Source of the DNA: Ruminococcaceae bacterium YAD3003
Lineage (GTDB): Bacteria; Bacillota; Clostridia; Saccharofermentanales; Saccharofermentanaceae
Length of the DNA stretch: 64,000 nucleotides
NCBI GenBank assembly: GCA_900107185.1
Contig: FNPA01000012.1
Location: 1-64,000, forward strand
Direction: 5' to 3'
In this document: piece after piece, positions 1 through 64,000 of the stretch
Position numbering within the stretch: the first letter of the stretch is position 1
Layout: the number at the start of each line of letters is the position of its first letter
Notes under the pieces: generated by a model
Database searches by the model: none
The model's input: only the letters and a program-made list of their open reading frames with translations
Told to the model about the DNA's origin: nothing
Position numbers and translations under genes: made by a program

Positions 1-235
1 TGCTGCTAAGAAGCCCGCTGCAAAGAAGGCTCCTGCTAAGAAGGCTGCTGCTAAGAAGCCTGCTGCAAAGAAGGCAGTTGCTGCTAAGAAGGCTGAGATC
101 ATTTTCCAGATCGATGGTCAGGAAATCTCTGCTGCAGCTATCGCAAAGAAGCTTCCTAAGGCTAGCAAGATCTATGTTGTTGCTGCTGAGAAGAAGGCTT
201 ACGACGTTGATGGTAAGGGCGTTGATCTCTTCTAA
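1..235 (+). CDS. Lys/Ala-rich protein, C-terminal part (5' end outside window)
   Basis: The open frame enters from the left edge (first full codon at base 2) and stops with TAA at 233-235, giving 77 residues. The first half is a run of AAKK/PAAKK repeats. The second half is a small compact segment (around EIIFQIDGQEI and KIYVVAAEKKAYDVDGKG, ending VDLF). This layout, a basic low-complexity arm followed by a short beta-rich domain, resembles the clostridial DUF6465-type family; that assignment is from memory and unverified. The basic arm is the same kind of sequence as the tails on PPK, GlgB and GlgA in this window. Function unknown; nucleic-acid or polyanion binding is a guess from charge. 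Confidence 0.75.
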   Translation, partial: AAKKPAAKKAPAKKAAAKKPAAKKAVAAKKAEIIFQIDGQEISAAAIAKKLPKASKIYVVAAEKKAYDVDGKGVDLF

Positions 236-260
236 TTTTGCATAGCAATTAGACTGAATA

Positions 261-290
261 ATCCCCGTACATTTTGTACGGGGATTTTTT
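261..290 (+). terminator. Intrinsic terminator of the Lys/Ala-rich gene
   Basis: Perfect 10-bp stem (261-270 with 276-285, ATCCCCGTAC and its complement), 5-nt loop, then a T run. It lies 26 bases after the stop codon. Confidence 0.9.
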
Positions 291-348
291 ATTGTGCTGA
301 TGTGATACAATGTTTGCCGTAATAAAGACAAACACATGAGGTTTACTG

Positions 349-2253
349 ATGCCGCTTCTTACGCTTGATAACATCACAATGAATTTTGGAACACGCCGTA
401 TTCTTGATGGTGTTTCTTTTCGTGTAAACAAAGGCGACAGGATCGCATTCATCGGTGATAACGGAGCGGGAAAATCCACACTGTTTAAGATCATAAAAGG
501 AACACTTACGCCGGATGGCGGTGAAGTAATTTTGCATGGTAATACTATCGCCGGATATTTATCCCAGAATATGGATGAACAGGATCTGTCCGGAGCAACA
601 CTTAAACCGTCTCATCTGATTGATCTGGAAATTAAGATAGATGATTTATCGGGAAAGATAACCAGAGCATCCGAGAAAGGTGAAGATGTTACTTCACTTG
701 CAGATGAACTCTCCAAATTTCAATCGCAGTATGAAGCGTGTGGCGGTTATGATTACGAATACCGTTTAAAAGATGCATTGGCCGGATTAGGTTTAAGCGG
801 TATTCATGACAGAGATGATTTCTCTGATCTCTCCGGTGGTGAGAAGATGCGTGTCAGTCTAGCGAGACTGATTGTAGACAGGCCTGATATTCTTTTGCTC
901 GACGAGCCTACTAACCATCTTGATATGGAAGCTGTTGAGTGGCTTGAGAATTACTTGTCTTCTTACGGCGGAGCTGTTTTCGTTATTACTCACGACAGAC
1001 ATTTTATTGATCAGGTTGCTAACAGGGTAATAGAACTCGACGGTGGTCACATTACTGAATACAAAGGCGGATACACTGATTACAAAGAGCAGAAGGAACA
1101 TTTTATCAAGTCCCAGTCTCTTGTTACCAAGGCGTTGGAAGAAGAGTTAGCACATCAGCTGGATGTTAAGCAGACGATGCTCTCACACAGAAATATCAGC
1201 GGTTACCATCAGAGAGAAAAGATGGTTGCAAAACTTGAAGATCAGTTGGAGCAGGCGAGAGCAAAACTTCCTTCAAATTATTCCAAGATGAGTTTTACAG
1301 CCCAGCCGTTGGAGAGAACAGGAAGATCAGACAGGATAATTCTTCAGGCAAAAGAGCTTGCCATGAAGTTTGAGGATTCTGAAACAAATCTTTTCGATCC
1401 TTTATCATTTGAAGTAACTGCAGATGAGAAGTTATTCCTTGCCGGACCAAATGGTTGCGGAAAGACAACTCTGTTAAAGCTGTTGTCCGGACATGCAGGC
1501 GAGAAACTCCAGGGTTCATCCGGAACAGTTCTCATCGGTTCAGCTCAGTCTATGGGGTATATGGAACAGTTCGTTCCTTTCGACGATGAGGAACTCTCAT
1601 GTTTTGATGAACTGGTATCAAGAAGTGATATAGGAACGACTGAGGCGAGAACGCTTCTGGCGAGATTCGGTTTCAAGGGCGATGATGCGTTTAAGAAGAT
1701 TTCTGTTCTGTCAGGCGGTGAGAGGTCGAGACTCTATCTTTGCTGTCTGCTAAGAGAGAATCCGGATATCCTGTTCCTTGACGAGCCTACTAACCACCTC
1801 GATATCAACTCAAGAGAAATATTGGAAGATGCGATCAAGGAATATAGCGGTGCAGTAATTTGTGTCAGCCATGACCGTTTCTTTATCGATAAATGTGCTG
1901 ATAAGATACTCGGATTTAAAGAAAGAAAAGCAGAGTTGTACGATACATATTCTTACTATCGAAAGGCTTGTCAGAATGTGCCTGTAACGGACATTGTGCA
2001 GTCAGACGAAGTGAAAGAAGAAAATGAAAATACTACCAGAAATGCTAATCGTGCATTGGGCAGAAAAGAAGCTGCTAAACGTCGTCAACGCATAGCTGAC
2101 ATTGAGAAAGAAACTACTAAACTTGAAGCGGAACAGAAAGAACTGGAAGCCAAGTTCAGTGGTTCATGTTCAGAAGAAGATGTTAAACGCTATGGCGAGA
2201 TTGCCCAGTTGTTATCAGATTTATACGATGAGTATTTTGAGCTCAACGATTGA
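349..2253 (+). CDS. ABC-F family ATPase (YdiF/Uup-like)
   Basis: 634 residues with two ATP-binding cassettes and no membrane segment, which is the ABC-F layout. Cassette 1: Walker A GDNGAGKST (about 36-44), signature LSGGEKMRV (about 162), Walker B then DEPTNHLD (about 180-192). Cassette 2: Walker A GPNGCGKTT (about 365), signature LSGGERSRL (about 454), second DEPTNHLD (about 480). A charged linker follows cassette 1, and residues 560-634 form a Lys/Glu-rich coiled coil like the C-terminal arm of YdiF/Uup proteins. ABC-F proteins act on ribosomes, relieving stalls or protecting from antibiotics; nothing here points to resistance rather than housekeeping. The gene stands alone between a terminator and the leu operon. 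GAGG lies about 7 bases before the ATG. Confidence 0.92.
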   Translation: MPLLTLDNITMNFGTRRILDGVSFRVNKGDRIAFIGDNGAGKSTLFKIIKGTLTPDGGEVILHGNTIAGYLSQNMDEQDLSGATLKPSHLIDLEIKIDDLSGKITRASEKGEDVTSLADELSKFQSQYEACGGYDYEYRLKDALAGLGLSGIHDRDDFSDLSGGEKMRVSLARLIVDRPDILLLDEPTNHLDMEAVEWLENYLSSYGGAVFVITHDRHFIDQVANRVIELDGGHITEYKGGYTDYKEQKEHFIKSQSLVTKALEEELAHQLDVKQTMLSHRNISGYHQREKMVAKLEDQLEQARAKLPSNYSKMSFTAQPLERTGRSDRIILQAKELAMKFEDSETNLFDPLSFEVTADEKLFLAGPNGCGKTTLLKLLSGHAGEKLQGSSGTVLIGSAQSMGYMEQFVPFDDEELSCFDELVSRSDIGTTEARTLLARFGFKGDDAFKKISVLSGGERSRLYLCCLLRENPDILFLDEPTNHLDINSREILEDAIKEYSGAVICVSHDRFFIDKCADKILGFKERKAELYDTYSYYRKACQNVPVTDIVQSDEVKEENENTTRNANRALGRKEAAKRRQRIADIEKETTKLEAEQKELEAKFSGSCSEEDVKRYGEIAQLLSDLYDEYFELND

Positions 2254-2262
2254 TCACTATAT

Positions 2263-2330
2263 ATAAATAAGTCTCACGCATATCTTATTTATCAAAGGTC
2301 TATGATATAATTACTATTATTGTCCGGAGG
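2263..2330 (+). promoter_or_regulatory. leuCDB upstream region: inverted repeat, -10 box, ribosome site
   Basis: A perfect 9-bp inverted repeat (ATAAATAAG at 2263-2271, CTTATTTAT at 2284-2292, 12-base spacer) lies just upstream of a TATAAT at 2306-2311. No good -35 box is seen at 17 bases. A strong GGAGGTG precedes the leuC ATG. The repeat could be an operator or a weak terminator of the ABC-F gene; it has no T run after it. No T-box conserved sequence or leader peptide was recognised. Confidence 0.45.
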
Positions 2331-2339
2331 TGTGTTGAT

Positions 2340-3620
2340 ATGCCAATGACCATGACGCAGAAGATACTTGCAGATCATGCAGGCCTTGATAGCGTTGCTC
2401 CGGGTGACCTTATCGAAGCTAAACTGGATTACGTTCTGGGTAATGATGTAACTACTCCGCCTGCAATCAAAGTTTTCGAACAGCTCGGCGTCAAGGAAGT
2501 ATTTGATAAAGACAGAGTCCTGATGATTCAGGATCATTTCACTCCAAACAAAGATATTAAATCAGCAGAACTCAATAAAACGATGCGTTGTTTTGCACGT
2601 GAGCAGAACATCAGGCATTACTATGAACTCGGCAGACGTGAGATGGGAATTGAACACGTCATCATTCCAGATAACGGAATCATATTGCCGGGTGATCTCA
2701 TAATTGGTGCTGATTCCCACACTTGCACATATGGTGCGTTAGGTTCTTTCTCGACAGGTGTAGGTTCTACCGATCTGGCTTGCGCTATGGCCAGAGGTGT
2801 TACCTGGTTTAAAGTACCTGAAGCGATCAAGGTAAATCTAACAGGAAGCTTAAATGAGTATGTAACCGGTAAGGATCTTATTCTGAACATCATCGGTAAG
2901 ATCGGCGTTGATGGTGCTCTCTATAAATCATTGGAGTTTGATGGAGAAGGAATTAAGAGTCTGTCGATGGACGGAAGACTTACCGTATGCAACATGGCTA
3001 TCGAATGTGGTGCAAAGAATGGAATCTTCCCTGTAGATGATTGCACTTTGAAGTATATTTCCGGAACAAATCCCGAAAGATATGCAAAGGGTGAATACAA
3101 GGTTTATAAGGCTGATGAAGATGCTGAATACTCGCAGGTAATAGATATTGATCTGTCAGAGATCCCTCTTACAGTAGCTTTACCTCATCTCCCGTCAAAC
3201 ATCAGAAAAGCCTCTGAGTGCAAGGATATGAAGATAGACCAGGTAGTCATCGGTTCATGCACAAACGGAAGACTCGAAGATATCGGTGCGGCAGCAGCAA
3301 TCTTTAAGGGTCGTAAAGTTCACGAGGATGTCCGTTGTATTGTTATTCCCGGATCACAGAAGGTATACAGACAGGCTCTTGATAATGGCTGGCTTCAGAT
3401 TTTTGATGATGCTGGCTGTGTCATTTCCACACCGACATGCGGACCGTGTCTGGGCGGTCATATGGGTGTTCTCGCAAAAGGCGAGAGATGTGTATCGACT
3501 ACGAACAGGAACTTTGTCGGACGCATGGGCGATGTTGAATCAGAAGTTATCTTAAGCGGTGTTCCGGTAGCTGCCAGTTCAGCCATATTAGGCCGTGTAG
3601 GCACACCAGACGAATTATAA
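2340..3620 (+). CDS. leuC: 3-isopropylmalate dehydratase large subunit
   Basis: 426 residues, the size of the shorter LeuC/homoaconitase-type large subunits. It isomerises 2-isopropylmalate to 3-isopropylmalate in leucine synthesis, in a complex with LeuD. The aconitase motifs are present: [20 protein letters not shown] and [13 protein letters not shown]. Cys307, Cys367 and Cys370 fit the three ligands of the 4Fe-4S cluster. The start is set by the GGAGGTG ribosome site; a second Met lies two codons downstream. leuD follows after 14 bases, and leuB next, so this is a leuC-D-B operon. leuA is not in the window. Confidence 0.97.
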
Positions 3621-3634
3621 ACAGGAGGTCAGGG

Positions 3635-4129
3635 ATGAGAGTCAGCGGTAAAGTTTTCAAATACGGCGATAACATAGATACTGATGTTATTATACCCGCA
3701 AGGCATCTTACCTCCGCAGATCCCGCGCATCTTAAAGAGCATTGTATGGAAGATATCGATGCATCTTTTAAGGACAGGGTTCAGCCTGGTGACATTATGG
3801 TTGCCGGAAAAAACTTTGGATGCGGTTCTTCTAGAGAGCATGCTCCGGTAGCAATAAAGGCGAGCGGTATTTCTCTTGTTATCGCATCTGATTTTGCGAG
3901 AATTTTCTATCGTAATGCAATAAATGTCGGCCTTCCGATTCTCGAATGCCCTGAGGCAATCAGTAAGATCAATGAAGGTGACACTGTGGAAGCAGACTTC
4001 GATACAGGAGTCATTACCGATGTAACTACAGGGGAGAGTTTTAATGCGAAAGCTTTTCCTGAGTTTATAAAGAACATCATGGCATGTGGCGGACTGGTAG
4101 GGTATACCGGTTCCGAGTTGAAAGCGTAA
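3635..4129 (+). CDS. leuD: 3-isopropylmalate dehydratase small subunit
   Basis: 164 residues, the usual length for the swivel-domain partner of the short LeuC type. Motifs seen: [13 protein letters not shown] near the N terminus and [14 protein letters not shown] around residue 56-69, the substrate-binding loop of aconitase small subunits. An AGGAGG ribosome site precedes the ATG. It sits between leuC and leuB and must form the heteromeric isomerase with LeuC. Confidence 0.97.
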
Positions 4130-4140
4130 GGGGAATTAAA

Positions 4141-5247
4141 ATGTCCAAGAAGTATAACATCGCAGTTATTCCCGGTGACGGAATTGGTCCTGAAATTACA
4201 ACAGCCGCAATTGAAGTTCTTGAAGCTGCCTCATCCAGGAATGGTATTGAGATCTTTACTAAGGAATTGAAGGCCGGTGGTGCAGCAATTGATGAGTTTG
4301 GCATACCGCTTCCTCAGGAAACGATTGAAGGTGCCAAAGAAAGCGATGCCGTTCTGCTTGGTGCAGTCGGCGGTCCTAAGTGGGATGATGTGGATCCTGA
4401 AATAAGACCTGAGAGAGCACTTCTCGGACTTAGATCCGGACTCGATTTATATGCCAATATCAGACCTGTTGTTCTTCATGAGGGTTTAGAGACAGCATCC
4501 CCTCTTAAAAATCCCGGAAAGGTTGATTTTGTAATCGTAAGAGAACTTACCGGAGGAATCTATTTCGGTAAGAACGGTGTATATCAGAGCGGTGACCGTC
4601 TGCCTGACGGAACAGTCAAGGGTAAGGTTGCTTTCGATACGGAGAGTTATTCCGAAGGCGAGATCAACAGAATTCTTAAGATCGGATTTGATTTAGCTGA
4701 CAAGAGAAGAAAGAAGCTGACTCTCGTTGATAAGGCTAATGTACTTATTTCGAGCCGTATGTGGAGAACATTGGCAACACAGATGAGTTTCGATTATCCG
4801 GATGTCGAGTTGGATTTTCTTTATGTTGATAATGCAGCTATGCAGCTCATCAGCAGACCCTCCAGTTTCGACGTTATAGTAACAAGCAATATTTTCGGTG
4901 ACATATTGTCAGATGAAGCAGGACAGGTTGTAGGTTCGATCGGAATGCTTCCTTCCGCATCTGTCGGTATGCCCGGCAAACCAGGTTTATTTGAACCTAT
5001 TCATGGTTCAGCACCTGACCTCGCAGGCCAGAATAAGGCTAATCCGTTGGCTACCATATTGTCATGTGCAATGATGATGAGAACTATGTTCGGTGAGGAA
5101 GAGGTTGCCAATAGCATCGAAAATGCAGTAAAGAAAACTCTTGCTGCAGGACTTAGAACCAGTGATATTACCTTTGTAGGTGAAACAAATAACATTACTC
5201 TCGTCGGGACAAAAGAAATAACACAGGCTGTTATTGATAATCTCTGA
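4141..5247 (+). CDS. leuB: 3-isopropylmalate dehydrogenase
   Basis: 368 residues from the ATG at 4141 (MSKKYNIAVIPGDG). A longer in-frame reading from 4084 would overlap leuD by 46 bases and add residues not seen in the family, while 4141 has an AGGGG ribosome site, so 4141 is preferred. The protein oxidatively decarboxylates 3-isopropylmalate with NAD, the third step of leucine synthesis. Motifs: GDGIGPEI at the N terminus, LLGAVGGPKWD, VRELTGGIYFG, the catalytic Lys/Asp region LVDKANVL, and the NAD-site segment EPIHGSAPDLAGQNKANP. The exopolyphosphatase gene begins only 27 bases downstream, so read-through is likely. Confidence 0.97.
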   Translation: MSKKYNIAVIPGDGIGPEITTAAIEVLEAASSRNGIEIFTKELKAGGAAIDEFGIPLPQETIEGAKESDAVLLGAVGGPKWDDVDPEIRPERALLGLRSGLDLYANIRPVVLHEGLETASPLKNPGKVDFVIVRELTGGIYFGKNGVYQSGDRLPDGTVKGKVAFDTESYSEGEINRILKIGFDLADKRRKKLTLVDKANVLISSRMWRTLATQMSFDYPDVELDFLYVDNAAMQLISRPSSFDVIVTSNIFGDILSDEAGQVVGSIGMLPSASVGMPGKPGLFEPIHGSAPDLAGQNKANPLATILSCAMMMRTMFGEEEVANSIENAVKKTLAAGLRTSDITFVGETNNITLVGTKEITQAVIDNL

Positions 5248-5274
5248 TTGAGTTAAAGAAAAGAGGACTAACAA

Positions 5275-6813
5275 ATGGCTAAGAAGCTTGTCGCGGTGAT
5301 TGACATCGGATCGCTCACGGCGAGACTTAAGATTTTTGAGATAGGCTCAAAAGGAAAACCTAAGGAAATAGAGGCAGTCCGTAAATTCACGGGACTCGGA
5401 ACCAGATCTTACAGTTCAGGTGTTATCCAGCCTGCCCAGGTTGAAGAACTCTGCACATGCCTTAAGATGTTTGATGAGAAGTGCAAAGAATATGGCGTTG
5501 CACGAGTTTTCTGTGTTACAACATCTGCCTTCAGAGACGCATCTAATGCTGATATCGTAATTGAGAAGGTAAGAACAAGATCAGGATTTAAGATCCAGGT
5601 TCTCGATAACTCAATGGAGCGTTTTTATCAGACGATTGCTGTTCAGGCCATCTATCCTGAATTTGCAAAAATAATCTCTACAGGAACCATGATCCTTGAT
5701 ATCGGTTCAGGATCAATCCAGGTATCTGTTTACGATAAATCAGAATTCGTGTTCTCACAGAATCTCCTTTTGGGATCTCTTAGAATCTCAGGAATGTTAT
5801 CTGATCTCCAGAGTAAGACGACTCATTATGAAGAAGTGCTCGAAGAATTCATCGGTCAGGATCTTGATGATTATCACGCCGTTGAACCTAAGGGTATTAC
5901 ATACAACAACCTGATCGCATTCTCAGGTGAGATGGGATATATCAAACAGCTTGCAGGCTATGGTGCACTGAGTTCAGCTACTCTTACCAAGGAAGAGTTC
6001 CTTAGGGCATACAACTATCTTCTTAAGGCAAGACCGACAGATCTGACATTGAAGGATAACATTCCGTCGATGATAGCTCCTTTGCTCCTGCCAACTGCTC
6101 TTATCGTTAAGAATATGCTGGAGTATACAGGCGTTGATAAGATCTTCATGCCGCATGCGTCTTTGTCAGACGGAATCATTTACTACTACTGCGTTAATTC
6201 GCAGGGTTTAAAGACTGACATAGCGCCAGATAGTTATCTCATTTCTTCTTCAAGACATGTTGCGAAGCGTTACCGTTCAAATAAGAAACACGTTGAATAT
6301 GTTGAGAAGACAGCTCTGCAGTTCTTCGATGAAACAAAGAAGATAAGCGGTTTAGGCAGCAGAGACAGACTCCTGTTGCAGGTTGCTACGATCCTTCACG
6401 AGATAGGTAAATTCGTTCACGCGAGAAACCACAGTGATGCCGCTTATTCACTGATCAAGAATACAAATCTCATGGGACTCGATCACGATGAAATCAATAT
6501 GGTCGCCATGATCGTGCGTCTCTATCCGAGAAGCAATCCTTATGAGAGTTACTACTATACGCAGCTTCCGACTGACCAGAAGGTCATTGTATCGAAGCTC
6601 GCGTCAATACTTAAGATCGCTGATGCCCTCGATGCTTCACATAAGCAGAAGGGTAAGAAGATCCAGTGCAAGATCAAAGACGGAGAATTCATTATCACAT
6701 GCGATGCAACCGAAGATATGTCATTCGAGAAATGGGCTTTTGAGAACAGAAGCGTTATGTTTGAAGACGTAATGGGAATCAAGCCGGTTCTCAAGACCAG
6801 GAGGGAAGGCTAA
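5275..6813 (+). CDS. ppx: Exopolyphosphatase / guanosine pentaphosphatase (Ppx/GppA)
   Basis: 512 residues. The N-terminal half has the ASKHA fold of Ppx/GppA: phosphate-1 loop VIDIGSLTARLKIFEI, then DIGSGSIQVSVY as phosphate-2. The C-terminal half is an HD-like helical domain with LHEIGKFVHARNHSDAAY from about residue 374. Ppx removes phosphate from polyphosphate ends, and GppA-type relatives also act on pppGpp. The phosphate-1 loop reads GSLT where family members usually have GSNS or GSNT. The stop codon shares one base with the polyphosphate kinase ATG (TAATG), so the two are translationally coupled. The pair of a polyP-degrading and a polyP-making enzyme is a familiar arrangement. Confidence 0.92.
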   Translation: MAKKLVAVIDIGSLTARLKIFEIGSKGKPKEIEAVRKFTGLGTRSYSSGVIQPAQVEELCTCLKMFDEKCKEYGVARVFCVTTSAFRDASNADIVIEKVRTRSGFKIQVLDNSMERFYQTIAVQAIYPEFAKIISTGTMILDIGSGSIQVSVYDKSEFVFSQNLLLGSLRISGMLSDLQSKTTHYEEVLEEFIGQDLDDYHAVEPKGITYNNLIAFSGEMGYIKQLAGYGALSSATLTKEEFLRAYNYLLKARPTDLTLKDNIPSMIAPLLLPTALIVKNMLEYTGVDKIFMPHASLSDGIIYYYCVNSQGLKTDIAPDSYLISSSRHVAKRYRSNKKHVEYVEKTALQFFDETKKISGLGSRDRLLLQVATILHEIGKFVHARNHSDAAYSLIKNTNLMGLDHDEINMVAMIVRLYPRSNPYESYYYTQLPTDQKVIVSKLASILKIADALDASHKQKGKKIQCKIKDGEFIITCDATEDMSFEKWAFENRSVMFEDVMGIKPVLKTRREG

Positions 6814-9278
6814 TGGCAGTTAAGAAGAGTGCTTCTTCAAGCAAGGCAAATACAGCAGTTAAGAAACAGACTGCAACAAAAAAGACGGCAGTAAAAGCTT
6901 CAGCAAAGAAAACTACGGCAAAAAAATCACCGTCTAAGAAGGCTGCAACTAAGAAAGTTACAACCAATAAAGCAGCAGCAAAGAAACCTGCATTAAAGAA
7001 AAATGCTTCTAAGAATGTGGCAGCTAAAAAATCATCAAAGTTTGTTTCTTCACCTGAAATTACTGATGCAGCTTATCTTGAATCTACTGCATCGTTCCTC
7101 AGCGGCAACGAACATTTCTATAACCGTGAATTGTCATGGCTCGAATTCGATGACCGTATTTTGAACGAAGCAAGGGATACTAAAAATCCTCTTCTCGAAA
7201 GATTGAATTTCCTTTCAATTACTGCATCAAACCTCGATGAGTTCTATATCGTACGTGTAGCATCTCTGAGAGACATGCAGAGTATTGATTTCGCTGAGCG
7301 TGATATCGCTGGTTTCTCAATCGACGAGCAGCTCGAGAGGATCGACCAGAAGACAAGAAGAACAATGTCTCTTATGTATTCGACTTACACGAGATCCCTT
7401 GTTCCTTCGCTCGCTGGAGAGAAGATCTTCCTTAAGAATTACGAAGAATTAAGTGATCAGTTAAAAGCTATTGCTGATTCATATTTCAAGACAGTTCTTT
7501 ATCCTATCCTTACACCTATGGGTGTAGACTCTTCAAGACCTTTCCCGCTCATTTATAACCGCATGCTCAACATGTGCGTTATGCTCGAGAACAAGCCTAA
7601 AGACGTAAGGCTGAAGGATAGAGCAACTGATGGTATCAGCAATGCAAAGCATACTGTTAATGAAGATAAATATATGTATGCTACTGTCCAGATTCCGACT
7701 GTTGTTAAGAGACTTTATCAGATTCCTACCGAAGAAGGCGACGTGTTCGTTCCTGTTGAACAGATCATCAGGGCAAATACAGACATGCTCTTTAACGGCC
7801 AGACTGTAGTTGCAACCGCGTTCTATCGTGTAATGCGTAATGCTGACCTTGATATCGACGAGGACGAAGCAGAAGACCTGTTAAAGGAAATCGAAGAGCA
7901 GGTAAGACGAAGAAGATTCGGTGAGATCATCAGACTCGAGGTTCAGGACGACATCGATTCTGACCTGCTCAAATACATTGTTGACGAGCTCGAAGTAGAT
8001 GAGGCTGATATCTTTACGGTTAATGGTCCTATCGACCTCACATTCCTCTCAAAACTTACGTCTGCATGCAAAGCTAAGCATCCTGAATTGTGCTACAAGG
8101 CTCATGAACCGGCCGAGGCAGCTTCTTTCGACGGACCTGTCAGTGAGCTTGATATTTTCGAGCAGATAAGAGAGAAAGACAGAATCGTTCACCACCCGTA
8201 TGAGACTTTCGAACCTGTTTTGGAATTTGTAAAGCAGGCAGCAAGAGATCCTAATGTATTGGCTATTAAGCAGACTCTTTACCGTGTGTCTGACAGATCA
8301 CCGATCATTGCTTCACTCCTCGAGGCAGCTCAGAACGGTAAGCAGGTAATGGTATTGGTTGAACTCAAGGCCAGATTCGATGAAGAGAACAACATCAACT
8401 GGGCAAAGAAATTAGAGAATGCCGGATGCCACGTTATATATGGTCTTGTCGGACTTAAGACACACAGTAAGATTACTCTTGTTGTACGTAAGGAAGAGGA
8501 CGGTATCAGAAGATATCTCCACCTCGCAACAGGTAACTATAACGATGTAACGGCTAAGATCTATACCGACCTTGGTATCTTTACAGCTTCGGAATCTTTC
8601 GGTGAGGACGCTTCTGAGTTCTTCAATATGCTCTCAGGTTTCTCTATTCCACAGTCATGGAGAAGACTTATTCCCGCACCTTTGTGGATGAAGGATTATT
8701 TTATCGCAAGAATCAGACGTGAAGCTGATAACGCAAAGGCAGGCAAACCTGCACGTATCATCGCGAAAATCAATTCTCTCGTTGATGAGACGGTTATCAA
8801 GGCTCTTTATGCCGCTTCAAATGCCGGTGTTAAGATAGATCTTATTGTCAGAGGTATCTGCTGTCTCAGAGCAGGCATACCCGGAATGAGCGAGAATATC
8901 ACAGTCCGTTCCATTACGGGAAGATTCCTTGAGCACTCCAGAATCTTCTATTTCTATAACGAAGGACACGAGGACGTTTATCTTGCTTCAGCTGACTGGA
9001 TGCCCAGAAACCTCAACCGCCGTGTAGAGCTGCTGTTCCCGGTCGAGGATCCTGACTGCAGGGCTCGTGTTATGGAAGTCCTCGAAGTAGAGCTGGCAGA
9101 TACAGTAAGAGCTCATTTCCTTGCCCCAGACGGTTCTTACCATAAATTGGATCTCAGAGGTAAAGAGAAGGTCGATTCCCAGCAGAAACTGATCGATCTG
9201 GCAGACGCTGCTGTAGCCGAGAGGCATAAAGCCATTGATAAGCATGAGTTCATTCCTGAGGAGAATCCTAAAGCCTGA
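6813..9278 (+). CDS. ppk1: Polyphosphate kinase 1 with Lys/Ala-rich N-terminal extension
   Basis: 821 residues. It reversibly moves the gamma phosphate of ATP to polyphosphate. Residues 1 to about 75 are a Lys/Ala/Thr/Ser-rich arm with KK repeats, absent from ordinary PPK1 (about 690-720 residues). The PPK1 body starts near FYNRELSWLEF. His551, in KTHSKI, matches the autophosphorylated histidine, and His708, in EHSRIF, matches the second essential one; their spacing (157) equals that of E. coli His435/His592. HLATGNYN and LASADWMPRNLNRRVELLFP are also present. The start codon overlaps the ppx stop. Moving the start downstream would remove part of the arm, but no better start with a ribosome site was seen. 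The arm may bind polyphosphate or the nucleoid; that is inference. Confidence 0.95.
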   Translation: MAVKKSASSSKANTAVKKQTATKKTAVKASAKKTTAKKSPSKKAATKKVTTNKAAAKKPALKKNASKNVAAKKSSKFVSSPEITDAAYLESTASFLSGNEHFYNRELSWLEFDDRILNEARDTKNPLLERLNFLSITASNLDEFYIVRVASLRDMQSIDFAERDIAGFSIDEQLERIDQKTRRTMSLMYSTYTRSLVPSLAGEKIFLKNYEELSDQLKAIADSYFKTVLYPILTPMGVDSSRPFPLIYNRMLNMCVMLENKPKDVRLKDRATDGISNAKHTVNEDKYMYATVQIPTVVKRLYQIPTEEGDVFVPVEQIIRANTDMLFNGQTVVATAFYRVMRNADLDIDEDEAEDLLKEIEEQVRRRRFGEIIRLEVQDDIDSDLLKYIVDELEVDEADIFTVNGPIDLTFLSKLTSACKAKHPELCYKAHEPAEAASFDGPVSELDIFEQIREKDRIVHHPYETFEPVLEFVKQAARDPNVLAIKQTLYRVSDRSPIIASLLEAAQNGKQVMVLVELKARFDEENNINWAKKLENAGCHVIYGLVGLKTHSKITLVVRKEEDGIRRYLHLATGNYNDVTAKIYTDLGIFTASESFGEDASEFFNMLSGFSIPQSWRRLIPAPLWMKDYFIARIRREADNAKAGKPARIIAKINSLVDETVIKALYAASNAGVKIDLIVRGICCLRAGIPGMSENITVRSITGRFLEHSRIFYFYNEGHEDVYLASADWMPRNLNRRVELLFPVEDPDCRARVMEVLEVELADTVRAHFLAPDGSYHKLDLRGKEKVDSQQKLIDLADAAVAERHKAIDKHEFIPEENPKA

Positions 9279-9367
9279 TTAACGTTCCATTAAAGGAGCG
9301 GTTTTGGGTTGTCAGTTGAATTTGATTGCTCAAATAGGTAAAATCAGGTTATAAGGAGAATAAGATT

Positions 9368-10090
9368 ATGTTTAGAAGGATAAGCAAAACAAAGCATAAG
9401 AGCAGACAGGCGTTCACGCTTGTTGAGCTTATTGTGGTCCTTGTTATTCTTGCAGTATTGGCTGCAATGCTGGTTCCTGCACTGACGGGTTATATTAAAA
9501 AGGCTAAAAAAGAAAAGTATTACGAAGAGGCACATTATGCGCTTGTTGCCTGCCAGTCCGTTATTGTTGAGTATTATGGTGTAGGTAATGTTGCCGGTAA
9601 CGGAACAGCTAACCAGTCGGGTCAGCAAGGCGGCGGTGGTTCCGGCGGCGACCTCAGATGGGATACAGGTAAAAATGCCAGAAATACTCCTGAAGAACAG
9701 GCTTGGGGTGAAAAAGTATTGGCTCTTTTAGATCGTGATAGAACTACTGAACCTTATCTTTTGATTTTTGGTACCGGTCGTGCAAATTCAGGTTTGGATA
9801 ACAGCGATGCATACACCGTTTACTATATTGCTTATGTAGCCAATGCTAACGCTCCCGCTATTTTCTATATTAATGGCGAATGGAGATTCCAATATCCGAC
9901 TGATTCTCCTGCTGTAATGCGTAAACAAAATGGCATTAATTACATTATTACCGATGATGGAATTGCTAATAATGATATTCCGATTCAGTATTATGTTGTA
10001 AGTAATAAGACGAACATTAACGATAATTTCTGGACAAGTACTGATTCCAGATCGTTAAGGAGTCACTGCGAACCGCATTTCAAAGGTTAA
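9368..10090 (+). CDS. Prepilin-like (type IV pilin / pseudopilin) protein
   Basis: 240 residues. The N terminus is a basic leader of 15 residues followed by FTLVELIVVLVILAVLAAML, the class III signal of type IV pilins and pseudopilins, with Glu at mature position +5. The residue before the cut is Ala15, where Gly is usual; Ala is tolerated by some prepilin peptidases. After the hydrophobic helix come an amphipathic stretch, a Gly-rich loop (QGGGGSGG, about residues 90-97) and a globular domain of no recognised family. No prepilin peptidase, assembly ATPase or membrane platform is nearby, so this is an orphan that would depend on machinery elsewhere. AAGGAG lies 8 bases before the ATG, and a terminator follows directly. 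Confidence 0.8.
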   Translation: MFRRISKTKHKSRQAFTLVELIVVLVILAVLAAMLVPALTGYIKKAKKEKYYEEAHYALVACQSVIVEYYGVGNVAGNGTANQSGQQGGGGSGGDLRWDTGKNARNTPEEQAWGEKVLALLDRDRTTEPYLLIFGTGRANSGLDNSDAYTVYYIAYVANANAPAIFYINGEWRFQYPTDSPAVMRKQNGINYIITDDGIANNDIPIQYYVVSNKTNINDNFWTSTDSRSLRSHCEPHFKG

Positions 10091-10098
10091 TAAATCAG

Positions 10099-10124
10099 GA
10101 GCTGCCAGCCGGCAGCTCTTTTTT
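10099..10124 (+). terminator. Intrinsic terminator of the prepilin gene
   Basis: GAGCTGCC (10099-10106) pairs perfectly with GGCAGCTC (10111-10118) across a 4-base loop, followed by six T. Confidence 0.92.
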
Positions 10125-10131
10125 ATTGTAG

Positions 10132-10150
10132 CCTTAACGTTAAGTTAAGG
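10132..10150 (+). promoter_or_regulatory. Palindromic operator candidate before the ABC exporter
   Basis: CCTTAAC and GTTAAGG form a perfect inverted repeat (10132-10138 and 10144-10150), and CTTAACGTTAAG (10133-10144) is itself a 12-bp palindrome. An AT-rich promoter-like stretch (TATAAA at 10154-10159, TATCAT at 10172-10177) follows, so a bound protein would cover the promoter. The same TTAACGTT core occurs at the start codon of the convergent XRE regulator (13330-13337). Confidence 0.5.
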
Positions 10151-10210
10151 TTATATAAATGTTTTTAGTGCTATCATTAGCTAGCAATAAATATCTATGG
10201 GGGTAGATAT

Positions 10211-10924
10211 ATGGAATTCGTTATCAGCCATTTAGTTAAGAGCTATGGCTCTAAGCAGGTGCTTAAAGATGTTGATTTTGTTTTCGAAGAGGGCAAGATA
10301 TACGGACTTCTTGGTCGTAACGGCTCCGGTAAGACGACGTTTTTCAACTGCATTAACAGCGATATAGATTTCAACTCAGGCTCTTTTTATCTGCGTGACG
10401 ACAACGATGGCGGCAAGCAGATAGAACTGCTGCCTGAAGATATCGGATACCTTGTTTCTACGCCGACTGTACCTGAATTTATGACGGGAAGGGAGTTTTT
10501 GAAGTTCTTCATAGAAGTGCATGAAGAGATTACTCCTGACAGAACTATCGATGAGTATTTTGACTACATGATGATTCCTGAAGATGACAGGGACAGACTC
10601 CTCAAAGACTATTCTCACGGTACCAAAAACAAGATGCAGATGCTCTTAAACATCATTGCATCTCCTAAACTCATGCTCCTCGATGAACCGTTGACTTCTC
10701 TCGATGTAATTATCGCTGAAGAGATGAAGAACGTTATCAGATCTCAGAAGCAGGGAAGGATAACGATCTTTTCAACGCATCTTCTGGATGTGGCAGTTGA
10801 TCTGTGCGATGAGATCGTGTTGCTTCATAACGGAAGACTGGAACCTATTGATAAGAGCAATCTTGGCGACAGTGCGTTTAAGGATAAGATAATTGCAGCT
10901 TTGAGGGATCAGAACGATGCTTAA
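10211..10924 (+). CDS. ABC transporter ATP-binding protein
   Basis: 237 residues, one cassette. Walker A GRNGSGKTT at about 35-43, Walker B and D-loop region LMLLDEPLTSLD at about 153-164, switch His in STHLLD. The signature reads YSHGTKNKM at about 133 instead of LSGGQ; degenerate signatures with SxGxK are common in small DrrA/CcmA-type exporters, so activity is not excluded. The final eight bases overlap the start of the permease gene, so the two are coupled and probably form one exporter. The substrate is unknown. GGGGG lies 8 bases before the ATG, and a palindromic operator candidate lies upstream. Confidence 0.9.
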   Translation: MEFVISHLVKSYGSKQVLKDVDFVFEEGKIYGLLGRNGSGKTTFFNCINSDIDFNSGSFYLRDDNDGGKQIELLPEDIGYLVSTPTVPEFMTGREFLKFFIEVHEEITPDRTIDEYFDYMMIPEDDRDRLLKDYSHGTKNKMQMLLNIIASPKLMLLDEPLTSLDVIIAEEMKNVIRSQKQGRITIFSTHLLDVAVDLCDEIVLLHNGRLEPIDKSNLGDSAFKDKIIAALRDQNDA

Positions 10925-12656
10925 TGACTTTCGAAAGACTTTAACAAAAGTCATTCATTTAAGAAGCATCATCGGATATAACGGACTGGTTTTCGCGCTG
11001 AAAAAAACACCTGTAATCGGTAAGATCCTTCCGGATGCTCTTTACAGAACGACAGCACTTAAAGTGATTTACTGGATATTCCACGTAATCAAGGAAGTGT
11101 TCGTGCTGTTTATAGGAAAGATTTTGGGACTTGGCCTAATTTACGGTGCTTCGCTCCTTTTGAGATCAGCTTATACAGAATACGAGATGGCACCGGGTGT
11201 TTCCGGGGCTGAATTGTTCAGTTGTTTTTCTTTGTTCCTTTTCCTGATATATGCATTGTGCGGAATGCTGGTAAACAATAACTATTTCAGATGCACAACG
11301 GAAAAAGAATACCTTGTATTTATGCTCCGTATGAATGCTAAGAAACTGAATAACACTCTGTTTATATACGATCTCGCAAAACTGGTAATCGGATATTTGA
11401 TTGCCGGTATAGTTGCGATCATTGCAGGTGCGCCTTTCTGGCTCTGGTTAGGAATTCCTATATTGGCAGTTTGTATCAAATTGCTCGGAGCAGGTGCGCA
11501 GGCATTTATTTATAGAGTTAAGTTTAAGAATAATAAGCCGATGAAGAGAAACACGGCTGCTTTGTTGGTAGGTTTATTAGCCGGAATGTTTGCTGTGCCC
11601 GCAGTAATGGTTGTATTTATCAACGGTTACTACATTCCGGTCTCTATTCTTTTAGCTGTGTCAGGTGTGTTGATCATTCTTGGTGTATTAGGTTTTATCG
11701 AGCTTAGCAGGTTTGGTGCAAATCTTCACAGAAAAGCACTTGCTGCAAACATCGTAAGGGCTGAAGTAGAAAGATATAAGGAACCTGATACGACTAAGCA
11801 GTTCAAAAAGATCAAGGCTAAGGGAACAGTAAAAGGTGATAAGAAGGGCTTTGATTATCTGAATGCGTTGTTTGTCAGAAGACACAGCAGGATCCTGATA
11901 ACAAAAACGGTTGTGTTTACGGTAATTGCCGTATTGATAATCGGCCTTGTAATTTTCTCATTCATCAGTTCATATAACAAAAGCTTTGGAACAGGCAACT
12001 GTGTTCATATGGTGTTTAGCAATCTTTTGAATTTCATATTGTTTGGTAAATATCAGGATGTTCTGCAGCCGTATGTTGAAGATTCTGCTTATTCGTTCTT
12101 CAGATATCTTGCTACCACACATCTGCTCGCGTTGATGATACCTGTTTCGATCTACGATAACTCATTTAAATCAACACAGGCTTTCTTTATCAATTGCGAT
12201 AACAGCCTTATGACGTTCAGTTTCTTTAAGCAGAGAGATAAGATCATCAAACTGTTTGATATAAGACTGATCCAGCTTTGCAAGTTTAATATCGTTCCTG
12301 CGATTGTTTGCGGCGTGGCAGTTAATCTTGTCCTGTTCTACACAGGCGGACAGGATTATCCGTTCCAGTATCTTCTGACATTTGTAATTGTTGCTGCACT
12401 TAGTGTAATAGAATCAGTATCTTCTCTGGCGCTGTACTATCTGTTTCAGCCTTTTACGACAACAGTTAACGTCAAGGGAGGAGCATATATGGCTGCCAGA
12501 ATAATTCTTGGCGTAATTGCCGTGCATATTTTCTGGATACCGGTGAATTCACTTCTCCTGGCCGGAGTCCTGGTTGTGTTTACGGCAGTGTATGTGTTTG
12601 TTTTAAGAAAGCTGGTTTATAAGAAAGCACCTAAAACATGGAAGGTTAAGGCTTAA
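10917..12656 (+). CDS. ABC transporter permease (large polytopic membrane protein)
   Basis: 579 residues with roughly 10-12 hydrophobic segments (for example around VFVLFIGKILGLGLIYGA, LVIGYLIAGIVAIIAGAPF, VGLLAGMFAVPAVMVVF, and several near the C terminus). No family motif was recognised beyond the membrane layout. Its start overlaps the ATPase gene by eight bases, which argues that it is the membrane partner. Its stop overlaps the stop of the convergent XRE gene by four bases, so no room is left for a terminator between them. Substrate unknown. Confidence 0.8.
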   Translation: MLNDFRKTLTKVIHLRSIIGYNGLVFALKKTPVIGKILPDALYRTTALKVIYWIFHVIKEVFVLFIGKILGLGLIYGASLLLRSAYTEYEMAPGVSGAELFSCFSLFLFLIYALCGMLVNNNYFRCTTEKEYLVFMLRMNAKKLNNTLFIYDLAKLVIGYLIAGIVAIIAGAPFWLWLGIPILAVCIKLLGAGAQAFIYRVKFKNNKPMKRNTAALLVGLLAGMFAVPAVMVVFINGYYIPVSILLAVSGVLIILGVLGFIELSRFGANLHRKALAANIVRAEVERYKEPDTTKQFKKIKAKGTVKGDKKGFDYLNALFVRRHSRILITKTVVFTVIAVLIIGLVIFSFISSYNKSFGTGNCVHMVFSNLLNFILFGKYQDVLQPYVEDSAYSFFRYLATTHLLALMIPVSIYDNSFKSTQAFFINCDNSLMTFSFFKQRDKIIKLFDIRLIQLCKFNIVPAIVCGVAVNLVLFYTGGQDYPFQYLLTFVIVAALSVIESVSSLALYYLFQPFTTTVNVKGGAYMAARIILGVIAVHIFWIPVNSLLLAGVLVVFTAVYVFVLRKLVYKKAPKTWKVKA

Positions 12657-13330
12657 GCATTTTTCACCAGACCACCGTGGAAGTTGCATTCATAGACTTT
12701 CTTTCCTGAATGGTATATCTCTTCCAGACCTTGAAACCAGGTGAAATCACCGATTACCTTGCATTTGTATGTGTATTCGCCTGACTGGTAGTATTCGGGA
12801 CCGCGGTAGGGCATTGACTTATCTGCCTGACGGAGTGCTTCCTTAAGGAAATCGCCTGAAAATGTCTGGTCCAAAACTCTGCCCATGTAATTCATCGCGT
12901 ATTGGGTAGTGTTCTCGTATGAGATGGCTTCTTCACCTGCGAAAATCTCACTGCCTACATATGTATCGTAGTAGGTGTATGGACCGTTGGTATATTTAAA
13001 GTCATGTGAATCGAGTCGTGAAGAATTCGTCTCATTCATGTATCCTGCGTACGTATTTACGTTGGCTTCGAGCCTGAATTCGATCAGTTTATCGATATCG
13101 GCCGGTATGTCCTCAGAAACAGATACAGTGCATGGCTGGTCTTTAACAAGATAATCGACCGTTACATTAAACAGGTTGCTTATGCAGATAAGATTTGAAA
13201 TGTCAGGGTAAACCTGTCCGGATTCCCATTTAGCGACTGCCTGTCGGGATACCGAAAGTTTTGTTGCGAGTTCTTCTTGTGTCAGGCTGTTGTTCTTACG
13301 GAGAAGCTGAAGTTTTTCTGAAAAGATCAT
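12653..13330 (-). CDS. XRE-family regulator with C-terminal DUF5680-like domain
   Basis: 225 residues. Residues 1 to about 60 are a Cro/CI-type helix-turn-helix (LTQEELATKLSVSRQAVAKWESGQVYPDI is read across the motif; recognition helix around SRQAVAKWE). The remainder resembles the DUF5680 domain found behind such helices: SHDFKY, YDTYVG, FAGEEA, AMNYMGRVL, FSGDFLKEAL, PYRGPEYY, and YECNFHGG at the end. A GGAGG ribosome site lies 9 bases before the ATG, and TTAACGTT lies in that gap. The convergent position beside the ABC exporter and the shared TTAACGTT core suggest it represses both itself and the exporter; this is inference. The ligand of the C-terminal domain is unknown. Confidence 0.88.
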   Translation of the reverse strand: MIFSEKLQLLRKNNSLTQEELATKLSVSRQAVAKWESGQVYPDISNLICISNLFNVTVDYLVKDQPCTVSVSEDIPADIDKLIEFRLEANVNTYAGYMNETNSSRLDSHDFKYTNGPYTYYDTYVGSEIFAGEEAISYENTTQYAMNYMGRVLDQTFSGDFLKEALRQADKSMPYRGPEYYQSGEYTYKCKVIGDFTWFQGLEEIYHSGKKVYECNFHGGLVKNA

Positions 13331-13420
13331 TAACGTTTACCTCCGCCTTTATCCTAAACGACAAGACTCATGTGTTCCATTAACCTGTAATTGCGTTTTC
13401 GCTAATGTTGGTATACAAAT

Positions 13421-13495
13421 TGGTGGAGCATACGGGATTTGAACCCGTGACCCCCACACTGCCAGTGTGATGCGCTCCCGCTGCGCTAATGCCCC
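13421..13495 (-). tRNA. tRNA-Ala (anticodon GGC)
   Basis: Full cloverleaf of 75 bases on the minus strand with CCA encoded. The acceptor stem is GGGGCAT paired with ATGCTCC and shows the G3:U70 pair that identifies alanine tRNAs. The anticodon loop is CTGGCAG, giving GGC, which reads GCC. The T-loop is TTCGAAT. It stands alone between the XRE gene and the epimerase gene. Confidence 0.97.
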
Positions 13496-13625
13496 GTGTA
13501 CTTCTGATTATACGTGAGCGGTTTTGAGCAGGCAAGAAAAACGTAAAATGCAAGCGTTTCCTAATATAATCAGGCTTTTAATATGCTATAATTTGGAACG
13601 AAAATCTATTTGGAGGATTAAGGAA

Positions 13626-14735
13626 ATGGCTATTTCAACAAGCGATTATTTATCAGCAACTAATCCCGAACTTAAGGCAAAGAAATTCACGCTTACAATC
13701 GACGGCGGTTATGAGGCTTCTGTTATTACATACGGAGCCGTTATTACAGATCTTATCGTTCCTGATAAGGACGGTAAGCCTACTGATATCATGCTCGGAT
13801 GCAAGGGCCTTGATGAATATATGGGCAATGGTGCAAACCATGGTGCTGTTATCGGACGTTCCGCAAACAGAATCAAGGATGCTTCATTCGTAATTGACGG
13901 CGTTAAGTATCAGATTCCTAAGAATGAAGGCGAGAACAACCTCCATTCAGGTAACCCCGGTTATCAGAATGTTTTCTGGGATGGCAAGATGCTTTCCGAG
14001 GAAGAAGCTGACGAGATCATCCTCGATTCAAAGATTGCAGGCATCCCCGGTTGTGACGGCGGTGCTGTGCTCCTTAGCTACACCAGCCCCGACGGAGCTA
14101 CAGGTTTCCCCGGAAACCTTGATACAAAGGTTCTTTACTGCTGGCTCGAAGATAAGACTTTCCTTATCCTTTACTGTGGAAAGTCTGATAAGGACACGAT
14201 CTTTGCTCCTACTAACCACGCATATTTCAATCTCCGCGGCGAGAATGCTGAAGGTACTGTAAATAATGACCTCATCATGATCAATTCAGATAAGATCACC
14301 ATCAAGGACGATATGAATGTTCCTACAGGTGAGCTCAAGGATGTTGAGGGAACTGTTTTCGATTGCAGAGAATACCGTTTCATCGGCGAGCTCAACGACA
14401 GTGACGATCACCAGATGGTTATCTCTAAGGGTATCGACCAGAACTTCTGCCTTAACACAACAGCAGGCACATTCTCTTTTGCAGCAGCTGTTACTGCTCC
14501 TGAATCAGGAATCACAATGGAGTGCCTTACAGATCTTCCCGGTATCCAGATCTATGCAGGTAACAACCTTGGCAGCCCGCTCGATATTAAGACAACAAAG
14601 GCATATGGCCAGTACGATGCTATCTGCCTTGAGGCTCAGCTGGTACCTAATGCGGTTAACCTTACAGGATTTGATTCTCCTGTTATCAAGGCAGGTAAGA
14701 AGGTATACCACGCTTGCGGTTACAGATTTGTATAA
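13626..14735 (+). CDS. galM: Aldose 1-epimerase (galactose mutarotase)
   Basis: 369 residues from the ATG at 13626, which has a GGAGG ribosome site 10 bases upstream. A longer in-frame reading from 13524 begins close to the tRNA gene and adds residues with no family match, so it was not used. The enzyme interconverts alpha and beta anomers of aldoses. Motifs: GRSANRIKDASF, NNLHSG, the catalytic His in TNHAYFNL and the catalytic Glu near ICLEAQ. No galK or galT is beside it, so the in vivo sugar is open. The cytosolic location follows from the lack of a signal peptide. Confidence 0.93.
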   Translation: MAISTSDYLSATNPELKAKKFTLTIDGGYEASVITYGAVITDLIVPDKDGKPTDIMLGCKGLDEYMGNGANHGAVIGRSANRIKDASFVIDGVKYQIPKNEGENNLHSGNPGYQNVFWDGKMLSEEEADEIILDSKIAGIPGCDGGAVLLSYTSPDGATGFPGNLDTKVLYCWLEDKTFLILYCGKSDKDTIFAPTNHAYFNLRGENAEGTVNNDLIMINSDKITIKDDMNVPTGELKDVEGTVFDCREYRFIGELNDSDDHQMVISKGIDQNFCLNTTAGTFSFAAAVTAPESGITMECLTDLPGIQIYAGNNLGSPLDIKTTKAYGQYDAICLEAQLVPNAVNLTGFDSPVIKAGKKVYHACGYRFV

Positions 14736-14741
14736 ACTGTA

Positions 14742-14771
14742 TTGCTCCATTTTAATCAGTTGGAGTATAAT
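14742..14771 (+). promoter_or_regulatory. Promoter of ilvE
   Basis: TTGCTC (14742-14747) and TATAAT (14766-14771) are separated by 18 bases and lie 45 bases before the ilvE ATG. There is no clear terminator between galM and this promoter. Confidence 0.6.
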
Positions 14772-14815
14772 GCGTAGTTAATTAAAAACAATCTTTAAGA
14801 AAGAAGGATAGTTTT

Positions 14816-15850
14816 ATGGAAAAGAAGAATCTCGATTGGTCAAATCTGACCTTCTCTTATCAAAAGACAGATAAGAGATTCGTAGCTAACTACACAAATG
14901 GCGCTTGGGACGAAGGCGCGCTTATTGACGATGATATGATCGTCATGAGCGAAGACGCAGGCGTTCTCCAGTATGCTCAGACAGTATTTGAAGGCCTTAA
15001 GGCTTATGAGACAGTAGACGGCAGAATCGTTACTTTCCGTCCTGACCTCAACGCTGAGAGACTTCATGACTCAGCAGTCCGCCTTGAGATTCCTCCGATT
15101 TCCAAGGAATTGTTCCTCAGATCAGTTCAGGAGACAGTTGCAGGCAATGCAGCATGGGTTCCTCCGTATGGTTCAGGTGCTTCTCTGTACCTCAGACCTT
15201 ATATCTTCGGTATTAATCCCGTTATCGGCGTTAAGCCTGCTGATGACTATCAGTACAGAATCTTTGCTACACCTGTAGGTCCTTACTTCAAGGGTGGCGC
15301 TAAGCCGATCGCTGTTAAGATCTCTGACTTTGACCGTGCTGCTCCGCATGGAACAGGTAACATCAAGGCAGGCCTTAACTACGCTATGTCTCTTCACGCA
15401 ATCGTTACTGCACACAAAGAAGGATTTGCAGAGAACATCTATCTCGATCCCGCTACACGTACAAAGATCGAGGAGACAGGCGGAGCTAACATCATCCTCA
15501 CAGATGGTCAGGGCACACTCGTTGTTCCTAAGTCTGATTCCATCCTGCCTTCCATCACAAGAAGATCACTTGTTTACGTTGCTGAACATTATTGCGGCAT
15601 GAAGATCGAGGAGAGAGAAGTTTACCTCGACGAGATCATGAGCGGTAAGTTCACAGAGGGTGGTCTCTGCGGTACAGCTGCAGTTATCTCTCCTCTTGGT
15701 TCTATCAACGATCACGGCAAGGAATTCAAGTTCGCTTCCGGCATGGAGGAGATGGGTCCTGTCATGACAAAGCTTAGAGAGACTCTCACAGGCATCCAGA
15801 TGGGTACTGTTGAAGCACCTGAAGGATGGATCATGGAAATCAAGCTCTAA
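14816..15850 (+). CDS. ilvE: Branched-chain amino acid aminotransferase
   Basis: 344 residues, fold-type IV PLP enzyme of the longer (about 340-360 residue) branch. It transfers an amino group between glutamate and the keto acids of leucine, isoleucine and valine. Lys184, in GNIKAGLNYA, is the PLP lysine. Other family motifs: QTVFEGLKAY, LYLRPYIFG, EETGGANI, SITRRSL and GLCGTAAVISP. It has its own promoter and a strong terminator, so it is monocistronic. Together with leuCDB upstream it gives the last step of leucine synthesis; it can also run backwards to feed the VorB-type oxidoreductase at 37.4 kb. AGAAGGA precedes the ATG. Confidence 0.96.
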   Translation: MEKKNLDWSNLTFSYQKTDKRFVANYTNGAWDEGALIDDDMIVMSEDAGVLQYAQTVFEGLKAYETVDGRIVTFRPDLNAERLHDSAVRLEIPPISKELFLRSVQETVAGNAAWVPPYGSGASLYLRPYIFGINPVIGVKPADDYQYRIFATPVGPYFKGGAKPIAVKISDFDRAAPHGTGNIKAGLNYAMSLHAIVTAHKEGFAENIYLDPATRTKIEETGGANIILTDGQGTLVVPKSDSILPSITRRSLVYVAEHYCGMKIEEREVYLDEIMSGKFTEGGLCGTAAVISPLGSINDHGKEFKFASGMEEMGPVMTKLRETLTGIQMGTVEAPEGWIMEIKL

Positions 15851-15873
15851 TCCTTTCGAAAGAAATGATAATG

Positions 15874-15904
15874 AAGGCCGTCTCATTTGAGGCGGCCTTT
15901 TTAA
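15874..15904 (+). terminator. Intrinsic terminator of ilvE
   Basis: AAGGCCGTCTCA pairs with TGAGGCGGCCTT with one mismatch, short loop, then five T. Confidence 0.88.
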
Positions 15905-15907
15905 TGC

Positions 15908-16693
15908 TTAATTGTTTTCGTGCGTTCTGTCGTGAGCATCCTTTAAAACTGCATAGCTGAACAGTCCGACGCCATTTGGAGCGTTGGGGTGGAAGTCATT
16001 GTACATGTATTTATCTGAACCTTCTTCGGCAATAACCGACTGGATGATTGGATCAGGATTAATATAGTGGTATTCGGTAGTAAGGCAGATTTCTTCGAGA
16101 GATGACCTGAACTGGTCTCCTCGTTCAACGAACGATATGTCGCAATCTACAAATGACCATGGTGAAATGAAGTAGATCTTCGAGCCTGGATTACGATCAG
16201 AGATCAGGACTCCCAGTTCTTTGCATTTGCCGGCGAATTCTTCACCTGTTTTAGCGGAATCATCGTCATCGGGGAAGAGAATATCGTTGATTCCGATAGC
16301 AATCACATAAATATCGGCGTCTGGAATCTTGTCTGCTGAATCTACCAGATTGATAACGGAATAACCGCTAAATGAGAAATCTGAGATCTCGCCATTAATG
16401 TAGGGGATAAGGGGCTGATACCAATGAATTCCTTCTGTTACAGAACCGTATGTAATGCTGTCACCCAGGAAGCAAAAAGATCTGCCGCTCTGCATATCTT
16501 CGTAGAATTCCGAATCTCTGAGCTCATCGGTCATTCCGCCGTAAACCTTATAGCTGCGGTGATCAATATAATACTTATGAATCTGAGGATAAAACCTAAA
16601 TAGTAAACAGGAGCCGATTGCAAGCAAAACAAATACAACCGATAAGCCGATTGTAGTTTTTCTGGTTCCTGTTTTACGTTTGGCGGTGCTCAT
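15908..16693 (-). CDS. SGNH/GDSL-type hydrolase with N-terminal membrane anchor
   Basis: 261 residues. A basic N terminus and a hydrophobic segment at about 15-33 make it a membrane-anchored or secreted protein. Block I is FLGDSITYG with Ser79 as nucleophile, block III-like is AIGINDILF, and the terminal catalytic pair is in NDFHPN. SGNH enzymes are esterases or lipases; extracellular forms in Clostridia often deacetylate polysaccharides or cell-wall glycans, but the substrate cannot be read here. It lies between the ilvE terminator and ddh and is transcribed on the minus strand, downstream of the ddh terminator. Confidence 0.88.
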   Translation of the reverse strand: MSTAKRKTGTRKTTIGLSVVFVLLAIGSCLLFRFYPQIHKYYIDHRSYKVYGGMTDELRDSEFYEDMQSGRSFCFLGDSITYGSVTEGIHWYQPLIPYINGEISDFSFSGYSVINLVDSADKIPDADIYVIAIGINDILFPDDDDSAKTGEEFAGKCKELGVLISDRNPGSKIYFISPWSFVDCDISFVERGDQFRSSLEEICLTTEYHYINPDPIIQSVIAEEGSDKYMYNDFHPNAPNGVGLFSYAVLKDAHDRTHENN

Positions 16694-16730
16694 GACTCAA
16701 TCTTATCAGAGTTTTCGATGAATAAGCGAA

Positions 16731-16760
16731 TATAAAAGGCTGCTCATGCCGAGCAGCCTC
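16731..16760 (-). terminator. Intrinsic terminator of ddh (minus strand)
   Basis: Read on the minus strand, AGGCTGCTC and GAGCAGCCT form a perfect 9-bp stem with loop GGCAT, followed by TTTTAT. Confidence 0.85.
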
Positions 16761-16786
16761 TTACAAATCAAACTATTAAGATTGAA

Positions 16787-17773
16787 TCAGAGCATATGAG
16801 CTCTAAGCTCCTCACCGGAAAGAGGTGAGAGGAGAGCAGGAGCAACATCGAAAACAGTCTTGCATCCGAAGTCACCCTTCTGTGAGAGACGGTAAATCGC
16901 TCTGGCATAAGCTGTGAGAACGGAACCTGTGAATTCAGGGTTGGAATCGAGCTTCAATGAATACTCGATAACGTGCTTGTTCTCGCCGTTAACACCTGTC
17001 TTACCTGTACGGAATACGAAGCCGCCGTGATTGATCCTTGAGTGATCTCTTACGAACTCTTCTTCAGAGATGAAGTGTACTGTTGTGTCGTAATCTGCGA
17101 AGTAGTTGGGCATTTCCTTGATAGTCTTCTCGATGAGGGCGAGATCAGCACCTTCTTCAGCAACAACGAAACACTCTCTTGTGTGCTTCTGACGTGTTGT
17201 GAGTTCGGGATTTGAACCTGATCTAACAGCTTCGAGAGCTGCATCAACAGGAATTGTGTACTGCTTGCCGTTCTTTACGCCCGGAATTCTTCTGATAGCA
17301 TCAGAGTGGCCCTGTGATACACCCTTGCCCCAGAATGTGTAATCCTGACCTTCGGGAAGGATGCAACTGCCGTAAAGACGGTTGAGTGAGAACATGCCGG
17401 GATCCCATCCTGCTGAAATAAGAGCTGTGTGGTTGCTGGAAGCAGCAGCCTTATCTACATTTGCGAAATGCTCAGGAATCTTAGCGTGTGTATCGAAACT
17501 GTCGATTACGTTGAACATAGAAGCGAATGCAGGTGTCTGTGTGGGCAGGTCAGTAGCAGAACCGCCGCAGATAACGAGAACATCGATCTTGTCCTTGAAA
17601 CTTTCAGCATCTGAAACAGAAGCTACAGTAACACCTTCTGTAAGAGTCTTAACTGTGGAAGGGTCTCTTCTTGTGAAAACAACAACGAGCTCCATATCAG
17701 GGTTTTGTCTGATAGAGAGTTCAACACCTTTGGCGAGGTTACCATAGCCTAAAATACCGATTTTGATTGCCAT
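16787..17773 (-). CDS. ddh: meso-Diaminopimelate D-dehydrogenase
   Basis: 328 residues from the ATG at 17773, which has an AAGGAGG ribosome site. A reading from 17818 would add 15 residues before MAIKIGILGYG and is not supported. The enzyme forms meso-diaminopimelate from tetrahydrodipicolinate, ammonia and NADPH in one step, a shortcut to lysine and peptidoglycan. The N-terminal Rossmann motif is GILGYGNLAKG. Substrate-site stretches typical of the family are present: SFDTHAKIPEH, ISAGWDPGMFSLNRLY and GKGVSQGHSDAIRRI. It is a single gene with its own promoter and terminator. Confidence 0.95.
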   Translation of the reverse strand: MAIKIGILGYGNLAKGVELSIRQNPDMELVVVFTRRDPSTVKTLTEGVTVASVSDAESFKDKIDVLVICGGSATDLPTQTPAFASMFNVIDSFDTHAKIPEHFANVDKAAASSNHTALISAGWDPGMFSLNRLYGSCILPEGQDYTFWGKGVSQGHSDAIRRIPGVKNGKQYTIPVDAALEAVRSGSNPELTTRQKHTRECFVVAEEGADLALIEKTIKEMPNYFADYDTTVHFISEEEFVRDHSRINHGGFVFRTGKTGVNGENKHVIEYSLKLDSNPEFTGSVLTAYARAIYRLSQKGDFGCKTVFDVAPALLSPLSGEELRAHML

Positions 17774-17797
17774 TTGGGGAATCCTCCTTATGTATGA

Positions 17798-17846
17798 AGT
17801 AACTAAAAAGTTACTCAATCTATTTCTGTCGAACAGAATTATAGCA
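17798..17846 (-). promoter_or_regulatory. ddh promoter (extended -10) and leader hairpin
   Basis: On the minus strand TGC precedes TATAAT (TATAAT at 17843-17838), an extended -10 box; no good -35 is seen. The leader then contains a perfect hairpin, AGTAACT and AGTTACT (17798-17804 and 17809-17815) with loop AAAA, ahead of the ribosome site. Confidence 0.55.
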
Positions 17847-17913
17847 CATTGCTTACAACATTCTTGTTAAGGATGAGTGAGTTTTTATGTATATTTGAAG
17901 CGTTATAAGGGAG

Positions 17914-17944
17914 TGTAACAAAAAGCGATTCGTTGTATTATAAT
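17914..17944 (+). promoter_or_regulatory. Promoter of the ATP-grasp gene
   Basis: TATAAT at 17939-17944, with a TGTAAC at 17914-17919 as a weak -35 (19 bases apart). The predicted first transcribed base, about seven bases after the -10 box, falls at about 17951, the first base of the ATG chosen for the gene. Confidence 0.45.
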
Positions 17945-17950
17945 GCTCCT

Positions 17951-18946
17951 ATGCCGAATATAAAGTATCTGATAAGACGCGTTACGCGTATGGACTATAA
18001 GGCAATGAATGCCAAGATCAAGGATATCCACCAGAAGAGCGGGAAGTCCCGTGTGTGGATATTTTTCGATATGGTCCACTGCGGAAGAAAGTTCGGAGCA
18101 GGATATATGGATTACTGGCTCTATGAGATGTATAACCTCACAGATGCCGAGAGAGATACATATATCACCAGAGGACGTAACTACGATCTCGTAAAGAGAT
18201 ATAACGATCCGGCTTATACTGATCTCATTGACAATAAGATTGAGTTTAATAAGCGTTTCGGTGAGTTTTTGGGCCGTAAGTGGATCGAGATAAGAAAAGA
18301 TAACAAGCAGGAAGTAATTGATTTTATTAATGATCACGATTTCCTCATGGCGAAGGCTGATCTGGGTTCATGCGGTAAGACCGTAGAGAAGGTAGACTGT
18401 AAGGCTGAACCTGCCGAAGCTATTTATGAGAGGCTCGTTAACATGGAACGCCCTCATTTCTTCGAAGAGATGATCGTTCAGCATCCTGCGGTAAGTGCTA
18501 TCTATCCTTATTCTATTAATACAGTAAGACTCGTTACCATCCAGCGTGACGGCAAGGTCCATGTTGCCAGTGCCTGCTGCAGATTCGGCAATTACGGCCA
18601 CAGCGTAGATAATTTCAATAATGGCGGAATGACTGCTCCTGTTGATGAGAAGACAGGTGAGATTACCGACTTCCCGATTGATAAGACTAAGGTCCTTTAT
18701 GAGAAGCATCCTATGACAGGTGCCGTATTTAAGGGCTTTGTTTTCCCTATGTGGGACCAGGTTCTGGAGATGTGCACAAAGGCTGCAATGGTTGTTCCTC
18801 AGGTTGGTTTCATCGGATGGGACGTGTGCATTACACCTGATGGACCCGTTATCGTTGAAGGTAATGACTATCCGGGTCACGACCTTTATCAGCTCCCTGA
18901 ACATACCCACGATAAGAAGGGTATCTGGCCCAAGTATCAGTTTTGA
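17951..18946 (+). CDS. ATP-grasp protein (sugar-transfer-associated, ATPgrasp_ST-like)
   Basis: 331 residues. The sequence resembles the ATP-grasp family found with glycosyltransferase and polysaccharide genes: FFDMVHCGRKFGAGYMDYW, ITRGRNYDLVKRYNDP, FLGRKWIE, NTVRLVTIQRDGKVHVASAC, GFIGWDVCITPDGPVIVEGN and the last conserved ND. Members of this family are thought to join an amino or carboxyl compound to a sugar; the true reaction is unproven. A TTG at 17933 opens the frame earlier but would lie inside the -10 box. ATG 17951 is preferred because it keeps the N-terminal IKYLIRRVTRMDYK helix; ATG 17990 is a shorter alternative. Neither has a ribosome site, so a leaderless message is possible. It is monocistronic here. 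Confidence 0.82.
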   Translation: MPNIKYLIRRVTRMDYKAMNAKIKDIHQKSGKSRVWIFFDMVHCGRKFGAGYMDYWLYEMYNLTDAERDTYITRGRNYDLVKRYNDPAYTDLIDNKIEFNKRFGEFLGRKWIEIRKDNKQEVIDFINDHDFLMAKADLGSCGKTVEKVDCKAEPAEAIYERLVNMERPHFFEEMIVQHPAVSAIYPYSINTVRLVTIQRDGKVHVASACCRFGNYGHSVDNFNNGGMTAPVDEKTGEITDFPIDKTKVLYEKHPMTGAVFKGFVFPMWDQVLEMCTKAAMVVPQVGFIGWDVCITPDGPVIVEGNDYPGHDLYQLPEHTHDKKGIWPKYQF

Positions 18947-18955
18947 TTTTTCCTA

Positions 18956-19019
18956 TTGATTTCTGAAAACAGAAGAGTAAAATCTCGATTGTCAACTAAA
19001 TAGACGAAGAGGTTTACAA
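18956..19019 (+). promoter_or_regulatory. bioY promoter with BirA-type operator
   Basis: Promoter TTGATT (18956-18961), 16 bases, TAAAAT (18978-18983). Immediately downstream TTGTCAAC (18989-18996) and GTTTACAA (19012-19019) form an inverted pair with a 15-base gap. This matches the BirA biotin-repressor operator as I remember it (TTGTwAAC, gap of about 15, GTTwACAA) with one mismatch in the left arm. The operator starts at the expected transcription start and ends on the A of the bioY ATG. Confidence 0.75.
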
Positions 19020-19624
19020 TGTCAGACACAGGTTCAAAATCAAAGTCAAAAGCAACAAAAAACAGGTCTTTTATCTATGATCTGGTCCTTATATCCATAT
19101 CAGCAGCTCTTATAACTGTATGTTCCTGGATTAACATTCCTTTTGGTCCTGTGCCGTTTACTCTGCAGACACTGGCAATTCTGGCCGTAATGCTTACTTG
19201 CGGTGGAAGAAGAGGAACCATTGCGATTTTGGTATATCTCGCTATGGGCCTTTGCGGGGTTCCTGTTTTCGCAGGATTTAAGGGAGGAGTTGCCTCTTTT
19301 GCGGGACCCACGGGTGGCTTCCTTATCGGTTTTATTTTCGCGGCGCTGGTATACTGGCTGATGGAAAAGCTGATATTTAAAAGACTCATGACGAGTACCG
19401 TTAAGACATGGATCTTCGGCATTTTGAATTCCGTCTTATTTGAAATTGTTTTGTATATTATCGGTGTAATCTGGTTCATGACCGTCTATGCGGCACAGAC
19501 AGGCCCTGTCGGACTTGCGACTGTAATGAGTTGGTGTGTATTCCCGTTTATTATTCCTGACATCATTAAGCTTGTTGTGGCTGTAGTGATTGGCGAACGC
19601 GCCGGAAAGCTGGTCAGATACTGA
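19019..19624 (+). CDS. bioY: Biotin transporter BioY (ECF S component)
   Basis: 201 residues, six predicted membrane helices. A Ser/Lys-rich cytosolic N terminus is followed by the BioY core: INIPFGPVPFTLQTLAILAV, then GGRRGTIAILVYLAMGLCGVPVFA and FAGPTGGFLIGFIFAAL. BioY is the substrate-binding membrane unit for biotin and usually works with the shared EcfA/EcfT module, which is not in this window. GAGG lies close to the ATG and inside the BirA-type operator, so repression by biotin-loaded BirA would block both transcription and the start region. A single-gene unit. Confidence 0.95.
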   Translation: MSDTGSKSKSKATKNRSFIYDLVLISISAALITVCSWINIPFGPVPFTLQTLAILAVMLTCGGRRGTIAILVYLAMGLCGVPVFAGFKGGVASFAGPTGGFLIGFIFAALVYWLMEKLIFKRLMTSTVKTWIFGILNSVLFEIVLYIIGVIWFMTVYAAQTGPVGLATVMSWCVFPFIIPDIIKLVVAVVIGERAGKLVRY

Positions 19625-19697
19625 TTATCTCCTTTATTATGATTTGTTATAATATGGATTAGTTCATATTTGACAAAGGGAAATAAGGAGAAATATC

Positions 19698-20606
19698 GTG
19701 TCAGAGAATAAGGATTTCGTTATTAAAGTTAATGGCGTTTCCAAAGATTATGGCAAGGTACACGTTCTTGATAATATGACGTTTACCGTGCCCAAAGGTT
19801 CTATCTTCGGACTCGTCGGAAGAAACGGCGCCGGAAAGACCACAATAATGAGAATTATGGCAGGTCTTCAGAATCCTACTTCAGGAACCGTCGAATACGG
19901 ATTTGATCACAAGAAACTCGGTAACATCGGAGCGCTGGTTGAACTTCCTTCAATCTATTCAAATGCCTCTGCAAGAGAGAATCTTATTTATCAGTACATC
20001 AATCTCGGACTTAAGATCGACGAAACCATCGATCAGAGTCTTGAATTTGTAGGATTAGGTGACACCGGCAAGAAAAAGGCAGGTAAGTTCTCTCTCGGTA
20101 TGCGCCAGAGATTAGGCATTGCCATGGCTATGGCAGGTAATCCTGAACTTCTCATCCTTGATGAGCCTATCAACGGCCTTGATCCTCAGGGCATTATCCA
20201 GATCCGTGAAGTTCTTGAGAAACTCAACAAAGAGAAAGGCGTTACGATCATTATCTCCAGCCATATCCTTTCAGAGCTCTCAAAGCTTGCTACTGATTTT
20301 GCCTTCGTAGAGAAGGGCAGTGTAGTTAGAGAAGTTCAATCCGAAGCAGTTGAGAACGCGGGCGGTCTCGTATCCGAGTTCTATACCGGAACTCCGGATA
20401 AGCTTATTCCGGTATTAAGAGCAAAGGGTCTTACAACTACTGTTGATGATTCAACCGGAGTTGTCTATGCGAAAGGTTATTACAACCTCACAGATGTAGT
20501 TATTGCTGCCAGCAACGCAGGTGTTAATATCGCGCGAGTCGTAACAAAGGAGACAGATCTTGAGACTTACTTTGTTAACCTTGTAGGAGGTGAGTCTCAT
20601 GCTTAA
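19698..20606 (+). CDS. ABC transporter ATP-binding protein (ABC-2 type)
   Basis: 302 residues, starting with GTG at 19698 behind an AAGGAG site. Walker A GRNGAGKTT, signature FSLGMRQRLGIAMA, Walker B and D-loop LLILDEPINGLDPQG, switch His in ISSHILSELSK. About 85 extra residues follow the cassette, as in exporters of the NatA/BcrA group. The gene ends with eight bases overlapping the next gene, a six-helix membrane protein, which should be its permease. The genes to 22343 form one unit. A TATAAT at 19648-19653 lies upstream. Substrate unknown; BcrA-like proteins often export peptides or antibiotics. Confidence 0.9.
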   Translation: MSENKDFVIKVNGVSKDYGKVHVLDNMTFTVPKGSIFGLVGRNGAGKTTIMRIMAGLQNPTSGTVEYGFDHKKLGNIGALVELPSIYSNASARENLIYQYINLGLKIDETIDQSLEFVGLGDTGKKKAGKFSLGMRQRLGIAMAMAGNPELLILDEPINGLDPQGIIQIREVLEKLNKEKGVTIIISSHILSELSKLATDFAFVEKGSVVREVQSEAVENAGGLVSEFYTGTPDKLIPVLRAKGLTTTVDDSTGVVYAKGYYNLTDVVIAASNAGVNIARVVTKETDLETYFVNLVGGESHA

Positions 20607-21666
20607 TCTGTTGAAATTTGAATTCAGACGTTTATCAAAGAGCATATTCCTGAGGATCGTTGCAGCTTATTGTGCTGCCTGGCCTCTGATAGTAGCTATT
20701 TTCTACCGCATCATTTTCAGCATTTCATTTATGGATTCTGATATGTCATTATCAGATTTCGAAATGCCTGATTCTGAACTTAAGCTCTTTACATGGATCA
20801 TTTCAGTAGCATTCGTAAATGAACTTCCTAAGTTCATTGCGTTGTTTACATGTCTTCACATAGGAAAAGACTTCTCTGACGGTATTGTAAGAAATAAGAT
20901 TACAGCAGGACATTCGAGAACCTCGATCTTTTTCTCTTACATGATCACACAGATAGCTGCTACGGCAGGTCTTTGCATCATCTATATCAGCTTTGCTCTG
21001 TTCGGCCTGCTCGTAACGGGTTTCGGTGTAAATCTTAACGGCGGCGAGATGTTCATCCGATATGGCGTTGCTATTATGACGATGCTGGTTTTGACTGTCT
21101 TTTTTGTAGTAATGTCCCTTATGTTCAGGAAACGTGCTCTGCCGATCATTTTCTCCATTATGCTCGTAATGCTGATTTCGACAGTAACTACAGTTTTCGG
21201 ATATTTTTCTTTCAATATGCCTTCGAAGGCTGTTGATGATTATATCGAGATCAGACATGAACGTTATGAGGAAATGGTTGACGACGGAATACTGACAGAT
21301 GATCAGGTCGATTACCTTGAGGACGAATACGATAAAGACCATTACCTCGGAATGGCCTGGAAGATCGGCCGACCTGTTTATCTCCTTACTAATTTGGGAT
21401 TTAACGGTGATTATTCTGTAGACGTGGCTCAGATGCTGGTTGGAGATCCCGAATATGCTGATGAAATTGACTTTTCGAAGTCTCTGGCCGGAGGCATGTA
21501 CAGTATGGACTATTGTGACCTTGAGCCCAGAGATTTCAAGAATGTAGATTCCATGCACATGAGTTATACCCAGGTTAATCTCACATATCTCGCTAAATCA
21601 CTGGTGTATATAGTCGTTATTGGCGGATATGGATTCGTAGTATTTAGAAAGAAGAATTTGTTCTGA
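20599..21666 (+). CDS. ABC-2 type transporter permease
   Basis: 355 residues from the ATG at 20599, placed 8 bases after AGGAGG; an in-frame GTG at 20590 overlaps that ribosome site and was rejected. About six hydrophobic segments: near the N terminus (VAAYCAAWPLIVAIFYRIIF), around IISVAFVNELPKFIALFTCLHIG, a cluster of three in the middle, and one at the C terminus. A long acidic, Tyr-rich stretch (VDDYIEIRHERYEEMVDDG onwards, about 130 residues) lies outside the membrane before the last helix, which is larger than in typical six-helix permeases. It overlaps the ATPase gene by eight bases and shares one base with the following ParA-like gene. Confidence 0.85.
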   Translation: MLNLLKFEFRRLSKSIFLRIVAAYCAAWPLIVAIFYRIIFSISFMDSDMSLSDFEMPDSELKLFTWIISVAFVNELPKFIALFTCLHIGKDFSDGIVRNKITAGHSRTSIFFSYMITQIAATAGLCIIYISFALFGLLVTGFGVNLNGGEMFIRYGVAIMTMLVLTVFFVVMSLMFRKRALPIIFSIMLVMLISTVTTVFGYFSFNMPSKAVDDYIEIRHERYEEMVDDGILTDDQVDYLEDEYDKDHYLGMAWKIGRPVYLLTNLGFNGDYSVDVAQMLVGDPEYADEIDFSKSLAGGMYSMDYCDLEPRDFKNVDSMHMSYTQVNLTYLAKSLVYIVVIGGYGFVVFRKKNLF

Positions 21667-22343
21667 TGTTTTATCTTGACCATCGTTTAACTATCATTAT
21701 CGGCGCATACGGCAGCGGTAAATCCGAGATTGCCGTCAATATGTCTGTTGCCCAGCGAAAGGCACTTCCTGACAAGAAACTTCTAATAGCGGATCTTGAT
21801 ATCGTCAATCCGTTTTACCGTTCATCAGACTGCGCTGATGCCTTAAAGGAAGCGGGAGTAAGACTTGTTACACCTATGTATGCAGGTTCCAACGTCGATG
21901 CTCCGGTATTGCCTCCTGATATGTATGTAATTTTCGATGACGAGTCTTATCAGGGAATCTTTGATATCGGCGGCGAAGACATGGGTGCGCTGGTTCTTGG
22001 TTCATTGAAGCACAGGATAGAGAACACTGATGCCGCCATTTACATGGCTGTAAACACGCTCCGTCCGTTTACTTCAGACCCTGAACAGATAGCGATAATG
22101 ACAAATGAGCTTTCTGCTGCAGCAGGCTTCAAAATTGACGGTTATCTTAACAATACAAATCTTCTTGAAGAGACCACAGGAGAGATTCTGGCTGAAGGCG
22201 AGAATAAGATCCTCGAAGCAGGTAAGCTGACAGGGATTCCCCTTATTGCAAACTGTGCTATGGAAACGGTTGATTTATCGGGCGTTTCTCTTAAGAATCC
22301 TGACGTCTTCAAAATGAAGAGAATGATACATTACGCGTACTAA
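21666..22343 (+). CDS. ParA/MinD-like P-loop ATPase
   Basis: 225 residues, cytosolic. P-loop GAYGSGKSE at about 13-21 follows a beta strand; it lacks the deviant-Walker KGGxGKT signature of true ParA/MinD. Then comes LLIADLDIVNPFYRSSD, similar to the CobQ/MinD class Walker A-prime region, and the IFDIGGEDMGALVLG stretch in place of a Walker B. No family name was recognised with certainty. The ATG overlaps the permease stop (TGATG), so it is translationally coupled to the ABC exporter. It may localise or license that exporter; this is context inference only. Confidence 0.75.
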   Translation: MFYLDHRLTIIIGAYGSGKSEIAVNMSVAQRKALPDKKLLIADLDIVNPFYRSSDCADALKEAGVRLVTPMYAGSNVDAPVLPPDMYVIFDDESYQGIFDIGGEDMGALVLGSLKHRIENTDAAIYMAVNTLRPFTSDPEQIAIMTNELSAAAGFKIDGYLNNTNLLEETTGEILAEGENKILEAGKLTGIPLIANCAMETVDLSGVSLKNPDVFKMKRMIHYAY

Positions 22344-22436
22344 ATCGTGTTAAAAATTATTGTTGTTTTGTCGAATAAATGATATTATTTTTCATGGCGG
22401 AACATTTTCGACCAAGTAACCAGGAGGAATAATAAT

Positions 22437-23810
22437 ATGGGATTGATTAGCTTAATCAAGAACGTGGCAGGAACAACATTTGATTCTATTTCCAGCCAGA
22501 TTCAGGATCAGTATCTTGAGTTCTTTACTCAGGATTCTTTGGGCCAGGATATTCTTGTTAAGAAGGGCGCTAACAAGATGGAGAAGGGCAGAAACAAGGG
22601 TAATTCCGAAGTTATCTCCAACGGCTCCGTTATCAACGTACCTGAGGGATGCTTCTGCCTTCTCGTTAACAACGGCGAGATCGTAGACGTAGTTTCTGAG
22701 GCAGGTGCATATAAGTGGGATACATCTACAGCACCTTCAGTTCTTGCAAATAAGAACTTTGGTGAGAACCTCAAGCAGTCTATCGGTGACATCTGGAACC
22801 GTATGAAGATGGGCGGAGAGATTCAGCAGCAGCAGAGAGTTTACTTCGTAAACAAGCTCGAGATGATGAATCAGAACTTCGGTACACCTTCACCGGTACC
22901 TTATGCAGACCCTGAATATCGTAACATCTATATCCGTTTGAATGGTACATTCTCATTCAGAGTTGAGAATCCTGTTACATTCTTCAGAAACATCGTTGGT
23001 AATGTAAGAGATGAGTACACAGTAGCTGAGTTCATGGGTACACCTGCTAAGCCTCAGCAGCCTCGTCTTGAATTCCTTGACAACATTACTGAGACACTTA
23101 ATAAGTGCGGTGGCCCTTACCCGAACGGTATCATGTTCTCAACATTGCCTTCAAAGCAGGGTGAATTCAGAAGATACATGCAGGATTGCCTCGATGACGA
23201 GTGGCTCCAGAAGAGAGGTATCGTTGTAGAGACAGTTGCTATCGCTTCCGTTACACCTGACGATAAGTCTCGTGAGAGAATCGAGAAGGTCGACGAGGCA
23301 AAGCTCTATGGTCAGGATCCTGGCGCTCTCGGTGCAGCTGTTGCTCTCGGCCAGACAGAGGCTATGAAGGCAGCTGGTGCTAACGCTAACGGCGCAGTTA
23401 ATGGCTTTATGGGTCTCGGCATGATGGGTGCAGTAGGCGGCAATCAGGCTACAGCAGCTGGTATTAATGCAGCTCAGCAGGCTCCCGTTCAGCAGGGCGG
23501 CTTCTTCGGCGGCGCAGCTCAGGCTCCCGTTCAGCAGGCAGCTCCCGTAGCAGCTGGTTGGACATGCTCTTGCGGTCAGACAGGTAATACAGGTAAGTTC
23601 TGCAGCAATTGCGGACAGCCTCAGCCGGCACCTGCAGCAGCTGGTTGGACATGCTCTTGTGGTCAGACAGGTAATACAGGTAAGTTCTGCGGTAACTGTG
23701 GTCAGCCTCAGCCTGCAGCAGCTCCTGCAGCTTGCCCTAAGTGCGGCTTCAAGCCCGCTGACGGCAATATGCCTAAGTTCTGCCCTGAGTGTGGTACAAA
23801 GATCGAATAA
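22437..23810 (+). CDS. SPFH-domain protein with three C-terminal zinc ribbons
   Basis: 457 residues. Residues 1 to about 280 look like the SPFH/'virion core protein' family (YdjI-like): start GLISLIKNVAGTTFDSISSQ, then VPEGCFCLLVNNGEIVDV, YVRLNGTFSFRVENPVTFF-like core, and an SVTPDDKSRERIEK end. A Gly/Ala/Gln-rich linker (about 285-370) follows. The end has three CxC/CxxC ribbons: two near-identical 29-residue units (TCSCGQTGNTGKFCSNCG and TCSCGQTGNTGKFCGNCG) and a divergent third (CPKCGFKP, KFCPECG). SPFH proteins scaffold membrane or stress complexes. Codon use is strongly biased, suggesting high expression. AGGAGG lies 8 bases before the ATG. Confidence 0.87.
   Translation: MGLISLIKNVAGTTFDSISSQIQDQYLEFFTQDSLGQDILVKKGANKMEKGRNKGNSEVISNGSVINVPEGCFCLLVNNGEIVDVVSEAGAYKWDTSTAPSVLANKNFGENLKQSIGDIWNRMKMGGEIQQQQRVYFVNKLEMMNQNFGTPSPVPYADPEYRNIYIRLNGTFSFRVENPVTFFRNIVGNVRDEYTVAEFMGTPAKPQQPRLEFLDNITETLNKCGGPYPNGIMFSTLPSKQGEFRRYMQDCLDDEWLQKRGIVVETVAIASVTPDDKSRERIEKVDEAKLYGQDPGALGAAVALGQTEAMKAAGANANGAVNGFMGLGMMGAVGGNQATAAGINAAQQAPVQQGGFFGGAAQAPVQQAAPVAAGWTCSCGQTGNTGKFCSNCGQPQPAPAAAGWTCSCGQTGNTGKFCGNCGQPQPAAAPAACPKCGFKPADGNMPKFCPECGTKIE
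23550..23723 (+). repeat. Tandem 87-bp duplication encoding two zinc ribbons
   Basis: Two in-phase 87-bp units, 23550-23636 and 23637-23723, start with the same GCAGCTGGTTGG and are near-identical for their first 54 bases. They encode the two 29-residue zinc ribbons of the SPFH protein. The few differences are mostly silent or in the last third. Confidence 0.9.
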
Positions 23811-23841
23811 GATCCTACAGTTCTTAAGTAAATCCTTTATG

Positions 23842-23872
23842 GAGGCTGTCTCTTCGGAGACAGCCTCTTTTT
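23842..23872 (+). terminator. Intrinsic terminator of the SPFH gene
   Basis: Perfect 11-bp stem (GAGGCTGTCTC and its complement) closed by a TTCG tetraloop and followed by five T. Confidence 0.95.
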
Positions 23873-23956
23873 AATGTATTACAGTAAAAATGCGGTATAA
23901 TAATGTTTGGAGTGGGATGGTACACCTGTGCCATTAGAATAAGGGAGGACAGTTCA

Positions 23957-24928
23957 ATGAAGATCGTTAATTTACAGTGCCCTAATTGCGGTGCAAGACT
24001 CATTATCGAGAATAATATGTATGTCTGCAATTCCTGCGGAACGACTATTGCCATTGATTATGATGAGTCTGATGTTGAGTTCGAGAGAGCTAAGAACGAA
24101 GTAGAGATCGAAGCAAAAAGACAGGCTCATGAGAAAGAACTTCTCGAAAGACAATATGAGCTCCAACAAAAGGCCCAGATTGAATCCGAGAAAAGACAGA
24201 TAAAGCGTGAGCGCCAGGCTGCAGCTAAGTCTGCGGTACAAATATGGATCAGGAGACTCGTTGCGCTTTTGATCTTTGCCGGAATTTGTTATGGCGGTTA
24301 CAGAATGTATCTGTATATGAGAGATCAGGTAGCTGAAGGTTATTATCCCGGTGGAGCTGTTGCAACTCCTACGCCTGCTCCGAACTATAACATTACTCCG
24401 GAAGATATTAAGGATGATCTGGATAGCTTCATAGAAACCGGTAAGAAGATTCAGATGGAGATAGATCAGTGCGGTGTCAAAACTGAAAATGGCATTATTC
24501 ATTTCTTCGACAAAACCGGTGCTGAATTCCTTGATGCATACATTGTTTCCAATATCCCTGATACTCGTGACAGCGAATCTACAAGACTTGTCCTCATTTA
24601 CCAGGTAACCTGGTATAACGAAGAAGATGGTGAAAAGATCTGTTATGATGCTGTCTATTTTGACGGTATCAAAGTAAATCCCAATGGTGGTATCGTTTCT
24701 AACTACAACGGGGAAACAATCTCTCGAAGTGAAGCTGCATGGGGATGGAGCATGGAATACAGTTTCGAAGAGTACAGCCAGTGCTATCTTGAGAACATTA
24801 AGGCTTTGGGTGGAACTGTGACAGAAGTTGTTATCAATTCATCTTTCTCAACAGAAACAGCAGAAACGGAAGAGACAGAACCTGTTGATGCTGAAGCAGA
24901 AGATGAAGAGTATTACGAAGAAGTTTGA
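23957..24928 (+). CDS. Zinc-ribbon, coiled-coil, single-pass membrane protein
   Basis: 323 residues from the ATG at 23957, 7 bases after a GGGAGGA site; a longer frame from 23903 has no ribosome site. Residues 1-30 are a zinc ribbon (Cys8, Cys11, Cys24, Cys27). Residues about 40-95 are a charged Glu/Lys/Arg/Gln-rich coiled coil. One membrane helix lies at about 100-120 (LVALLIFAGICYGGYRMYLY). The remaining 200 residues, after a TPTP linker, should be outside the cell and end in an acidic Glu-rich tail. No enzyme motif was recognised. It follows the SPFH-zinc ribbon gene, with its own -10 box (TATAAT 23896-23901) and terminator. A link in function is suggested only by adjacency and the shared ribbon type. 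Confidence 0.8.
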   Translation: MKIVNLQCPNCGARLIIENNMYVCNSCGTTIAIDYDESDVEFERAKNEVEIEAKRQAHEKELLERQYELQQKAQIESEKRQIKRERQAAAKSAVQIWIRRLVALLIFAGICYGGYRMYLYMRDQVAEGYYPGGAVATPTPAPNYNITPEDIKDDLDSFIETGKKIQMEIDQCGVKTENGIIHFFDKTGAEFLDAYIVSNIPDTRDSESTRLVLIYQVTWYNEEDGEKICYDAVYFDGIKVNPNGGIVSNYNGETISRSEAAWGWSMEYSFEEYSQCYLENIKALGGTVTEVVINSSFSTETAETEETEPVDAEAEDEEYYEEV

Positions 24929-24948
24929 TAGGAAAATCGCTTGCTTTT

Positions 24949-24979
24949 ATGGCCCTCTCGTCTGAGAGGGCCATATTTT
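24949..24979 (+). terminator. Intrinsic terminator of the zinc-ribbon membrane protein gene
   Basis: ATGGCCCTCTC (24949-24959) pairs perfectly with GAGAGGGCCAT (24964-24974), loop GTCT, then ATTTTG. Confidence 0.88.
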
Positions 24980-25248
24980 GTTAATAAATACCGCATTTTA
25001 TCCTGTTTTACGAAATTCCAATTTATAAACTGTTTCACGGGTTTGAACATTCCGTAAAGACATGCCCCAGGTCATTGTTTTTCAATTTCTAAGAATTACA
25101 ATGGCATTATTAGAAGCGCGGAAACCCCGTAAAACACTACATTTGAACACTTTGGATACTATCAACTGTAAAATTAGCCCTTACAGTTGGTCTGTTTTTT
25201 ATACCCAAAAATAGTTCCGATGTATTTTTAAAGAAAGGATGGTCTAAA
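24980..25248 (+). promoter_or_regulatory. Long upstream region of the surface protein, with a leader hairpin
   Basis: This gene-free 269-base stretch precedes the large surface protein. It is AT-rich and has no open frame of note. Its clearest element is a perfect 9-bp inverted repeat, CAACTGTAA (25163-25171) and TTACAGTTG (25181-25189), 9-base loop, followed five bases later by six T (25195-25200). That is terminator-like and lies only 49 bases before the gene's ATG, ahead of its AAAGGA ribosome site. It may be an attenuator or riboswitch expression platform, or a terminator of an unseen small RNA. Confidence 0.45.
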
Positions 25249-28200
25249 ATGAGGTACAAATTAAAGAAAATGCTCGGTATGCTGATCGCATGCTCGATAT
25301 TGATCTCATGTTGGTCTGTTTATGTTGGACATGCGACTGCAGATGCAGGTCAGGATGCATATACTTTTAATTATGCATATGACTGTCAAAGATATCCTGC
25401 TTATCCATCTAAAGGTGGAACATTACATGCTAGTGGTTTTACTACCCCGCTTGATTCAAGTGGATCGCATGCTGAACCGATTTATGGAAATTGGAAACTT
25501 GTATATTTAGGATTGTATTCCGAAGTCAAAAACAGTATTTCAAGTTCAGAAATTGGATCCGTTGTATCTGATGCTGCAAATGCATATGGCATGTCATCAA
25601 ATGATATTCCTGTATATGAGTTGAAACGAGACAATACACATTATGCCTACGGTGTTCTGGTTACACTTGCTGACAATAAAAATATTGCTGCGTTTATCGG
25701 TGATACATGGGGTGGCGGAGCAGGTTACGTTCTCTCTAAATATGAATTGAATGGTTCTTATGATTTTAATGTTAATAAAGACTTAAAAGACATCACAAAG
25801 CGTGCAACTGCTGATCCTGCTGTTGTTGCTGTAGATGACATTATTGAAGATCTTCCTGCACCTAAATCATTAACAAGAGATGATGCTCCTGCAATTGCAG
25901 TAGCACGTGAGAAGTATGACGCACTTGACGATGGATTAAAGAGCCAGGTCGATAGTGAGAATGTCAGCAAACTCGTGGCTGCAGAGTCAGCAATCGATAC
26001 AATTCTGAACAAAGAGGTAGATGATGTTGAAGTAGAAATCAACAAACTGCCTACAGCAGATCAGATTAAAGCTGCTGATGAAGAATCACTTAATGATATC
26101 AAAGGACAGATTGAATCTGTTCGTGGTGCTTATGAAAATCTTTATGATAGCCATAAGGGTAAAGTTGAGAACTACAATAACCTTTTAAATGCAGAAGTAG
26201 CATACGTTGAAAACCTTATTGATAAGCTTCCGGCTCCGACTGATATCACATTAGATGATATAGATGATATTGAAGCAGCCAGATCAGCTTATAATGCTTT
26301 ACCCGCTGAAGGTGAGCAGGATTTGGTTAAAAACGATAATAGACTTGAGGCAGCCGAGACAGCAGTTGTTTCAAAAGTTGATCTTATGATTGCTTCTTTG
26401 CCTGGAACGGGCAATATTACAACTGCTGATGCTGAAGAAATCAAAGCGGCGCGTGATGCTTATAATTCTCTGCCTGACAGATTAAAGGACTCTGTTACAA
26501 AACTTACTAAGTTGGAAGCTGCAGAAGAAGCTTTGAGCAATGCGGAAATAGCAGAAGTAGAAGACCTTATCGCAGCTCTTCCTGCTCTTAATGAAATAAA
26601 GCCCTCTGATGCTGAAGCAATTAATGCAGCAAGAGAAGCATATGAAGCGCTTAGCGCTGCACAGAAGGGAAACGTTGAAAACTACGATGATCTCGTAAAT
26701 GCAGAAAAAGCTTTGATAGATGCTGAAATAGCAGCAGTTGAAGATTTGATTGCTTCCTTACCGGTAAGCGGCTCAATTACTGTAGATGATGCAGATGATA
26801 TTAAAGCGGCACGTGATGCTTATGAAGCGTTAACTGATGCTCAGAAAGCTGAAGTAAGCAACCTGGATGCTCTCGTAAATGCAGAAGTAGAATTGGTTGA
26901 GGATATCATTGATAATCTCCCTGAATCTGATGCAATTACATCATCTGATGCAGAAGCTATTGAAGCAGCACTTAATGCATTTGAAAAGCTGACTGATGAT
27001 CAGAAAGCGGATGTTGGAAACATTTTAGATCTCGTGAAGGCTGAGGCGGCACTTGTTGATGGTTTTATCAATGATCTTCCTGCTCCTGATTCTGTAAAGC
27101 TTTCTGATATTGATGCAATCAAAGGTGCAAGAGATGCCTATGACAGTCTGGATGATGATCAGAAGGATTTAATTAAAGGATTAGACGATCTCGAAGCAGC
27201 TGAGAATGCATTAGTTGCAATAGTTGAAGATATGATCGATGATTTGCTTCCTGTAAATAACATTTCTATAAAGGATGCAGATAGAATTGAAGAAGCACGC
27301 GAAGCGTACAATTCTCTTCCTGACAGCTTAAAGGGTTCTGTTACTAACCTGGAAGATCTCGAAGATGCAGAATATGCATTGGTAAAGGCTGAAGCTAATG
27401 TAGTTGAATTATTGATCGACGCAATTCCTTCTGGAGATGAAATTACAGTAGCTGATGCAGATGCTATTAAGGCTGCCAGAGATGCATATAATGCATTGGA
27501 CGATGCGAAAAAGCCTTTAGTTTCTAATATTGACGAGCTCGCATCTGCAGAAAATGCTTTAGTTGATGCGATTGAAGACAGTATTGATAATTTCCCTGGT
27601 TCTGATGAGATTTCTCTTTCTGATTCAGAAGCAATCAAAGCAACACGCGCAGCTTATGAAGCTTTGCCTAAAGCACTGAAAGATTCTTTCGATGAGGATT
27701 ATTTAGATGATCTCGAAGCAGCAGAAGCAGCTTTGTCTAAAGTTGAAATAGCTGATGTTGAAGATAAGATCGATAATCTGCCTGTAGCTGATAAGATCTC
27801 AACATCTGATGCTGATGCGATCAAAGAAGCACGTGAAGCATATGACGCTCTTACTGATGAACAGAAGTCGTCTGTTGATAACCTTGATGAACTCGTTGCA
27901 GCTGAAGAAGCTTTAGACGTCGCTTTGGAGGAAGAAGCAGTTAAGGTAGCACAGATGATCAAGAGACTTCCGGATGCTGATACTATCACTAAGGAAGACT
28001 ATGAATCTGTATATGAAGTAAAGGCTATTTTCGATAAATTAACAGATTCCCAGAAGTCAGCAATCGGTGCGGAACTGGCTGAAAAACTCGAAGAAGACGT
28101 TCGTGCAGTTGAAATCGAATGGTTCGCATATGGTTATACGCAGGCTAATCTGTTACTTGAAAACTTCGGAGAACTGATGACTGCAGAAACCAAGGCTGCT

Positions 28201-28743
28201 CTCGAGCGTTCCGTTAAGGCAGCAAAGGATGTAATGGCACTTGGTGATAAGGCTTCTGTAGAAGAAATCGTCAATGCAACTGATAAGCTTTTGGCTTCCG
28301 CAATGTATGCTGATGAAGAACTCAGCAAGATCTACAAAGTAATTGCCGGTGACGGTTTTGATATCACAGAAGGAGCTCTTTCTGAAATGGTTATCAAGAT
28401 CAAGCAGTGCGGTTTGGAAGATAATGCTTTTGAGAACTTCATTAGTGCCGGAAAGAAAGTATACGTTGATGGCATCATTGTTGATTCTAAGAATTACACT
28501 TACGAAAAGGGCAGCTTGATCCTGACACTCCTGCCTGATTTCCTTAAGACATTGTCTGTAGGCGATCATACCCTTACTGTCAGATTTAGTGACACTGAAA
28601 GTATTAATGTTACATTTACTGTCAGCGAAGCTGCATATTTAGCTTCTACCGGTGAGCCGGTCAGCTATATCGGTTTGACAGGTGCGATCTTAGTACTTCT
28701 TGCCGGCGGTACATTCTATCTTAGGAAGCGTATCTTTGCATAA
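25249..28743 (+). CDS. Large repeat-containing cell-surface protein with LASTG sorting-like signal
   Basis: 1164 residues. Residues 1 to about 32 are a signal peptide (basic start, hydrophobic core, likely cut after HATA; the LISC inside could also be read as a lipobox). Residues 33 to about 190 are a unique domain rich in Tyr and Gly. About 13 tandem units of 50-62 residues follow (25822-28120). Each unit has the pattern LP...ITxxDAxxIxxARxAYxAL...QKxxVxNLxxLxxAE, predicted to be short helical bundles. A non-repeat domain follows. The end has LASTGEP at about residue 1131, a hydrophobic helix and RKRIFA, which is the layout of a sortase substrate with Ala in place of Pro. It is probably a cell-wall stalk or adhesin; ligand unknown. 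No sortase gene is nearby. Confidence 0.88.
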   Translation: MRYKLKKMLGMLIACSILISCWSVYVGHATADAGQDAYTFNYAYDCQRYPAYPSKGGTLHASGFTTPLDSSGSHAEPIYGNWKLVYLGLYSEVKNSISSSEIGSVVSDAANAYGMSSNDIPVYELKRDNTHYAYGVLVTLADNKNIAAFIGDTWGGGAGYVLSKYELNGSYDFNVNKDLKDITKRATADPAVVAVDDIIEDLPAPKSLTRDDAPAIAVAREKYDALDDGLKSQVDSENVSKLVAAESAIDTILNKEVDDVEVEINKLPTADQIKAADEESLNDIKGQIESVRGAYENLYDSHKGKVENYNNLLNAEVAYVENLIDKLPAPTDITLDDIDDIEAARSAYNALPAEGEQDLVKNDNRLEAAETAVVSKVDLMIASLPGTGNITTADAEEIKAARDAYNSLPDRLKDSVTKLTKLEAAEEALSNAEIAEVEDLIAALPALNEIKPSDAEAINAAREAYEALSAAQKGNVENYDDLVNAEKALIDAEIAAVEDLIASLPVSGSITVDDADDIKAARDAYEALTDAQKAEVSNLDALVNAEVELVEDIIDNLPESDAITSSDAEAIEAALNAFEKLTDDQKADVGNILDLVKAEAALVDGFINDLPAPDSVKLSDIDAIKGARDAYDSLDDDQKDLIKGLDDLEAAENALVAIVEDMIDDLLPVNNISIKDADRIEEAREAYNSLPDSLKGSVTNLEDLEDAEYALVKAEANVVELLIDAIPSGDEITVADADAIKAARDAYNALDDAKKPLVSNIDELASAENALVDAIEDSIDNFPGSDEISLSDSEAIKATRAAYEALPKALKDSFDEDYLDDLEAAEAALSKVEIADVEDKIDNLPVADKISTSDADAIKEAREAYDALTDEQKSSVDNLDELVAAEEALDVALEEEAVKVAQMIKRLPDADTITKEDYESVYEVKAIFDKLTDSQKSAIGAELAEKLEEDVRAVEIEWFAYGYTQANLLLENFGELMTAETKAALERSVKAAKDVMALGDKASVEEIVNATDKLLASAMYADEELSKIYKVIAGDGFDITEGALSEMVIKIKQCGLEDNAFENFISAGKKVYVDGIIVDSKNYTYEKGSLILTLLPDFLKTLSVGDHTLTVRFSDTESINVTFTVSEAAYLASTGEPVSYIGLTGAILVLLAGGTFYLRKRIFA
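25822..28120 (+). repeat. About 13 tandem protein-coding repeats of 150-190 bp
   Basis: The repeats are clear at protein level and diverged at DNA level. Conserved positions per unit are a leading LP, an IT or IS with a following Asp-Ala, an ARxAY block, an LTxxQK block and a closing AExAL. Units 4, 5, 6, 11 and 12 are closest to the consensus; units 1, 2 and 13 are the most diverged, as expected at the ends of an array that grew from the middle. Confidence 0.85.
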
Positions 28744-28773
28744 AGCTGATTAATCAGTATATTTCATTTCGAA

Positions 28774-28815
28774 AGAGGGATGTCTCATCATATGAGGCAT
28801 CCCTCATATTTTTAG
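28774..28815 (+). terminator. Intrinsic terminator of the surface protein gene
   Basis: GAGGGATGTCTCAT (28775-28788) pairs with ATGAGGCATCCCTC (28792-28805) with one mismatch, 3-base loop, then an AT-rich tail with five T. Confidence 0.88.
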
Positions 28816-28889
28816 CATTGCCGCAATTTTATGATTGATAAATAGACTTTTGTGATAAAATTTTAAATCATATAAAAAGGCGGTTTTTT

Positions 28890-30245
28890 ATGGGTAAATA
28901 TTTCGGAACAGACGGCTTCAGAGGCGAAGCCAATAAAGCTCTCACTGCACAAAAGGCTTTCCAGGTAGGAAGATATATCGGCTGGTATTACGGCCAGAAG
29001 CACGATGACAAGAGAGCAAAGATCATCATCGGTAAGGATACAAGAAGAAGTTCATATATGCTTGAGGCTGCTCTTACAGCAGGTATTACATCCTCAGGTT
29101 CAGATGCTTATCTTTTACATGTAACTACTACACCGTCAGTCTCATACTGCTGCAGAACAGACGGATTTGACTGCGGAATCATGATCTCAGCGTCCCACAA
29201 TCCTTTCTACGATAACGGAATCAAGATCATGCGTGCCAACGGTCAGAAGATTGAGGCAGAGATCGAAGAGAAGATCGAAGCTTATATTGATGGAGAGATC
29301 GAAGAGATTCCTTTGGCTGAGCGTGAAGCCATCGGTAACGTAATTGACTATGCTTCAGGACGTAACCGTTATATCGGATATCTCATGACAATTCCTACCA
29401 GAGCATTCAACGGAATGAAGGTAGGTCTGGACTGCGCTAACGGAGCTTCATGGAATATCGCGAGATCTGTTTTCGAGGCGTTGGGAGCAAAGGTTTATAT
29501 CATCAACAACCAGCCTGACGGACTTAACATTAATACAAACTGCGGTTCAACACATATCGATACATTGAAGAAGTTTGTTTTGGACAACGGCCTCAACGTA
29601 GGTTTCGCTTATGACGGCGATGCTGACAGATGTCTTGCAGTAGACGAACTCGGCAACGAGGTCAATGGCGACCAGATCATGTTCCTCTGCGGTAAGTATC
29701 TCAAGGAGAGCGGCAAGCTCGACGGAAATACGATCGTTACAACGATCATGAGCAATATGGGTCTTTACAAGGCTTGTGAAGCTATCGGTATCCGTACTGA
29801 GAAGACAAACGTCGGTGATAAGTACGTAGCTGAGAACATGATGGCTAACGGATTTGTATTGGGCGGCGAGCAGTCAGGACACATCATTTTCGCTAAGTAT
29901 GCTACAACGGGTGACGGTATCCTCACTTCTCTTATGGTTCTTATGACCATGCTCGAGAAGAAGCTGCCTCTCTCAATGCTCGCAGGCGAGATGAAGATGT
30001 ATCCTCAGTGCCTCAAGAACGTTGTTGTTAAGGATAAGGAAGAAGCACAGAAGAATCCGGCAGTCCTTAAGGGCGTTGAAGAAGTTAATAAGGCTCTCGC
30101 AGGCGACGGAAGAATGCTGCTCCGTGCATCAGGTACTGAACCTAAGATCCGTGTAATGGTTGAAGCAAAGACCGACGAGATCTGTGAAGAGTACGTTGAT
30201 AAGCTTATTGCTGTAATTAAGGAACAAGGCTTAACAGCAGATTAA
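28890..30245 (+). CDS. glmM: Phosphoglucosamine mutase
   Basis: 451 residues, the usual GlmM length. It converts glucosamine-6-phosphate to glucosamine-1-phosphate for UDP-GlcNAc and peptidoglycan. The N terminus MGKYFGTDGFRG is diagnostic. The phosphoserine is Ser102 in MISASHNP, the metal loop is AYDGDADRCL, the sugar loop is GGEQSGHI, and the phosphate site is LRASGTEPKIRVM. An AAAGGCGG ribosome site precedes the ATG. A possible promoter lies upstream (TTGATA 28835-28840, TAAAAT 28856-28861, 15 bases apart). nagB follows after a hairpin, so amino-sugar synthesis and breakdown are adjacent. Confidence 0.96.
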   Translation: MGKYFGTDGFRGEANKALTAQKAFQVGRYIGWYYGQKHDDKRAKIIIGKDTRRSSYMLEAALTAGITSSGSDAYLLHVTTTPSVSYCCRTDGFDCGIMISASHNPFYDNGIKIMRANGQKIEAEIEEKIEAYIDGEIEEIPLAEREAIGNVIDYASGRNRYIGYLMTIPTRAFNGMKVGLDCANGASWNIARSVFEALGAKVYIINNQPDGLNINTNCGSTHIDTLKKFVLDNGLNVGFAYDGDADRCLAVDELGNEVNGDQIMFLCGKYLKESGKLDGNTIVTTIMSNMGLYKACEAIGIRTEKTNVGDKYVAENMMANGFVLGGEQSGHIIFAKYATTGDGILTSLMVLMTMLEKKLPLSMLAGEMKMYPQCLKNVVVKDKEEAQKNPAVLKGVEEVNKALAGDGRMLLRASGTEPKIRVMVEAKTDEICEEYVDKLIAVIKEQGLTAD

Positions 30246-30259
30246 ACAAGGATATAGCG

Positions 30260-30290
30260 GCTCTGTGCTGATTTGGCGCAGAGCTGTTTT
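30260..30290 (+). terminator. Intrinsic terminator between glmM and nagB
   Basis: GCTCTGTGC (30260-30268) pairs with GCGCAGAGC (30276-30284) with one G:U pair, 7-base loop, then TG and four T. The short T run may allow read-through into nagB. Confidence 0.7.
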
Positions 30291-30318
30291 ATATACAAAA
30301 CTAATTGGGAGATTGAAT

Positions 30319-31068
30319 ATGAGAGTAATCAGAAAGAGCAACTATGAAGAAGCTTCAATGGCATGTGCTGAGCTTATCGCTTCACAGATAAGACTTAAGC
30401 CCGACTGCAAGATCGGTCTTGCAACAGGTTCTACACCTATTGGAACTTATAAGGACCTTGTTGATATGTATAAGGCAGGCAGCCTTGATTTTTCCAAGGT
30501 TACATCTGCTAACTTAGACGAGTACAGAGGCTTGGGCGGCGATCACGATCAGTCTTACAGATATTTCATGAATACAAATCTGTTCGATCACGTAAATATC
30601 GACAAGAGCAAGACATATGTACCTGACGGACTTGAGGCAGATGCTGTTAAGGCATGCACAGATTATGATAAGATCCTTGAGTCTTTGGGTCACCTTGATA
30701 TCCAGCTGCTCGGAATCGGCGGCGACGGACACATCGGTTTCAATGAGCCTGCTGATGCTTTCTGCGTAAATACACAGTGTATTGACCTCGAAGAGCAGAC
30801 AATCCAGGATAATGCCAGATTGTTCTTCGGCGGAGACCTCGCTGCTGTTCCTACACAGGCTTATACAATGGGTATCGGCTACATCATGAAGTCTACAACA
30901 GTTATCCTTATGGCTACAGGCGCAGGTAAGAGAGGCATCGTTGAGAAGGCTTTCTGCGGTCCTGTTACACCCAGGGTACCGGCTTCAATCCTCCAGCTCC
31001 ACCCGAATGTTGTTGTTATTGGTGACGAGGCTGCTATTTCTGATGCCGTAGTTGCTGCTGCAAAGTAA
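30319..31068 (+). CDS. nagB: Glucosamine-6-phosphate deaminase
   Basis: 249 residues from the ATG at 30319 (MRVIRKSNYEEAS), 8 bases after GGGAG; an earlier in-frame start at 30265 would lie in the glmM terminator. The enzyme turns glucosamine-6-phosphate into fructose-6-phosphate and ammonia. Motifs: LATGSTPIGTY near residue 38, NLDEYRGL, and GIGGDGHIGFNEP with the catalytic His. It opposes the amino-sugar synthesis that GlmM serves. A strong terminator follows. No nagA or GlcNAc transporter is adjacent. Confidence 0.95.
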   Translation: MRVIRKSNYEEASMACAELIASQIRLKPDCKIGLATGSTPIGTYKDLVDMYKAGSLDFSKVTSANLDEYRGLGGDHDQSYRYFMNTNLFDHVNIDKSKTYVPDGLEADAVKACTDYDKILESLGHLDIQLLGIGGDGHIGFNEPADAFCVNTQCIDLEEQTIQDNARLFFGGDLAAVPTQAYTMGIGYIMKSTTVILMATGAGKRGIVEKAFCGPVTPRVPASILQLHPNVVVIGDEAAISDAVVAAAK

Positions 31069-31101
31069 ACTTAAGCAGTATAACTTTATAGATTGTTTCA
31101 T

Positions 31102-31137
31102 AGAGGTTGTTGCAAACAAAAGCAACAGCCTCTTTTT
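31102..31137 (+). terminator. Intrinsic terminator of nagB
   Basis: AGAGGTTGTTGC (31102-31113) pairs with GCAACAGCCTCT (31122-31133) with one mismatch, 8-base loop, then T run. Confidence 0.9.
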
Positions 31138-31174
31138 ATATAAATTTTATTTAATATGAGGTAAACTGAAATAC

Positions 31175-32671
31175 ATGAGAGATAGAATTGAGAAGTTGAT
31201 AGATAAGACTATTAGTGTGAGCCTTCCCTGGATAGTTTCAAAAGACGGGGTAGTTCAGTTTGTTGATCCGTTGGATAAGAAAGAGATCTCTGCTCACTAT
31301 GGCGCCTCTCATATGGCAGTTTCTCTAATAATCTACGGCAGCCTTAAACATGAAGATTCCCTTGTCAAACAGGGTGAAGACCTTTTGTTTAGTGTTCTGG
31401 ACCGTTGGAATGAGAATAAGGAGCTTCCTGATTTTCATAATGACTTCAACAATTTTGCACTTTGCGTTCTGGATCATTTTACGGATAAATACCACGAGAG
31501 AATAAAAGAGACAGTTCTTAGGACTAAGGATACGTTCTTTGACACCATTAACTGGTTGCCGATGCGTTGGTTTGTAAACCTCACGAGATATAAATGGACC
31601 GGAGATGTCTCATATAAAGATATTTGTCAAAAGTGCATGCAGACAATAAGCCAGGCTACTTACAGTGACGGCTTTATCGAAGATATGCTCCCGTTAGGAA
31701 GGAGTTTCAGCCTTCAGTATGATGTTGCAACGGTTGCGTTTATGCAGTATCTGAGAGTTATGGGAGAAGACATCGATCTATCTGTTCAAACCGGCGCTCT
31801 TCTTAATGCTGTATATCCTGATGGTGACATCAATTATTTTGGCAGAGGTACTAATCAGATTTTTGCATGGGGATTGTGGATTTATCTCCTGGCGAGCAGC
31901 GGTCAGAATGAATTGGACAGAGCTCTGGGCTATATTGAAAAGAGATTGCCTGAAATGCTCAAAAACAACAATATTATGCTAAATGATTATCCCGGTGAAG
32001 AGAAATTCATGTGGTGGGACTATCATTACTCTTCGGTATACACGGCGCATCTGCTTTTCTGGCTTATTATGGCTCTGAAAGATTTCGATAAATGCAGCAT
32101 CGAACCAAGGCTGATATCTGATGGCAGCAGCGGAGTCTGCATATCACGTAATGACAACGCGTTTGTTGTTACTTTCGATGGCAGAACTGAATATTTAGCA
32201 GAAGCAGGTCCTTCTGTTGTTGCTCTGTGGACTAAACAGTCAGGTCAGGTAATTAAGGGCGAGTTTGGTCCCTGGTATGGATTGTTCGGAAATAAATATG
32301 CTCAACCTGATGTTGTTATGAAAAACTATATAGGGCTGATCAAAACAGAATCTGAACAGTCGAACCGCAGGAGAAACAGAGTCTTTGCTAAGCTGTTTGG
32401 GGAGAATAAAAAATGCGTAGAAGGAATGAACCGTCCTGTGTTTATTGCTCCGTCAGTTGATATTTCTGAAAAGGTTAGACTTACTTATCAGGTAAATGGC
32501 ACGCCGTTATTACTTAATGTTCCTTCTTTTGGCGGAAGCATTACTGTCAGTGCAGATGGTGAGCAGGTAGTTATGAGCGATACAATGAAAATCAGAAATC
32601 AATATGATTGGTTAACAATCAAACAAAAACTTATTGATTCAGCTAATGTAATTGAAGTAGAAGTGTTATGA
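31175..32671 (+). CDS. Cytosolic alpha/alpha-toroid carbohydrate-active-like protein
   Basis: 498 residues without signal peptide. The first 310 residues are helix-rich with repeated aromatic pairs (FHNDFNNFAL, WLPMRWFVNLTRYKWTG, DGFIEDMLPLGRSF, FMWWDYHYSSVYTAHLLFW), as in alpha/alpha-barrel polysaccharide lyases and hydrolases. The last 180 residues look beta-rich (ISDGSSGVCISR, FDGRTEYLAEAGPSVVALW), like the sandwich domain of heparinase-type lyases. The exact family and activity were not recognised. It overlaps the following glycosyltransferase by four bases (ATGA), so it belongs to the glycan cluster. It may trim or process a cytosolic glycan or its precursor. Ribosome site weak (GAGG 14 bases upstream). 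Confidence 0.65.
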   Translation: MRDRIEKLIDKTISVSLPWIVSKDGVVQFVDPLDKKEISAHYGASHMAVSLIIYGSLKHEDSLVKQGEDLLFSVLDRWNENKELPDFHNDFNNFALCVLDHFTDKYHERIKETVLRTKDTFFDTINWLPMRWFVNLTRYKWTGDVSYKDICQKCMQTISQATYSDGFIEDMLPLGRSFSLQYDVATVAFMQYLRVMGEDIDLSVQTGALLNAVYPDGDINYFGRGTNQIFAWGLWIYLLASSGQNELDRALGYIEKRLPEMLKNNNIMLNDYPGEEKFMWWDYHYSSVYTAHLLFWLIMALKDFDKCSIEPRLISDGSSGVCISRNDNAFVVTFDGRTEYLAEAGPSVVALWTKQSGQVIKGEFGPWYGLFGNKYAQPDVVMKNYIGLIKTESEQSNRRRNRVFAKLFGENKKCVEGMNRPVFIAPSVDISEKVRLTYQVNGTPLLLNVPSFGGSITVSADGEQVVMSDTMKIRNQYDWLTIKQKLIDSANVIEVEVL

Positions 32672-33651
32672 CGGAAAACAGAGTTAGTGTATTAGTTACA
32701 TTCTACAATCAGGAGAAATATGTTGATACTGCTCTGCAGAGTGTGTTCTCACAGAAGACTGATTTTGGAGTCAAGGTAATTGTCGGCGATGACGGCTCTT
32801 CTGACCGTACCTGCGAGATAGTTAACCAGTGGATCGAACGTTATCCTGATAATATTGAGCTCCACATAATGGAGCGTGGTGAAGGAAAACAGATTCCCGG
32901 ATTCAGAGCGTCGAGAAACAGATTAAACCTTCTCCAATATGTTGATACCGATTATTTCAATTTCCTGGATGGTGATGATTATTTTACCTGTGATACAAAA
33001 CTGCAGAGACAGGTAGAGATACTTGATTTAGCAGATAACAGTGACTGCATTGCATGCGGACATAACGTTTACAGATCATATAGTGACGGAAGAAACATAC
33101 CTGCAACAGATCCCAACCTCAAAGAAGGTAAGGTGTCACCTGAGTATTTCTGGTCGAAAGCATATATTCATACTGATTCGCTGATGTTCAGGAGTTCGTT
33201 TATTCCTGAGATCAAAGTCAAATTATTGGAAAACAGTTTTAATGATACTATGATCACCCTGTCAGCTGTCCAGCACGGAATGATCTACTATATCCCTGAA
33301 ATATGGGCTATTTATCTGCAGACGGCAGACGGCATTTGGACATCCGGTAATGCAGTAGTAAATCATGTCAGAAGCATTATTTTCTACGATCTGGCAACGA
33401 AGGTAAATCCTAAACTAAAGATGCATACCATATGCCGTTTTGGCTATGTCTGGAAGGGATTATTCAAACTGCGTAAGAGCATCGATCCTTCCTCGTTAAC
33501 AGCGTACTATAACGAAGCGAAAGATAAGGGATGTAAGAACGCAATATTGTGGATCAGTTATCCTGATCTGAACCCGTTTCAGAAGATCGGACTCTTAGTT
33601 AAGACGTTTTTCATACGTTGCTCCATTCCTGTCATAAAACACATAATCTGA
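32668..33651 (+). CDS. Family 2 glycosyltransferase
   Basis: 327 residues. The GT-A fold starts with VSVLVTFYNQEKYVDTALQSV, then IVGDDGSSDRTCEIV, and the metal-binding motif in FLDGDDYF. Sequence after about residue 240 is a C-terminal basic helical region without clear membrane helices. It adds a sugar from a nucleotide donor to a growing glycan, probably on a lipid carrier. It is coupled to the toroid gene (ATGA overlap), and a flippase gene follows 12 bases later. The sugar cannot be read from sequence. Confidence 0.9.
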   Translation: MTENRVSVLVTFYNQEKYVDTALQSVFSQKTDFGVKVIVGDDGSSDRTCEIVNQWIERYPDNIELHIMERGEGKQIPGFRASRNRLNLLQYVDTDYFNFLDGDDYFTCDTKLQRQVEILDLADNSDCIACGHNVYRSYSDGRNIPATDPNLKEGKVSPEYFWSKAYIHTDSLMFRSSFIPEIKVKLLENSFNDTMITLSAVQHGMIYYIPEIWAIYLQTADGIWTSGNAVVNHVRSIIFYDLATKVNPKLKMHTICRFGYVWKGLFKLRKSIDPSSLTAYYNEAKDKGCKNAILWISYPDLNPFQKIGLLVKTFFIRCSIPVIKHII

Positions 33652-33663
33652 TGGTGATGTTTT

Positions 33664-35166
33664 ATGAACAAGAGACGCAACCTTAAAAACGTTATATATG
33701 CATTTATCGGACAGCTCGTAGTTTTGGGACTGTCATTATTTGTGCCCCGATTTGTTTTAACCGGATATGGTTCTGATACAAATGGCCTGCTAAGTACAGT
33801 AGGGCAGATAATTGCATATATGACATTGCTCGAAGCAGGTATAGGGCAGGCGGCGCGAAATGAATTGTACCGTTATGTCAAAGATGATGTTTTCGATAAG
33901 GAAAACAGTTCATCTGTTATGACACTCTCCAGAAAGGTCTACCGGAATACAACTAAGTTATATGCTCTGCTGATTCTGGTTCTGGCGGTAGTACTTCCGT
34001 TCATCATTAAAACGGATCTGAGTTATCTTACGGTTTTCCTGGTAATCCTGATCGAGGGCGCATCGAGCGTTATCTCTTTCTATTTTGTTCAGAACTATAC
34101 GAATATTCTTATTGTCGATGGCAAGCAGTATGTTAATGCCAACATCGATCTGGTATTTAAGGGTCTGGTCTATGCGATAAAAATAGTTATGGCATTGCTC
34201 GGCGTAAATATCATATTAATGGAGATAGGATTCTTCATAGCGACTTTGGTTAAGATATTTATCTACGAGAAATATGTTAAAAAACATTATGGCTGGATCG
34301 ATTACAATGCCAATATTGAAGGAAAGAAACTAAAAGACCGTGGTCCGTACATTATCACGGAAATTGCCTGGACAGTATTCTCGTCTACTGACATGATCGT
34401 TATTTCAATGTTCTGCTCAACTAAGAAGTCGAGTGTCTACGCAATCTATTACATGGTATTTATTACGATCAACAAATTAGCAGATGCTGTATTTACCAGT
34501 CTCAAATTTAATCTTGGCCAGATATTCCATAAAGATAAAGAGCAGTATAAACAGACCCACGATGTTTTCAATTCGGTTTTCGTCGGTTCTCTGTCCGCTT
34601 TGTTGGCAGTAGCGTACTATTTGTGTATCCCGTTTATCACGTTATATACGGACGGTGTCAGCGATACGGATTATATCGATCTCGCTCTGCCAATGGGCTT
34701 TTGTCTGATCTATCTCCTGTCATGGTGCCGTATGGTATCTGAGCATCTGATCGGTGTTGCCGGATATGCGAAGAAACTCAGCAAAGTATCGATAATTGAA
34801 GTTGTTATAAATATCGTCTTATCTGTTATCTTTGTTAACCGCTTCGGAATAAGCGGTGTTCTATATGCAACTGTTATCGCGTTGCCTTTGAAGGTTATCT
34901 ACTGCAATATCTTGGCAGACAGGGTAATACTGAAACGAAGTGTCTTTACTACGGTCAAAATCCTTTTGGTTAATATAGCGCTGTTTGTAATTCTTGCTTC
35001 TTGTAAGCACTTCATAAATGTTAATATAGACAATTATCTGACCTTTTTTATTTATGGCGTATGTTTTACTTTGTGTTCGGCAGTAATATTCCTGATCGCG
35101 AATGTTCTGGCGAATAAAAATGTATTTGCCGCTTTTAAACGTATCTTTACGGGAGACAAGACATGA
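33664..35166 (+). CDS. Polysaccharide flippase (Wzx/MATE-like membrane protein)
   Basis: 500 residues with about 12-14 hydrophobic helices across the whole length. The start [21 protein letters not shown] and the [20 protein letters not shown] segment are typical of the polysaccharide-biosynthesis flippase family. It would move lipid-linked glycan units across the membrane. Its stop overlaps the nucleotide-sugar dehydrogenase start by four bases (ATGA). No separate polymerase (Wzy-like) gene was found in the cluster, so either the unit is transferred as a single oligosaccharide or polymerisation occurs elsewhere. Confidence 0.87.
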
Positions 35167-36407
35167 GAGAAATTTCAAATAAGAATATTTCGATTGTTGG
35201 TATCGGATATGTTGGTCTGGCATTAGCGGTTTTACTTGCACGTGATAATAAAGTGACGGCAATTGATATTGCGCAGGAAAAAGTCGATAAGATAAACGAA
35301 CTTATCCCATTCACACACGACGCTCTCATAAATAAATATTTCGTCGAAGCGAAAAACGGAGCCAGAAGTTTTAATATTAAAGGCACTACAGACATAAGTG
35401 AGTGTGCAGGTTCTGATTTCATAATCATATCCACACCGACAAATTACGATCCTGAACAGAACTATTTCGATTGTTCTGCAGTCGAAAGTGTACTGCGTCA
35501 GATCAACGATATTTCGGGAGGATCAGATAAGAAGCCTGTTATCGTCATTAAGTCTACGGTTCCAATCGGATTTACTGAGAATATCCGCAGAGAACTCAAC
35601 ATGGATAACATTATTCATTCACCTGAGTTTTTAAGGGAAACGTCTGCCTTATATGACTGTCTCTATCCTGACAGGATTATTGTCGGTTGTAATGAAGAGA
35701 CATCTGAATCAGCCCGTGATTTCGCTGAGCTCATGAAAAATGCCGCCGAAAAGGAAATTATTGACTCTCTGATAATGTCGTTCTCGGAGTCTGAGGCGGC
35801 CAAACTGTTTGCAAATACATTTCTGGCATTGAGAGTCTCTTTTTTCAATGAACTGGATACGTTTGCCGAATCGAAAGGTCTGAATTCAGCTAATATCATT
35901 AATGGCATCTGCAAGGATTCCAGAATCGGAGATTTCTATAATAATCCGTCATTTGGTTACGGCGGTTACTGTCTGCCCAAAGACACAAAACAGCTCCTTG
36001 CCAATTACGATAAGGTTCCTGAACAGCTCATCAGTGCTATTGTTTGCAGTAACTATACGAGGAAGTCTTTTATAGCAGAGCAGGTGATTGAGAGGGCAAC
36101 GGACATTGGCGGTGATTCCGGTGAGATAGTCATAGGGGTATTCAGACTGACCATGAAGACTGATTCTGATAATTTCCGTAATTCATCAGTCCTTGATGTA
36201 ATGGAAATGATCAGAACAAAGGGTTTTAACATGATCATTTATGAACCTGTCCTTCCGGAAGGATCTGATTTCTGCGGATCGAAAGTAGTAAATGACATAG
36301 AAGTGTTCAAAAAACAGAGCACACTCATTATTGCGAATAGATTTGATCCGGTGTTAGATGATGTTAAGGATAAAGTATATTCCAGAGATTTATTTAAAAG
36401 GGAATAA
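35163..36407 (+). CDS. UDP-glucose 6-dehydrogenase family protein
   Basis: 414 residues, the usual length. It oxidises the C6 of a nucleotide sugar to the uronate, with two NAD per turn. NAD-binding [14 protein letters not shown] at the N terminus, then [28 protein letters not shown] and YPDRIIVG. The catalytic Cys is in [14 protein letters not shown]-glucuronate is the most likely product. That fits the cluster, which would build an acidic glycan, and also the lyase-like fold of the first gene, since lyases act on uronic acids. Coupled to the flippase gene by a four-base overlap. Confidence 0.92.
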
Positions 36408-36425
36408 GACAGGATTGAAAAACTT

Positions 36426-37316
36426 ATGGGTATGAAGAAAAGCATCAAAAAATGCCTGTTTAAGATATCTTCCGGATATACGGATCTGCTTTACAGACGT
36501 CCTTATTTGGATAAGGAGGCAAAGCTCAGGCGCAGTTTAGAAGGCGAGCTGCTCCATTTGGACCTTGTAATTACGGAATGCTGCTCACTTAAATGCCGCG
36601 ACTGCTCGAATCTGATGCAGTACTATCAGAAACCTGAGAACCTGACATCTGATGAAGTTATAAATGAACTTAAGAAGCTGTTTTCATGTTTGCGTGTGCG
36701 TGAACTTAAGGTGCTCGGAGGAGAACCTTTCGTAAATCAGAAGGTCCTGTCTGATGTTTTGAGATTCCTGACGGGTGATTATTCCGGATATGTTGATTCT
36801 ATAAATATCATTACAAATGGTACGATCCTTCCTTCTGAAGACTGTCTGGAGGCTATGATCAGCAATCCAAAGACCAAAGTGTCTTTTAGCAATTATGGTG
36901 AGCTGTCCAACAGGCAGGATGAATTCGTTGAACTGTGCAAGAAGAACAATATTGATTATCAGGTTACTGATGATTCTTTCTATTGGCTCGATTTCGGGCG
37001 CCCGATAGAATATAACGAATCTGAAGAATTTGTCCGCAGGCAGTATAAAAACTGCTATAACAGGAAAAACTGTAATACTCTGTACAGAGGCAGGATTTAT
37101 GCATGCCCCAGACAGGCGCATGGCATACGTCTGGTCCTTATCCCTGACAGTAAAGATGAATTTGTGGACCTGTTTGACCCCGGATATACTGATAAAGATG
37201 ATTTAAGACGGGCCATTATTGGTCTGGTCAGACGGAAAGAGCCGGTCTCTGCCTGCAGGTACTGCTTAAACTGTAAATATATCCATGTTAAGAGGGGAAT
37301 CCAGGAAAAACGCTGA
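36426..37316 (+). CDS. Radical SAM protein with extra C-terminal cysteines (SPASM-like)
   Basis: 296 residues. The cluster motif CxxxCxxC is formed by Cys53, Cys57 and Cys60 (TECCSLKCRDC), followed by LGGEPF, the SAM-binding GGE motif. The C-terminal third holds several more Cys (CYNRKNCN, YACPRQ, CRYCLNCKY), as in SPASM/twitch domains that bind auxiliary iron-sulfur clusters. Such enzymes modify peptides or, in some cases, sugars and alcohols. No precursor peptide gene was seen nearby, and the gene is the last of the glycan cluster, 18 bases after the dehydrogenase. It may therefore act on a glycan or on a glycan-linked peptide. The substrate is unknown. Confidence 0.85.
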   Translation: MGMKKSIKKCLFKISSGYTDLLYRRPYLDKEAKLRRSLEGELLHLDLVITECCSLKCRDCSNLMQYYQKPENLTSDEVINELKKLFSCLRVRELKVLGGEPFVNQKVLSDVLRFLTGDYSGYVDSINIITNGTILPSEDCLEAMISNPKTKVSFSNYGELSNRQDEFVELCKKNNIDYQVTDDSFYWLDFGRPIEYNESEEFVRRQYKNCYNRKNCNTLYRGRIYACPRQAHGIRLVLIPDSKDEFVDLFDPGYTDKDDLRRAIIGLVRRKEPVSACRYCLNCKYIHVKRGIQEKR

Positions 37317-37362
37317 TTTTAAGGCTTCCTGATATTTGAGATAATCAGTTTAGTTTAAACAG

Positions 37363-37391
37363 TTGCATGAACTTCCTTTAATGTTTATAAT
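37363..37391 (+). promoter_or_regulatory. Promoter of the 2-oxoacid oxidoreductase operon
   Basis: TTGCAT (37363-37368), 17 bases, TATAAT (37386-37391). The leader to the first gene contains GCGC-GTTTCT-GCGC followed by a T run, then AGGAGG. Confidence 0.7.
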
Positions 37392-37443
37392 ACTTTGAAT
37401 TATTTTAGGCGCGTTTCTGCGCGTATTTTTTAGGAGGTTTTTC

Positions 37444-37659
37444 GTGGCAAAAGGTAAATTAACTTTTAACGAGAATCTGTGCAAGGGCTGCGGTCTCTGC
37501 GTTGCAGCTTGCCCTAAGAAAATCCTCGAACTTGACAAGACAAGGCTGAATAGCAAGGGTTATCATCCCGCAACATGCGTAAACCCCGATGAGTGTATCG
37601 GTTGTGCTTTCTGCGCTACGCAGTGCCCGGATGTCGTAATCACTGTTGAGCGTTTCTGA
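37444..37659 (+). CDS. 2-oxoacid:ferredoxin oxidoreductase, ferredoxin-like delta subunit
   Basis: 71 residues, GTG start 6 bases after AGGAGG. Two 4Fe-4S motifs: Cys13, 16, 19 and 23, and Cys51, 54, 57 and 61. It passes electrons from the thiamine site of the beta subunit to free ferredoxin. First gene of a four-gene unit in the order delta, alpha, beta, gamma, which is the order of VorDBAC/KorDABC clusters. Confidence 0.93.
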   Translation: MAKGKLTFNENLCKGCGLCVAACPKKILELDKTRLNSKGYHPATCVNPDECIGCAFCATQCPDVVITVERF

Positions 37660-37672
37660 TCGGGAGGTTTTT

Positions 37673-38767
37673 ATGGCACAGAAAAGAGTTTTGATGAAAG
37701 GCAATGAGGTCATTGCCGAGGCAGCGATCAGAGCAGGCTGCCGTAACTATTTCGGATACCCGATCACACCTCAGACAGAAGTCATGCACTACATGGCTAA
37801 GAAGATGGTTCAGGTCGGCGGTAACTTTGTACAGGCAGAGTCTGAGGTTGCAGCCATTAACATGGTTTATGGTGCAGCAGCAGCCGGCTTCAGAGTAATG
37901 ACATCTTCTTCCTCTCCGGGAATTTCCCTCAAGCAGGAAGGTATTTCATACATTGCAGGTGCTGAGCTTCCTGCAGTCGTAGTTAATATTGTTAGAGCAG
38001 GCCCGGGTCTGGGCGGTATTCAGCCTGCACAGGGTGACTACTTCCAGGCTACAAAGGGCGGCGGACACGGTGATTACAGAAACATCGTTATCGCACCTGC
38101 TTCTGTTCAGGAGCTTTATGAGCTCGTAGTTGAAGCTTTCAATCTCGCTGATAAGTACAGAATGACCTGCATGATCATAGGCGACGGTACTTTGGGCCAG
38201 ATGATGGAGCCTGTTGCTTTCCGTGATGAAGAACCCGTCGAGACAATCGAGAAGCCTTGGGCTGCATGCGGAAGAAAGGGTGATTCTTTCCATCACACAG
38301 TAACATCTATCTATATTGATCCGGATGTTTTGGAGAAGAAGAACCTCGAGCTCCAGGAAAAGTACAAGATTGTTGAAGCTAACGAAGTACGTTATGAATC
38401 AATCTGCATGGATGATGATCCGGAGATCGTAATCACAGCATTCTCAACATGCTCAAGAATCTCCAGAAACGTTATCCGTCAGGCTCGTGAGCTTGGTATC
38501 AAGGTTGGTATGATCAGACCTATCACACTCTGGCCTTTCCCTTACAAGGCAATCGCTGAAGCAGCTGATATGCCCTCTGTAAAGGCCTTCCTCGACGTTG
38601 AGCTCAACGCTGGTCAGATGATCGAAGACGTAAGACTTGGCGCTAATGGTAAGAAGCCCGTTTATTTCCACGGAAGACTCGGAGGAAATCTCCCGATGCA
38701 GAAGGAAATCCTCGATAAGATCGTTGCGATCCACGAGGGAAAGATCACAGAAGGAGGTAATTTCTGA
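37673..38767 (+). CDS. vorB: 2-oxoacid:ferredoxin oxidoreductase alpha subunit (VorB-like)
   Basis: 364 residues from the ATG at 37673 behind GGGAGG; a start at 37646 would overlap the ferredoxin gene. The start KGNEVIAEAAIRAGCRNYFGYPITPQTE, read in two parts, is typical of the branched-chain (2-oxoisovalerate) subfamily. ESEVAAINMVYGAAAAG and TSSSSPGISLKQEG complete the TPP-pyrimidine domain. It oxidatively decarboxylates branched 2-oxoacids to acyl-CoA, or runs in reverse. Together with ilvE, this could link branched-chain amino acids to acyl-CoA. Distinguishing Vor from Kor by sequence alone is uncertain. Confidence 0.88.
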   Translation: MAQKRVLMKGNEVIAEAAIRAGCRNYFGYPITPQTEVMHYMAKKMVQVGGNFVQAESEVAAINMVYGAAAAGFRVMTSSSSPGISLKQEGISYIAGAELPAVVVNIVRAGPGLGGIQPAQGDYFQATKGGGHGDYRNIVIAPASVQELYELVVEAFNLADKYRMTCMIIGDGTLGQMMEPVAFRDEEPVETIEKPWAACGRKGDSFHHTVTSIYIDPDVLEKKNLELQEKYKIVEANEVRYESICMDDDPEIVITAFSTCSRISRNVIRQARELGIKVGMIRPITLWPFPYKAIAEAADMPSVKAFLDVELNAGQMIEDVRLGANGKKPVYFHGRLGGNLPMQKEILDKIVAIHEGKITEGGNF

Positions 38768-39591
38768 TGGCTGTAGTTTTCGAACCCACAAAAGGCCTTA
38801 CAGATAAGCCTTTCCATTATTGCCCCGGCTGCTGCCACGGCATTATCCACAGACTCGTTGCTGAGACTCTTGTTGACAACGATGCTCTCGAGACAGCAGT
38901 AGGTGTTGCATCCGTTGGATGTACATACAATTCATATGAATACATTGCTTGTGACATGGTTCAGGCTGCTCACGGTAGAGCACCTGCAGTTGCTACAGGT
39001 ATCAAGAGAAACCTTAAAGACAGCTTCGTCTTCACATATCAGGGAGACGGCGACCTCGCTTCCATCGGTACAGCTGAGATCGTTCACGCTGCTGCAAGAA
39101 GTGAGAACATCACGGTAATCTTCGTTAACAACGCAGTTTACGGTATGACTTCAGGTCAGATGGCACCTACAACACTTGTTGGTCAGGTTACAACAACATC
39201 TCCTTGGGGACGTGATCCTTCTTACCAGGGTTATCCTATCAATGTTTCTGAGTTCTTATCTAATCTCGCAGGTGCTGCTTATGTTGAGCGTGTTTGCGTT
39301 ACAGATTATAAGAACATCCAGAACGCTAAGAGAGCTATCCAGAAGGCTTTCAATGTTCAGAAGAACAAGCTCGGTTTCTCTCTCGTAGAAGTTCTTTCAA
39401 CTTGTCCTACTAACTGGGGTAAGGAGCCTCTCGCAGCTATGGATTGGCTCAAAGAGAACATGGAGAAGCAGTATCCGTTAGGATGCTACAAGGGTGCTGA
39501 TATCACTTTCGATGCAGACGGTAAGTATGTTTCAGGTGCTATCCCTGCAACTTCTAACAACTGTGTTAATGTTGGGGAGGTGAAGAAATGA
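38767..39591 (+). CDS. 2-oxoacid:ferredoxin oxidoreductase beta subunit (TPP-binding)
   Basis: 274 residues. Its start shares one base with the alpha stop (TGATG). The N terminus has YCPGCCHGIIHRL, which supplies cluster-ligand and TPP contacts. The TPP-pyrophosphate motif starts at GDGDLASIGTAEI and is followed by the NNAVYGMTSGQMAPTT stretch, typical of this superfamily. It carries the decarboxylation chemistry together with alpha. Confidence 0.93.
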   Translation: MAVVFEPTKGLTDKPFHYCPGCCHGIIHRLVAETLVDNDALETAVGVASVGCTYNSYEYIACDMVQAAHGRAPAVATGIKRNLKDSFVFTYQGDGDLASIGTAEIVHAAARSENITVIFVNNAVYGMTSGQMAPTTLVGQVTTTSPWGRDPSYQGYPINVSEFLSNLAGAAYVERVCVTDYKNIQNAKRAIQKAFNVQKNKLGFSLVEVLSTCPTNWGKEPLAAMDWLKENMEKQYPLGCYKGADITFDADGKYVSGAIPATSNNCVNVGEVKK

Positions 39592-40127
39592 TTGATTTCT
39601 CTGTAATTTTTGCCGGATTCGGTGGTCAGGGAATCCTCTCCGCAGGCAAGATGGCAGCAGAAGCTGCTCTTTATGAAGGTAAGGAAGTTTCTTGGTTCCC
39701 GTCTTACGGACCTGAGATGCGTGGCGGTACAGCTAACTGCTCCGTAGTATTCTCAGATGAGCCTATCGGATCTCCCGTAGTTAACGATGCAGACGTTGTT
39801 ATCTGCCTCAACCAGCCTTCAATGGAGAAGTTCGAGAAGCAGTTGAAGCCCGGTGCTCTCATGATTCTCGACTCTTCACTCATTAAGACAAGACCTACAA
39901 GAACTGACATCAAGGTTATCGCTATGGAAGCTTCTGATATCGCTTCCGAGCTCGGTAAGATGATGTTCGCTCCTATCACAATGCTCGGCTGTATGGCTAC
40001 AGCTACAGGTTGCTTCACAAGAGATTCTTTCGAGAAGTCACTCTATGAGATCCTTCCCGAGAGAAAGCACAACCTCATTCCTATCAATATGGAAGCATTT
40101 GACAGAGGCGCAGCTTTCGCGAAGTAA
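39588..40127 (+). CDS. 2-oxoacid:ferredoxin oxidoreductase gamma subunit
   Basis: 179 residues, starting within the beta stop (ATGA overlap). The N terminus FAGFGGQGILSAGKMAAEAA and the FPSYGPEMRGGTANCSVV stretch are the CoA-binding gamma-domain signatures. With it the enzyme has all four subunits. A strong terminator follows the stop codon, which closes the operon. Confidence 0.94.
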   Translation: MIDFSVIFAGFGGQGILSAGKMAAEAALYEGKEVSWFPSYGPEMRGGTANCSVVFSDEPIGSPVVNDADVVICLNQPSMEKFEKQLKPGALMILDSSLIKTRPTRTDIKVIAMEASDIASELGKMMFAPITMLGCMATATGCFTRDSFEKSLYEILPERKHNLIPINMEAFDRGAAFAK

Positions 40128-40154
40128 TAGCGATTACAAAGCAGTGTTATAATG

Positions 40155-40185
40155 TTCCTGCCTGAGATCTCAGGCAGGAATTTTT
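40155..40185 (+). terminator. Intrinsic terminator of the oxidoreductase operon
   Basis: TTCCTGCCTGA (40155-40165) pairs perfectly with TCAGGCAGGAA (40170-40180), loop GATC, then five T. A TATAAT at 40148-40153 sits directly before it. Confidence 0.93.
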
Positions 40186-40206
40186 ATTTTGGGGATAGAA
40201 TTGAAT

Positions 40207-41157
40207 ATGATGAAAGCACTTAAGATTGTCGGGATAGTTATCCTTGTTCTGTTAGTGGTTATCGTTCTTGCCTTGGCAGCGATCTATATCTATCACAGGA
40301 TTAAGCTCAAAGAAGAGGAACCGCTACTCGAAAAGCCATTGGGACAGATGGTTGAAGTAGACGGTCACAACATGTGTGTTTATTCAGAAGGTGAGGGCGA
40401 ACATACTCTGTTGTTCCTGTCGGGATCAGGAACACCTGCTCCGATTCTTGATTTCAAGAGTTTGTATTCACTCTTGGATGATGATTACAGAATCGTTGTT
40501 ATTGAGAAATACGGATATGGTTTCAGCGATATAGTCGATACTGAGAGATCATTTACTACGATTCTCAGACAGGATAGGGTGGCATTGGAAAAGGCCGGAA
40601 TCGAAGGCCCGTTTATCCTTTGCCCGCATTCTATGTCGGGTTTGGAAGCAATTATGTGGGCACAGGATTATCCTGATGAGGTTGAAGCCATAGTCGGCCT
40701 TGATAATGTGTTGCCCAGAACTTACGACAACTACGATATCGAAGGGACTCTGAAACTCGAGAAGTATGTAACAGCTGCAAGAGAATTGGGCATCGTAAGA
40801 CTCTATTATTCTGACAGCTTTTTGCCGGATGCATTATCGGAGGACGAGAAGGATCTTTACCGCGCGATAGCTGCGAGAAATACGGTAAATGTTGATGTCA
40901 TCAACGAAGGCCGTGCGATCAAAGATGCAGTTGCGATAATTGACAGCAAGCCAAAGCCTGATGTGCCCATGATCATGTTCGTTTCTGACGGTAAACAGAC
41001 TAACGGCAGCGATTGGGTCGGTAATCACTATATTTATGCTGAAGACCTGTCAAATGCAAAAGTAGTTGAACTCGGATGCGGCCACTATGTTCACTATTTT
41101 GAGCCTGAAAGAATCGCTGCAGAAACTAAATCTTTCATCGAAGAACAATTAGGTTAA
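40207..41157 (+). CDS. Membrane-anchored alpha/beta hydrolase
   Basis: 316 residues from the ATG at 40207 (a second ATG follows directly), behind GGGGATAG; a TTG frame from 40189 overlaps that site. A hydrophobic helix at about 9-31 with a basic flank anchors the enzyme, catalytic domain outside or facing the membrane. Hydrolase features: LLFLSGSGTPAPILDF as oxyanion region, nucleophile Ser in CPHSMSGLEA, late His in LGCGHYVHYFEPERI. The nucleophile elbow reads HSMSG where GHSMGG is usual. Substrate unknown. A terminator follows. Confidence 0.85.
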   Translation: MMKALKIVGIVILVLLVVIVLALAAIYIYHRIKLKEEEPLLEKPLGQMVEVDGHNMCVYSEGEGEHTLLFLSGSGTPAPILDFKSLYSLLDDDYRIVVIEKYGYGFSDIVDTERSFTTILRQDRVALEKAGIEGPFILCPHSMSGLEAIMWAQDYPDEVEAIVGLDNVLPRTYDNYDIEGTLKLEKYVTAARELGIVRLYYSDSFLPDALSEDEKDLYRAIAARNTVNVDVINEGRAIKDAVAIIDSKPKPDVPMIMFVSDGKQTNGSDWVGNHYIYAEDLSNAKVVELGCGHYVHYFEPERIAAETKSFIEEQLG

Positions 41158-41158
41158 G

Positions 41159-41190
41159 AGAGGCGGCTGTATAATGCCGCCTCTTTGTTT
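41159..41190 (+). terminator. Intrinsic terminator of the alpha/beta hydrolase gene
   Basis: AGAGGCGGC (41159-41167) pairs perfectly with GCCGCCTCT (41176-41184), 8-base loop, then TTTGTTTT. Confidence 0.9.
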
Positions 41191-41193
41191 TCG

Positions 41194-41306
41194 ATTCCTG
41201 AAATATTCACGAAAAAAGCTCATTTTGTGAATGATTCAGGAATAATGAGCCTTTTTGCACGAAACATTCACGAAAAAGGGGATTTTCGTGAATGTTTTAG
41301 GAATTC
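41194..41306 (+). repeat. Overlapping inverted repeats (two long hairpins plus a bidirectional terminator)
   Basis: A noncoding stretch between two convergent genes. Hairpin 1: 41194-41210 pairs with 41227-41243 (15 of 17 bases). Hairpin 2: 41262-41276 pairs perfectly with 41283-41297, loop AGGGGA. The element ATTCACGAAAA and its complement occur in both hairpins, and the outer arms (ATTCCTGAA at 41194, TTAGGAAT at 41297-41304) are also nearly complementary. Overlapping hairpin 1, GCTCATT (41218-41224) pairs with AATGAGC (41244-41250), with A6 before and T5 after, which would terminate transcription from both sides. The two folds exclude each other. Confidence 0.8.
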
Positions 41307-41310
41307 TAAA

Positions 41311-41844
41311 TCACTCGAAAGGAATGAGCGTCGCTGCGCCGTTCTCGATGATGATGTAAGAAGGCTTCGTATCTTCCTTGGGAATAGAAGGAGAACCGGG
41401 ATTCATATAACGGATCTTACGGCCGTCTTCATAGTCCCAGTTAATATCTCCGGCAACGTGAGTATGACCTGTAAGAAGGATCGCGTCTTCTGGCATAACA
41501 GCAGGAAGATTCATGGGATTATAGATGTGTCCGTGAGTTACGAAGAATACGGTTCCTTCGTCAACGAGATAGATGTAATCAGCGAGGATAGGGAACTTCA
41601 ATACCATCTGGTCTACTTCGGTATCACAGTTGCCTCTTACGGCAAGGATCTTATCTGCGTAGTTGTTTAAGATCTCAATTACTTTCTTGGGTTCATAGTG
41701 TTCCGGCAGGTTGTTCCTGGGACCGTGGTAGAGAATGTCTCCCAATAAAACCAATTTGTCAGCTTTGCTGTCGATAAATGCGTCGATAACGCGCTGGGCC
41801 CAATAAGAATCCCCGTGAATGTCTGATGCAACTAAATATTTCAT
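41311..41844 (-). CDS. Metallophosphoesterase, YfcE type
   Basis: 177 residues, the length of YfcE-like phosphodiesterases. The five metal motifs are present: ASDIHGD, LGDIL, VRGNCDTE, THGH and TGHTH. These enzymes hydrolyse phosphodiesters and cleave synthetic substrates well; the natural substrate is not settled. The gene is convergent with the alpha/beta hydrolase, and its end abuts the hairpin cluster, which could serve as its terminator. No signal peptide. Confidence 0.93.
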   Translation of the reverse strand: MKYLVASDIHGDSYWAQRVIDAFIDSKADKLVLLGDILYHGPRNNLPEHYEPKKVIEILNNYADKILAVRGNCDTEVDQMVLKFPILADYIYLVDEGTVFFVTHGHIYNPMNLPAVMPEDAILLTGHTHVAGDINWDYEDGRKIRYMNPGSPSIPKEDTKPSYIIIENGAATLIPFE

Positions 41845-42027
41845 AAACTAACCTCTTATACTTTTATTGCGCATAGAATAACACAGCAATGTGTAACTTA
41901 TGGGCCTTTTTGATTATTCTTGTTATCGTAATAGCAAGATATGTTTAGTTTCGATTCTAATATTGAACGTATTCGTTAAAAATGCACAAAAGCGAGAGTT
42001 AAATTCCTCGCTTTTTTGTATTTTTGG
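41845..42027. other. Intergenic stretch with an orphan terminator
   Basis: Between the divergent metallophosphoesterase and the glg operon. No open frame of note. It holds an intrinsic-type terminator on the plus strand: AAAAGCGAG (41988-41996) pairs with CTCGCTTTT (42007-42015), 10-base loop, followed by TT. No plus-strand gene lies between it and the previous terminator at 41190, so it may end a small RNA from this stretch or an antisense transcript, or insulate the glg promoter. Confidence 0.5.
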
Positions 42028-42138
42028 TTGGTAAAATCTCTAATTTAGTTTATAATATCTGTTATTAAGGGCAAGCGCCCTTTGATTTTGGCGCGCATTT
42101 TTGCGTCAGTAGAATGGACAGGAGGAATAGCTACATCA
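42028..42138 (+). promoter_or_regulatory. glg operon promoter and leader
   Basis: TTGGTA (42028-42033), 17 bases, TATAAT (42051-42056). The leader contains a perfect 6-bp hairpin AAGGGC/GCCCTT (42067-42072 and 42077-42082, loop AAGC) followed by TGATTTT, then GGCGCGCATTTTTGCG, then AGGAGG 13 bases before the ATG. The first hairpin could act as a weak attenuator. Confidence 0.6.
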
Positions 42139-44247
42139 ATGGATGCTGCTTATTTATTCAACAAAGGCGAGAACTATATGAGCTATAAGTTCCTCGGCGC
42201 TCATCCTTATGAGGATGAGAACGGGAAAGGCTTTATATTCCGCGTATGGGCTCCGAACGCAAGAATGGTCAGCATTATGGGAGATTTCAATGATTGGGAT
42301 CCCAACGACTGCCAGATGTTCATGCTTGGTAAGACAGGCATTTGGGAGCAGAAGGTTCCTTATGCTCAGCAGTGGGACCGTTATAAATATAGAATTATCG
42401 GTGCTGATAACAGAATATATGAGAAGGGCGATCCCTTCGCCAGACATTTCGAGACCAGACCTAATAATGCATCAATCATTTACGATCCTGATGATTATAT
42501 CTGGAACGACGATGAGTTCTGCAAGAACCGTACTGATGCCTTGGCTGCAAAGCCTATCAACATCTATGAGATTCATTTAGGTTCATGGAGAAGACATCCG
42601 GATGGAAACTTCTTCACATACAGAGAGCTCGCTATCGATCTTGCTGATTACTGCAAGAAAATGCATTACACACATGTCGAGCTTATGCCTATCTTAGAGC
42701 ACCCGCTCGATGATTCATGGGGTTACCAGGTAACAGGCTACTATGCTGTTACTTCCAGATTCGGAACACCGGCAGATTTTAAGTTTATGGTTGATGTTCT
42801 TCACCAGAACGGCATCTCCGTAATCCTTGACTGGGTTCCTGCTCATTTCCCGAAGAACATGGAAGGTCTCGTAAGATTTGACGGAACTCCCTGCTATGAA
42901 TATGCAGATCCCAGAATCGGTGAGCACAGGGAATGGGGCACCTATGTTTTCGATTATTCAAAGAATGAAGTGTTGTCATTCCTGATTTCAAATGCAGTTT
43001 ATTGGATCGATGAATTCCATTTGGATGGTATCCGTGTTGATGCTGTTTCTTCAATGCTCTACAGAGACTATGGAAGACAGCAGTACATTCCTAACAAGTA
43101 TGGCGGAAACGAGAATATCGAAGCGATCGAATTCTTCAAGAGACTTAATTCAATCCTTCGAAAGAACTATCCTTACGCTATGCTCGTTGCAGAAGAATCA
43201 ACTGCATGGCCCAAGGTATCTCATCCCGTTGAAGAAGGCGGATTGGGATTCACTCACAAGTGGAACATGGGATGGATGCACGATACTCTCGATTATTTCT
43301 CCACTGATTCCTATGCGAGAGGGTGGCATCACGATGAGTTCTGTTTCTCAATGATGTATGCATTTGCTGAGAACTACGTTTTGAGTTTGTCTCATGACGA
43401 AGTAGTTCACGGCAAGCATTCATTGATTGATAAAATGCCGGGTGATATCTGGAGAAAGTTTGCTTCACTCAGAACAATGATGCTCTATCAGATCAGCCAT
43501 CCGGGTGCTAAGTTAAATTTCATGGGCGCAGAGTTCGGTCAGTTTATCGAATGGCGTTTCTATGAGCAACTCGAATGGTTCCTTTTGGATTACGAATCAC
43601 ACCGTCTGCTTCAGAATTTCAACAGTGAACTCAACAGATTCTATATTGAACATCCCCAGATGTGGGCAGATGACCACACATGGGCCGGCTTCGAATGGAT
43701 CGCCGCAGACGATACCAAGAACAACGTATTCGTATACAAGAGAGCTTGTCCCGATCCCAAACTTAACGATATCTACGTTGCTCTTAACATGGTTCCTCAG
43801 CCGCTCGAAGGTTATGAGATGCCTGTTTACGAGCTCGGCACATATAAGATAGTTTTCAATACTGACGATATGTGTCATGGCGGTTCCGGTTATCCTACTG
43901 CAACTGATATGAACGGTTGCTTTGAAGCTATCGATGAGCCGCTTAACGGCAAGCCTTACAAGGTTAAGATCAACCTTCCGCCTCTTGCAGGTATTTACTT
44001 CATGAAGGTAAAAGATCCTGTTAAGAAGAAGGCAAAGACAGCTGCAAAGAAGACTACTGCGAAGAAGACTACTGCGAAGAAGACTGCTGCTAAGAAAACA
44101 ACAGCAAAAGCTGAAGCAAAGCCTGCAGCAAAGAAGACAACTAAGGTAGCAACAAAGACTGCTGCCACTAAGCCTGCTAAGAAGCCCGCAGCAAAGAAAG
44201 CTGCTGCTCCCAAGAAGGCTGCTACTACAGATAAAAAATCGAAATAA
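42139..44247 (+). CDS. glgB: 1,4-alpha-glucan branching enzyme with Lys/Ala-rich C-terminal tail
   Basis: 702 residues from the ATG at 42139. A TTG frame from 42082 runs through the leader hairpin and was rejected; ATG 42178 is a shorter alternative but would lose LFNKGEN, which aligns with the family. It makes alpha-1,6 branches in glycogen. A CBM48 domain (FIFRVWAPNARMVSIMGDFN) precedes the GH13 barrel. Catalytic residues are Asp301 in GIRVDAVSS, Glu352 in VAEES, and His-Asp in LSHDEVVHGK. Residues from about 628 to the end are a Lys/Ala/Thr tail (KKTTAKK repeats), not part of normal GlgB. It is the first gene of glgB-C-D-A. Confidence 0.95.
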   Translation: MDAAYLFNKGENYMSYKFLGAHPYEDENGKGFIFRVWAPNARMVSIMGDFNDWDPNDCQMFMLGKTGIWEQKVPYAQQWDRYKYRIIGADNRIYEKGDPFARHFETRPNNASIIYDPDDYIWNDDEFCKNRTDALAAKPINIYEIHLGSWRRHPDGNFFTYRELAIDLADYCKKMHYTHVELMPILEHPLDDSWGYQVTGYYAVTSRFGTPADFKFMVDVLHQNGISVILDWVPAHFPKNMEGLVRFDGTPCYEYADPRIGEHREWGTYVFDYSKNEVLSFLISNAVYWIDEFHLDGIRVDAVSSMLYRDYGRQQYIPNKYGGNENIEAIEFFKRLNSILRKNYPYAMLVAEESTAWPKVSHPVEEGGLGFTHKWNMGWMHDTLDYFSTDSYARGWHHDEFCFSMMYAFAENYVLSLSHDEVVHGKHSLIDKMPGDIWRKFASLRTMMLYQISHPGAKLNFMGAEFGQFIEWRFYEQLEWFLLDYESHRLLQNFNSELNRFYIEHPQMWADDHTWAGFEWIAADDTKNNVFVYKRACPDPKLNDIYVALNMVPQPLEGYEMPVYELGTYKIVFNTDDMCHGGSGYPTATDMNGCFEAIDEPLNGKPYKVKINLPPLAGIYFMKVKDPVKKKAKTAAKKTTAKKTTAKKTAAKKTTAKAEAKPAAKKTTKVATKTAATKPAKKPAAKKAAAPKKAATTDKKSK

Positions 44248-44271
44248 GCTCATATACGGAGGTAACTCATT

Positions 44272-45522
44272 ATGGCAAGAACTGAAGTCGTTGCGATGAT
44301 ACTCGCAGGAGGACAGGGAAGCAGACTCGGAGTACTGACTAAGACAGTCGCTAAGCCTGCTGTACCTTTTGGAAGTCGTTACAGAATCATCGATTTCCCG
44401 CTCTCTAACTGTGTAAATTCAGGAATAGAGATAGTTGGTGTTCTCACACAGTATCAGCCTTTGGCTCTTAATACTTACGTCGGTAACGGTCACCCTTGGG
44501 ACCTCGACAGAAACAATGCGGGTGCTTACATCCTTCCGCCTTTCCAGAGTAATTCGGGCTCTGACTGGTACAAGGGTACAGCTAACGCTATCTACCAGAA
44601 TATGAGCTTTATCGATGACAACGATCCTGAATATGTTGTTATCCTCTCAGGTGACCATATCTACAAGATGGATTACGCTGCAATGCTTAAGGCTCACATC
44701 GAGAAGGGAGCAGATGCAACCATCGCAGTATATGAGGTACCGTGGGAAGAAGCTCCCAGATTCGGTATTCTCAACACCAAGGAAGAGGATGTTATCGAAG
44801 AGTTTGAAGAGAAGCCTGCTAAACCTAAGAGCAATCTCGCTTCAATGGGTGTTTACATCTTTACATGGAGTGTGTTGAGACAGGCGTTGATCGAAGACGA
44901 AGCTGATCCTGATTCAAATAACGACTTCGGTAAGAATATCGTTCCTAATCTTTTGGCTCAGGGCAAGAAGCTTTGCGCATACAGATTCGCAGGTTATTGG
45001 AAGGATGTAGGAACTATCTCATCCCTCTGGGAAACGAATATGGATATCCTTGATAAGCCTGAAGAGATCAACCTCGTAGACAGATCATGGAAGATCTTCT
45101 CCAGAAACCCTGTTAAGCCTTCACACTTCATCGGTGCCGGCGCTAAAGTTAAGAATTCAGCTCTCACAGACGGATGCAGAATCTTCGGTGATGTTGAGCA
45201 TTCAGTACTTTCCGAATCTGTTATCGTTGAGAAGGGCGCAATCGTTAAGGATTGTGTTCTTATGCCTGGTGTAGTCGTAAAGGAAGGCGCACACATTGAG
45301 CGTTGCGTAATCGACCAGGGAACAGTAATCGGCAAGGATGTTCAGGCCGGTAACTTTGTTGAAGGCGAAGGACCTTACACAAATCATAAGATCTGCTCTG
45401 AAGGAATCTGTGTTTTCGAGCGTAATCTGACGATCAAAGATGGTGCTGTAATTCCCGCAAACAGCATGGTTGATTCAGATTTGGATGTGCCTGAAGACTG
45501 TGCCATTATCGTCAAAGGTTAA
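44272..45522 (+). CDS. glgC: Glucose-1-phosphate adenylyltransferase, catalytic subunit
   Basis: 416 residues. It makes ADP-glucose from ATP and glucose-1-phosphate, the committed step of glycogen synthesis. The N-terminal [14 protein letters not shown] is the nucleotide loop, followed by [28 protein letters not shown] holds the catalytic Asp, and FEEKPAKP the sugar site. The C-terminal quarter is a left-handed beta-helix with hexapeptide-like repeats. The gene lies 24 bases after glgB and 28 bases before glgD; as in other Bacillota it should form a heterotetramer with GlgD. Confidence 0.96.
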
Positions 45523-45550
45523 GAGCAAGAGGAAAAGGAGATAAAGATAT

Positions 45551-46660
45551 ATGTTTAACAATGCAATGGGGCTTATCTTAGCCGACAACAAAAAGATATC
45601 TCTGGGTGAGCTCTCAAATCCTCGAGCTCTGTCTGCAATGCCTTTTGGCGGCAGATACAGAATCATTGACTTCATGCTCTCTAACATGGTCAACTCCGGC
45701 GTTAAGAATGTCGGACTTCTCACATACAACAAGTACAAGTCACTGATGGACCACACAGGAACAGGTGCTGCATGGTCTTTGGACAGAAAGAATGACGGAC
45801 TTCATATCCTTCCGCCTTACGTTAACTCTGAAGCTACTAACATCAATTCTGATGAAGAGCTCACAGGCGTTATCGATTTCCTTAGACAGTCCAGAACACC
45901 TTATGTCATCGTTTCCGGTGCTAACGTAATCCTCAACACAACATTTGATTCATTCATCAAATCACACGAGGAATCAGGTGCTGATATTTCCGTTATGTAT
46001 AACCGTGACGGGACTAAATTCGGTAATCCTTCTTACATCCTCGATATCGATGATGACGGATTTGTAAGAGACATGCTCTACAATCCTACAAAGGCAACAT
46101 CACAGAGATGTTCTCTCGGTATACTTTGCCTTAGAAGAGATCTTCTCATCGATATCCTTGCACGTCAGATGGCACATGGCCAGAGCCACTTCGGAATTCA
46201 CTCCATCGTTAAGATGTTTGATGAATTCAAGGTTCACGGATTCGAATATACAGGTGTCGTATTAAGAATCAACAACGTACAGGGATATTTCAACGCTTCA
46301 ATGTCACTGCTTACAGACTCTGTAAGAAATGACCTGTTCTGGAGCGGTAAGCCTATTTATACGAAGGTCAAGGATGAGGCTCCTACACTTTACTTCGACA
46401 ACGCTGAGATGAGCGATTCAATCGTATCCGACGGTTGCCGCATTTACGGTAAGGTTGAGAGTTCAGTTATTTTCAGAAGTGTTACGATCGCTAAAAATAC
46501 AACAGTTAAGAATTGCGTAATCATGCAGGACGTTCACATCTCAGAGAACTGCCATCTTGAGAATGTAATCCTTGATAAGAATGCTTTCGTAAGACCGGGC
46601 GTAAGACTTGTCGGACATCCCGACTATCCTATTGTTATAGGAAAAGGAGCAGGTATCTGA
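45551..46660 (+). CDS. glgD: Glucose-1-phosphate adenylyltransferase regulatory subunit
   Basis: 369 residues, homologous to GlgC: ALSAMPFGGRYRIIDFMLSNM and a terminal beta-helix. The nucleotide loop GGxGxRL is replaced by ADNKKISLGEL, and the GDH motif by SGANVIL, so it should have no catalysis of its own. That is the known pattern of GlgD, which modulates GlgC. It directly precedes glgA, with only two bases between stop and start. Confidence 0.94.
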   Translation: MFNNAMGLILADNKKISLGELSNPRALSAMPFGGRYRIIDFMLSNMVNSGVKNVGLLTYNKYKSLMDHTGTGAAWSLDRKNDGLHILPPYVNSEATNINSDEELTGVIDFLRQSRTPYVIVSGANVILNTTFDSFIKSHEESGADISVMYNRDGTKFGNPSYILDIDDDGFVRDMLYNPTKATSQRCSLGILCLRRDLLIDILARQMAHGQSHFGIHSIVKMFDEFKVHGFEYTGVVLRINNVQGYFNASMSLLTDSVRNDLFWSGKPIYTKVKDEAPTLYFDNAEMSDSIVSDGCRIYGKVESSVIFRSVTIAKNTTVKNCVIMQDVHISENCHLENVILDKNAFVRPGVRLVGHPDYPIVIGKGAGI

Positions 46661-46662
46661 TT

Positions 46663-48345
46663 ATGGAAAAGAATATCAAAGTATTGTTTGCTTCATCCGA
46701 GTGCAGTCCGTTCGTTAAGGTCGGAGGACTCGCTGACGTCGTCGGAAGCTTGCCTGTCGAGCTCAATAAGCAGGGAGTAGATGCACGTGTCATCATCCCG
46801 CTTTATAAGAAGATCAAGGTTAAGTACAGCGACAAGCTCCATTTCCGCGGCTGGAAAATGGTTCACATGGGCTGGCGATCACTTTATGCCGGACTCTTCT
46901 CACTCGAGATAAACGGTGTTGTTTTCTATTTCATCGATAACGAATACTATTTCAACTTTGATCAGATCTATGTTGATTATGTTTTCGATATTGAGCGTTA
47001 TTGCTTCTATCAGAGAGCAGTTCTGGATTTCATGGGTGACTTCATGGACTTCGAACCTAATGTTCTCCACTGCAATGACTGGCAGACAGGTATGATGCCT
47101 ATGCTCCTTGATTGTCACTTCAAGAAGAACGGTTATCACACCAACGTCCAGACTGTTTATACGATCCATAACCTTAAGTATCAGGGCGTTCATTCAATTG
47201 ACGTTGTTAGAGAGATGTTGGATCTCCCTGATGAATACTTAAGAGAGGATTTTTGCATTAAGGATAAGGCCATTAACTTCATGAAGGCCGGTATCGTTTT
47301 CTCTAACTCAGTTACAACGGTATCTCCGACTTATGCATATGAGATCATGACCGATTACTATGGTGAAGGTCTCAACTACACATTGCAGAAGTATGCATAC
47401 AAGGTATCCGGTATCCTCAACGGAATGAACGATCTCGAATACGATCCTTCAAAGGATGAAAAGATTCCTATGAAGTATTCGATCAAGAACTATAAGGCAG
47501 GTAAGGCTGCATGCAAGAAGTCATTGCAGGAACAGCTCAGCCTCGATGTTAATCCGGGTGCTCCTCTGTGTGCTATGATCTCAAGACTCGTAGACCAGAA
47601 GGGTCTGGATCTCCTCCTTTATGTTCTTGAGGAAATGCTCTACGACGGTATGCAGGTTGTTATTCTCGGTACAGGTGATCCTTACTATGAGAGAGCACTC
47701 GTTGATATTGCTAACCGTAACCAGGGAAAGATGTGCGCATGCATCGACTTCGACAGCGGACTCGCTCATACGATCTATGCTGCATCCGATATCTTCCTTA
47801 TGCCGAGCCTTTTCGAACCCTGTGGTCTGTCACAGCTCTGTTCAATGGCATACGGTTCAGTTCCTGTCGTAAGAGAGACAGGCGGACTCAAGGATACAGT
47901 TACACCATATAACGAATATACAGGCGAAGGTAATGGATTCTCATTTGCTAATATCAATGCTCACGAGTTCCTGTTCGTTACAAAGTATGCTGCTGATATC
48001 TATCGTCATCATCCTGATGTTTGGGATAAGATTATCGAAGCCGGTATGAAGGGTGACTATTCATGGAAGAAGAGTGCTGGTGAGTATGCCGGTCTCTATT
48101 CTCTTATCACAGGTATTCCCAGAATCGAAGAAAAGCCTGAAGCACCTGCCAAGGAAGTAAAGAAGGAACCTGCTGCAAAGAAGGAAGCTCCTGCTGAAAA
48201 GAAAGCTGCAGAGAAGAAACCTTCTGAGAAGAAGGCGCCTGCCAAGAAGGCTGCAGCAAAGAAGTCTGCTGCTAAAAAGGCAGTAAAGGCTGAGCCTAAG
48301 AAGGCCGAAGAGAAGAAACCCGAAGATAAGGAGAAAAAGGCCTGA
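46663..48345 (+). CDS. glgA: Glycogen synthase with Lys/Glu/Ala-rich C-terminal tail
   Basis: 560 residues; the usual length is about 480. It extends glycogen from ADP-glucose (GT5). The N-terminal ADP-glucose motif is FVKVGGLADVVGSLP, with the domain-two features MISRLVDQKGLDLL, LGTGDPYYE and the catalytic SLFEPCGLSQL. Residues from about 488 to the end are a low-complexity tail of Lys, Glu, Ala and Pro (for example KKAAAKKSAAKK), part of it mixed with Glu. The stop shares one base with the next gene, a GH13 hydrolase. Confidence 0.95.
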   Translation: MEKNIKVLFASSECSPFVKVGGLADVVGSLPVELNKQGVDARVIIPLYKKIKVKYSDKLHFRGWKMVHMGWRSLYAGLFSLEINGVVFYFIDNEYYFNFDQIYVDYVFDIERYCFYQRAVLDFMGDFMDFEPNVLHCNDWQTGMMPMLLDCHFKKNGYHTNVQTVYTIHNLKYQGVHSIDVVREMLDLPDEYLREDFCIKDKAINFMKAGIVFSNSVTTVSPTYAYEIMTDYYGEGLNYTLQKYAYKVSGILNGMNDLEYDPSKDEKIPMKYSIKNYKAGKAACKKSLQEQLSLDVNPGAPLCAMISRLVDQKGLDLLLYVLEEMLYDGMQVVILGTGDPYYERALVDIANRNQGKMCACIDFDSGLAHTIYAASDIFLMPSLFEPCGLSQLCSMAYGSVPVVRETGGLKDTVTPYNEYTGEGNGFSFANINAHEFLFVTKYAADIYRHHPDVWDKIIEAGMKGDYSWKKSAGEYAGLYSLITGIPRIEEKPEAPAKEVKKEPAAKKEAPAEKKAAEKKPSEKKAPAKKAAAKKSAAKKAVKAEPKKAEEKKPEDKEKKA

Positions 48346-50483
48346 TGCCTTCTAAGAAGACTCAGATTGATACTAACGGTTTAAATAAGGCGCGGTGCAT
48401 GCATGCATCGCGCCTTCCTGAGTACAGGCTCCCGTTTGGAGCGCAGCCCTGTGCTTCAGATGTTGATATCTTTTTTGACTGCTATAGGGAAGCGACCAAT
48501 GTAACGTTCTGTTATACATATGGTCTTTATAGCTTTTCTTATCACGAGGAGCCGATGTATTCGGTATCCGGACTCGGAAGATATCATGTAAAACTGATGC
48601 TCCCTAATGAACCGTCCATTTTGTTTTATTGGTTCAGGTTTAATGTTCAGGGTGATCTAAAGGATCTTCCTGATTACCATAAGGTTTTGAACGACAGTGA
48701 TCCCGGCGCTCCGGCACCCGTTATCACTCTCTATTATGGAGCCTCTCTCGATTCACCTAACGGTGAGGGCGAACTCTACAGAGAACCGCCGAGAGTAGGG
48801 GCAGAAGAGGATAAATATCCTTTTGCTTTCCAGATAACGGTTTATAACAAAGAATTCAAGACACCCGAATTTCTTAAGGGTGCGATGATATATCAGATAT
48901 TCCCTGACAGATTCTCAAGAGATACATCTTTTGATTACGACAAGATGATCAATATGGATCCGAGACAGGAGAGGATCTATCACAAGGAATGGAGTGAAGA
49001 TGTCGATACTAAGGGTAAGCCTGAGACAGGTTACCTCGCATGTGATTTCTATGGCGGAAGCCTCAAGGGAATTGAAGAAAAGCTCGACTACATCAAATCT
49101 CTGGGTATCAACGTTTTGTACCTGAACCCGATTTTTGAGGCGAGATCTTCACACAGATACGATACTGCTGATTATCTTAATGTCGATCCGATTCTTGGTG
49201 GAACAGCGGCATTTATGAGCCTGCAGAGTGCCTGCAGGGAACGCGGCATTAGAATCGTTTTAGACGGCGTATTCAGCCATACCGGAGCTGATTCCAGGTA
49301 TTTTAATAAGTTTGACCGCTATGACGGTGTAGGAGCTTACAGAGCCTTTGTAAAAGGCGAGGAGAGCCGTTACCGTTCCTGGTATAACTTCTATTACAAC
49401 CAGGACGGTTCAGTTGCTTACGAGTCATGGTGGGGATTTCCGGATCTTCCTAATGTTAACGAGGATGATCTGTCTTACAGGAATTTCATTTTCGGTAAGG
49501 ACGGAGTAGTTGATACCTGGACATCCAGAGGTGCGTCAGGTTTCAGACTTGATGTATCGGATGAATTGCCGGACAGCTTTATCAGACAGATGAGATCCGC
49601 TGTAAAAGCGAAGCTGGGAGACGAGGGCGCTGTTATCGGTGAAGTATGGGAAGATGCTTCAAACAAGTGCAGTTACGGCTCTTACCGTGATTTTATGCTC
49701 GGTAATACTCATGACTCTGTAATGGGTTATACATTCAGACATATAATCCTGGATTTCCTTTGCGGTTATATTGATGCAGGTATTGCCGATTCGAGATTCG
49801 AAGGTTTCCGTGAGCGTTATCCGATGGAAGCATACTATTCCATGATGAATCTCGTCTCATCCCACGATGTGCCGCGTATCATGACCGCTCTCTCGAAGCC
49901 CTGTGATACTGATGACAGGGATGTACAGCGTGAATTTAAAGTGTCTTCCCAGGATTATGAGGTTATTTCCTCATTATCCAAGATGGCATTTGCTTTCCAG
50001 ACGTGCTATATCGGCGCTTCCTGTGTCTATTACGGCGATGAGGTTCTGATGGAGGGATATAAGGATCCTTTCAACAGAAGAACATATCCCTGGAATAAGT
50101 TAAATAAGAAGCAGCAGGATGCTCTCCTTTATTTCAGACGCATAGCCAGATTAAGAACTGAGAATACCTGCCTCAGAACAGGATTTTACGAGACTTTGCT
50201 GGCTGAAGGCGGAACATTTGCCTTCGTAAGATACATTAAAGAGGGCAAAGATGCGTTTGGTAAGGATGCTTCCGGCTCGAAAGCCATTGTTTTCGTGATG
50301 AACAGATCTGAAGATCCGGTTTATGTTGATGTAGGTGAGCTCTATGGCAGTTATGTCTGCAATAAAGTCTCAGATGACGGTATAAAGCCGCCGCTTACAG
50401 ATCACCTGATTCTCGGAGGTAATACAGGAGGTAACAGAAGGATCGGCATAATGCCTTATTCTGTTGCGTTTGTGGTTTTCTGA
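48345..50483 (+). CDS. GH13 alpha-glucosidase/cyclomaltodextrinase-like enzyme
   Basis: 712 residues without signal peptide, so cytosolic. An N-terminal beta-sandwich (about 1-170) precedes the barrel, as in neopullulanase/cyclomaltodextrinase (GH13_20-like) enzymes. Barrel motifs: GAMIYQIFPDRF at the start, DGVFSHTGADS for region I, GFRLDVSDELP with the nucleophile Asp, VIGEVWED with the acid Glu, and SSHDVPRIM. It should cut alpha-1,4 or 1,6 links in maltodextrins or glycogen. Being last in the glg operon, it may trim or recycle the polymer. ATG overlaps the glgA stop (TGATG). Confidence 0.9.
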   Translation: MPSKKTQIDTNGLNKARCMHASRLPEYRLPFGAQPCASDVDIFFDCYREATNVTFCYTYGLYSFSYHEEPMYSVSGLGRYHVKLMLPNEPSILFYWFRFNVQGDLKDLPDYHKVLNDSDPGAPAPVITLYYGASLDSPNGEGELYREPPRVGAEEDKYPFAFQITVYNKEFKTPEFLKGAMIYQIFPDRFSRDTSFDYDKMINMDPRQERIYHKEWSEDVDTKGKPETGYLACDFYGGSLKGIEEKLDYIKSLGINVLYLNPIFEARSSHRYDTADYLNVDPILGGTAAFMSLQSACRERGIRIVLDGVFSHTGADSRYFNKFDRYDGVGAYRAFVKGEESRYRSWYNFYYNQDGSVAYESWWGFPDLPNVNEDDLSYRNFIFGKDGVVDTWTSRGASGFRLDVSDELPDSFIRQMRSAVKAKLGDEGAVIGEVWEDASNKCSYGSYRDFMLGNTHDSVMGYTFRHIILDFLCGYIDAGIADSRFEGFRERYPMEAYYSMMNLVSSHDVPRIMTALSKPCDTDDRDVQREFKVSSQDYEVISSLSKMAFAFQTCYIGASCVYYGDEVLMEGYKDPFNRRTYPWNKLNKKQQDALLYFRRIARLRTENTCLRTGFYETLLAEGGTFAFVRYIKEGKDAFGKDASGSKAIVFVMNRSEDPVYVDVGELYGSYVCNKVSDDGIKPPLTDHLILGGNTGGNRRIGIMPYSVAFVVF

Positions 50484-50565
50484 GCACCTGGTGCCAAAGA
50501 GGTTAAGACTGTTTCAAATAGCAAGCGAATTTTAGTATTGATTTTCTTATTTATTGTTATAATTG

Positions 50566-50598
50566 AAGTGCCGACAAAATGTCGGCATTTCTTCTTTT
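50566..50598 (+). terminator. Intrinsic terminator of the glg operon (or leader hairpin of capA)
   Basis: TGCCGACA (50569-50576) pairs perfectly with TGTCGGCA (50580-50587), loop AAA, flanked by AAG and TTT, followed by CTTCTTTT. A TATAAT at 50558-50563 lies just before, so this hairpin could also sit in the leader of the next gene. Confidence 0.65.
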
Positions 50599-50617
50599 AG
50601 TGAAAGGAAGCCGAGTA

Positions 50618-51775
50618 GTGAAGAAATCCGGTGGTTATCGCAAGTTTAAGATAAGGATGGCAGTTATTGCCATTACTGTGCTGGCAGTCGTTATGGCCGG
50701 TTGCGCCACAACAGAAACCAGCGACACTTCATCAGAGACCGAAACAACTTCCGAGAATAACGAGGTTTTGCAGTCTGCTCCCACGACCAAAGTGCTGGAG
50801 ACTGTCTCAACTGAAATTACGGCTACTCCTACACCTACGGCTACGCCGACTCCCATACCCACACTCACACCTGAAGAGCGCGTAGTTACCGTATCTTTTG
50901 CAGGTGACTGCACTTTGACCCAGGATTACAGGTCTACAAACCGTGCGTTCGATAATACAGTGGCCGGTGATATGGATTATTGTTTCCAGAATTGCGCTCC
51001 GCTGTTTCAATCTGACGATCTCACCCTCGTTAATCTTGAAAATCCCGTAACTACCCAGACAAGCCATAAGAGCAACCAGTATATTTTCCGTATGGATCCT
51101 GAGAATCTTCAGATGCTTACAAATGCAGGCATTGAGGCTGTAAACATTGCCAATAACCATACAATGGATTTCTGGGAGACCGGTCTTCAGGAGACCAGAG
51201 ATAATCTCGATGAATACGGCATCATCTGGAGCGATGACAAATTCGGTGCAACATTTACCACAAAGCAGGGGATAATCATCGGCATGGTAGGCCTCGGAAA
51301 CGACACCTCCGCCAGCCAGGTATCAAATATTATCGATGACTTAAGAGATCAGGGGGCAGTAATCATTATCGCGTCCTGCCATTTCGGTTCAGAAGGAACT
51401 TACGATCCGACTGACAGACAGGTCAAGGTTGCCCATGAACTGATAGATATGGGCGTTGATATCGTAGTCGGAACGCACCCGCACCGTCTCCAGCCTATCG
51501 AAAAGTATAACGGACACTACATTTTCTATTCTTTGTCAAATTTTTGTTTTGGTGGAAATTACTCATTATCTGACCCCGATTCCGTCATAATTCAATGCGA
51601 TTTTATTATGGACGGGGACGGTTCCAAGTGTGTAGACTATAGACTGAGAGTTTTTCCGTATTCTCAGACTTCAACAAGGCCCGGAAACGACTTTTGTCCC
51701 AAGCCTTACGAGTGGGAATCGGAGGACTATTTCAGGGTTTTAGAGCGTCTTGACTGGGCGCAGGGCGATGAGTAA
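50618..51775 (+). CDS. CapA-family lipoprotein (poly-gamma-glutamate synthesis-like)
   Basis: 385 residues from a GTG at 50618, 10 bases after AAAGGA. An ATG at 50579 opens the same frame, but it lies in the right arm of the hairpin and has no ribosome site. The hydrophobic helix ends in VVMAGC, a lipobox with Cys29. A Thr/Ser/Pro-rich linker with TPTP repeats runs to about residue 90. The CapA (PGA_cap) metallophosphatase-like domain follows: VTVSFAGDCTL, LVNLENPVT, NIANNHTMDFWETG, and GTHPHRLQPIE. CapA proteins are needed for poly-gamma-glutamate capsule, but many homologues have other, unknown roles. No capB or capC is here. purE starts 30 bases later. Confidence 0.88.
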   Translation: MKKSGGYRKFKIRMAVIAITVLAVVMAGCATTETSDTSSETETTSENNEVLQSAPTTKVLETVSTEITATPTPTATPTPIPTLTPEERVVTVSFAGDCTLTQDYRSTNRAFDNTVAGDMDYCFQNCAPLFQSDDLTLVNLENPVTTQTSHKSNQYIFRMDPENLQMLTNAGIEAVNIANNHTMDFWETGLQETRDNLDEYGIIWSDDKFGATFTTKQGIIIGMVGLGNDTSASQVSNIIDDLRDQGAVIIIASCHFGSEGTYDPTDRQVKVAHELIDMGVDIVVGTHPHRLQPIEKYNGHYIFYSLSNFCFGGNYSLSDPDSVIIQCDFIMDGDGSKCVDYRLRVFPYSQTSTRPGNDFCPKPYEWESEDYFRVLERLDWAQGDE

Positions 51776-51805
51776 CGCCACAATTTTTTAAGGCAGGTAA
51801 CAGAT

Positions 51806-52312
51806 ATGTCTGATAACAAAGTTCTTGTAGTAATGGGTTCCGATTCTGATTTTCCCGTAATGGAAGGATGCTTTAAGATGCTGAACAAGTTCGGCGTTGA
51901 ATTTAAGGCAACTGTTGCATCAGCTCACAGAACTCCGGATAAGGCTATGGCTCTTGCCAGAGGCGCTGAAGCTGAAGGTTATAAGGTCATTATTGCTGCT
52001 GCAGGTCTCGCAGCACATTTGGGTGGCGTTCTGGCTGCCAATACAGCACTTCCTGTTATCGGTGTACCTTGTAAGGGCGGCGCTCTCGCGGGTGTTGACG
52101 CTCTTTATGCTACAGTCCAGATGCCTACAGGCATTCCGGTAGCAACTGTTGCAATTGACGGCGGTTCTAATGCTGCGATCCTCGCATGCCAGATGCTCGC
52201 TATTTCCGATCCTGAACTTATGCAGAAGATCAAGGATTACAAGGCTGGTCTCGCTTCATCTGTTGAGGAGAGAGACGCAAGACTTCAGCAGAAGATCGCT
52301 GAGATGAATTAA
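51806..52312 (+). CDS. purE: N5-carboxyaminoimidazole ribonucleotide mutase
   Basis: 168 residues, the usual class I PurE length. It makes CAIR in the de novo purine route. Motifs: VLVVMGSDSDFPVM, ASAHRTPDKAM with the catalytic His, and AAGLAAHLGGVLAA, followed by GVPCKGGALAG. The class I partner PurK is not in the window. It is the first of the run purE, purF, purN, purO-like and AICAR transformylase, all on the same strand with short gaps. Confidence 0.96.
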   Translation: MSDNKVLVVMGSDSDFPVMEGCFKMLNKFGVEFKATVASAHRTPDKAMALARGAEAEGYKVIIAAAGLAAHLGGVLAANTALPVIGVPCKGGALAGVDALYATVQMPTGIPVATVAIDGGSNAAILACQMLAISDPELMQKIKDYKAGLASSVEERDARLQQKIAEMN

Positions 52313-52370
52313 GGTTATTGGATTCATTCATTAACATAGAACAAATTGAGTAAAGGATGGCTATAAGCAC

Positions 52371-53777
52371 ATGAGCGGAGTTTTCGGTTGTTATGACATC
52401 AAGGGAAGCAAACAGGATGTAACCAGAGATACCTATTACGGTATTTTCTCCTTACAGCACAGAGGTCAGGAATCTTGCGGTATCGCAGTTAATGATGACG
52501 GTACTTTCCTCGTACACAAGGCTCCCGGTCTTGTAACAGACGTTTTTGATGAAGTAACTTTATCCGCTTTAGCAGGAACATGCGCCATCGGTCATGCCAG
52601 AGGCGGTTCTCCCAGAGAGAGCGGTACAGATGCCATCCAGCCTATTTCCATTAAATCCCGTGTAGGTAATATCGCTCTTACTTCTGATTCAGTTATCATG
52701 AACGCTAACAAGATCAGAGACGGTCTTAAGGATCAGGGCGCTATCTTCCAGACAAATACAGATTCAGAGATCATTCTCTCATTGTTCTCACGTAACAGAA
52801 TCAGAACAGAGGACTGCGAGCACGCTATCCTTGAGACAATGAAGGAGATTCACGGCGTTTACGCAATGATCTTCATGACAGAAGATAAGCTCATCGGTGT
52901 AAGAGATCCCTATGGTTTGAGACCTCTTATCCTCGGTAAGTTAGGTGATAAGTATTATATTTCTTCCGAATCATGCGCTCTCGACGCTATCGGATGCGAG
53001 ACAATCAGAGATTTCCTCCCCGGTGAGATCATTACGATCTCAAAGGACGGCATGAGCTCAATGCAGTACGATCCTGCTACCGAGAAGAAGGACGGTAAGG
53101 TCTGCGTTTTCGAATATGTATATGTCGCAAGACCTGACTCAGTTATCGACCAGATGTCTATTTTCGATTCCAGATACAGAGTAGGTATGGCCCTCGCGAA
53201 AGAGAGTCCTGCTGATGTAGATCTCGTAATCGGTGCTCCTGACTCAGGTAATGCTGCTGCTGAAGGTTATGCTGCAGGTTTAGGCGTTGCTTATGGTGCG
53301 GGACTTTTGAAGAACAGATATGTCGGAAGAACATTCATTAAGAGCACACAGCAGCAGAGAGAGCTCGCTGTAAGAATGAAGTTCGCTGCTCTTAAGACTG
53401 CAATCAAGGGCAAGAGGATTGCTATCGTAGATGACTCACTCGTAAGAGGTACAACAACAAAGCACATTATTTCTTTCTTGAGAGAGAACGGTGCAGCTGA
53501 AGTTCATGTAAGACTCGCTTCTCCGCCGGTTAAGTTTGGCTGCTGCTATGGAGTTAATGCTTCTTCTGAAACAGAGCTCCCTGCAAGCACAAAGACTATC
53601 GAAGAGATCCGCGACATGATCGGTGCAGATTCACTCGCATATATCAGCCTTGATTCTTTGAGAGCTTCTCTTAACACTATCGATTGCGGCGTATGTTCTG
53701 CCTGCTTCGACGGTGACTTCATCGCAGGTAAGCCTGAAGACGATGAAGAGAGCATTCATAAGGTTAAATACAATTAA
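52371..53777 (+). CDS. purF: Amidophosphoribosyltransferase with degenerate glutaminase domain
   Basis: 468 residues. It should make phosphoribosylamine from PRPP. The C-terminal transferase domain looks intact: the PRPP loop IAIVDDSLVRGTTTKHI (351-367). Cys245, Cys391/392 and Cys442/445 fit the iron-sulfur cluster of B. subtilis-type PurF. The N-terminal glutaminase is altered. It starts MSGVFGC where the Ntn nucleophile Cys is expected (CGVFG), so that Cys is Ser. The oxyanion motif HNGN is SDSV at 105-108, and the RYxTxG loop is RGGSPRESG. Upstream in-frame codons meet a TGA before any Cys, so no longer start rescues it. The enzyme may use free ammonia or serve another role. Confidence 0.9.
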   Translation: MSGVFGCYDIKGSKQDVTRDTYYGIFSLQHRGQESCGIAVNDDGTFLVHKAPGLVTDVFDEVTLSALAGTCAIGHARGGSPRESGTDAIQPISIKSRVGNIALTSDSVIMNANKIRDGLKDQGAIFQTNTDSEIILSLFSRNRIRTEDCEHAILETMKEIHGVYAMIFMTEDKLIGVRDPYGLRPLILGKLGDKYYISSESCALDAIGCETIRDFLPGEIITISKDGMSSMQYDPATEKKDGKVCVFEYVYVARPDSVIDQMSIFDSRYRVGMALAKESPADVDLVIGAPDSGNAAAEGYAAGLGVAYGAGLLKNRYVGRTFIKSTQQQRELAVRMKFAALKTAIKGKRIAIVDDSLVRGTTTKHIISFLRENGAAEVHVRLASPPVKFGCCYGVNASSETELPASTKTIEEIRDMIGADSLAYISLDSLRASLNTIDCGVCSACFDGDFIAGKPEDDEESIHKVKYN

Positions 53778-53792
53778 TAGGAGACAGGCATA

Positions 53793-54413
53793 ATGAAGAT
53801 TGCAGTATTCGTTTCAGGAGGCGGTACAAACCTTCAGGCGATTATCGACAACATCAAGGATGGTATCCTGAAGGATATTGAGATCGTACTTGTTCTGTCA
53901 TCTTCAAAGGATGCATATGCTCTTGAGAGAGCTGCAGACAACGGTATTAAATCTGTAGTCGTAAGCAGAAAAGATTTTGATTCTATTGAGGCCTGGGATG
54001 AAAAGGTTGTCTCAGAAGTAGAGAAGTCAGGCGCTGAGCTGGTTGTTCTCGCCGGATATCTCTCATTGCTTGGTCCCAAGATCGTTTCAAAGTATTCAAA
54101 CCGCATTATCAATATCCATCCGGCACTTATTCCTTCTTTCTGCGGTGCAGGAATGTATGGAATAAGACCTCATAAGGCTGCACTGGCAAAGGGTGTAAAG
54201 GTATCAGGAGCCACGGTTCATTTCGTAAACGAGAACTACGACGAAGGCCCAATTCTTTTGCAGAAGGCTGTTGATGTTCTGCCCGATGATACACCGGAGT
54301 CTTTGCAGAAGAGAATAATGCAGGAATGCGAATGGAAGATCCTTCCGCAAGCGATAAGACTTATTGCTGACGGCAAGGTAATAATCGAGAACAATATCTG
54401 CTACGTTAGATAA
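53793..54413 (+). CDS. purN: Phosphoribosylglycinamide formyltransferase
   Basis: 206 residues, the usual length. It formylates glycinamide ribonucleotide from 10-formyltetrahydrofolate. Motifs: FVSGGGTNLQAIID, LAGYLSLLGP, the catalytic stretch RIINIHPALIPSFCG, and SGATVHFVNENYDEGPILLQ with the conserved Asp. It follows purF by 15 bases with an AGGAGA ribosome site. Confidence 0.96.
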   Translation: MKIAVFVSGGGTNLQAIIDNIKDGILKDIEIVLVLSSSKDAYALERAADNGIKSVVVSRKDFDSIEAWDEKVVSEVEKSGAELVVLAGYLSLLGPKIVSKYSNRIINIHPALIPSFCGAGMYGIRPHKAALAKGVKVSGATVHFVNENYDEGPILLQKAVDVLPDDTPESLQKRIMQECEWKILPQAIRLIADGKVIIENNICYVR

Positions 54414-54440
54414 TCAGTTATTAATTTTTGGAGGTGCCAT

Positions 54441-55154
54441 ATGATCACACAGAACCTTAGCAAGATCCTTTCAGAGAATGCTTATCCCGGAAGAGGAATC
54501 GTTATCGGTAAGTCCGATGACGGTAAGTATGCTGTTACAGCTTACTTCATTATGGGAAGAAGCGTAAACTCCAGAAACCGTGTTTTCACAGCTACTGAAG
54601 ACGGAATCAAGACAGAAGCTTTTGATCCTTCACTTCTTACTGATCCGCACCTCATCATTTATTCACCTGTTAGAGTTCTTGGAAACAAGACTATCGTTAC
54701 AAACGGTGACCAGACAGATACTATCTATGAACTCATGGATAAGCAGATGACATTTGAGCAGTCACTTAGGGGAAGAGAGTTCGAGGACGATGCTCCGAAC
54801 TATACTCCCAGAATCTCAGGCATCATGCACGTTGAGAATGGTACATACAACTATGCAATGTCCATCCTTAAGAGTGATGACGGTGATCCTTCTTCATGCG
54901 AGCGCCACACATTCACATACACAAATCCTAAGGCGGGAATCGGAAGATTCATCCATACATACATGGGTGACGGCAGCCCGCTTCCTTCTTTCGAAGGCGA
55001 GCCTGAAAAGGTTGAGCTCAAGGGTGACATCGATACATTCACAAACGAAGTATGGACAAGCCTCAATGAGGATAACAAGGTATCTCTCTTCGTACGCTAC
55101 ATCGACATCGAGACAGGCGCAGTTGAGACAAGAATCGTAAACAAGAACGTATAA
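54441..55154 (+). CDS. purO: IMP cyclohydrolase, PurO-like
   Basis: 237 residues. The start YPGRGIVIGKSDDGKYAVTA (part of it) and FIMGRSVNSRNRVF match the PurO-type IMP cyclohydrolase family first found in archaea. That enzyme closes FAICAR to IMP, the last step of purine synthesis. It replaces the N-terminal domain of bifunctional PurH. The next gene supplies the other half as a separate protein, which supports the call. GGAGGTG precedes the ATG. Confidence 0.85.
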   Translation: MITQNLSKILSENAYPGRGIVIGKSDDGKYAVTAYFIMGRSVNSRNRVFTATEDGIKTEAFDPSLLTDPHLIIYSPVRVLGNKTIVTNGDQTDTIYELMDKQMTFEQSLRGREFEDDAPNYTPRISGIMHVENGTYNYAMSILKSDDGDPSSCERHTFTYTNPKAGIGRFIHTYMGDGSPLPSFEGEPEKVELKGDIDTFTNEVWTSLNEDNKVSLFVRYIDIETGAVETRIVNKNV

Positions 55155-55179
55155 TATTTCGAAAATAAGGAGAATAACA

Positions 55180-56361
55180 ATGTCTAACGAGATGCAACTC
55201 AAGTATGGATGCAATCCTAACCAGAAGCCTTCCAGAATCTTTATGAAAGATGGTTCTGAGCTTCCCATCGAAGTGCTTAACGGTAAGCCGGGTTATATCA
55301 ACCTTTTGGATGCTTTTAACGGCTGGCAGCTTGTTAAGGAGTTAAAGGAAGCAACAGTCCTTCCCGCAGCTACATCTTTCAAGCACGTTTCACCTGCAGG
55401 TGCTGCAGTAGGTAAGCCCCTGTCAGAGACAGAAGCTAAGATCTACTTCGTAGACGATCTCGGCGAACTCTCTCCCATCGCTTGTGCATATGCAAGAGCA
55501 AGAGGCGCAGACAGAATGTCTTCTTACGGTGACTTCACAGCACTCTCTGATACATGTGATGCTATCACTGCAACAATGCTCGCTCGTGAAGTATCTGACG
55601 GTATTATCGCTCCTGATTACACACCTGAGGCTCTTGAGATCCTTAAGACAAAGAGAAAGGGTACATATAACGTAATCAAGATCGACGCAGGCTATAAGCC
55701 CGCTCCAATCGAGACAAAGGATGTTTTCGGCGTTACTTTCGAGCAGGGAAGAAACGAGTTTGAGATCAATCACGCTCTCTTGGACAACGTTGTTACAGAT
55801 ACAAAGGACATCCCTGAGGACAAGAAGATCGACCTCCTTATCTCTCTTATCACATTGAAGTACACACAGTCCAACTCTGTTTGCTACGTTAAGGATGGCC
55901 AGGCAATCGGAATCGGTGCAGGCCAGCAGTCAAGAATCCATTGCACAAGACTTGCAGGACAGAAGGCAGACAACTGGTGGCTCAGACAGAGCCCTCAGGT
56001 TTTGGGACTCCAGTTCGTTGACGACATCCGCCGTCCCGACAGAGATAACGCAATCGACGTATACATTTCTGACGAGTATGAGGATGTGCTGGCTGAAGGT
56101 ACATGGCAGAACATCTTCAAGGTTAAGCCCGCAGTATTCACAAGAGAAGAGAAGAAGGCATGGCTCGCTAAGAACGATAACGTTGCTTTGGGTTCTGACG
56201 CATTCTTCCCCTTCGGCGATAACATTGAGCGTGCTCACAAGAGCGGCGTTAAGTACATCGCTGAACCCGGCGGATCAATCCGTGACGATCACGTCATCAT
56301 GACATGCAACAAGTACGGCATCGCGATGGCATTCACAGGAATGAGACTGTTCCACCATTAA
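55180..56361 (+). CDS. Stand-alone AICAR formyltransferase (PurH C-terminal domain only)
   Basis: 393 residues. It matches the transformylase half of PurH: LKYGCNPNQKPSRIF at the start, the catalytic Lys68-His69 in TSFKHVSPAGAAVG, and GAGQQSRIHCTRLAG, DAFFPFGDNI and EPGGSIRDD near the end. No MGS-like cyclohydrolase domain is present at the N terminus. It formylates AICAR to FAICAR, which the PurO-like neighbour would cyclise. Last gene of the purine run; a terminator follows. Confidence 0.93.
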   Translation: MSNEMQLKYGCNPNQKPSRIFMKDGSELPIEVLNGKPGYINLLDAFNGWQLVKELKEATVLPAATSFKHVSPAGAAVGKPLSETEAKIYFVDDLGELSPIACAYARARGADRMSSYGDFTALSDTCDAITATMLAREVSDGIIAPDYTPEALEILKTKRKGTYNVIKIDAGYKPAPIETKDVFGVTFEQGRNEFEINHALLDNVVTDTKDIPEDKKIDLLISLITLKYTQSNSVCYVKDGQAIGIGAGQQSRIHCTRLAGQKADNWWLRQSPQVLGLQFVDDIRRPDRDNAIDVYISDEYEDVLAEGTWQNIFKVKPAVFTREEKKAWLAKNDNVALGSDAFFPFGDNIERAHKSGVKYIAEPGGSIRDDHVIMTCNKYGIAMAFTGMRLFHH

Positions 56362-56371
56362 TAAGATTCAA

Positions 56372-56411
56372 ACACCTCCGACCGGCACATGCCTTCGGAG
56401 GTGTATTATTT
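56372..56411 (+). terminator. Intrinsic terminator of the purine genes
   Basis: ACACCTCCGA (56372-56381) pairs perfectly with TCGGAGGTGT (56395-56404), 13-base loop, followed by ATTATTT. Confidence 0.8.
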
Positions 56412-56438
56412 CTACAGATATGAAATAGGAGGATAGTT

Positions 56439-56963
56439 ATGGCAGACGAGAAAACACTTGCCGAAGTTAAGGAAGAAGCAAATCAGGCAGCTGAACCTGT
56501 TGAAGCTGCACCTGCTCCCGTACAGGAGAGCGCGATCAAGAATAATAAGTATTCAGAATATACTGACCATGATCTCCAGAGTGAGCTGTTGAGATATCAG
56601 AAGAAGACGGCCAAGAGAACAACCGCAGTTGCAGTAGCATTGGGTGTTATTGCTCTGATCTTCGCCGTTTCTGCGCTTATTATCGTTCCTGAAGTAGTTA
56701 ATACTCTGAATTCAGTTCAGAATACTCTTACAGAGGTTTCCAGCCTGGCTAACAAGGCAGAAGATGTTATGACCAATGTAGATGAGTCTCTCGACGGCAT
56801 GAATAAGATGATCGCAAATGTTGATACTGTTCTGTCTGATAATACCGAAGCAATGAGTGAGGCGGTAACAAAGATCAGCAATATCGATGTTGATGCCCTT
56901 AATGAGTCCATTCAGGATCTTAACGAAGCAGTAGATAGGTTATCCAGATTATTCGGTGCATAA
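56439..56963 (+). CDS. Single-pass membrane protein with coiled-coil ectodomain
   Basis: 174 residues. An acidic, Ala/Pro-rich cytosolic arm (about 1-60) precedes one helix (TTAVAVALGVIALIFAVSALIIV, about 66-88). A coiled coil of about 85 residues follows with heptad-like Leu/Val/Ile/Met positions (NSVQNTLTEVSSLANKAEDV and on). No family was recognised; methyl-accepting-like helices and phage-tail-like coiled coils can look similar. The response regulator starts 8 bases after its stop, so it is probably co-transcribed with the two-component system and may take part in signal sensing. Confidence 0.75.
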   Translation: MADEKTLAEVKEEANQAAEPVEAAPAPVQESAIKNNKYSEYTDHDLQSELLRYQKKTAKRTTAVAVALGVIALIFAVSALIIVPEVVNTLNSVQNTLTEVSSLANKAEDVMTNVDESLDGMNKMIANVDTVLSDNTEAMSEAVTKISNIDVDALNESIQDLNEAVDRLSRLFGA

Positions 56964-56971
56964 GGAGCAAT

Positions 56972-57679
56972 ATGCATTACAGCGTACTGATAATTGACGA
57001 CGAGAAAGAACTCTCTGAATACACCGCGAAGTATTTCAATATGTCCGGTGTAACGGCGCAGTATGCTCTGGACAGCCAATCAGCGATGGAGTTTTTTAAG
57101 GGAAATACATGTTCTCTTGTTCTTCTGGACATTAACCTCGGTGACGATTCCGGGTTCGAGCTGTGCCAGAAGATAAGAGCATCTCTGGATATTCCGATTT
57201 TTTTTATCAGTGCAAGATCTGCCGAAGATGATATGCTCCTGGCCCTGAGTATCGGCGGTGACGATTATATCTGCAAACCTTATTCTCTTAGTGTCCTTCT
57301 TGCGAAAGTAAAGGCCGAACTCAAAAGATATGAGGCAACTCATAAAGAAGATGCCAAGTCTGAAGAAGATAATGTATCTGTGTTGGGTGATGCTACTATC
57401 GATCTGAAGAAAGCAACGATAACCAAGAACGGCGTAGAGACGCCTCTTAAGGCGATGGAGTATAAGATACTTGTTTATCTTCTCCGTAACAGCGACCGCG
57501 TTATCCCAAAGGAAGAAATTTTCGAAAAGATCTGGGATACCACTTATGTCGGAGATGTAACTCTTAATGTTCATATCAGGCATTTAAGGGAAAAGATCGA
57601 AGATGATGCCGGCAATCCGCGATTCATTAAGACCGTATGGGGTGTAGGTTTCATGCTCGATTCCAAAGGCAATCCGTAA
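56972..57679 (+). CDS. OmpR-family response regulator
   Basis: 235 residues. Receiver domain with acidic pair DD (residues 9-10), phosphoacceptor Asp53 in LLDINLGD, Ser/Thr in ISARS and Lys in CKPYS. The DNA-binding domain is winged-helix: LKAMEYKILVYLLRNSDRVIPKEE, and HIRHLREKIEDD with the recognition helix. AAGGAG precedes the ATG. The kinase gene starts directly at the next base after its stop. Its likely targets are the direct repeats upstream of the FtsX-type transporter gene. Confidence 0.94.
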   Translation: MHYSVLIIDDEKELSEYTAKYFNMSGVTAQYALDSQSAMEFFKGNTCSLVLLDINLGDDSGFELCQKIRASLDIPIFFISARSAEDDMLLALSIGGDDYICKPYSLSVLLAKVKAELKRYEATHKEDAKSEEDNVSVLGDATIDLKKATITKNGVETPLKAMEYKILVYLLRNSDRVIPKEEIFEKIWDTTYVGDVTLNVHIRHLREKIEDDAGNPRFIKTVWGVGFMLDSKGNP

Positions 57680-58963
57680 ATGAAGATAAGATACCTTATT
57701 ATCTATATTCTGTTTGTTCTGGCAGCGGGAATTACCGGATGCTATGTTATCGTGAGCGGAAATCTCTACGAAGATATCCCGTCTCACACGATCGAAATAA
57801 ACAGACTGATAATAAGCCTTCAGGAGAACTGGACAGACATTGAAGCAAATAACGATCTTCTGATATCAAGTGACGAAGAGTTCGATTATTCTGTTATCGA
57901 TACTGATGGTAACGTCCTCGTATTTACGCGCGATGACATCGCGAAAAGCATTTCATCTGCGACTTCAGACTACGACATTATAAGAAATATCGAAGTGGAG
58001 GGTAATGTCGCCGGATATCTCATAGTACATAATCCCAAAGCAGAACTCGAGAAGCAGACAAACATCAAGATAGCTCTGTTTGTGTTTGTTATTGTTGCTG
58101 TAACTGTATTAGTTTCAGTGCTCTACTATATCTATCTGAAGAAGAGAGTATTAGATCCTTTTAAAAAGCTTAAAAACTTTGCGGTTATGGTGGCCGGAGG
58201 CAATCTCGATACTCCTTTGGAGATGGACAGGGGTAATGTTTTCGGACCTTTTACCGAGAGTTTTGACATTATGCGTGAGGAACTCAAGGCTTCACGTGAA
58301 CGCGAGGAACAGGCGGTTAAGAGCCGTAAGGAACTTGTTGCCCAGTTGTCGCATGATATCAAGACACCTGTTGCATCTATCAAGGCCATGACAGATGTTA
58401 TGAGCCTTACTGCTACAGATGAGACCCGTGATACGATAGCTGCAATCAATTCCAAGGCAGATCAGATTGACGGCCTTATCTCAAATCTTTTCCACGCAAC
58501 TTTGGAAGAGCTCGAGCAATTGGAAGTAAGACCTGAAGATGTAAATTCAACTGATATTATCCAGATGATAAAAGACGCAGATTATATGCATAAGATTAAT
58601 ATTCTTGAGATAAAGGATGCAGTAGTCTTTGCAGACAGGTTAAGACTTAACCAGGTCATAAGTAACATCATCTTTAACTCATATAAATATGCGGATACCG
58701 AGATAAATGTAACGAGCAGATTTGAGAATGGTGATCCGAAGTATCTGTTCATTAAGATCGCTGACAAAGGCCCTGGCGTTCCTGAAGAAGAAATAGAGGT
58801 CATTACCCAGAAGTTCAAACGCGGCAGCAATGCAGGCAACAAAGACGGCTCCGGTCTCGGCCTTTATATCTCAGATTATCTGATGAAAAAAATGGGAGGC
58901 AGTCTTACGCCTCAAAATACTGATGAAGGCTTTGCCGTAGAGATCGGAATAAAGATCTCTTAA
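57680..58963 (+). CDS. Membrane sensor histidine kinase
   Basis: 427 residues. TM1 at about 5-23, an outside domain of about 105 residues, TM2 at about 130-152, then a HAMP linker. The HisKA motif is LVAQLSHDIKTPVA with His225 as phosphorylation site. The ATPase domain has NQVISNIIFNSYKYA (N box), DKGPGVPEEE (G1) and GSGLGLYISDYL (G2). The ATG follows the regulator stop with no spacing. It works with the regulator and probably senses cell-envelope stress, judged from the ABC transporter and lipoprotein downstream. Confidence 0.94.
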   Translation: MKIRYLIIYILFVLAAGITGCYVIVSGNLYEDIPSHTIEINRLIISLQENWTDIEANNDLLISSDEEFDYSVIDTDGNVLVFTRDDIAKSISSATSDYDIIRNIEVEGNVAGYLIVHNPKAELEKQTNIKIALFVFVIVAVTVLVSVLYYIYLKKRVLDPFKKLKNFAVMVAGGNLDTPLEMDRGNVFGPFTESFDIMREELKASREREEQAVKSRKELVAQLSHDIKTPVASIKAMTDVMSLTATDETRDTIAAINSKADQIDGLISNLFHATLEELEQLEVRPEDVNSTDIIQMIKDADYMHKINILEIKDAVVFADRLRLNQVISNIIFNSYKYADTEINVTSRFENGDPKYLFIKIADKGPGVPEEEIEVITQKFKRGSNAGNKDGSGLGLYISDYLMKKMGGSLTPQNTDEGFAVEIGIKIS

Positions 58964-59034
58964 AAAGATTTCAAACCGGTTTTAAAAAGATTTAAAAAAC
59001 AGACAAAGGTTTAAAACGTCCCTAATACTATACT
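58960..59034 (+). promoter_or_regulatory. Direct repeats and -10 box upstream of the FtsX-type transporter
   Basis: TTAAAAAGATTT occurs twice, at 58960-58971 and 58982-58993, 22 bases apart (two helical turns), the first copy overlapping the kinase stop. A third, partial TTTAAAA lies at 59010-59016. A TATACT at 59029-59034 is the likely -10 box, with no consensus -35. This arrangement is typical of activation by an OmpR-type regulator such as the one encoded upstream. Confidence 0.6.
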
Positions 59035-59077
59035 TGTGCCATAAGGAGATAGTAATTTCGAAAGGGAGTTTAAACCG

Positions 59078-61432
59078 ATGTTAAAACTTGTTAAGGCACA
59101 TTTTCATAAAGATAAAGCAGTGCTCTTGGCTTTTCTTCTGATCCTGACAGTTGCATCAATGCTTCTTCATACAAGTCTTATGGTCGCACGTTACGATTCA
59201 ATGTATGAAGATAAATTGGAGCAGCAGGGAGTTTCTGATTCTCTGTTCTTTTGCCTGGGTGATGAAGATGAGATAAATGATGCAATAAATGACATGGACT
59301 ACGTGGACAGTTCATATCTTGTAGACATTATCATTCCTGACATGGTTACATTATCCGTGAACGGTGGCAAGGACACAGAGATTGAAGGCTTGTTCTTTGT
59401 AGATGAGGAGAATGAAGCTGTATACCAGAAACTTCACTATGTTGAGAAAGATGATTCCATAACCGGTCCATCGATCTGCATAAATGTCTATACAGCATAT
59501 GCAGAAGGAATAAGAGTAGGAGATAAGCTTAAGGTTTCCAACAAAGATGCCGGCAGTTATGAGCTTACAGTAAAAGGTATCTACGAAGATCTCTTTTGCG
59601 GTCAGATGTACTCATATTATTCAACGATAATTGACCACGGTACTTACGAGACTCTCTCTGATGAAACTGAATCCATATCAAGTGTCACAATGCCGTTTCA
59701 AATGCAGTTCCTGTGCGTTAAGTTCAAAGCAGGAGAGGATATCAGCATTAAGACAACTCTACTACAGGATGAATTTACCAAAGCAGGAATGTATTGCAGA
59801 GGATACGATAAGACGCTGGCCAAAGCAGGTTATACTGGTATCTCAAATATTATCGCTGCATTCATGGCATCTTTTTCTGTGATAATCATGATAATCGCAT
59901 TCATCATGATCATCTTTACAGTAAACACCAACATCAACCGTGATATTAGAAACATTGGAGCTCTCCGTGCAGTTGGATTTACTATTTCCCAGGTAAGGGC
60001 CTCTCTTATGGTTGAGTATTCGTTAGTTGCAGCAGTTGCTTGTTTAATTGGTGTTACGGGATCTTACCTGGTTTTCCCTGTGCTCGAGAACCTGGCACTC
60101 AAGCAGTTAACAGGTCTAGTATGGGAAGGCGGATTCCATCCCTTTATGTCATTGCCGCTTTTTGCAGGCATGATCGCTGCGATGCTGATCGTAACTTTTG
60201 TTGCTACACATCTCATAAGAAATATCCATCCTGCAACTGCATTAAGATTCGGACTTGAATCGCACAGTTTCAAGAAGAATTATCTTCCTCTGGATAAGAC
60301 GAATGGCAGCCTTAACGGACTTCTTGCGTTAAAGAGTACATTGCAGAATAAAGGCCAGAATATTATCGTTGCGGGAGTTATCCTGGCGGTATCCTATCTG
60401 ACGGCTTTTTCCTCAATCCTTTTCTATAACACAAGGATCGATATAACCAATTTCCAAAGGCTCCTTCAGGGTGATGCACCTGACGCTTATGTAAACATCA
60501 CGTACGATACTCCTGAAGAGATGTACGACATCATAGATAAAATCCAGTCTATGGACGTCGTGACCGAAGCTTACGGACTCACAAATGCAGATGCTCACTC
60601 AGGCGACTATAACTGTTATCTTCTGTATTCGACTAACCCTCAATATGTCTACTGCGGAGTTTACGAAGGCGAGATGGCAATTGAAGCAAATGAAGCCGTT
60701 GTAGGCGGACTTCTTGCAGAGAGACAGGGTCTTGGAATAGGTGATGAGATCAAGGTTAAATATATGGATAAAGAGGTATCTTTCCTCATAACCGGTCTTC
60801 AGCAGGCTGTTTACAGTATGGGTGAGAGAATCTATATATCCGAAGAAGGATTCAGAAGACTTGATGGCGAGCCTAAATACAGCTATGTCAGAGTAAGGAT
60901 CGAAGATGCAACTGAAGAGAGGGTAGATAAGTTCCTTGAAGATGCGGAAAAACTTTTGGGTGATAACTGCACCAGTACAGAGAACTACTATCATACTCAA
61001 AGGAGCACGGATAATGTGCCTGTATTTGCAGTATCACTCGTTATCCTCATCCTGATAATCCTGAATATCTTTACGGTGCTCGTAGTTATTAGGCTTTTAC
61101 TTAAGACTGTTTTCATCAAGCGCGAAAAGGAATTCGGCATCAAGAAAGCGGTAGGATTTACCAGCAGACAGTTAAGGATCCAGCTCGCGTTATCGCTGAT
61201 ACCGATCAGCATTATCGGATCAGTCTTGGGCGGTATCGCTGCATGCCTTACAACCAATAAACTCTTCGACCTGATATTCAGCAGTTACGGCATTAAGAAT
61301 TCAGACCTTCTTATAAATCCAGGTGTGATACCTGTAACTATTTTGCTCGTTACGCTTCTGGTATTTGTTATCTCATTTATCATGTCAGGCAGGATGAAGA
61401 AAGTATCTGCATATCAGCTTATTTCGGAATAA
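59078..61432 (+). CDS. FtsX/MacB-type ABC transporter permease
   Basis: 784 residues. Two FtsX-like halves: an N-terminal helix, a large outside domain (about 40-260), three helices with the INRDIRNIGALRAVGFTISQV motif, then a second helix, a second outside domain (about 440-640), and three helices with EKEFGIKKAVGFTSRQLRIQ. These amphipathic motifs contact the ATPase. Bce-type and MacB-type systems of this layout handle antimicrobial peptides or move lipids and lipoproteins. The next gene, 3 bases after its stop region, encodes the ATPase. GGGAG lies before the ATG, and the response-regulator repeats lie upstream. Confidence 0.9.
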   Translation: MLKLVKAHFHKDKAVLLAFLLILTVASMLLHTSLMVARYDSMYEDKLEQQGVSDSLFFCLGDEDEINDAINDMDYVDSSYLVDIIIPDMVTLSVNGGKDTEIEGLFFVDEENEAVYQKLHYVEKDDSITGPSICINVYTAYAEGIRVGDKLKVSNKDAGSYELTVKGIYEDLFCGQMYSYYSTIIDHGTYETLSDETESISSVTMPFQMQFLCVKFKAGEDISIKTTLLQDEFTKAGMYCRGYDKTLAKAGYTGISNIIAAFMASFSVIIMIIAFIMIIFTVNTNINRDIRNIGALRAVGFTISQVRASLMVEYSLVAAVACLIGVTGSYLVFPVLENLALKQLTGLVWEGGFHPFMSLPLFAGMIAAMLIVTFVATHLIRNIHPATALRFGLESHSFKKNYLPLDKTNGSLNGLLALKSTLQNKGQNIIVAGVILAVSYLTAFSSILFYNTRIDITNFQRLLQGDAPDAYVNITYDTPEEMYDIIDKIQSMDVVTEAYGLTNADAHSGDYNCYLLYSTNPQYVYCGVYEGEMAIEANEAVVGGLLAERQGLGIGDEIKVKYMDKEVSFLITGLQQAVYSMGERIYISEEGFRRLDGEPKYSYVRVRIEDATEERVDKFLEDAEKLLGDNCTSTENYYHTQRSTDNVPVFAVSLVILILIILNIFTVLVVIRLLLKTVFIKREKEFGIKKAVGFTSRQLRIQLALSLIPISIIGSVLGGIAACLTTNKLFDLIFSSYGIKNSDLLINPGVIPVTILLVTLLVFVISFIMSGRMKKVSAYQLISE

Positions 61433-61450
61433 AGAATGGAGACTATAAAG

Positions 61451-62212
61451 ATGAACAAAGAAGTAATTATCAAAACAGAAAAACTGTCAAAGAGCTTTTC
61501 CGTCGGAGGAAAACAGCAGCACGTTATAAAGAACCTCGACATGGAAATATATAAGGGAGATTTCACCGTTATCATGGGATCTTCCGGTGCCGGCAAATCC
61601 ACTCTCCTTTATGCCTTATCAGGCATGGATAAACCGACACTCGGAAGTATCTCATACAGCGGCAAAGAGATCACATCAATGAACGACGACCAGCTCGCGG
61701 TTTTCAGGAGAAAGCACTGCGGTTTCGTTTTCCAGCAGGTCCATCTTGTTGACAGCATGAGCATCATGGATAATGCAATCTCAACAGGCATGCTGACAGG
61801 ACAGAAGCAGAAGGATTTGAAGAATAAAGCAGAGAAGCTCTTTGAGAGAGTAGGTCTCTCAAATGATCTGTGGGGCAAGTTCCCGGCTCAGTTATCAGGC
61901 GGTGAGGCACAGCGAGCAGCAATGGTAAGAGCGGTTATTAACGACCCTGATGTTGTTTTCGCTGATGAGCCTACGGGAGCTCTCAACTCGACAGGTGTTA
62001 AGTCTGTTCTAGACGTACTTACAGACATAAACCGTTCGGGCCAGTCTATCGTCATGGTAACTCACGACATAACATCCGCCAGAAGAGCCAACCGAATTAT
62101 CTATCTCAAGGATGGTGGTATACTTGGCGAATGTGAGCTCGGCGAATACGTGACAGGTGACAAGGAGCGTCACAGAAAGATCAAGGCTTTCCTGGAGGAG
62201 ATGGGATGGTAA
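61451..62212 (+). CDS. ABC transporter ATP-binding protein (LolD/MacB/BceA-type)
   Basis: 253 residues from the ATG at 61451, 9 bases after GGAG; an ATG at 61436 lies directly after the permease stop and lacks a ribosome site. Walker A MGSSGAGKSTLL, Q-loop FVFQQVHLVDSM, signature LSGGEAQRAAMVRAV, Walker B VVFADEPTGALN, switch His in VTHDI. The FADEPTGAL wording is typical of the LolD/BceA/MacB class. It powers the FtsX-type permease before it. The last seven bases overlap the next gene, a lipoprotein. Confidence 0.94.
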   Translation: MNKEVIIKTEKLSKSFSVGGKQQHVIKNLDMEIYKGDFTVIMGSSGAGKSTLLYALSGMDKPTLGSISYSGKEITSMNDDQLAVFRRKHCGFVFQQVHLVDSMSIMDNAISTGMLTGQKQKDLKNKAEKLFERVGLSNDLWGKFPAQLSGGEAQRAAMVRAVINDPDVVFADEPTGALNSTGVKSVLDVLTDINRSGQSIVMVTHDITSARRANRIIYLKDGGILGECELGEYVTGDKERHRKIKAFLEEMGW

Positions 62213-62670
62213 ATAAGAGGCTTATCAAGGTTTTCTGCCTGACATTATGTCCGGTCTTTGGTTTAGGCGTATCTTCATGCGGTTTTGATCCAGATGAACC
62301 GGTGACTAAAGTTCAGTATTACACGGAAGATAAACCACTGATGAATCATATTGACGGTCTGAATGATTATAAGAGTCTTGAATATGAAGCAGTGGTTCGT
62401 ACAACCAGGGTATCTATGGGTCCTCACGAGCCGGAATACCGAGGTGTTATCGTTCTTACAGATGATGCCGCAGAAGAAATATGGAATGAGTACGAATGGG
62501 AAGAGGCTGAACCTGAACCGTTTGAGTTTGAGAAGATAGACACAGATAAGCTTAATTCCGTGACCTGGTATTATTCTGAGGAGTTTGAGAAAGACACCAT
62601 TAAGTACGGGCATGTTAACTATATCTATTTTGGTGATAACACCGTGATATTCAGTTTACAGACTTCATGA
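62206..62670 (+). CDS. Small lipoprotein
   Basis: 154 residues. The signal peptide ends in the lipobox GVSSC with Cys25. The mature part is acidic (EEAEPEPFEFEK) and rich in Tyr and Trp, of no known family. It overlaps the ATPase gene by seven bases, so it belongs to the transporter unit. As an outer-face lipoprotein it may help the FtsX-type permease or signal to the kinase; this is inference. A strong terminator follows. Confidence 0.82.
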   Translation: MVNKRLIKVFCLTLCPVFGLGVSSCGFDPDEPVTKVQYYTEDKPLMNHIDGLNDYKSLEYEAVVRTTRVSMGPHEPEYRGVIVLTDDAAEEIWNEYEWEEAEPEPFEFEKIDTDKLNSVTWYYSEEFEKDTIKYGHVNYIYFGDNTVIFSLQTS

Positions 62671-62690
62671 ATAATTAAGATCGAAAACAA

Positions 62691-62723
62691 AAACCCTCTT
62701 CAGATTCTGAAGAGGGTTTTTTA
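62691..62723 (+). terminator. Intrinsic terminator of the transporter operon
   Basis: AAACCCTCTTCAG (62691-62703) pairs perfectly with CTGAAGAGGGTTT (62707-62719), loop ATT, then T run. Confidence 0.95.
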
Positions 62724-62725
62724 TT

Positions 62726-62800
62726 TGGAGCCAAAGGCGGGAATCGAACCCGCGACCTATTCATTACGAGTGAATTGCTCTACCCCTGAGCCACTTTGGC
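62726..62800 (-). tRNA. tRNA-Thr (anticodon CGT)
   Basis: 75-base cloverleaf on the minus strand with CCA encoded. Acceptor stem GCCAAAG paired with CTTTGGC; anticodon loop CTCGTAA, anticodon CGT, which reads ACG; T-loop TTCGATT. It lies just behind the terminator of the lipoprotein gene. Confidence 0.97.
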
Positions 62801-62871
62801 GTGCCATAAGAATATACCTATTTGGCTGATAAGTGTCAAGTAAGGCGCCTTTTAGAATTGTATTCATATTA

Positions 62872-62901
62872 TTCAGGCATTTTTATTAAGAATGATATAA
62901 T
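62872..62901 (+). promoter_or_regulatory. Promoter of the right-edge lipoprotein gene
   Basis: TATAAT at 62896-62901, with a weak TTCAGG at 62872-62877 (18 bases apart). A GGAGGA ribosome site follows before the ATG at 62926. Confidence 0.5.
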
Positions 62902-62925
62902 TATTCTATCGGAGGATAACTGAAG

Positions 62926-64000
62926 ATGGCCCGTAATGTGTTTATGAGAACAACCGGTCTTTTACTCTGCGTGTCTATGGCAGGCACGCTGTTATCAGGC
63001 TGCAAAAAGGGCGATGACATGTTTCCTTCGATTGATCCTTACAGTAACGGATCTGACGTTACGGAAGAGACTGCCGAGACTGACGAAACTGTTGTAATAA
63101 CAGACATCGAAGAGTTAAGTGTTGCACTTCCTTATTCCGATCTGACAGTCCAGTGTCTGGCCTCCATGTTCTATTGTAAGAACAACGGCCTTTGGGAGAG
63201 CAATGAGAGCGGAATTACGGTTGATGCTGATTATCTTACTTCGATTGCTACCAATTACGCTGTAACCAATATCGGTTGCGGCAGCACTGGTGCCAGCCTT
63301 GAGAATATCGATTCCTGGAACGAAGGCGGCACTATGCCTGATCTGTTCCTCGCACAGGACAGTAAAGCTGTATGGGACAGCGGTTATTGTGCTGAATTAA
63401 ACAGTTTCTTATCAGACGATACTTATTTGAGCAGCCAGCAGATCTATTCGGGTGCTTTAACAGCTGATTCTGAGAACGGCATTTTCTTTGCAGTTCCGCA
63501 TTTCTGTTCTGCTGAGATAATTATCGGCAGCAAGGAATTTATACCTTCAGGAAGCGGAAAACTCCAGACAAAGAATACTACTGAAGAATTGAGAGAATAT
63601 CTGTTTGAGATCAGGGAAGAGTATCCTGATTGTGCAGGCTTTGCCTCAGCATATAACATGATTCCTTATCTTGGATCTGCATTTAATGGCGATGTTCCGA
63701 CTTCTTTTATGGGCTACGATGAGTATCTCAAAAATCCTGATTCTGCAAAAGCAGTTATTGCGGATGCTTCTTCATATGTAAGGAATTTCTATTTTGATTC
63801 AATAGCAAATGACCTTAGTGCAGGGGCAGATCCCGTTTATTCCAGAACCGCTGCTTTGTGGGCTGATTCTTCCGCAAACATTAAGGCGTGGGATGAGTAC
63901 TATCCAAACAGCCTTTATTTCCTGCATCTTCCTTGCAACGATGCTTCCAACGTCGGTGTTCCTTATGTAAGCACCTATTCTCTATGCGTTTCAAAGGGTT
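62926..64000 (+). CDS. Solute-binding-like lipoprotein (3' end outside window)
   Basis: 358 codons are open from the ATG at 62926 (GGAGGATA site 9 bases upstream) to the right edge without a stop. The signal peptide ends in LLSGC, lipobox with Cys26. An acidic Thr/Glu linker follows (to about residue 60). The rest resembles family 1 extracellular solute-binding proteins: TMPDLFLAQDSKAVWDSG, then CAELNSFLSDD, a Gly/Tyr-rich core, and FLHLPCNDASNVGVPYVST near the edge. Such proteins bind sugars or oligosaccharides for ABC import. No transporter gene is visible because the window ends. Confidence 0.75.
   Translation, partial: MARNVFMRTTGLLLCVSMAGTLLSGCKKGDDMFPSIDPYSNGSDVTEETAETDETVVITDIEELSVALPYSDLTVQCLASMFYCKNNGLWESNESGITVDADYLTSIATNYAVTNIGCGSTGASLENIDSWNEGGTMPDLFLAQDSKAVWDSGYCAELNSFLSDDTYLSSQQIYSGALTADSENGIFFAVPHFCSAEIIIGSKEFIPSGSGKLQTKNTTEELREYLFEIREEYPDCAGFASAYNMIPYLGSAFNGDVPTSFMGYDEYLKNPDSAKAVIADASSYVRNFYFDSIANDLSAGADPVYSRTAALWADSSANIKAWDEYYPNSLYFLHLPCNDASNVGVPYVSTYSLCVSKG

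Follow-up and report, generated by a model that had tools for sequence, protein, structure and literature searches.

A compact block of five genes in the genome of Ruminococcaceae bacterium YAD3003 raises two questions: whether its genes form a single pathway, and what a radical SAM enzyme would do among genes for glycan synthesis. The window that we have analysed is a stretch of 64,000 nucleotides, and the block lies at positions 31175–37316. All five open reading frames are intact and, as the initial annotation had described, they run with overlaps or small gaps: there are 4-base overlaps between the toroid and GT2 genes and between the flippase and UGD genes, while the other two gaps have 12 and 18 bases. 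The features of the region are the following.

28890..30245, + strand: glmM, phosphoglucosamine mutase with Pfam PGM_PMM domains; conserved left flank in relatives, outside the island
30265..31068, + strand: nagB-like glucosamine-6-phosphate isomerase (PF01182, 6e-22); left boundary of the island
31102..31133, + strand: terminator-like hairpin in the gap between nagB and the island; 12-pair stem, then a T run
31175..32671, + strand: toroid protein, 498 aa; modelled as helical toroid and beta domain, without signal peptide, orphan family
32668..33651, + strand: GT2 glycosyltransferase, 327 aa (PF00535, 2e-18); part of the toroid cassette
33664..35166, + strand: flippase-like membrane protein, 500 aa; part of the toroid cassette, assigned from partner order and distant similarity
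35163..36407, + strand: UDP-glucose 6-dehydrogenase (UGD), 414 aa (PF03721, PF00984, PF03720); sole match in the genome
36426..37316, + strand: radical SAM enzyme, predicted SpeY-like and of twitch type, 296 aa (PF04055, 1.9e-7); CX3CX2C motif C53/C57/C60, putative auxiliary Cys C210, C227, C277 and C280
37409..37424, + strand: weak terminator-like hairpin of 6 pairs, 3' of the island
37444..40127, + strand: ferredoxin (Fer4 domains in the first gene) and three further genes, in an order kept in relatives; right flank, outside the island

We take the three genes 3' of the ferredoxin to be a 2-oxoacid:ferredoxin oxidoreductase. The motif scan gave totals near chance (8 terminator-like matches for 4.7 expected, 18 promoter-like matches for 19.3 expected), so that only the 12-pair hairpin carries weight.

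An island between nagB and the ferredoxin operon

The block is a surface-glycan island, placed between the stop of nagB and the ferredoxin/oxidoreductase operon. Both of its limits are apparent when the locus is compared with other genomes. DNA similarity in the left flank is present in 13 of the 14 compared loci: it ends at 31068, the nagB stop, in ten of them, 1–3 bases past it in two and 13 bases short of it in one. On the right side similarity resumes 36–120 bases past the radical SAM stop (37352–37436) in all 14 loci. We also inspected the same site in 18 genomes of the genus which have no radical SAM gene there (one of them, G068, has such a gene on another contig). They are 18 of the genomes in which the oxidoreductase has no adjoining radical SAM gene, a set to which others such as G046 also belong. 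Nine of the sites are empty, three have other glycosyltransferase islands and two a two-gene insert; the remaining four are a site with one gene, a site with another insert, one without glmM and nagB and one which is too short. The comparison with empty sites defines a fixed junction, from which islands of this kind could be gathered throughout the genus for comparison.

The GC content of the island is 0.39–0.41, against 0.45–0.48 in its immediate flanks. It is equally low (0.38–0.41) at 25–28 kb, upstream of glmM, so that GC alone is no marker of the island.

A mosaic of a toroid cassette, UGD and a radical SAM gene

Rather than a single conserved pathway, the island is a mosaic, formed by a toroid-GT2-flippase cassette, UGD and the radical SAM gene. 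The toroid gene is found in 4 of 85 genomes of the genus, and in all four the GT2 and flippase genes adjoin it in the same order. In the three other genomes the GT2 partner is 54–61% identical and the flippase partner 60–66%. One of these cassettes (genome G024) continues a gene run in which a Wzy_C protein and an initiating transferase (PF02397) are encoded. The GT2 match to Pfam is above the cut-off. The flippase assignment is weaker than had been stated: the protein itself matches no Pfam flippase family, and the link is a distant similarity to another protein of the genome, a paralogue (E 1e-12), which scores Polysacc_synt at 1e-5, below the cut-off.

The toroid protein has no match in Pfam, NCBIfam or the PDB sequences, and no homologues were found outside the genus in 115 genomes of the family, 391 genomes of the class, viral contigs and plasmids. 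It retains the residues conserved in its relatives. The absence of a signal peptide is confirmed: the open frame has 503 codons for a protein of 498 amino acids, which leaves no room for an upstream signal that could have been missed. A lyase-like fold had also been proposed, and here the evidence is divided. The AlphaFold model, built from four sequences, stayed poor (pLDDT 60); in it a helical toroid precedes a beta domain. With this model the only Foldseek match below 1e-3 is the chondroitinase 9o3q (E 2.1e-4, TM 0.34–0.38), a two-domain protein with which it aligns over both toroid and beta domain. A second aligner, applied to the same low-confidence model, puts AGE epimerases, GH76 and GH88 toroids together on top (among matches of Z 13.7–16.9), aligned over the toroid part. 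The toroid protein of the window differs from all of these enzymes: there is no sequence match and no signal peptide, the model is uncertain, and the family is also found in genomes without any UDP-glucose dehydrogenase match. A stretch with glycine and arginine in the toroid may resemble motifs of polysaccharide lyases.

UGD is a clear member of its family: besides the three Pfam domains, it matches the solved UDP-glucose dehydrogenases 3phl and 1dli with E < 1e-119 (best 1.1e-122). It reaches 428 bits with NF011631, whose equivalog cut-off is 757 bits.

It is possible to imagine the five genes as one acidic-glycan pathway, in which the toroid protein, similar to a uronate lyase or C5-epimerase, UGD and the radical SAM enzyme would act on the same glucuronate chain. 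The overlapping gene order, the location of the only UGD of the genome in this block and the chondroitinase match of the toroid argue for it. The distribution of the genes argues against it, as does the poor toroid model with its several equivalent matches. The three other toroid genomes, two of which have a completeness of only 78 and 84%, give neither a UGD match nor a strong radical SAM match: among the 85 genomes, that of the window is the only one to combine the toroid with a strong radical SAM gene. A strong radical SAM gene is present at 27 places in 26 of these genomes; at E 1e-3 there are matches in 41 genomes, but those beyond the 26 are weak and partial. Only 4 of the 26 also have a close UGD (E < 1e-90; genome G032, whose contig ends carry two short fragments of UGD, is not counted), and 22 do not. 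In the three shared genomes besides the window, the two genes are on different contigs. A one-sided Fisher test gives p 0.99 for enrichment and 0.026 for depletion, values which are only a guide, as the genomes are related and many of them incomplete. A link between uronate and the radical SAM gene was thus rejected. The initial annotation was right in describing a block of glycan genes, but the five-gene pathway is not maintained and we consider it improbable.

The same annotation had noted that the block has no polymerase. We find none there and no initiating transferase either, but candidates are present elsewhere in the genome: PF02397 only in contig 11 and a relative of Wzy_C only in contig 17. 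Therefore the missing polymerase does not imply a small lipid-linked glycan, as had been proposed. A decaying or silent island, with leftover glycan genes and no joint product, would agree with the mosaic origin, with the location of the initiating enzymes outside the island and with the lack of promoter-like matches in the + strand at 30900–31950, in a scan whose promoter-like totals are near chance. However, none of the five frames is broken and they follow one another closely, and residues conserved among relatives are retained in both the toroid and the radical SAM protein. We give little credence to decay; the block probably builds a cell-surface sugar chain.

A SpeY-like radical SAM protein among glycan genes

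That the radical SAM gene might be a random neighbour had been considered, and this is not the case: each of its 27 places in the genus adjoins a glycosyltransferase or a pyruvyl transferase or, in the window, UGD. The nagB–ferredoxin site accounts for 18 places, and 5 are stretches of 20 kb without the usual flanks. Many of the close loci L045–L071 are apparently the same contigs as loci already in the genus set and were counted once. In the eight closest relatives (59–66%) a polysaccharide pyruvyl transferase, a family scanned once (PF04230), lies directly upstream; in 17 of the other 18 places a GT2-family gene lies directly downstream. The gene has moved among differing sets, with pyruvyl transferase, with GT2 and methyltransferase or with UGD (in the window), so that its substrate cannot be read from its neighbours.

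Distant relatives range from Clostridia to Pelagibacter, Nitrospira and Methanoperedens. A GT2 gene is found within 5 kb in 19 of 27 such loci and is absent in 8. We scanned 100 of their 101 neighbours: 19 match Glycos_transf_2, and the others include epimerases, LicD, FkbM, Wzy_C and Caps_synth. The phage collection gave no match, and PHROGs only generic radical SAM families.

Two alignments were used, one with 20 of the 27 proteins of the genus and a wide one of 22 rows, with 21 of the 27 distant proteins and that of the window. The cluster motif CX3CX2C (C53, C57, C60) is invariant in both. So are C210, C227, C277 and C280, which align with Cys of SpeY: the extra cysteines that had been pointed out are real, and these four would bind one auxiliary cluster. 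The predicted fold is that of the twitch dehydrogenase SpeY. The model (pLDDT 80) superposes on the SpeY chains with Z 21.0–21.2 and rmsd 2.7–2.8 Å over 242–243 residues, followed by BtrN (Z 13.1); DesII (10.7) and BlsE (10.5) match as well. SpeY, a name which we take from the PDB titles (7wzv, 7wzx, 7x0b), is also the best PDB sequence match (E 1.4e-7 and 6.8e-8). Both proteins have the CX3CX2C motif and similar lengths, but they are only 20–21% identical and C216 is invariant in the proteins of the genus. A further difference from SpeY is an N-terminal Rossmann-like stretch, carried by most distant relatives. Weak matches of this N-terminus to PglD_N (1 of 22) and Methyltransf_14 (2 of 22) hint at sugar-nucleotide binding, too faintly for a claim.

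A common fold with SpeY is by itself no proof of function.

The radical SAM enzyme might instead be redox-neutral and carry out an epimerisation or dehydration of a sugar, as in NeoN or in BlsE and DesII, perhaps with C216 as hydrogen donor. This residue is invariant in all 20 aligned sequences of the genus, BlsE and DesII are among the fold matches, and a BlsE-like reaction, as we understand it, would fit with uronic acids made by the UGD alongside. Yet C216 is variable outside the genus, the Z score of SpeY exceeds that of BtrN by 8 units and those of BlsE and DesII by more than 10, and the scarcity of close UGD among radical SAM genomes does not fit; we find a redox-neutral reaction unlikely.

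A glycan joined to a peptide had been suggested as well: the radical SAM protein would modify a small peptide, later glycosylated and exported. It has some weak NCBIfam similarity to several maturases, but among the best 25 of 30 models all are far under their cut-offs (the best is HxsC, 33.6 bits for 267.9). The surroundings of the 27 radical SAM genes contain 221 small intergenic ORFs, and no conserved precursor-like frame appears among them, judged by the 15 largest clusters (ORFs overlapping larger ones were masked, and clusters were counted if present in at least three loci). The clusters found were ferredoxin, frames overlapping ferredoxin or its leader, and a carrier-like protein in three loci. 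The four auxiliary Cys are those of SpeY, which has one auxiliary cluster, and SpeY, a dehydrogenase, is the nearest fold. The peptide precursor was rejected, and a maturase is very improbable.

Proposed function and related systems

The reading that we favour, with some reserve, is that of an exchangeable surface-polysaccharide island of a Saccharofermentans-type bacterium, composed of cassette, UGD and radical SAM gene, with a SpeY-like enzyme for the oxidation of a sugar hydroxyl. We infer the substrate, the reaction, the order of the steps and the role of the toroid as follows. UGD would make UDP-glucuronate, and GT2 would add a sugar to a lipid-linked chain begun by enzymes whose genes lie in other parts of the genome. 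In the radical SAM protein, as in SpeY and BtrN, a 5'-deoxyadenosyl radical would abstract hydrogen from a sugar carbinol carbon and the second electron would pass to the single auxiliary cluster; the product may be a keto sugar, or an epimerised sugar after reduction. In the island we see no gene for a sugar reductase, an aminotransferase or an initiating transferase. The flippase would export the chain, and, in the cytoplasm, the toroid protein may edit or trim this chain or the intermediates leading to it. We take SpeY to belong to the pathway of an antibiotic, spectinomycin, and not to a surface glycan, and BtrN to be a dehydrogenase acting on an aminocyclitol. BtrN, a twitch-type enzyme solved with 2-DOIA (PDB 4m7t), is the more distant of the two in fold.

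Wzx/Wzy-type loci share with the island a GT2, a flippase-like protein and an NDP-sugar enzyme, and the cassette of G024 is part of such a setting. The island differs from them by lacking the initiating transferase and the polymerase and by its toroid and radical SAM genes.

Recognition by phages and hosts depends on surface glycans, which vary rapidly. A broader proposal, which we put forward as possible but doubtful, is that the enzyme of the window is one member of a widespread and uncharacterised SpeY-like family in bacteria and archaea which oxidises surface-glycan sugars before epimerisation or branching. The N-terminal domain fused to most distant members would possibly bind sugar nucleotides, radical chemistry would be routine tailoring and the toroid a new cytoplasmic glycan-editing family. 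If this is true, radical oxidation joins the tailoring toolkit of surface glycans from Clostridia to Pelagibacter, Nitrospira and Methanoperedens, and keto or otherwise unusual sugars are predicted in such polymers.

The initial annotation took a radical SAM step in making a short surface glycan to be new; as far as gene content is concerned, this is too strong. In the portions of the articles consulted, radical SAM genes of a Brachyspira hyodysenteriae plasmid lie beside glycosyltransferases and are proposed for LOS synthesis or glycosylation (PMC4267127), and one of Campylobacter jejuni lies in a cluster labelled methylation / capsule biosynthesis (PMC8743553). In these portions, and in the literature search as a whole, we found no proven radical SAM step in surface-glycan synthesis. 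Our plasmid matches comprise four records, three from Brachyspira and one from Nonomuraea (35.5%, in a stretch without annotation). The 36-kb plasmid of B. hyodysenteriae (NC_012226) has a 26% identical radical SAM protein. It differs from the window by having several tandem radical SAM genes, and in the 17.4 kb viewed neither a toroid nor a UGD is annotated; the matching gene is found among glycosyltransferase, GDP-mannose dehydratase and rhamnan-synthesis genes.

A glycan island at a fixed junction

The genes which concern us lie on the forward strand between two conserved regions:

Left flank: glmM and nagB
31175-37316, + strand: genes for a helical-toroid protein (498 aa), a GT2 glycosyltransferase, a flippase-like protein, a UDP-glucose dehydrogenase (UGD) and a radical SAM enzyme
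Right flank: ferredoxin gene and a presumed 2-oxoacid:ferredoxin oxidoreductase operon

The five genes lie at the coordinates first given and overlap or nearly touch, and all their reading frames are intact. Pfam confirms the identity of the GT2, UGD and radical SAM proteins; neither the toroid nor the flippase falls into a Pfam family itself. The UGD matches the solved UDP-glucose 6-dehydrogenases (best E 1.1e-122) and is the single match in a search of the whole host genome (2.67 Mb, 30 contigs). Several metagenomic genomes of close relatives come from sheep gut or horse feces.

The oxidoreductase gene is found in 72 of the 85 genus genomes (E 1e-100). We have fetched 18 sites which have it with no radical SAM gene adjoining; one of their genomes, G068, has radical SAM genes on a different contig. 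Half of these sites hold nothing of note at the junction.

Table. Gene maps of the 18 sites. Open reading frames were chosen mechanically, and several maps show an antisense frame in place of the ferredoxin or the oxidoreductase, which is present by search.
nagB then ferredoxin operon, nothing of note between (9): L123, L125, L127, L128, L129, L130, L132, L134, L138
Island of glycosyltransferase relatives without radical SAM gene (3): L133, L136, L137
Two-gene insert (2): L126, L131
One gene (1): L140
Another insert (1): L124
No glmM and nagB (1): L139
Too short (1): L135

The edges were compared over 400 bases on the left and 360 on the right with 14 loci: the nine empty sites, three with the radical SAM gene and two with other islands. 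Similarity at the left edge is present in 13 of them. It ends at the nagB stop codon (31068) in ten, 1–3 bases beyond it in two and 13 bases short of it in one. The right match is found in all 14 and starts between 37352 and 37436, shortly past the radical SAM stop codon (37316). Terminator-like hairpins stand on both sides of the block, one of 12 pairs on the left and a weaker one on the right. By its edges and by the empty and differently filled sites, the block is an exchangeable island that sits at a fixed junction and has the five genes as its cargo.

The initial annotation had considered them as a single pathway for an acidic glycan or a glycan-peptide. That reading holds in part: the block is a real, well-bounded surface-glycan island, but its parts are distributed separately among the 85 genomes, so that a conserved five-gene pathway does not hold. 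No precursor-like peptide conserved in three or more loci was found among the small intergenic ORFs near the radical SAM genes, and the glycan-peptide idea is not supported.

A mosaic of island genes

Strong matches to the radical SAM protein (E at most 6.9e-73) are found at 27 places in 26 of the 85 genomes, the window included; 15 further genomes have weak partial matches only. The oxidoreductase lies downstream at 18 places, in 14 of them with glmM upstream on the fetched stretch. The remaining nine are on contigs shorter than 12 kb (four) or on 20-kb stretches without the flanks (five). All eight closest relatives have a polysaccharide pyruvyl transferase gene directly 5' of the radical SAM gene, a position occupied by UGD in the window. 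The other 18 places form a separate branch (SH-aLRT 97), with a GT2-family gene 3' in 17 and a methyltransferase after it in 16. Close relatives of UGD are found in 27 genomes, and they coincide with the radical SAM gene in four, versus eight expected by chance. In the three of these other than the window both genes are on separate contigs.

One island of G068 (L019:5952-10789) contains two radical SAM copies, one from each branch. In four loci of genus relatives (L018, L019, L020, L024) a recurring module, whole or partial, lies next to the genes for the radical SAM protein and the pyruvyl transferase. It has an AMP-binding enzyme, a small carrier-like protein, an NAD-epimerase-like protein and an F420-dehydrogenase/acyltransferase-like protein, and perhaps adds an acyl or aminoacyl group.

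The toroid protein is present in four of the 85 genus genomes, which are also the only four among 115 genomes of the family; a search of 391 class genomes gave matches in genus members only. In all four it adjoins the same GT2 (54–61% identical to that of the window) and flippase (60–66%); the three next-best GT2 relatives listed are 23–29% identical. In G024 the trio extends a run of genes with a PF02397 initiating sugar transferase and a Wzy_C protein, and with what we take, from sequence type, to be GT2-like and GDP-fucose-synthase-like genes.

No signal peptide is apparent by eye in the toroid, and there is no space upstream for one, in agreement with the first reading. Its structure model, made from four sequences, is poor (pLDDT 60). 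Foldseek gave a single match below 1e-3, a chondroitinase, covering both domains at TM <0.4. A second comparison gave AGE epimerases and GH76 and GH88 toroids at Z 13.7–16.9, values which helical models can reach through common arrangement alone. The three other toroid genomes (78 and 84% complete for two, 97% for G024) gave no match to UGD, which makes it unlikely that the toroid works with this UGD as a uronate lyase or epimerase. The constant position among glycan genes suggests that the toroid may carry out a cytoplasmic editing or quality-control step on the glycan.

The radical SAM enzyme and its distant relatives

All 20 genus proteins aligned have the motif C53-X3-C57-X2-C60, and in them C210, C216, C227, C277 and C280 are invariant. 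In a wide alignment of 22 sequences, with members from Treponema, Scalindua, Nitrospira, Methanoperedens, Elusimicrobia, Pelagibacteraceae and Patescibacteria, C216 varies and the other four remain invariant. The AlphaFold model (pLDDT 80) superposes on SpeY, entitled 'Twitch Radical SAM Dehydrogenase' in the PDB, at Z 21.0–21.2 (2.7–2.8 A, 242–243 residues); the next fold match is BtrN (Z 13.1). SpeY is also the top PDB sequence match, and the same four auxiliary Cys align. The predicted fold, the sequence match and these Cys point to a dehydrogenase of sugar type with one auxiliary cluster. In most of the aligned distant relatives the N-terminus is longer by some 100 residues and carries a GAGxxGE-like pattern; in this part Pfam weakly detects PglD_N (1 of 22) or Methyltransf_14 (2 of 22).

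Many of these relatives lie near glycan genes. A model made from the genus GT2 family finds a GT2 within 5 kb of the radical SAM gene in 19 of 27 distant loci; the baseline is 0.07 per 10 kb, from 20 Glycos_transf_2 matches in the 2.67 Mb host genome. Among 100 neighbours, 19 are Glycos_transf_2 and 13 are further Radical_SAM proteins; epimerases, DXD glycosyltransferases, LicD, FkbM and Wzy_C are also found. A plasmid of Brachyspira hyodysenteriae encodes a 26% identical protein, with glycosyltransferases and more radical SAM proteins encoded around it. For genes of this plasmid, radical SAM genes among them, La et al. 2014 (PMC4267127) proposed a role in LOS synthesis or glycosylation. That glycan loci can contain radical SAM genes is thus already published as gene content; the parts of the literature searched gave no proved radical SAM reaction in surface-glycan synthesis. 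What remains of interest is the family itself, whose SpeY-like members occur broadly in glycan loci. Further radical SAM or SPASM genes can adjoin the distant relatives, as in the Brachyspira plasmid (L121:10855-16105).

Other glycan genes in the host genome

Two matches to the PF02397 initiating transferase are found on contig 11, within a large locus. On contig 17 there are a relative (35%) of the Wzy_C protein and matches to GT2, together with genes for LicD, a PEP mutase and a TPP enzyme. With such genes elsewhere, the island could draw on shared initiation and perhaps polymerisation. Given these candidates, the lack of a polymerase in the block does not indicate a short glycan.

In the contig 17 glycan locus (L116:13003-16394) the PEP mutase is fused to a cytidylyltransferase and accompanied by LicD and the TPP enzyme, taken to be a phosphonopyruvate decarboxylase. 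This suggests a polysaccharide with phosphonate (2-aminoethylphosphonate-type) decoration.

Two further genes of the window, both outside the island, were noticed:

17933-18946: sugar-transfer-associated ATP-grasp protein (PF14397, 2.6e-48), at a distance from the island
25249-28743: 1164-aa protein with no convincing Pfam family, in a low-GC stretch just 5' of glmM

Some relatives have Wzy_C and GT2 genes at this last position.
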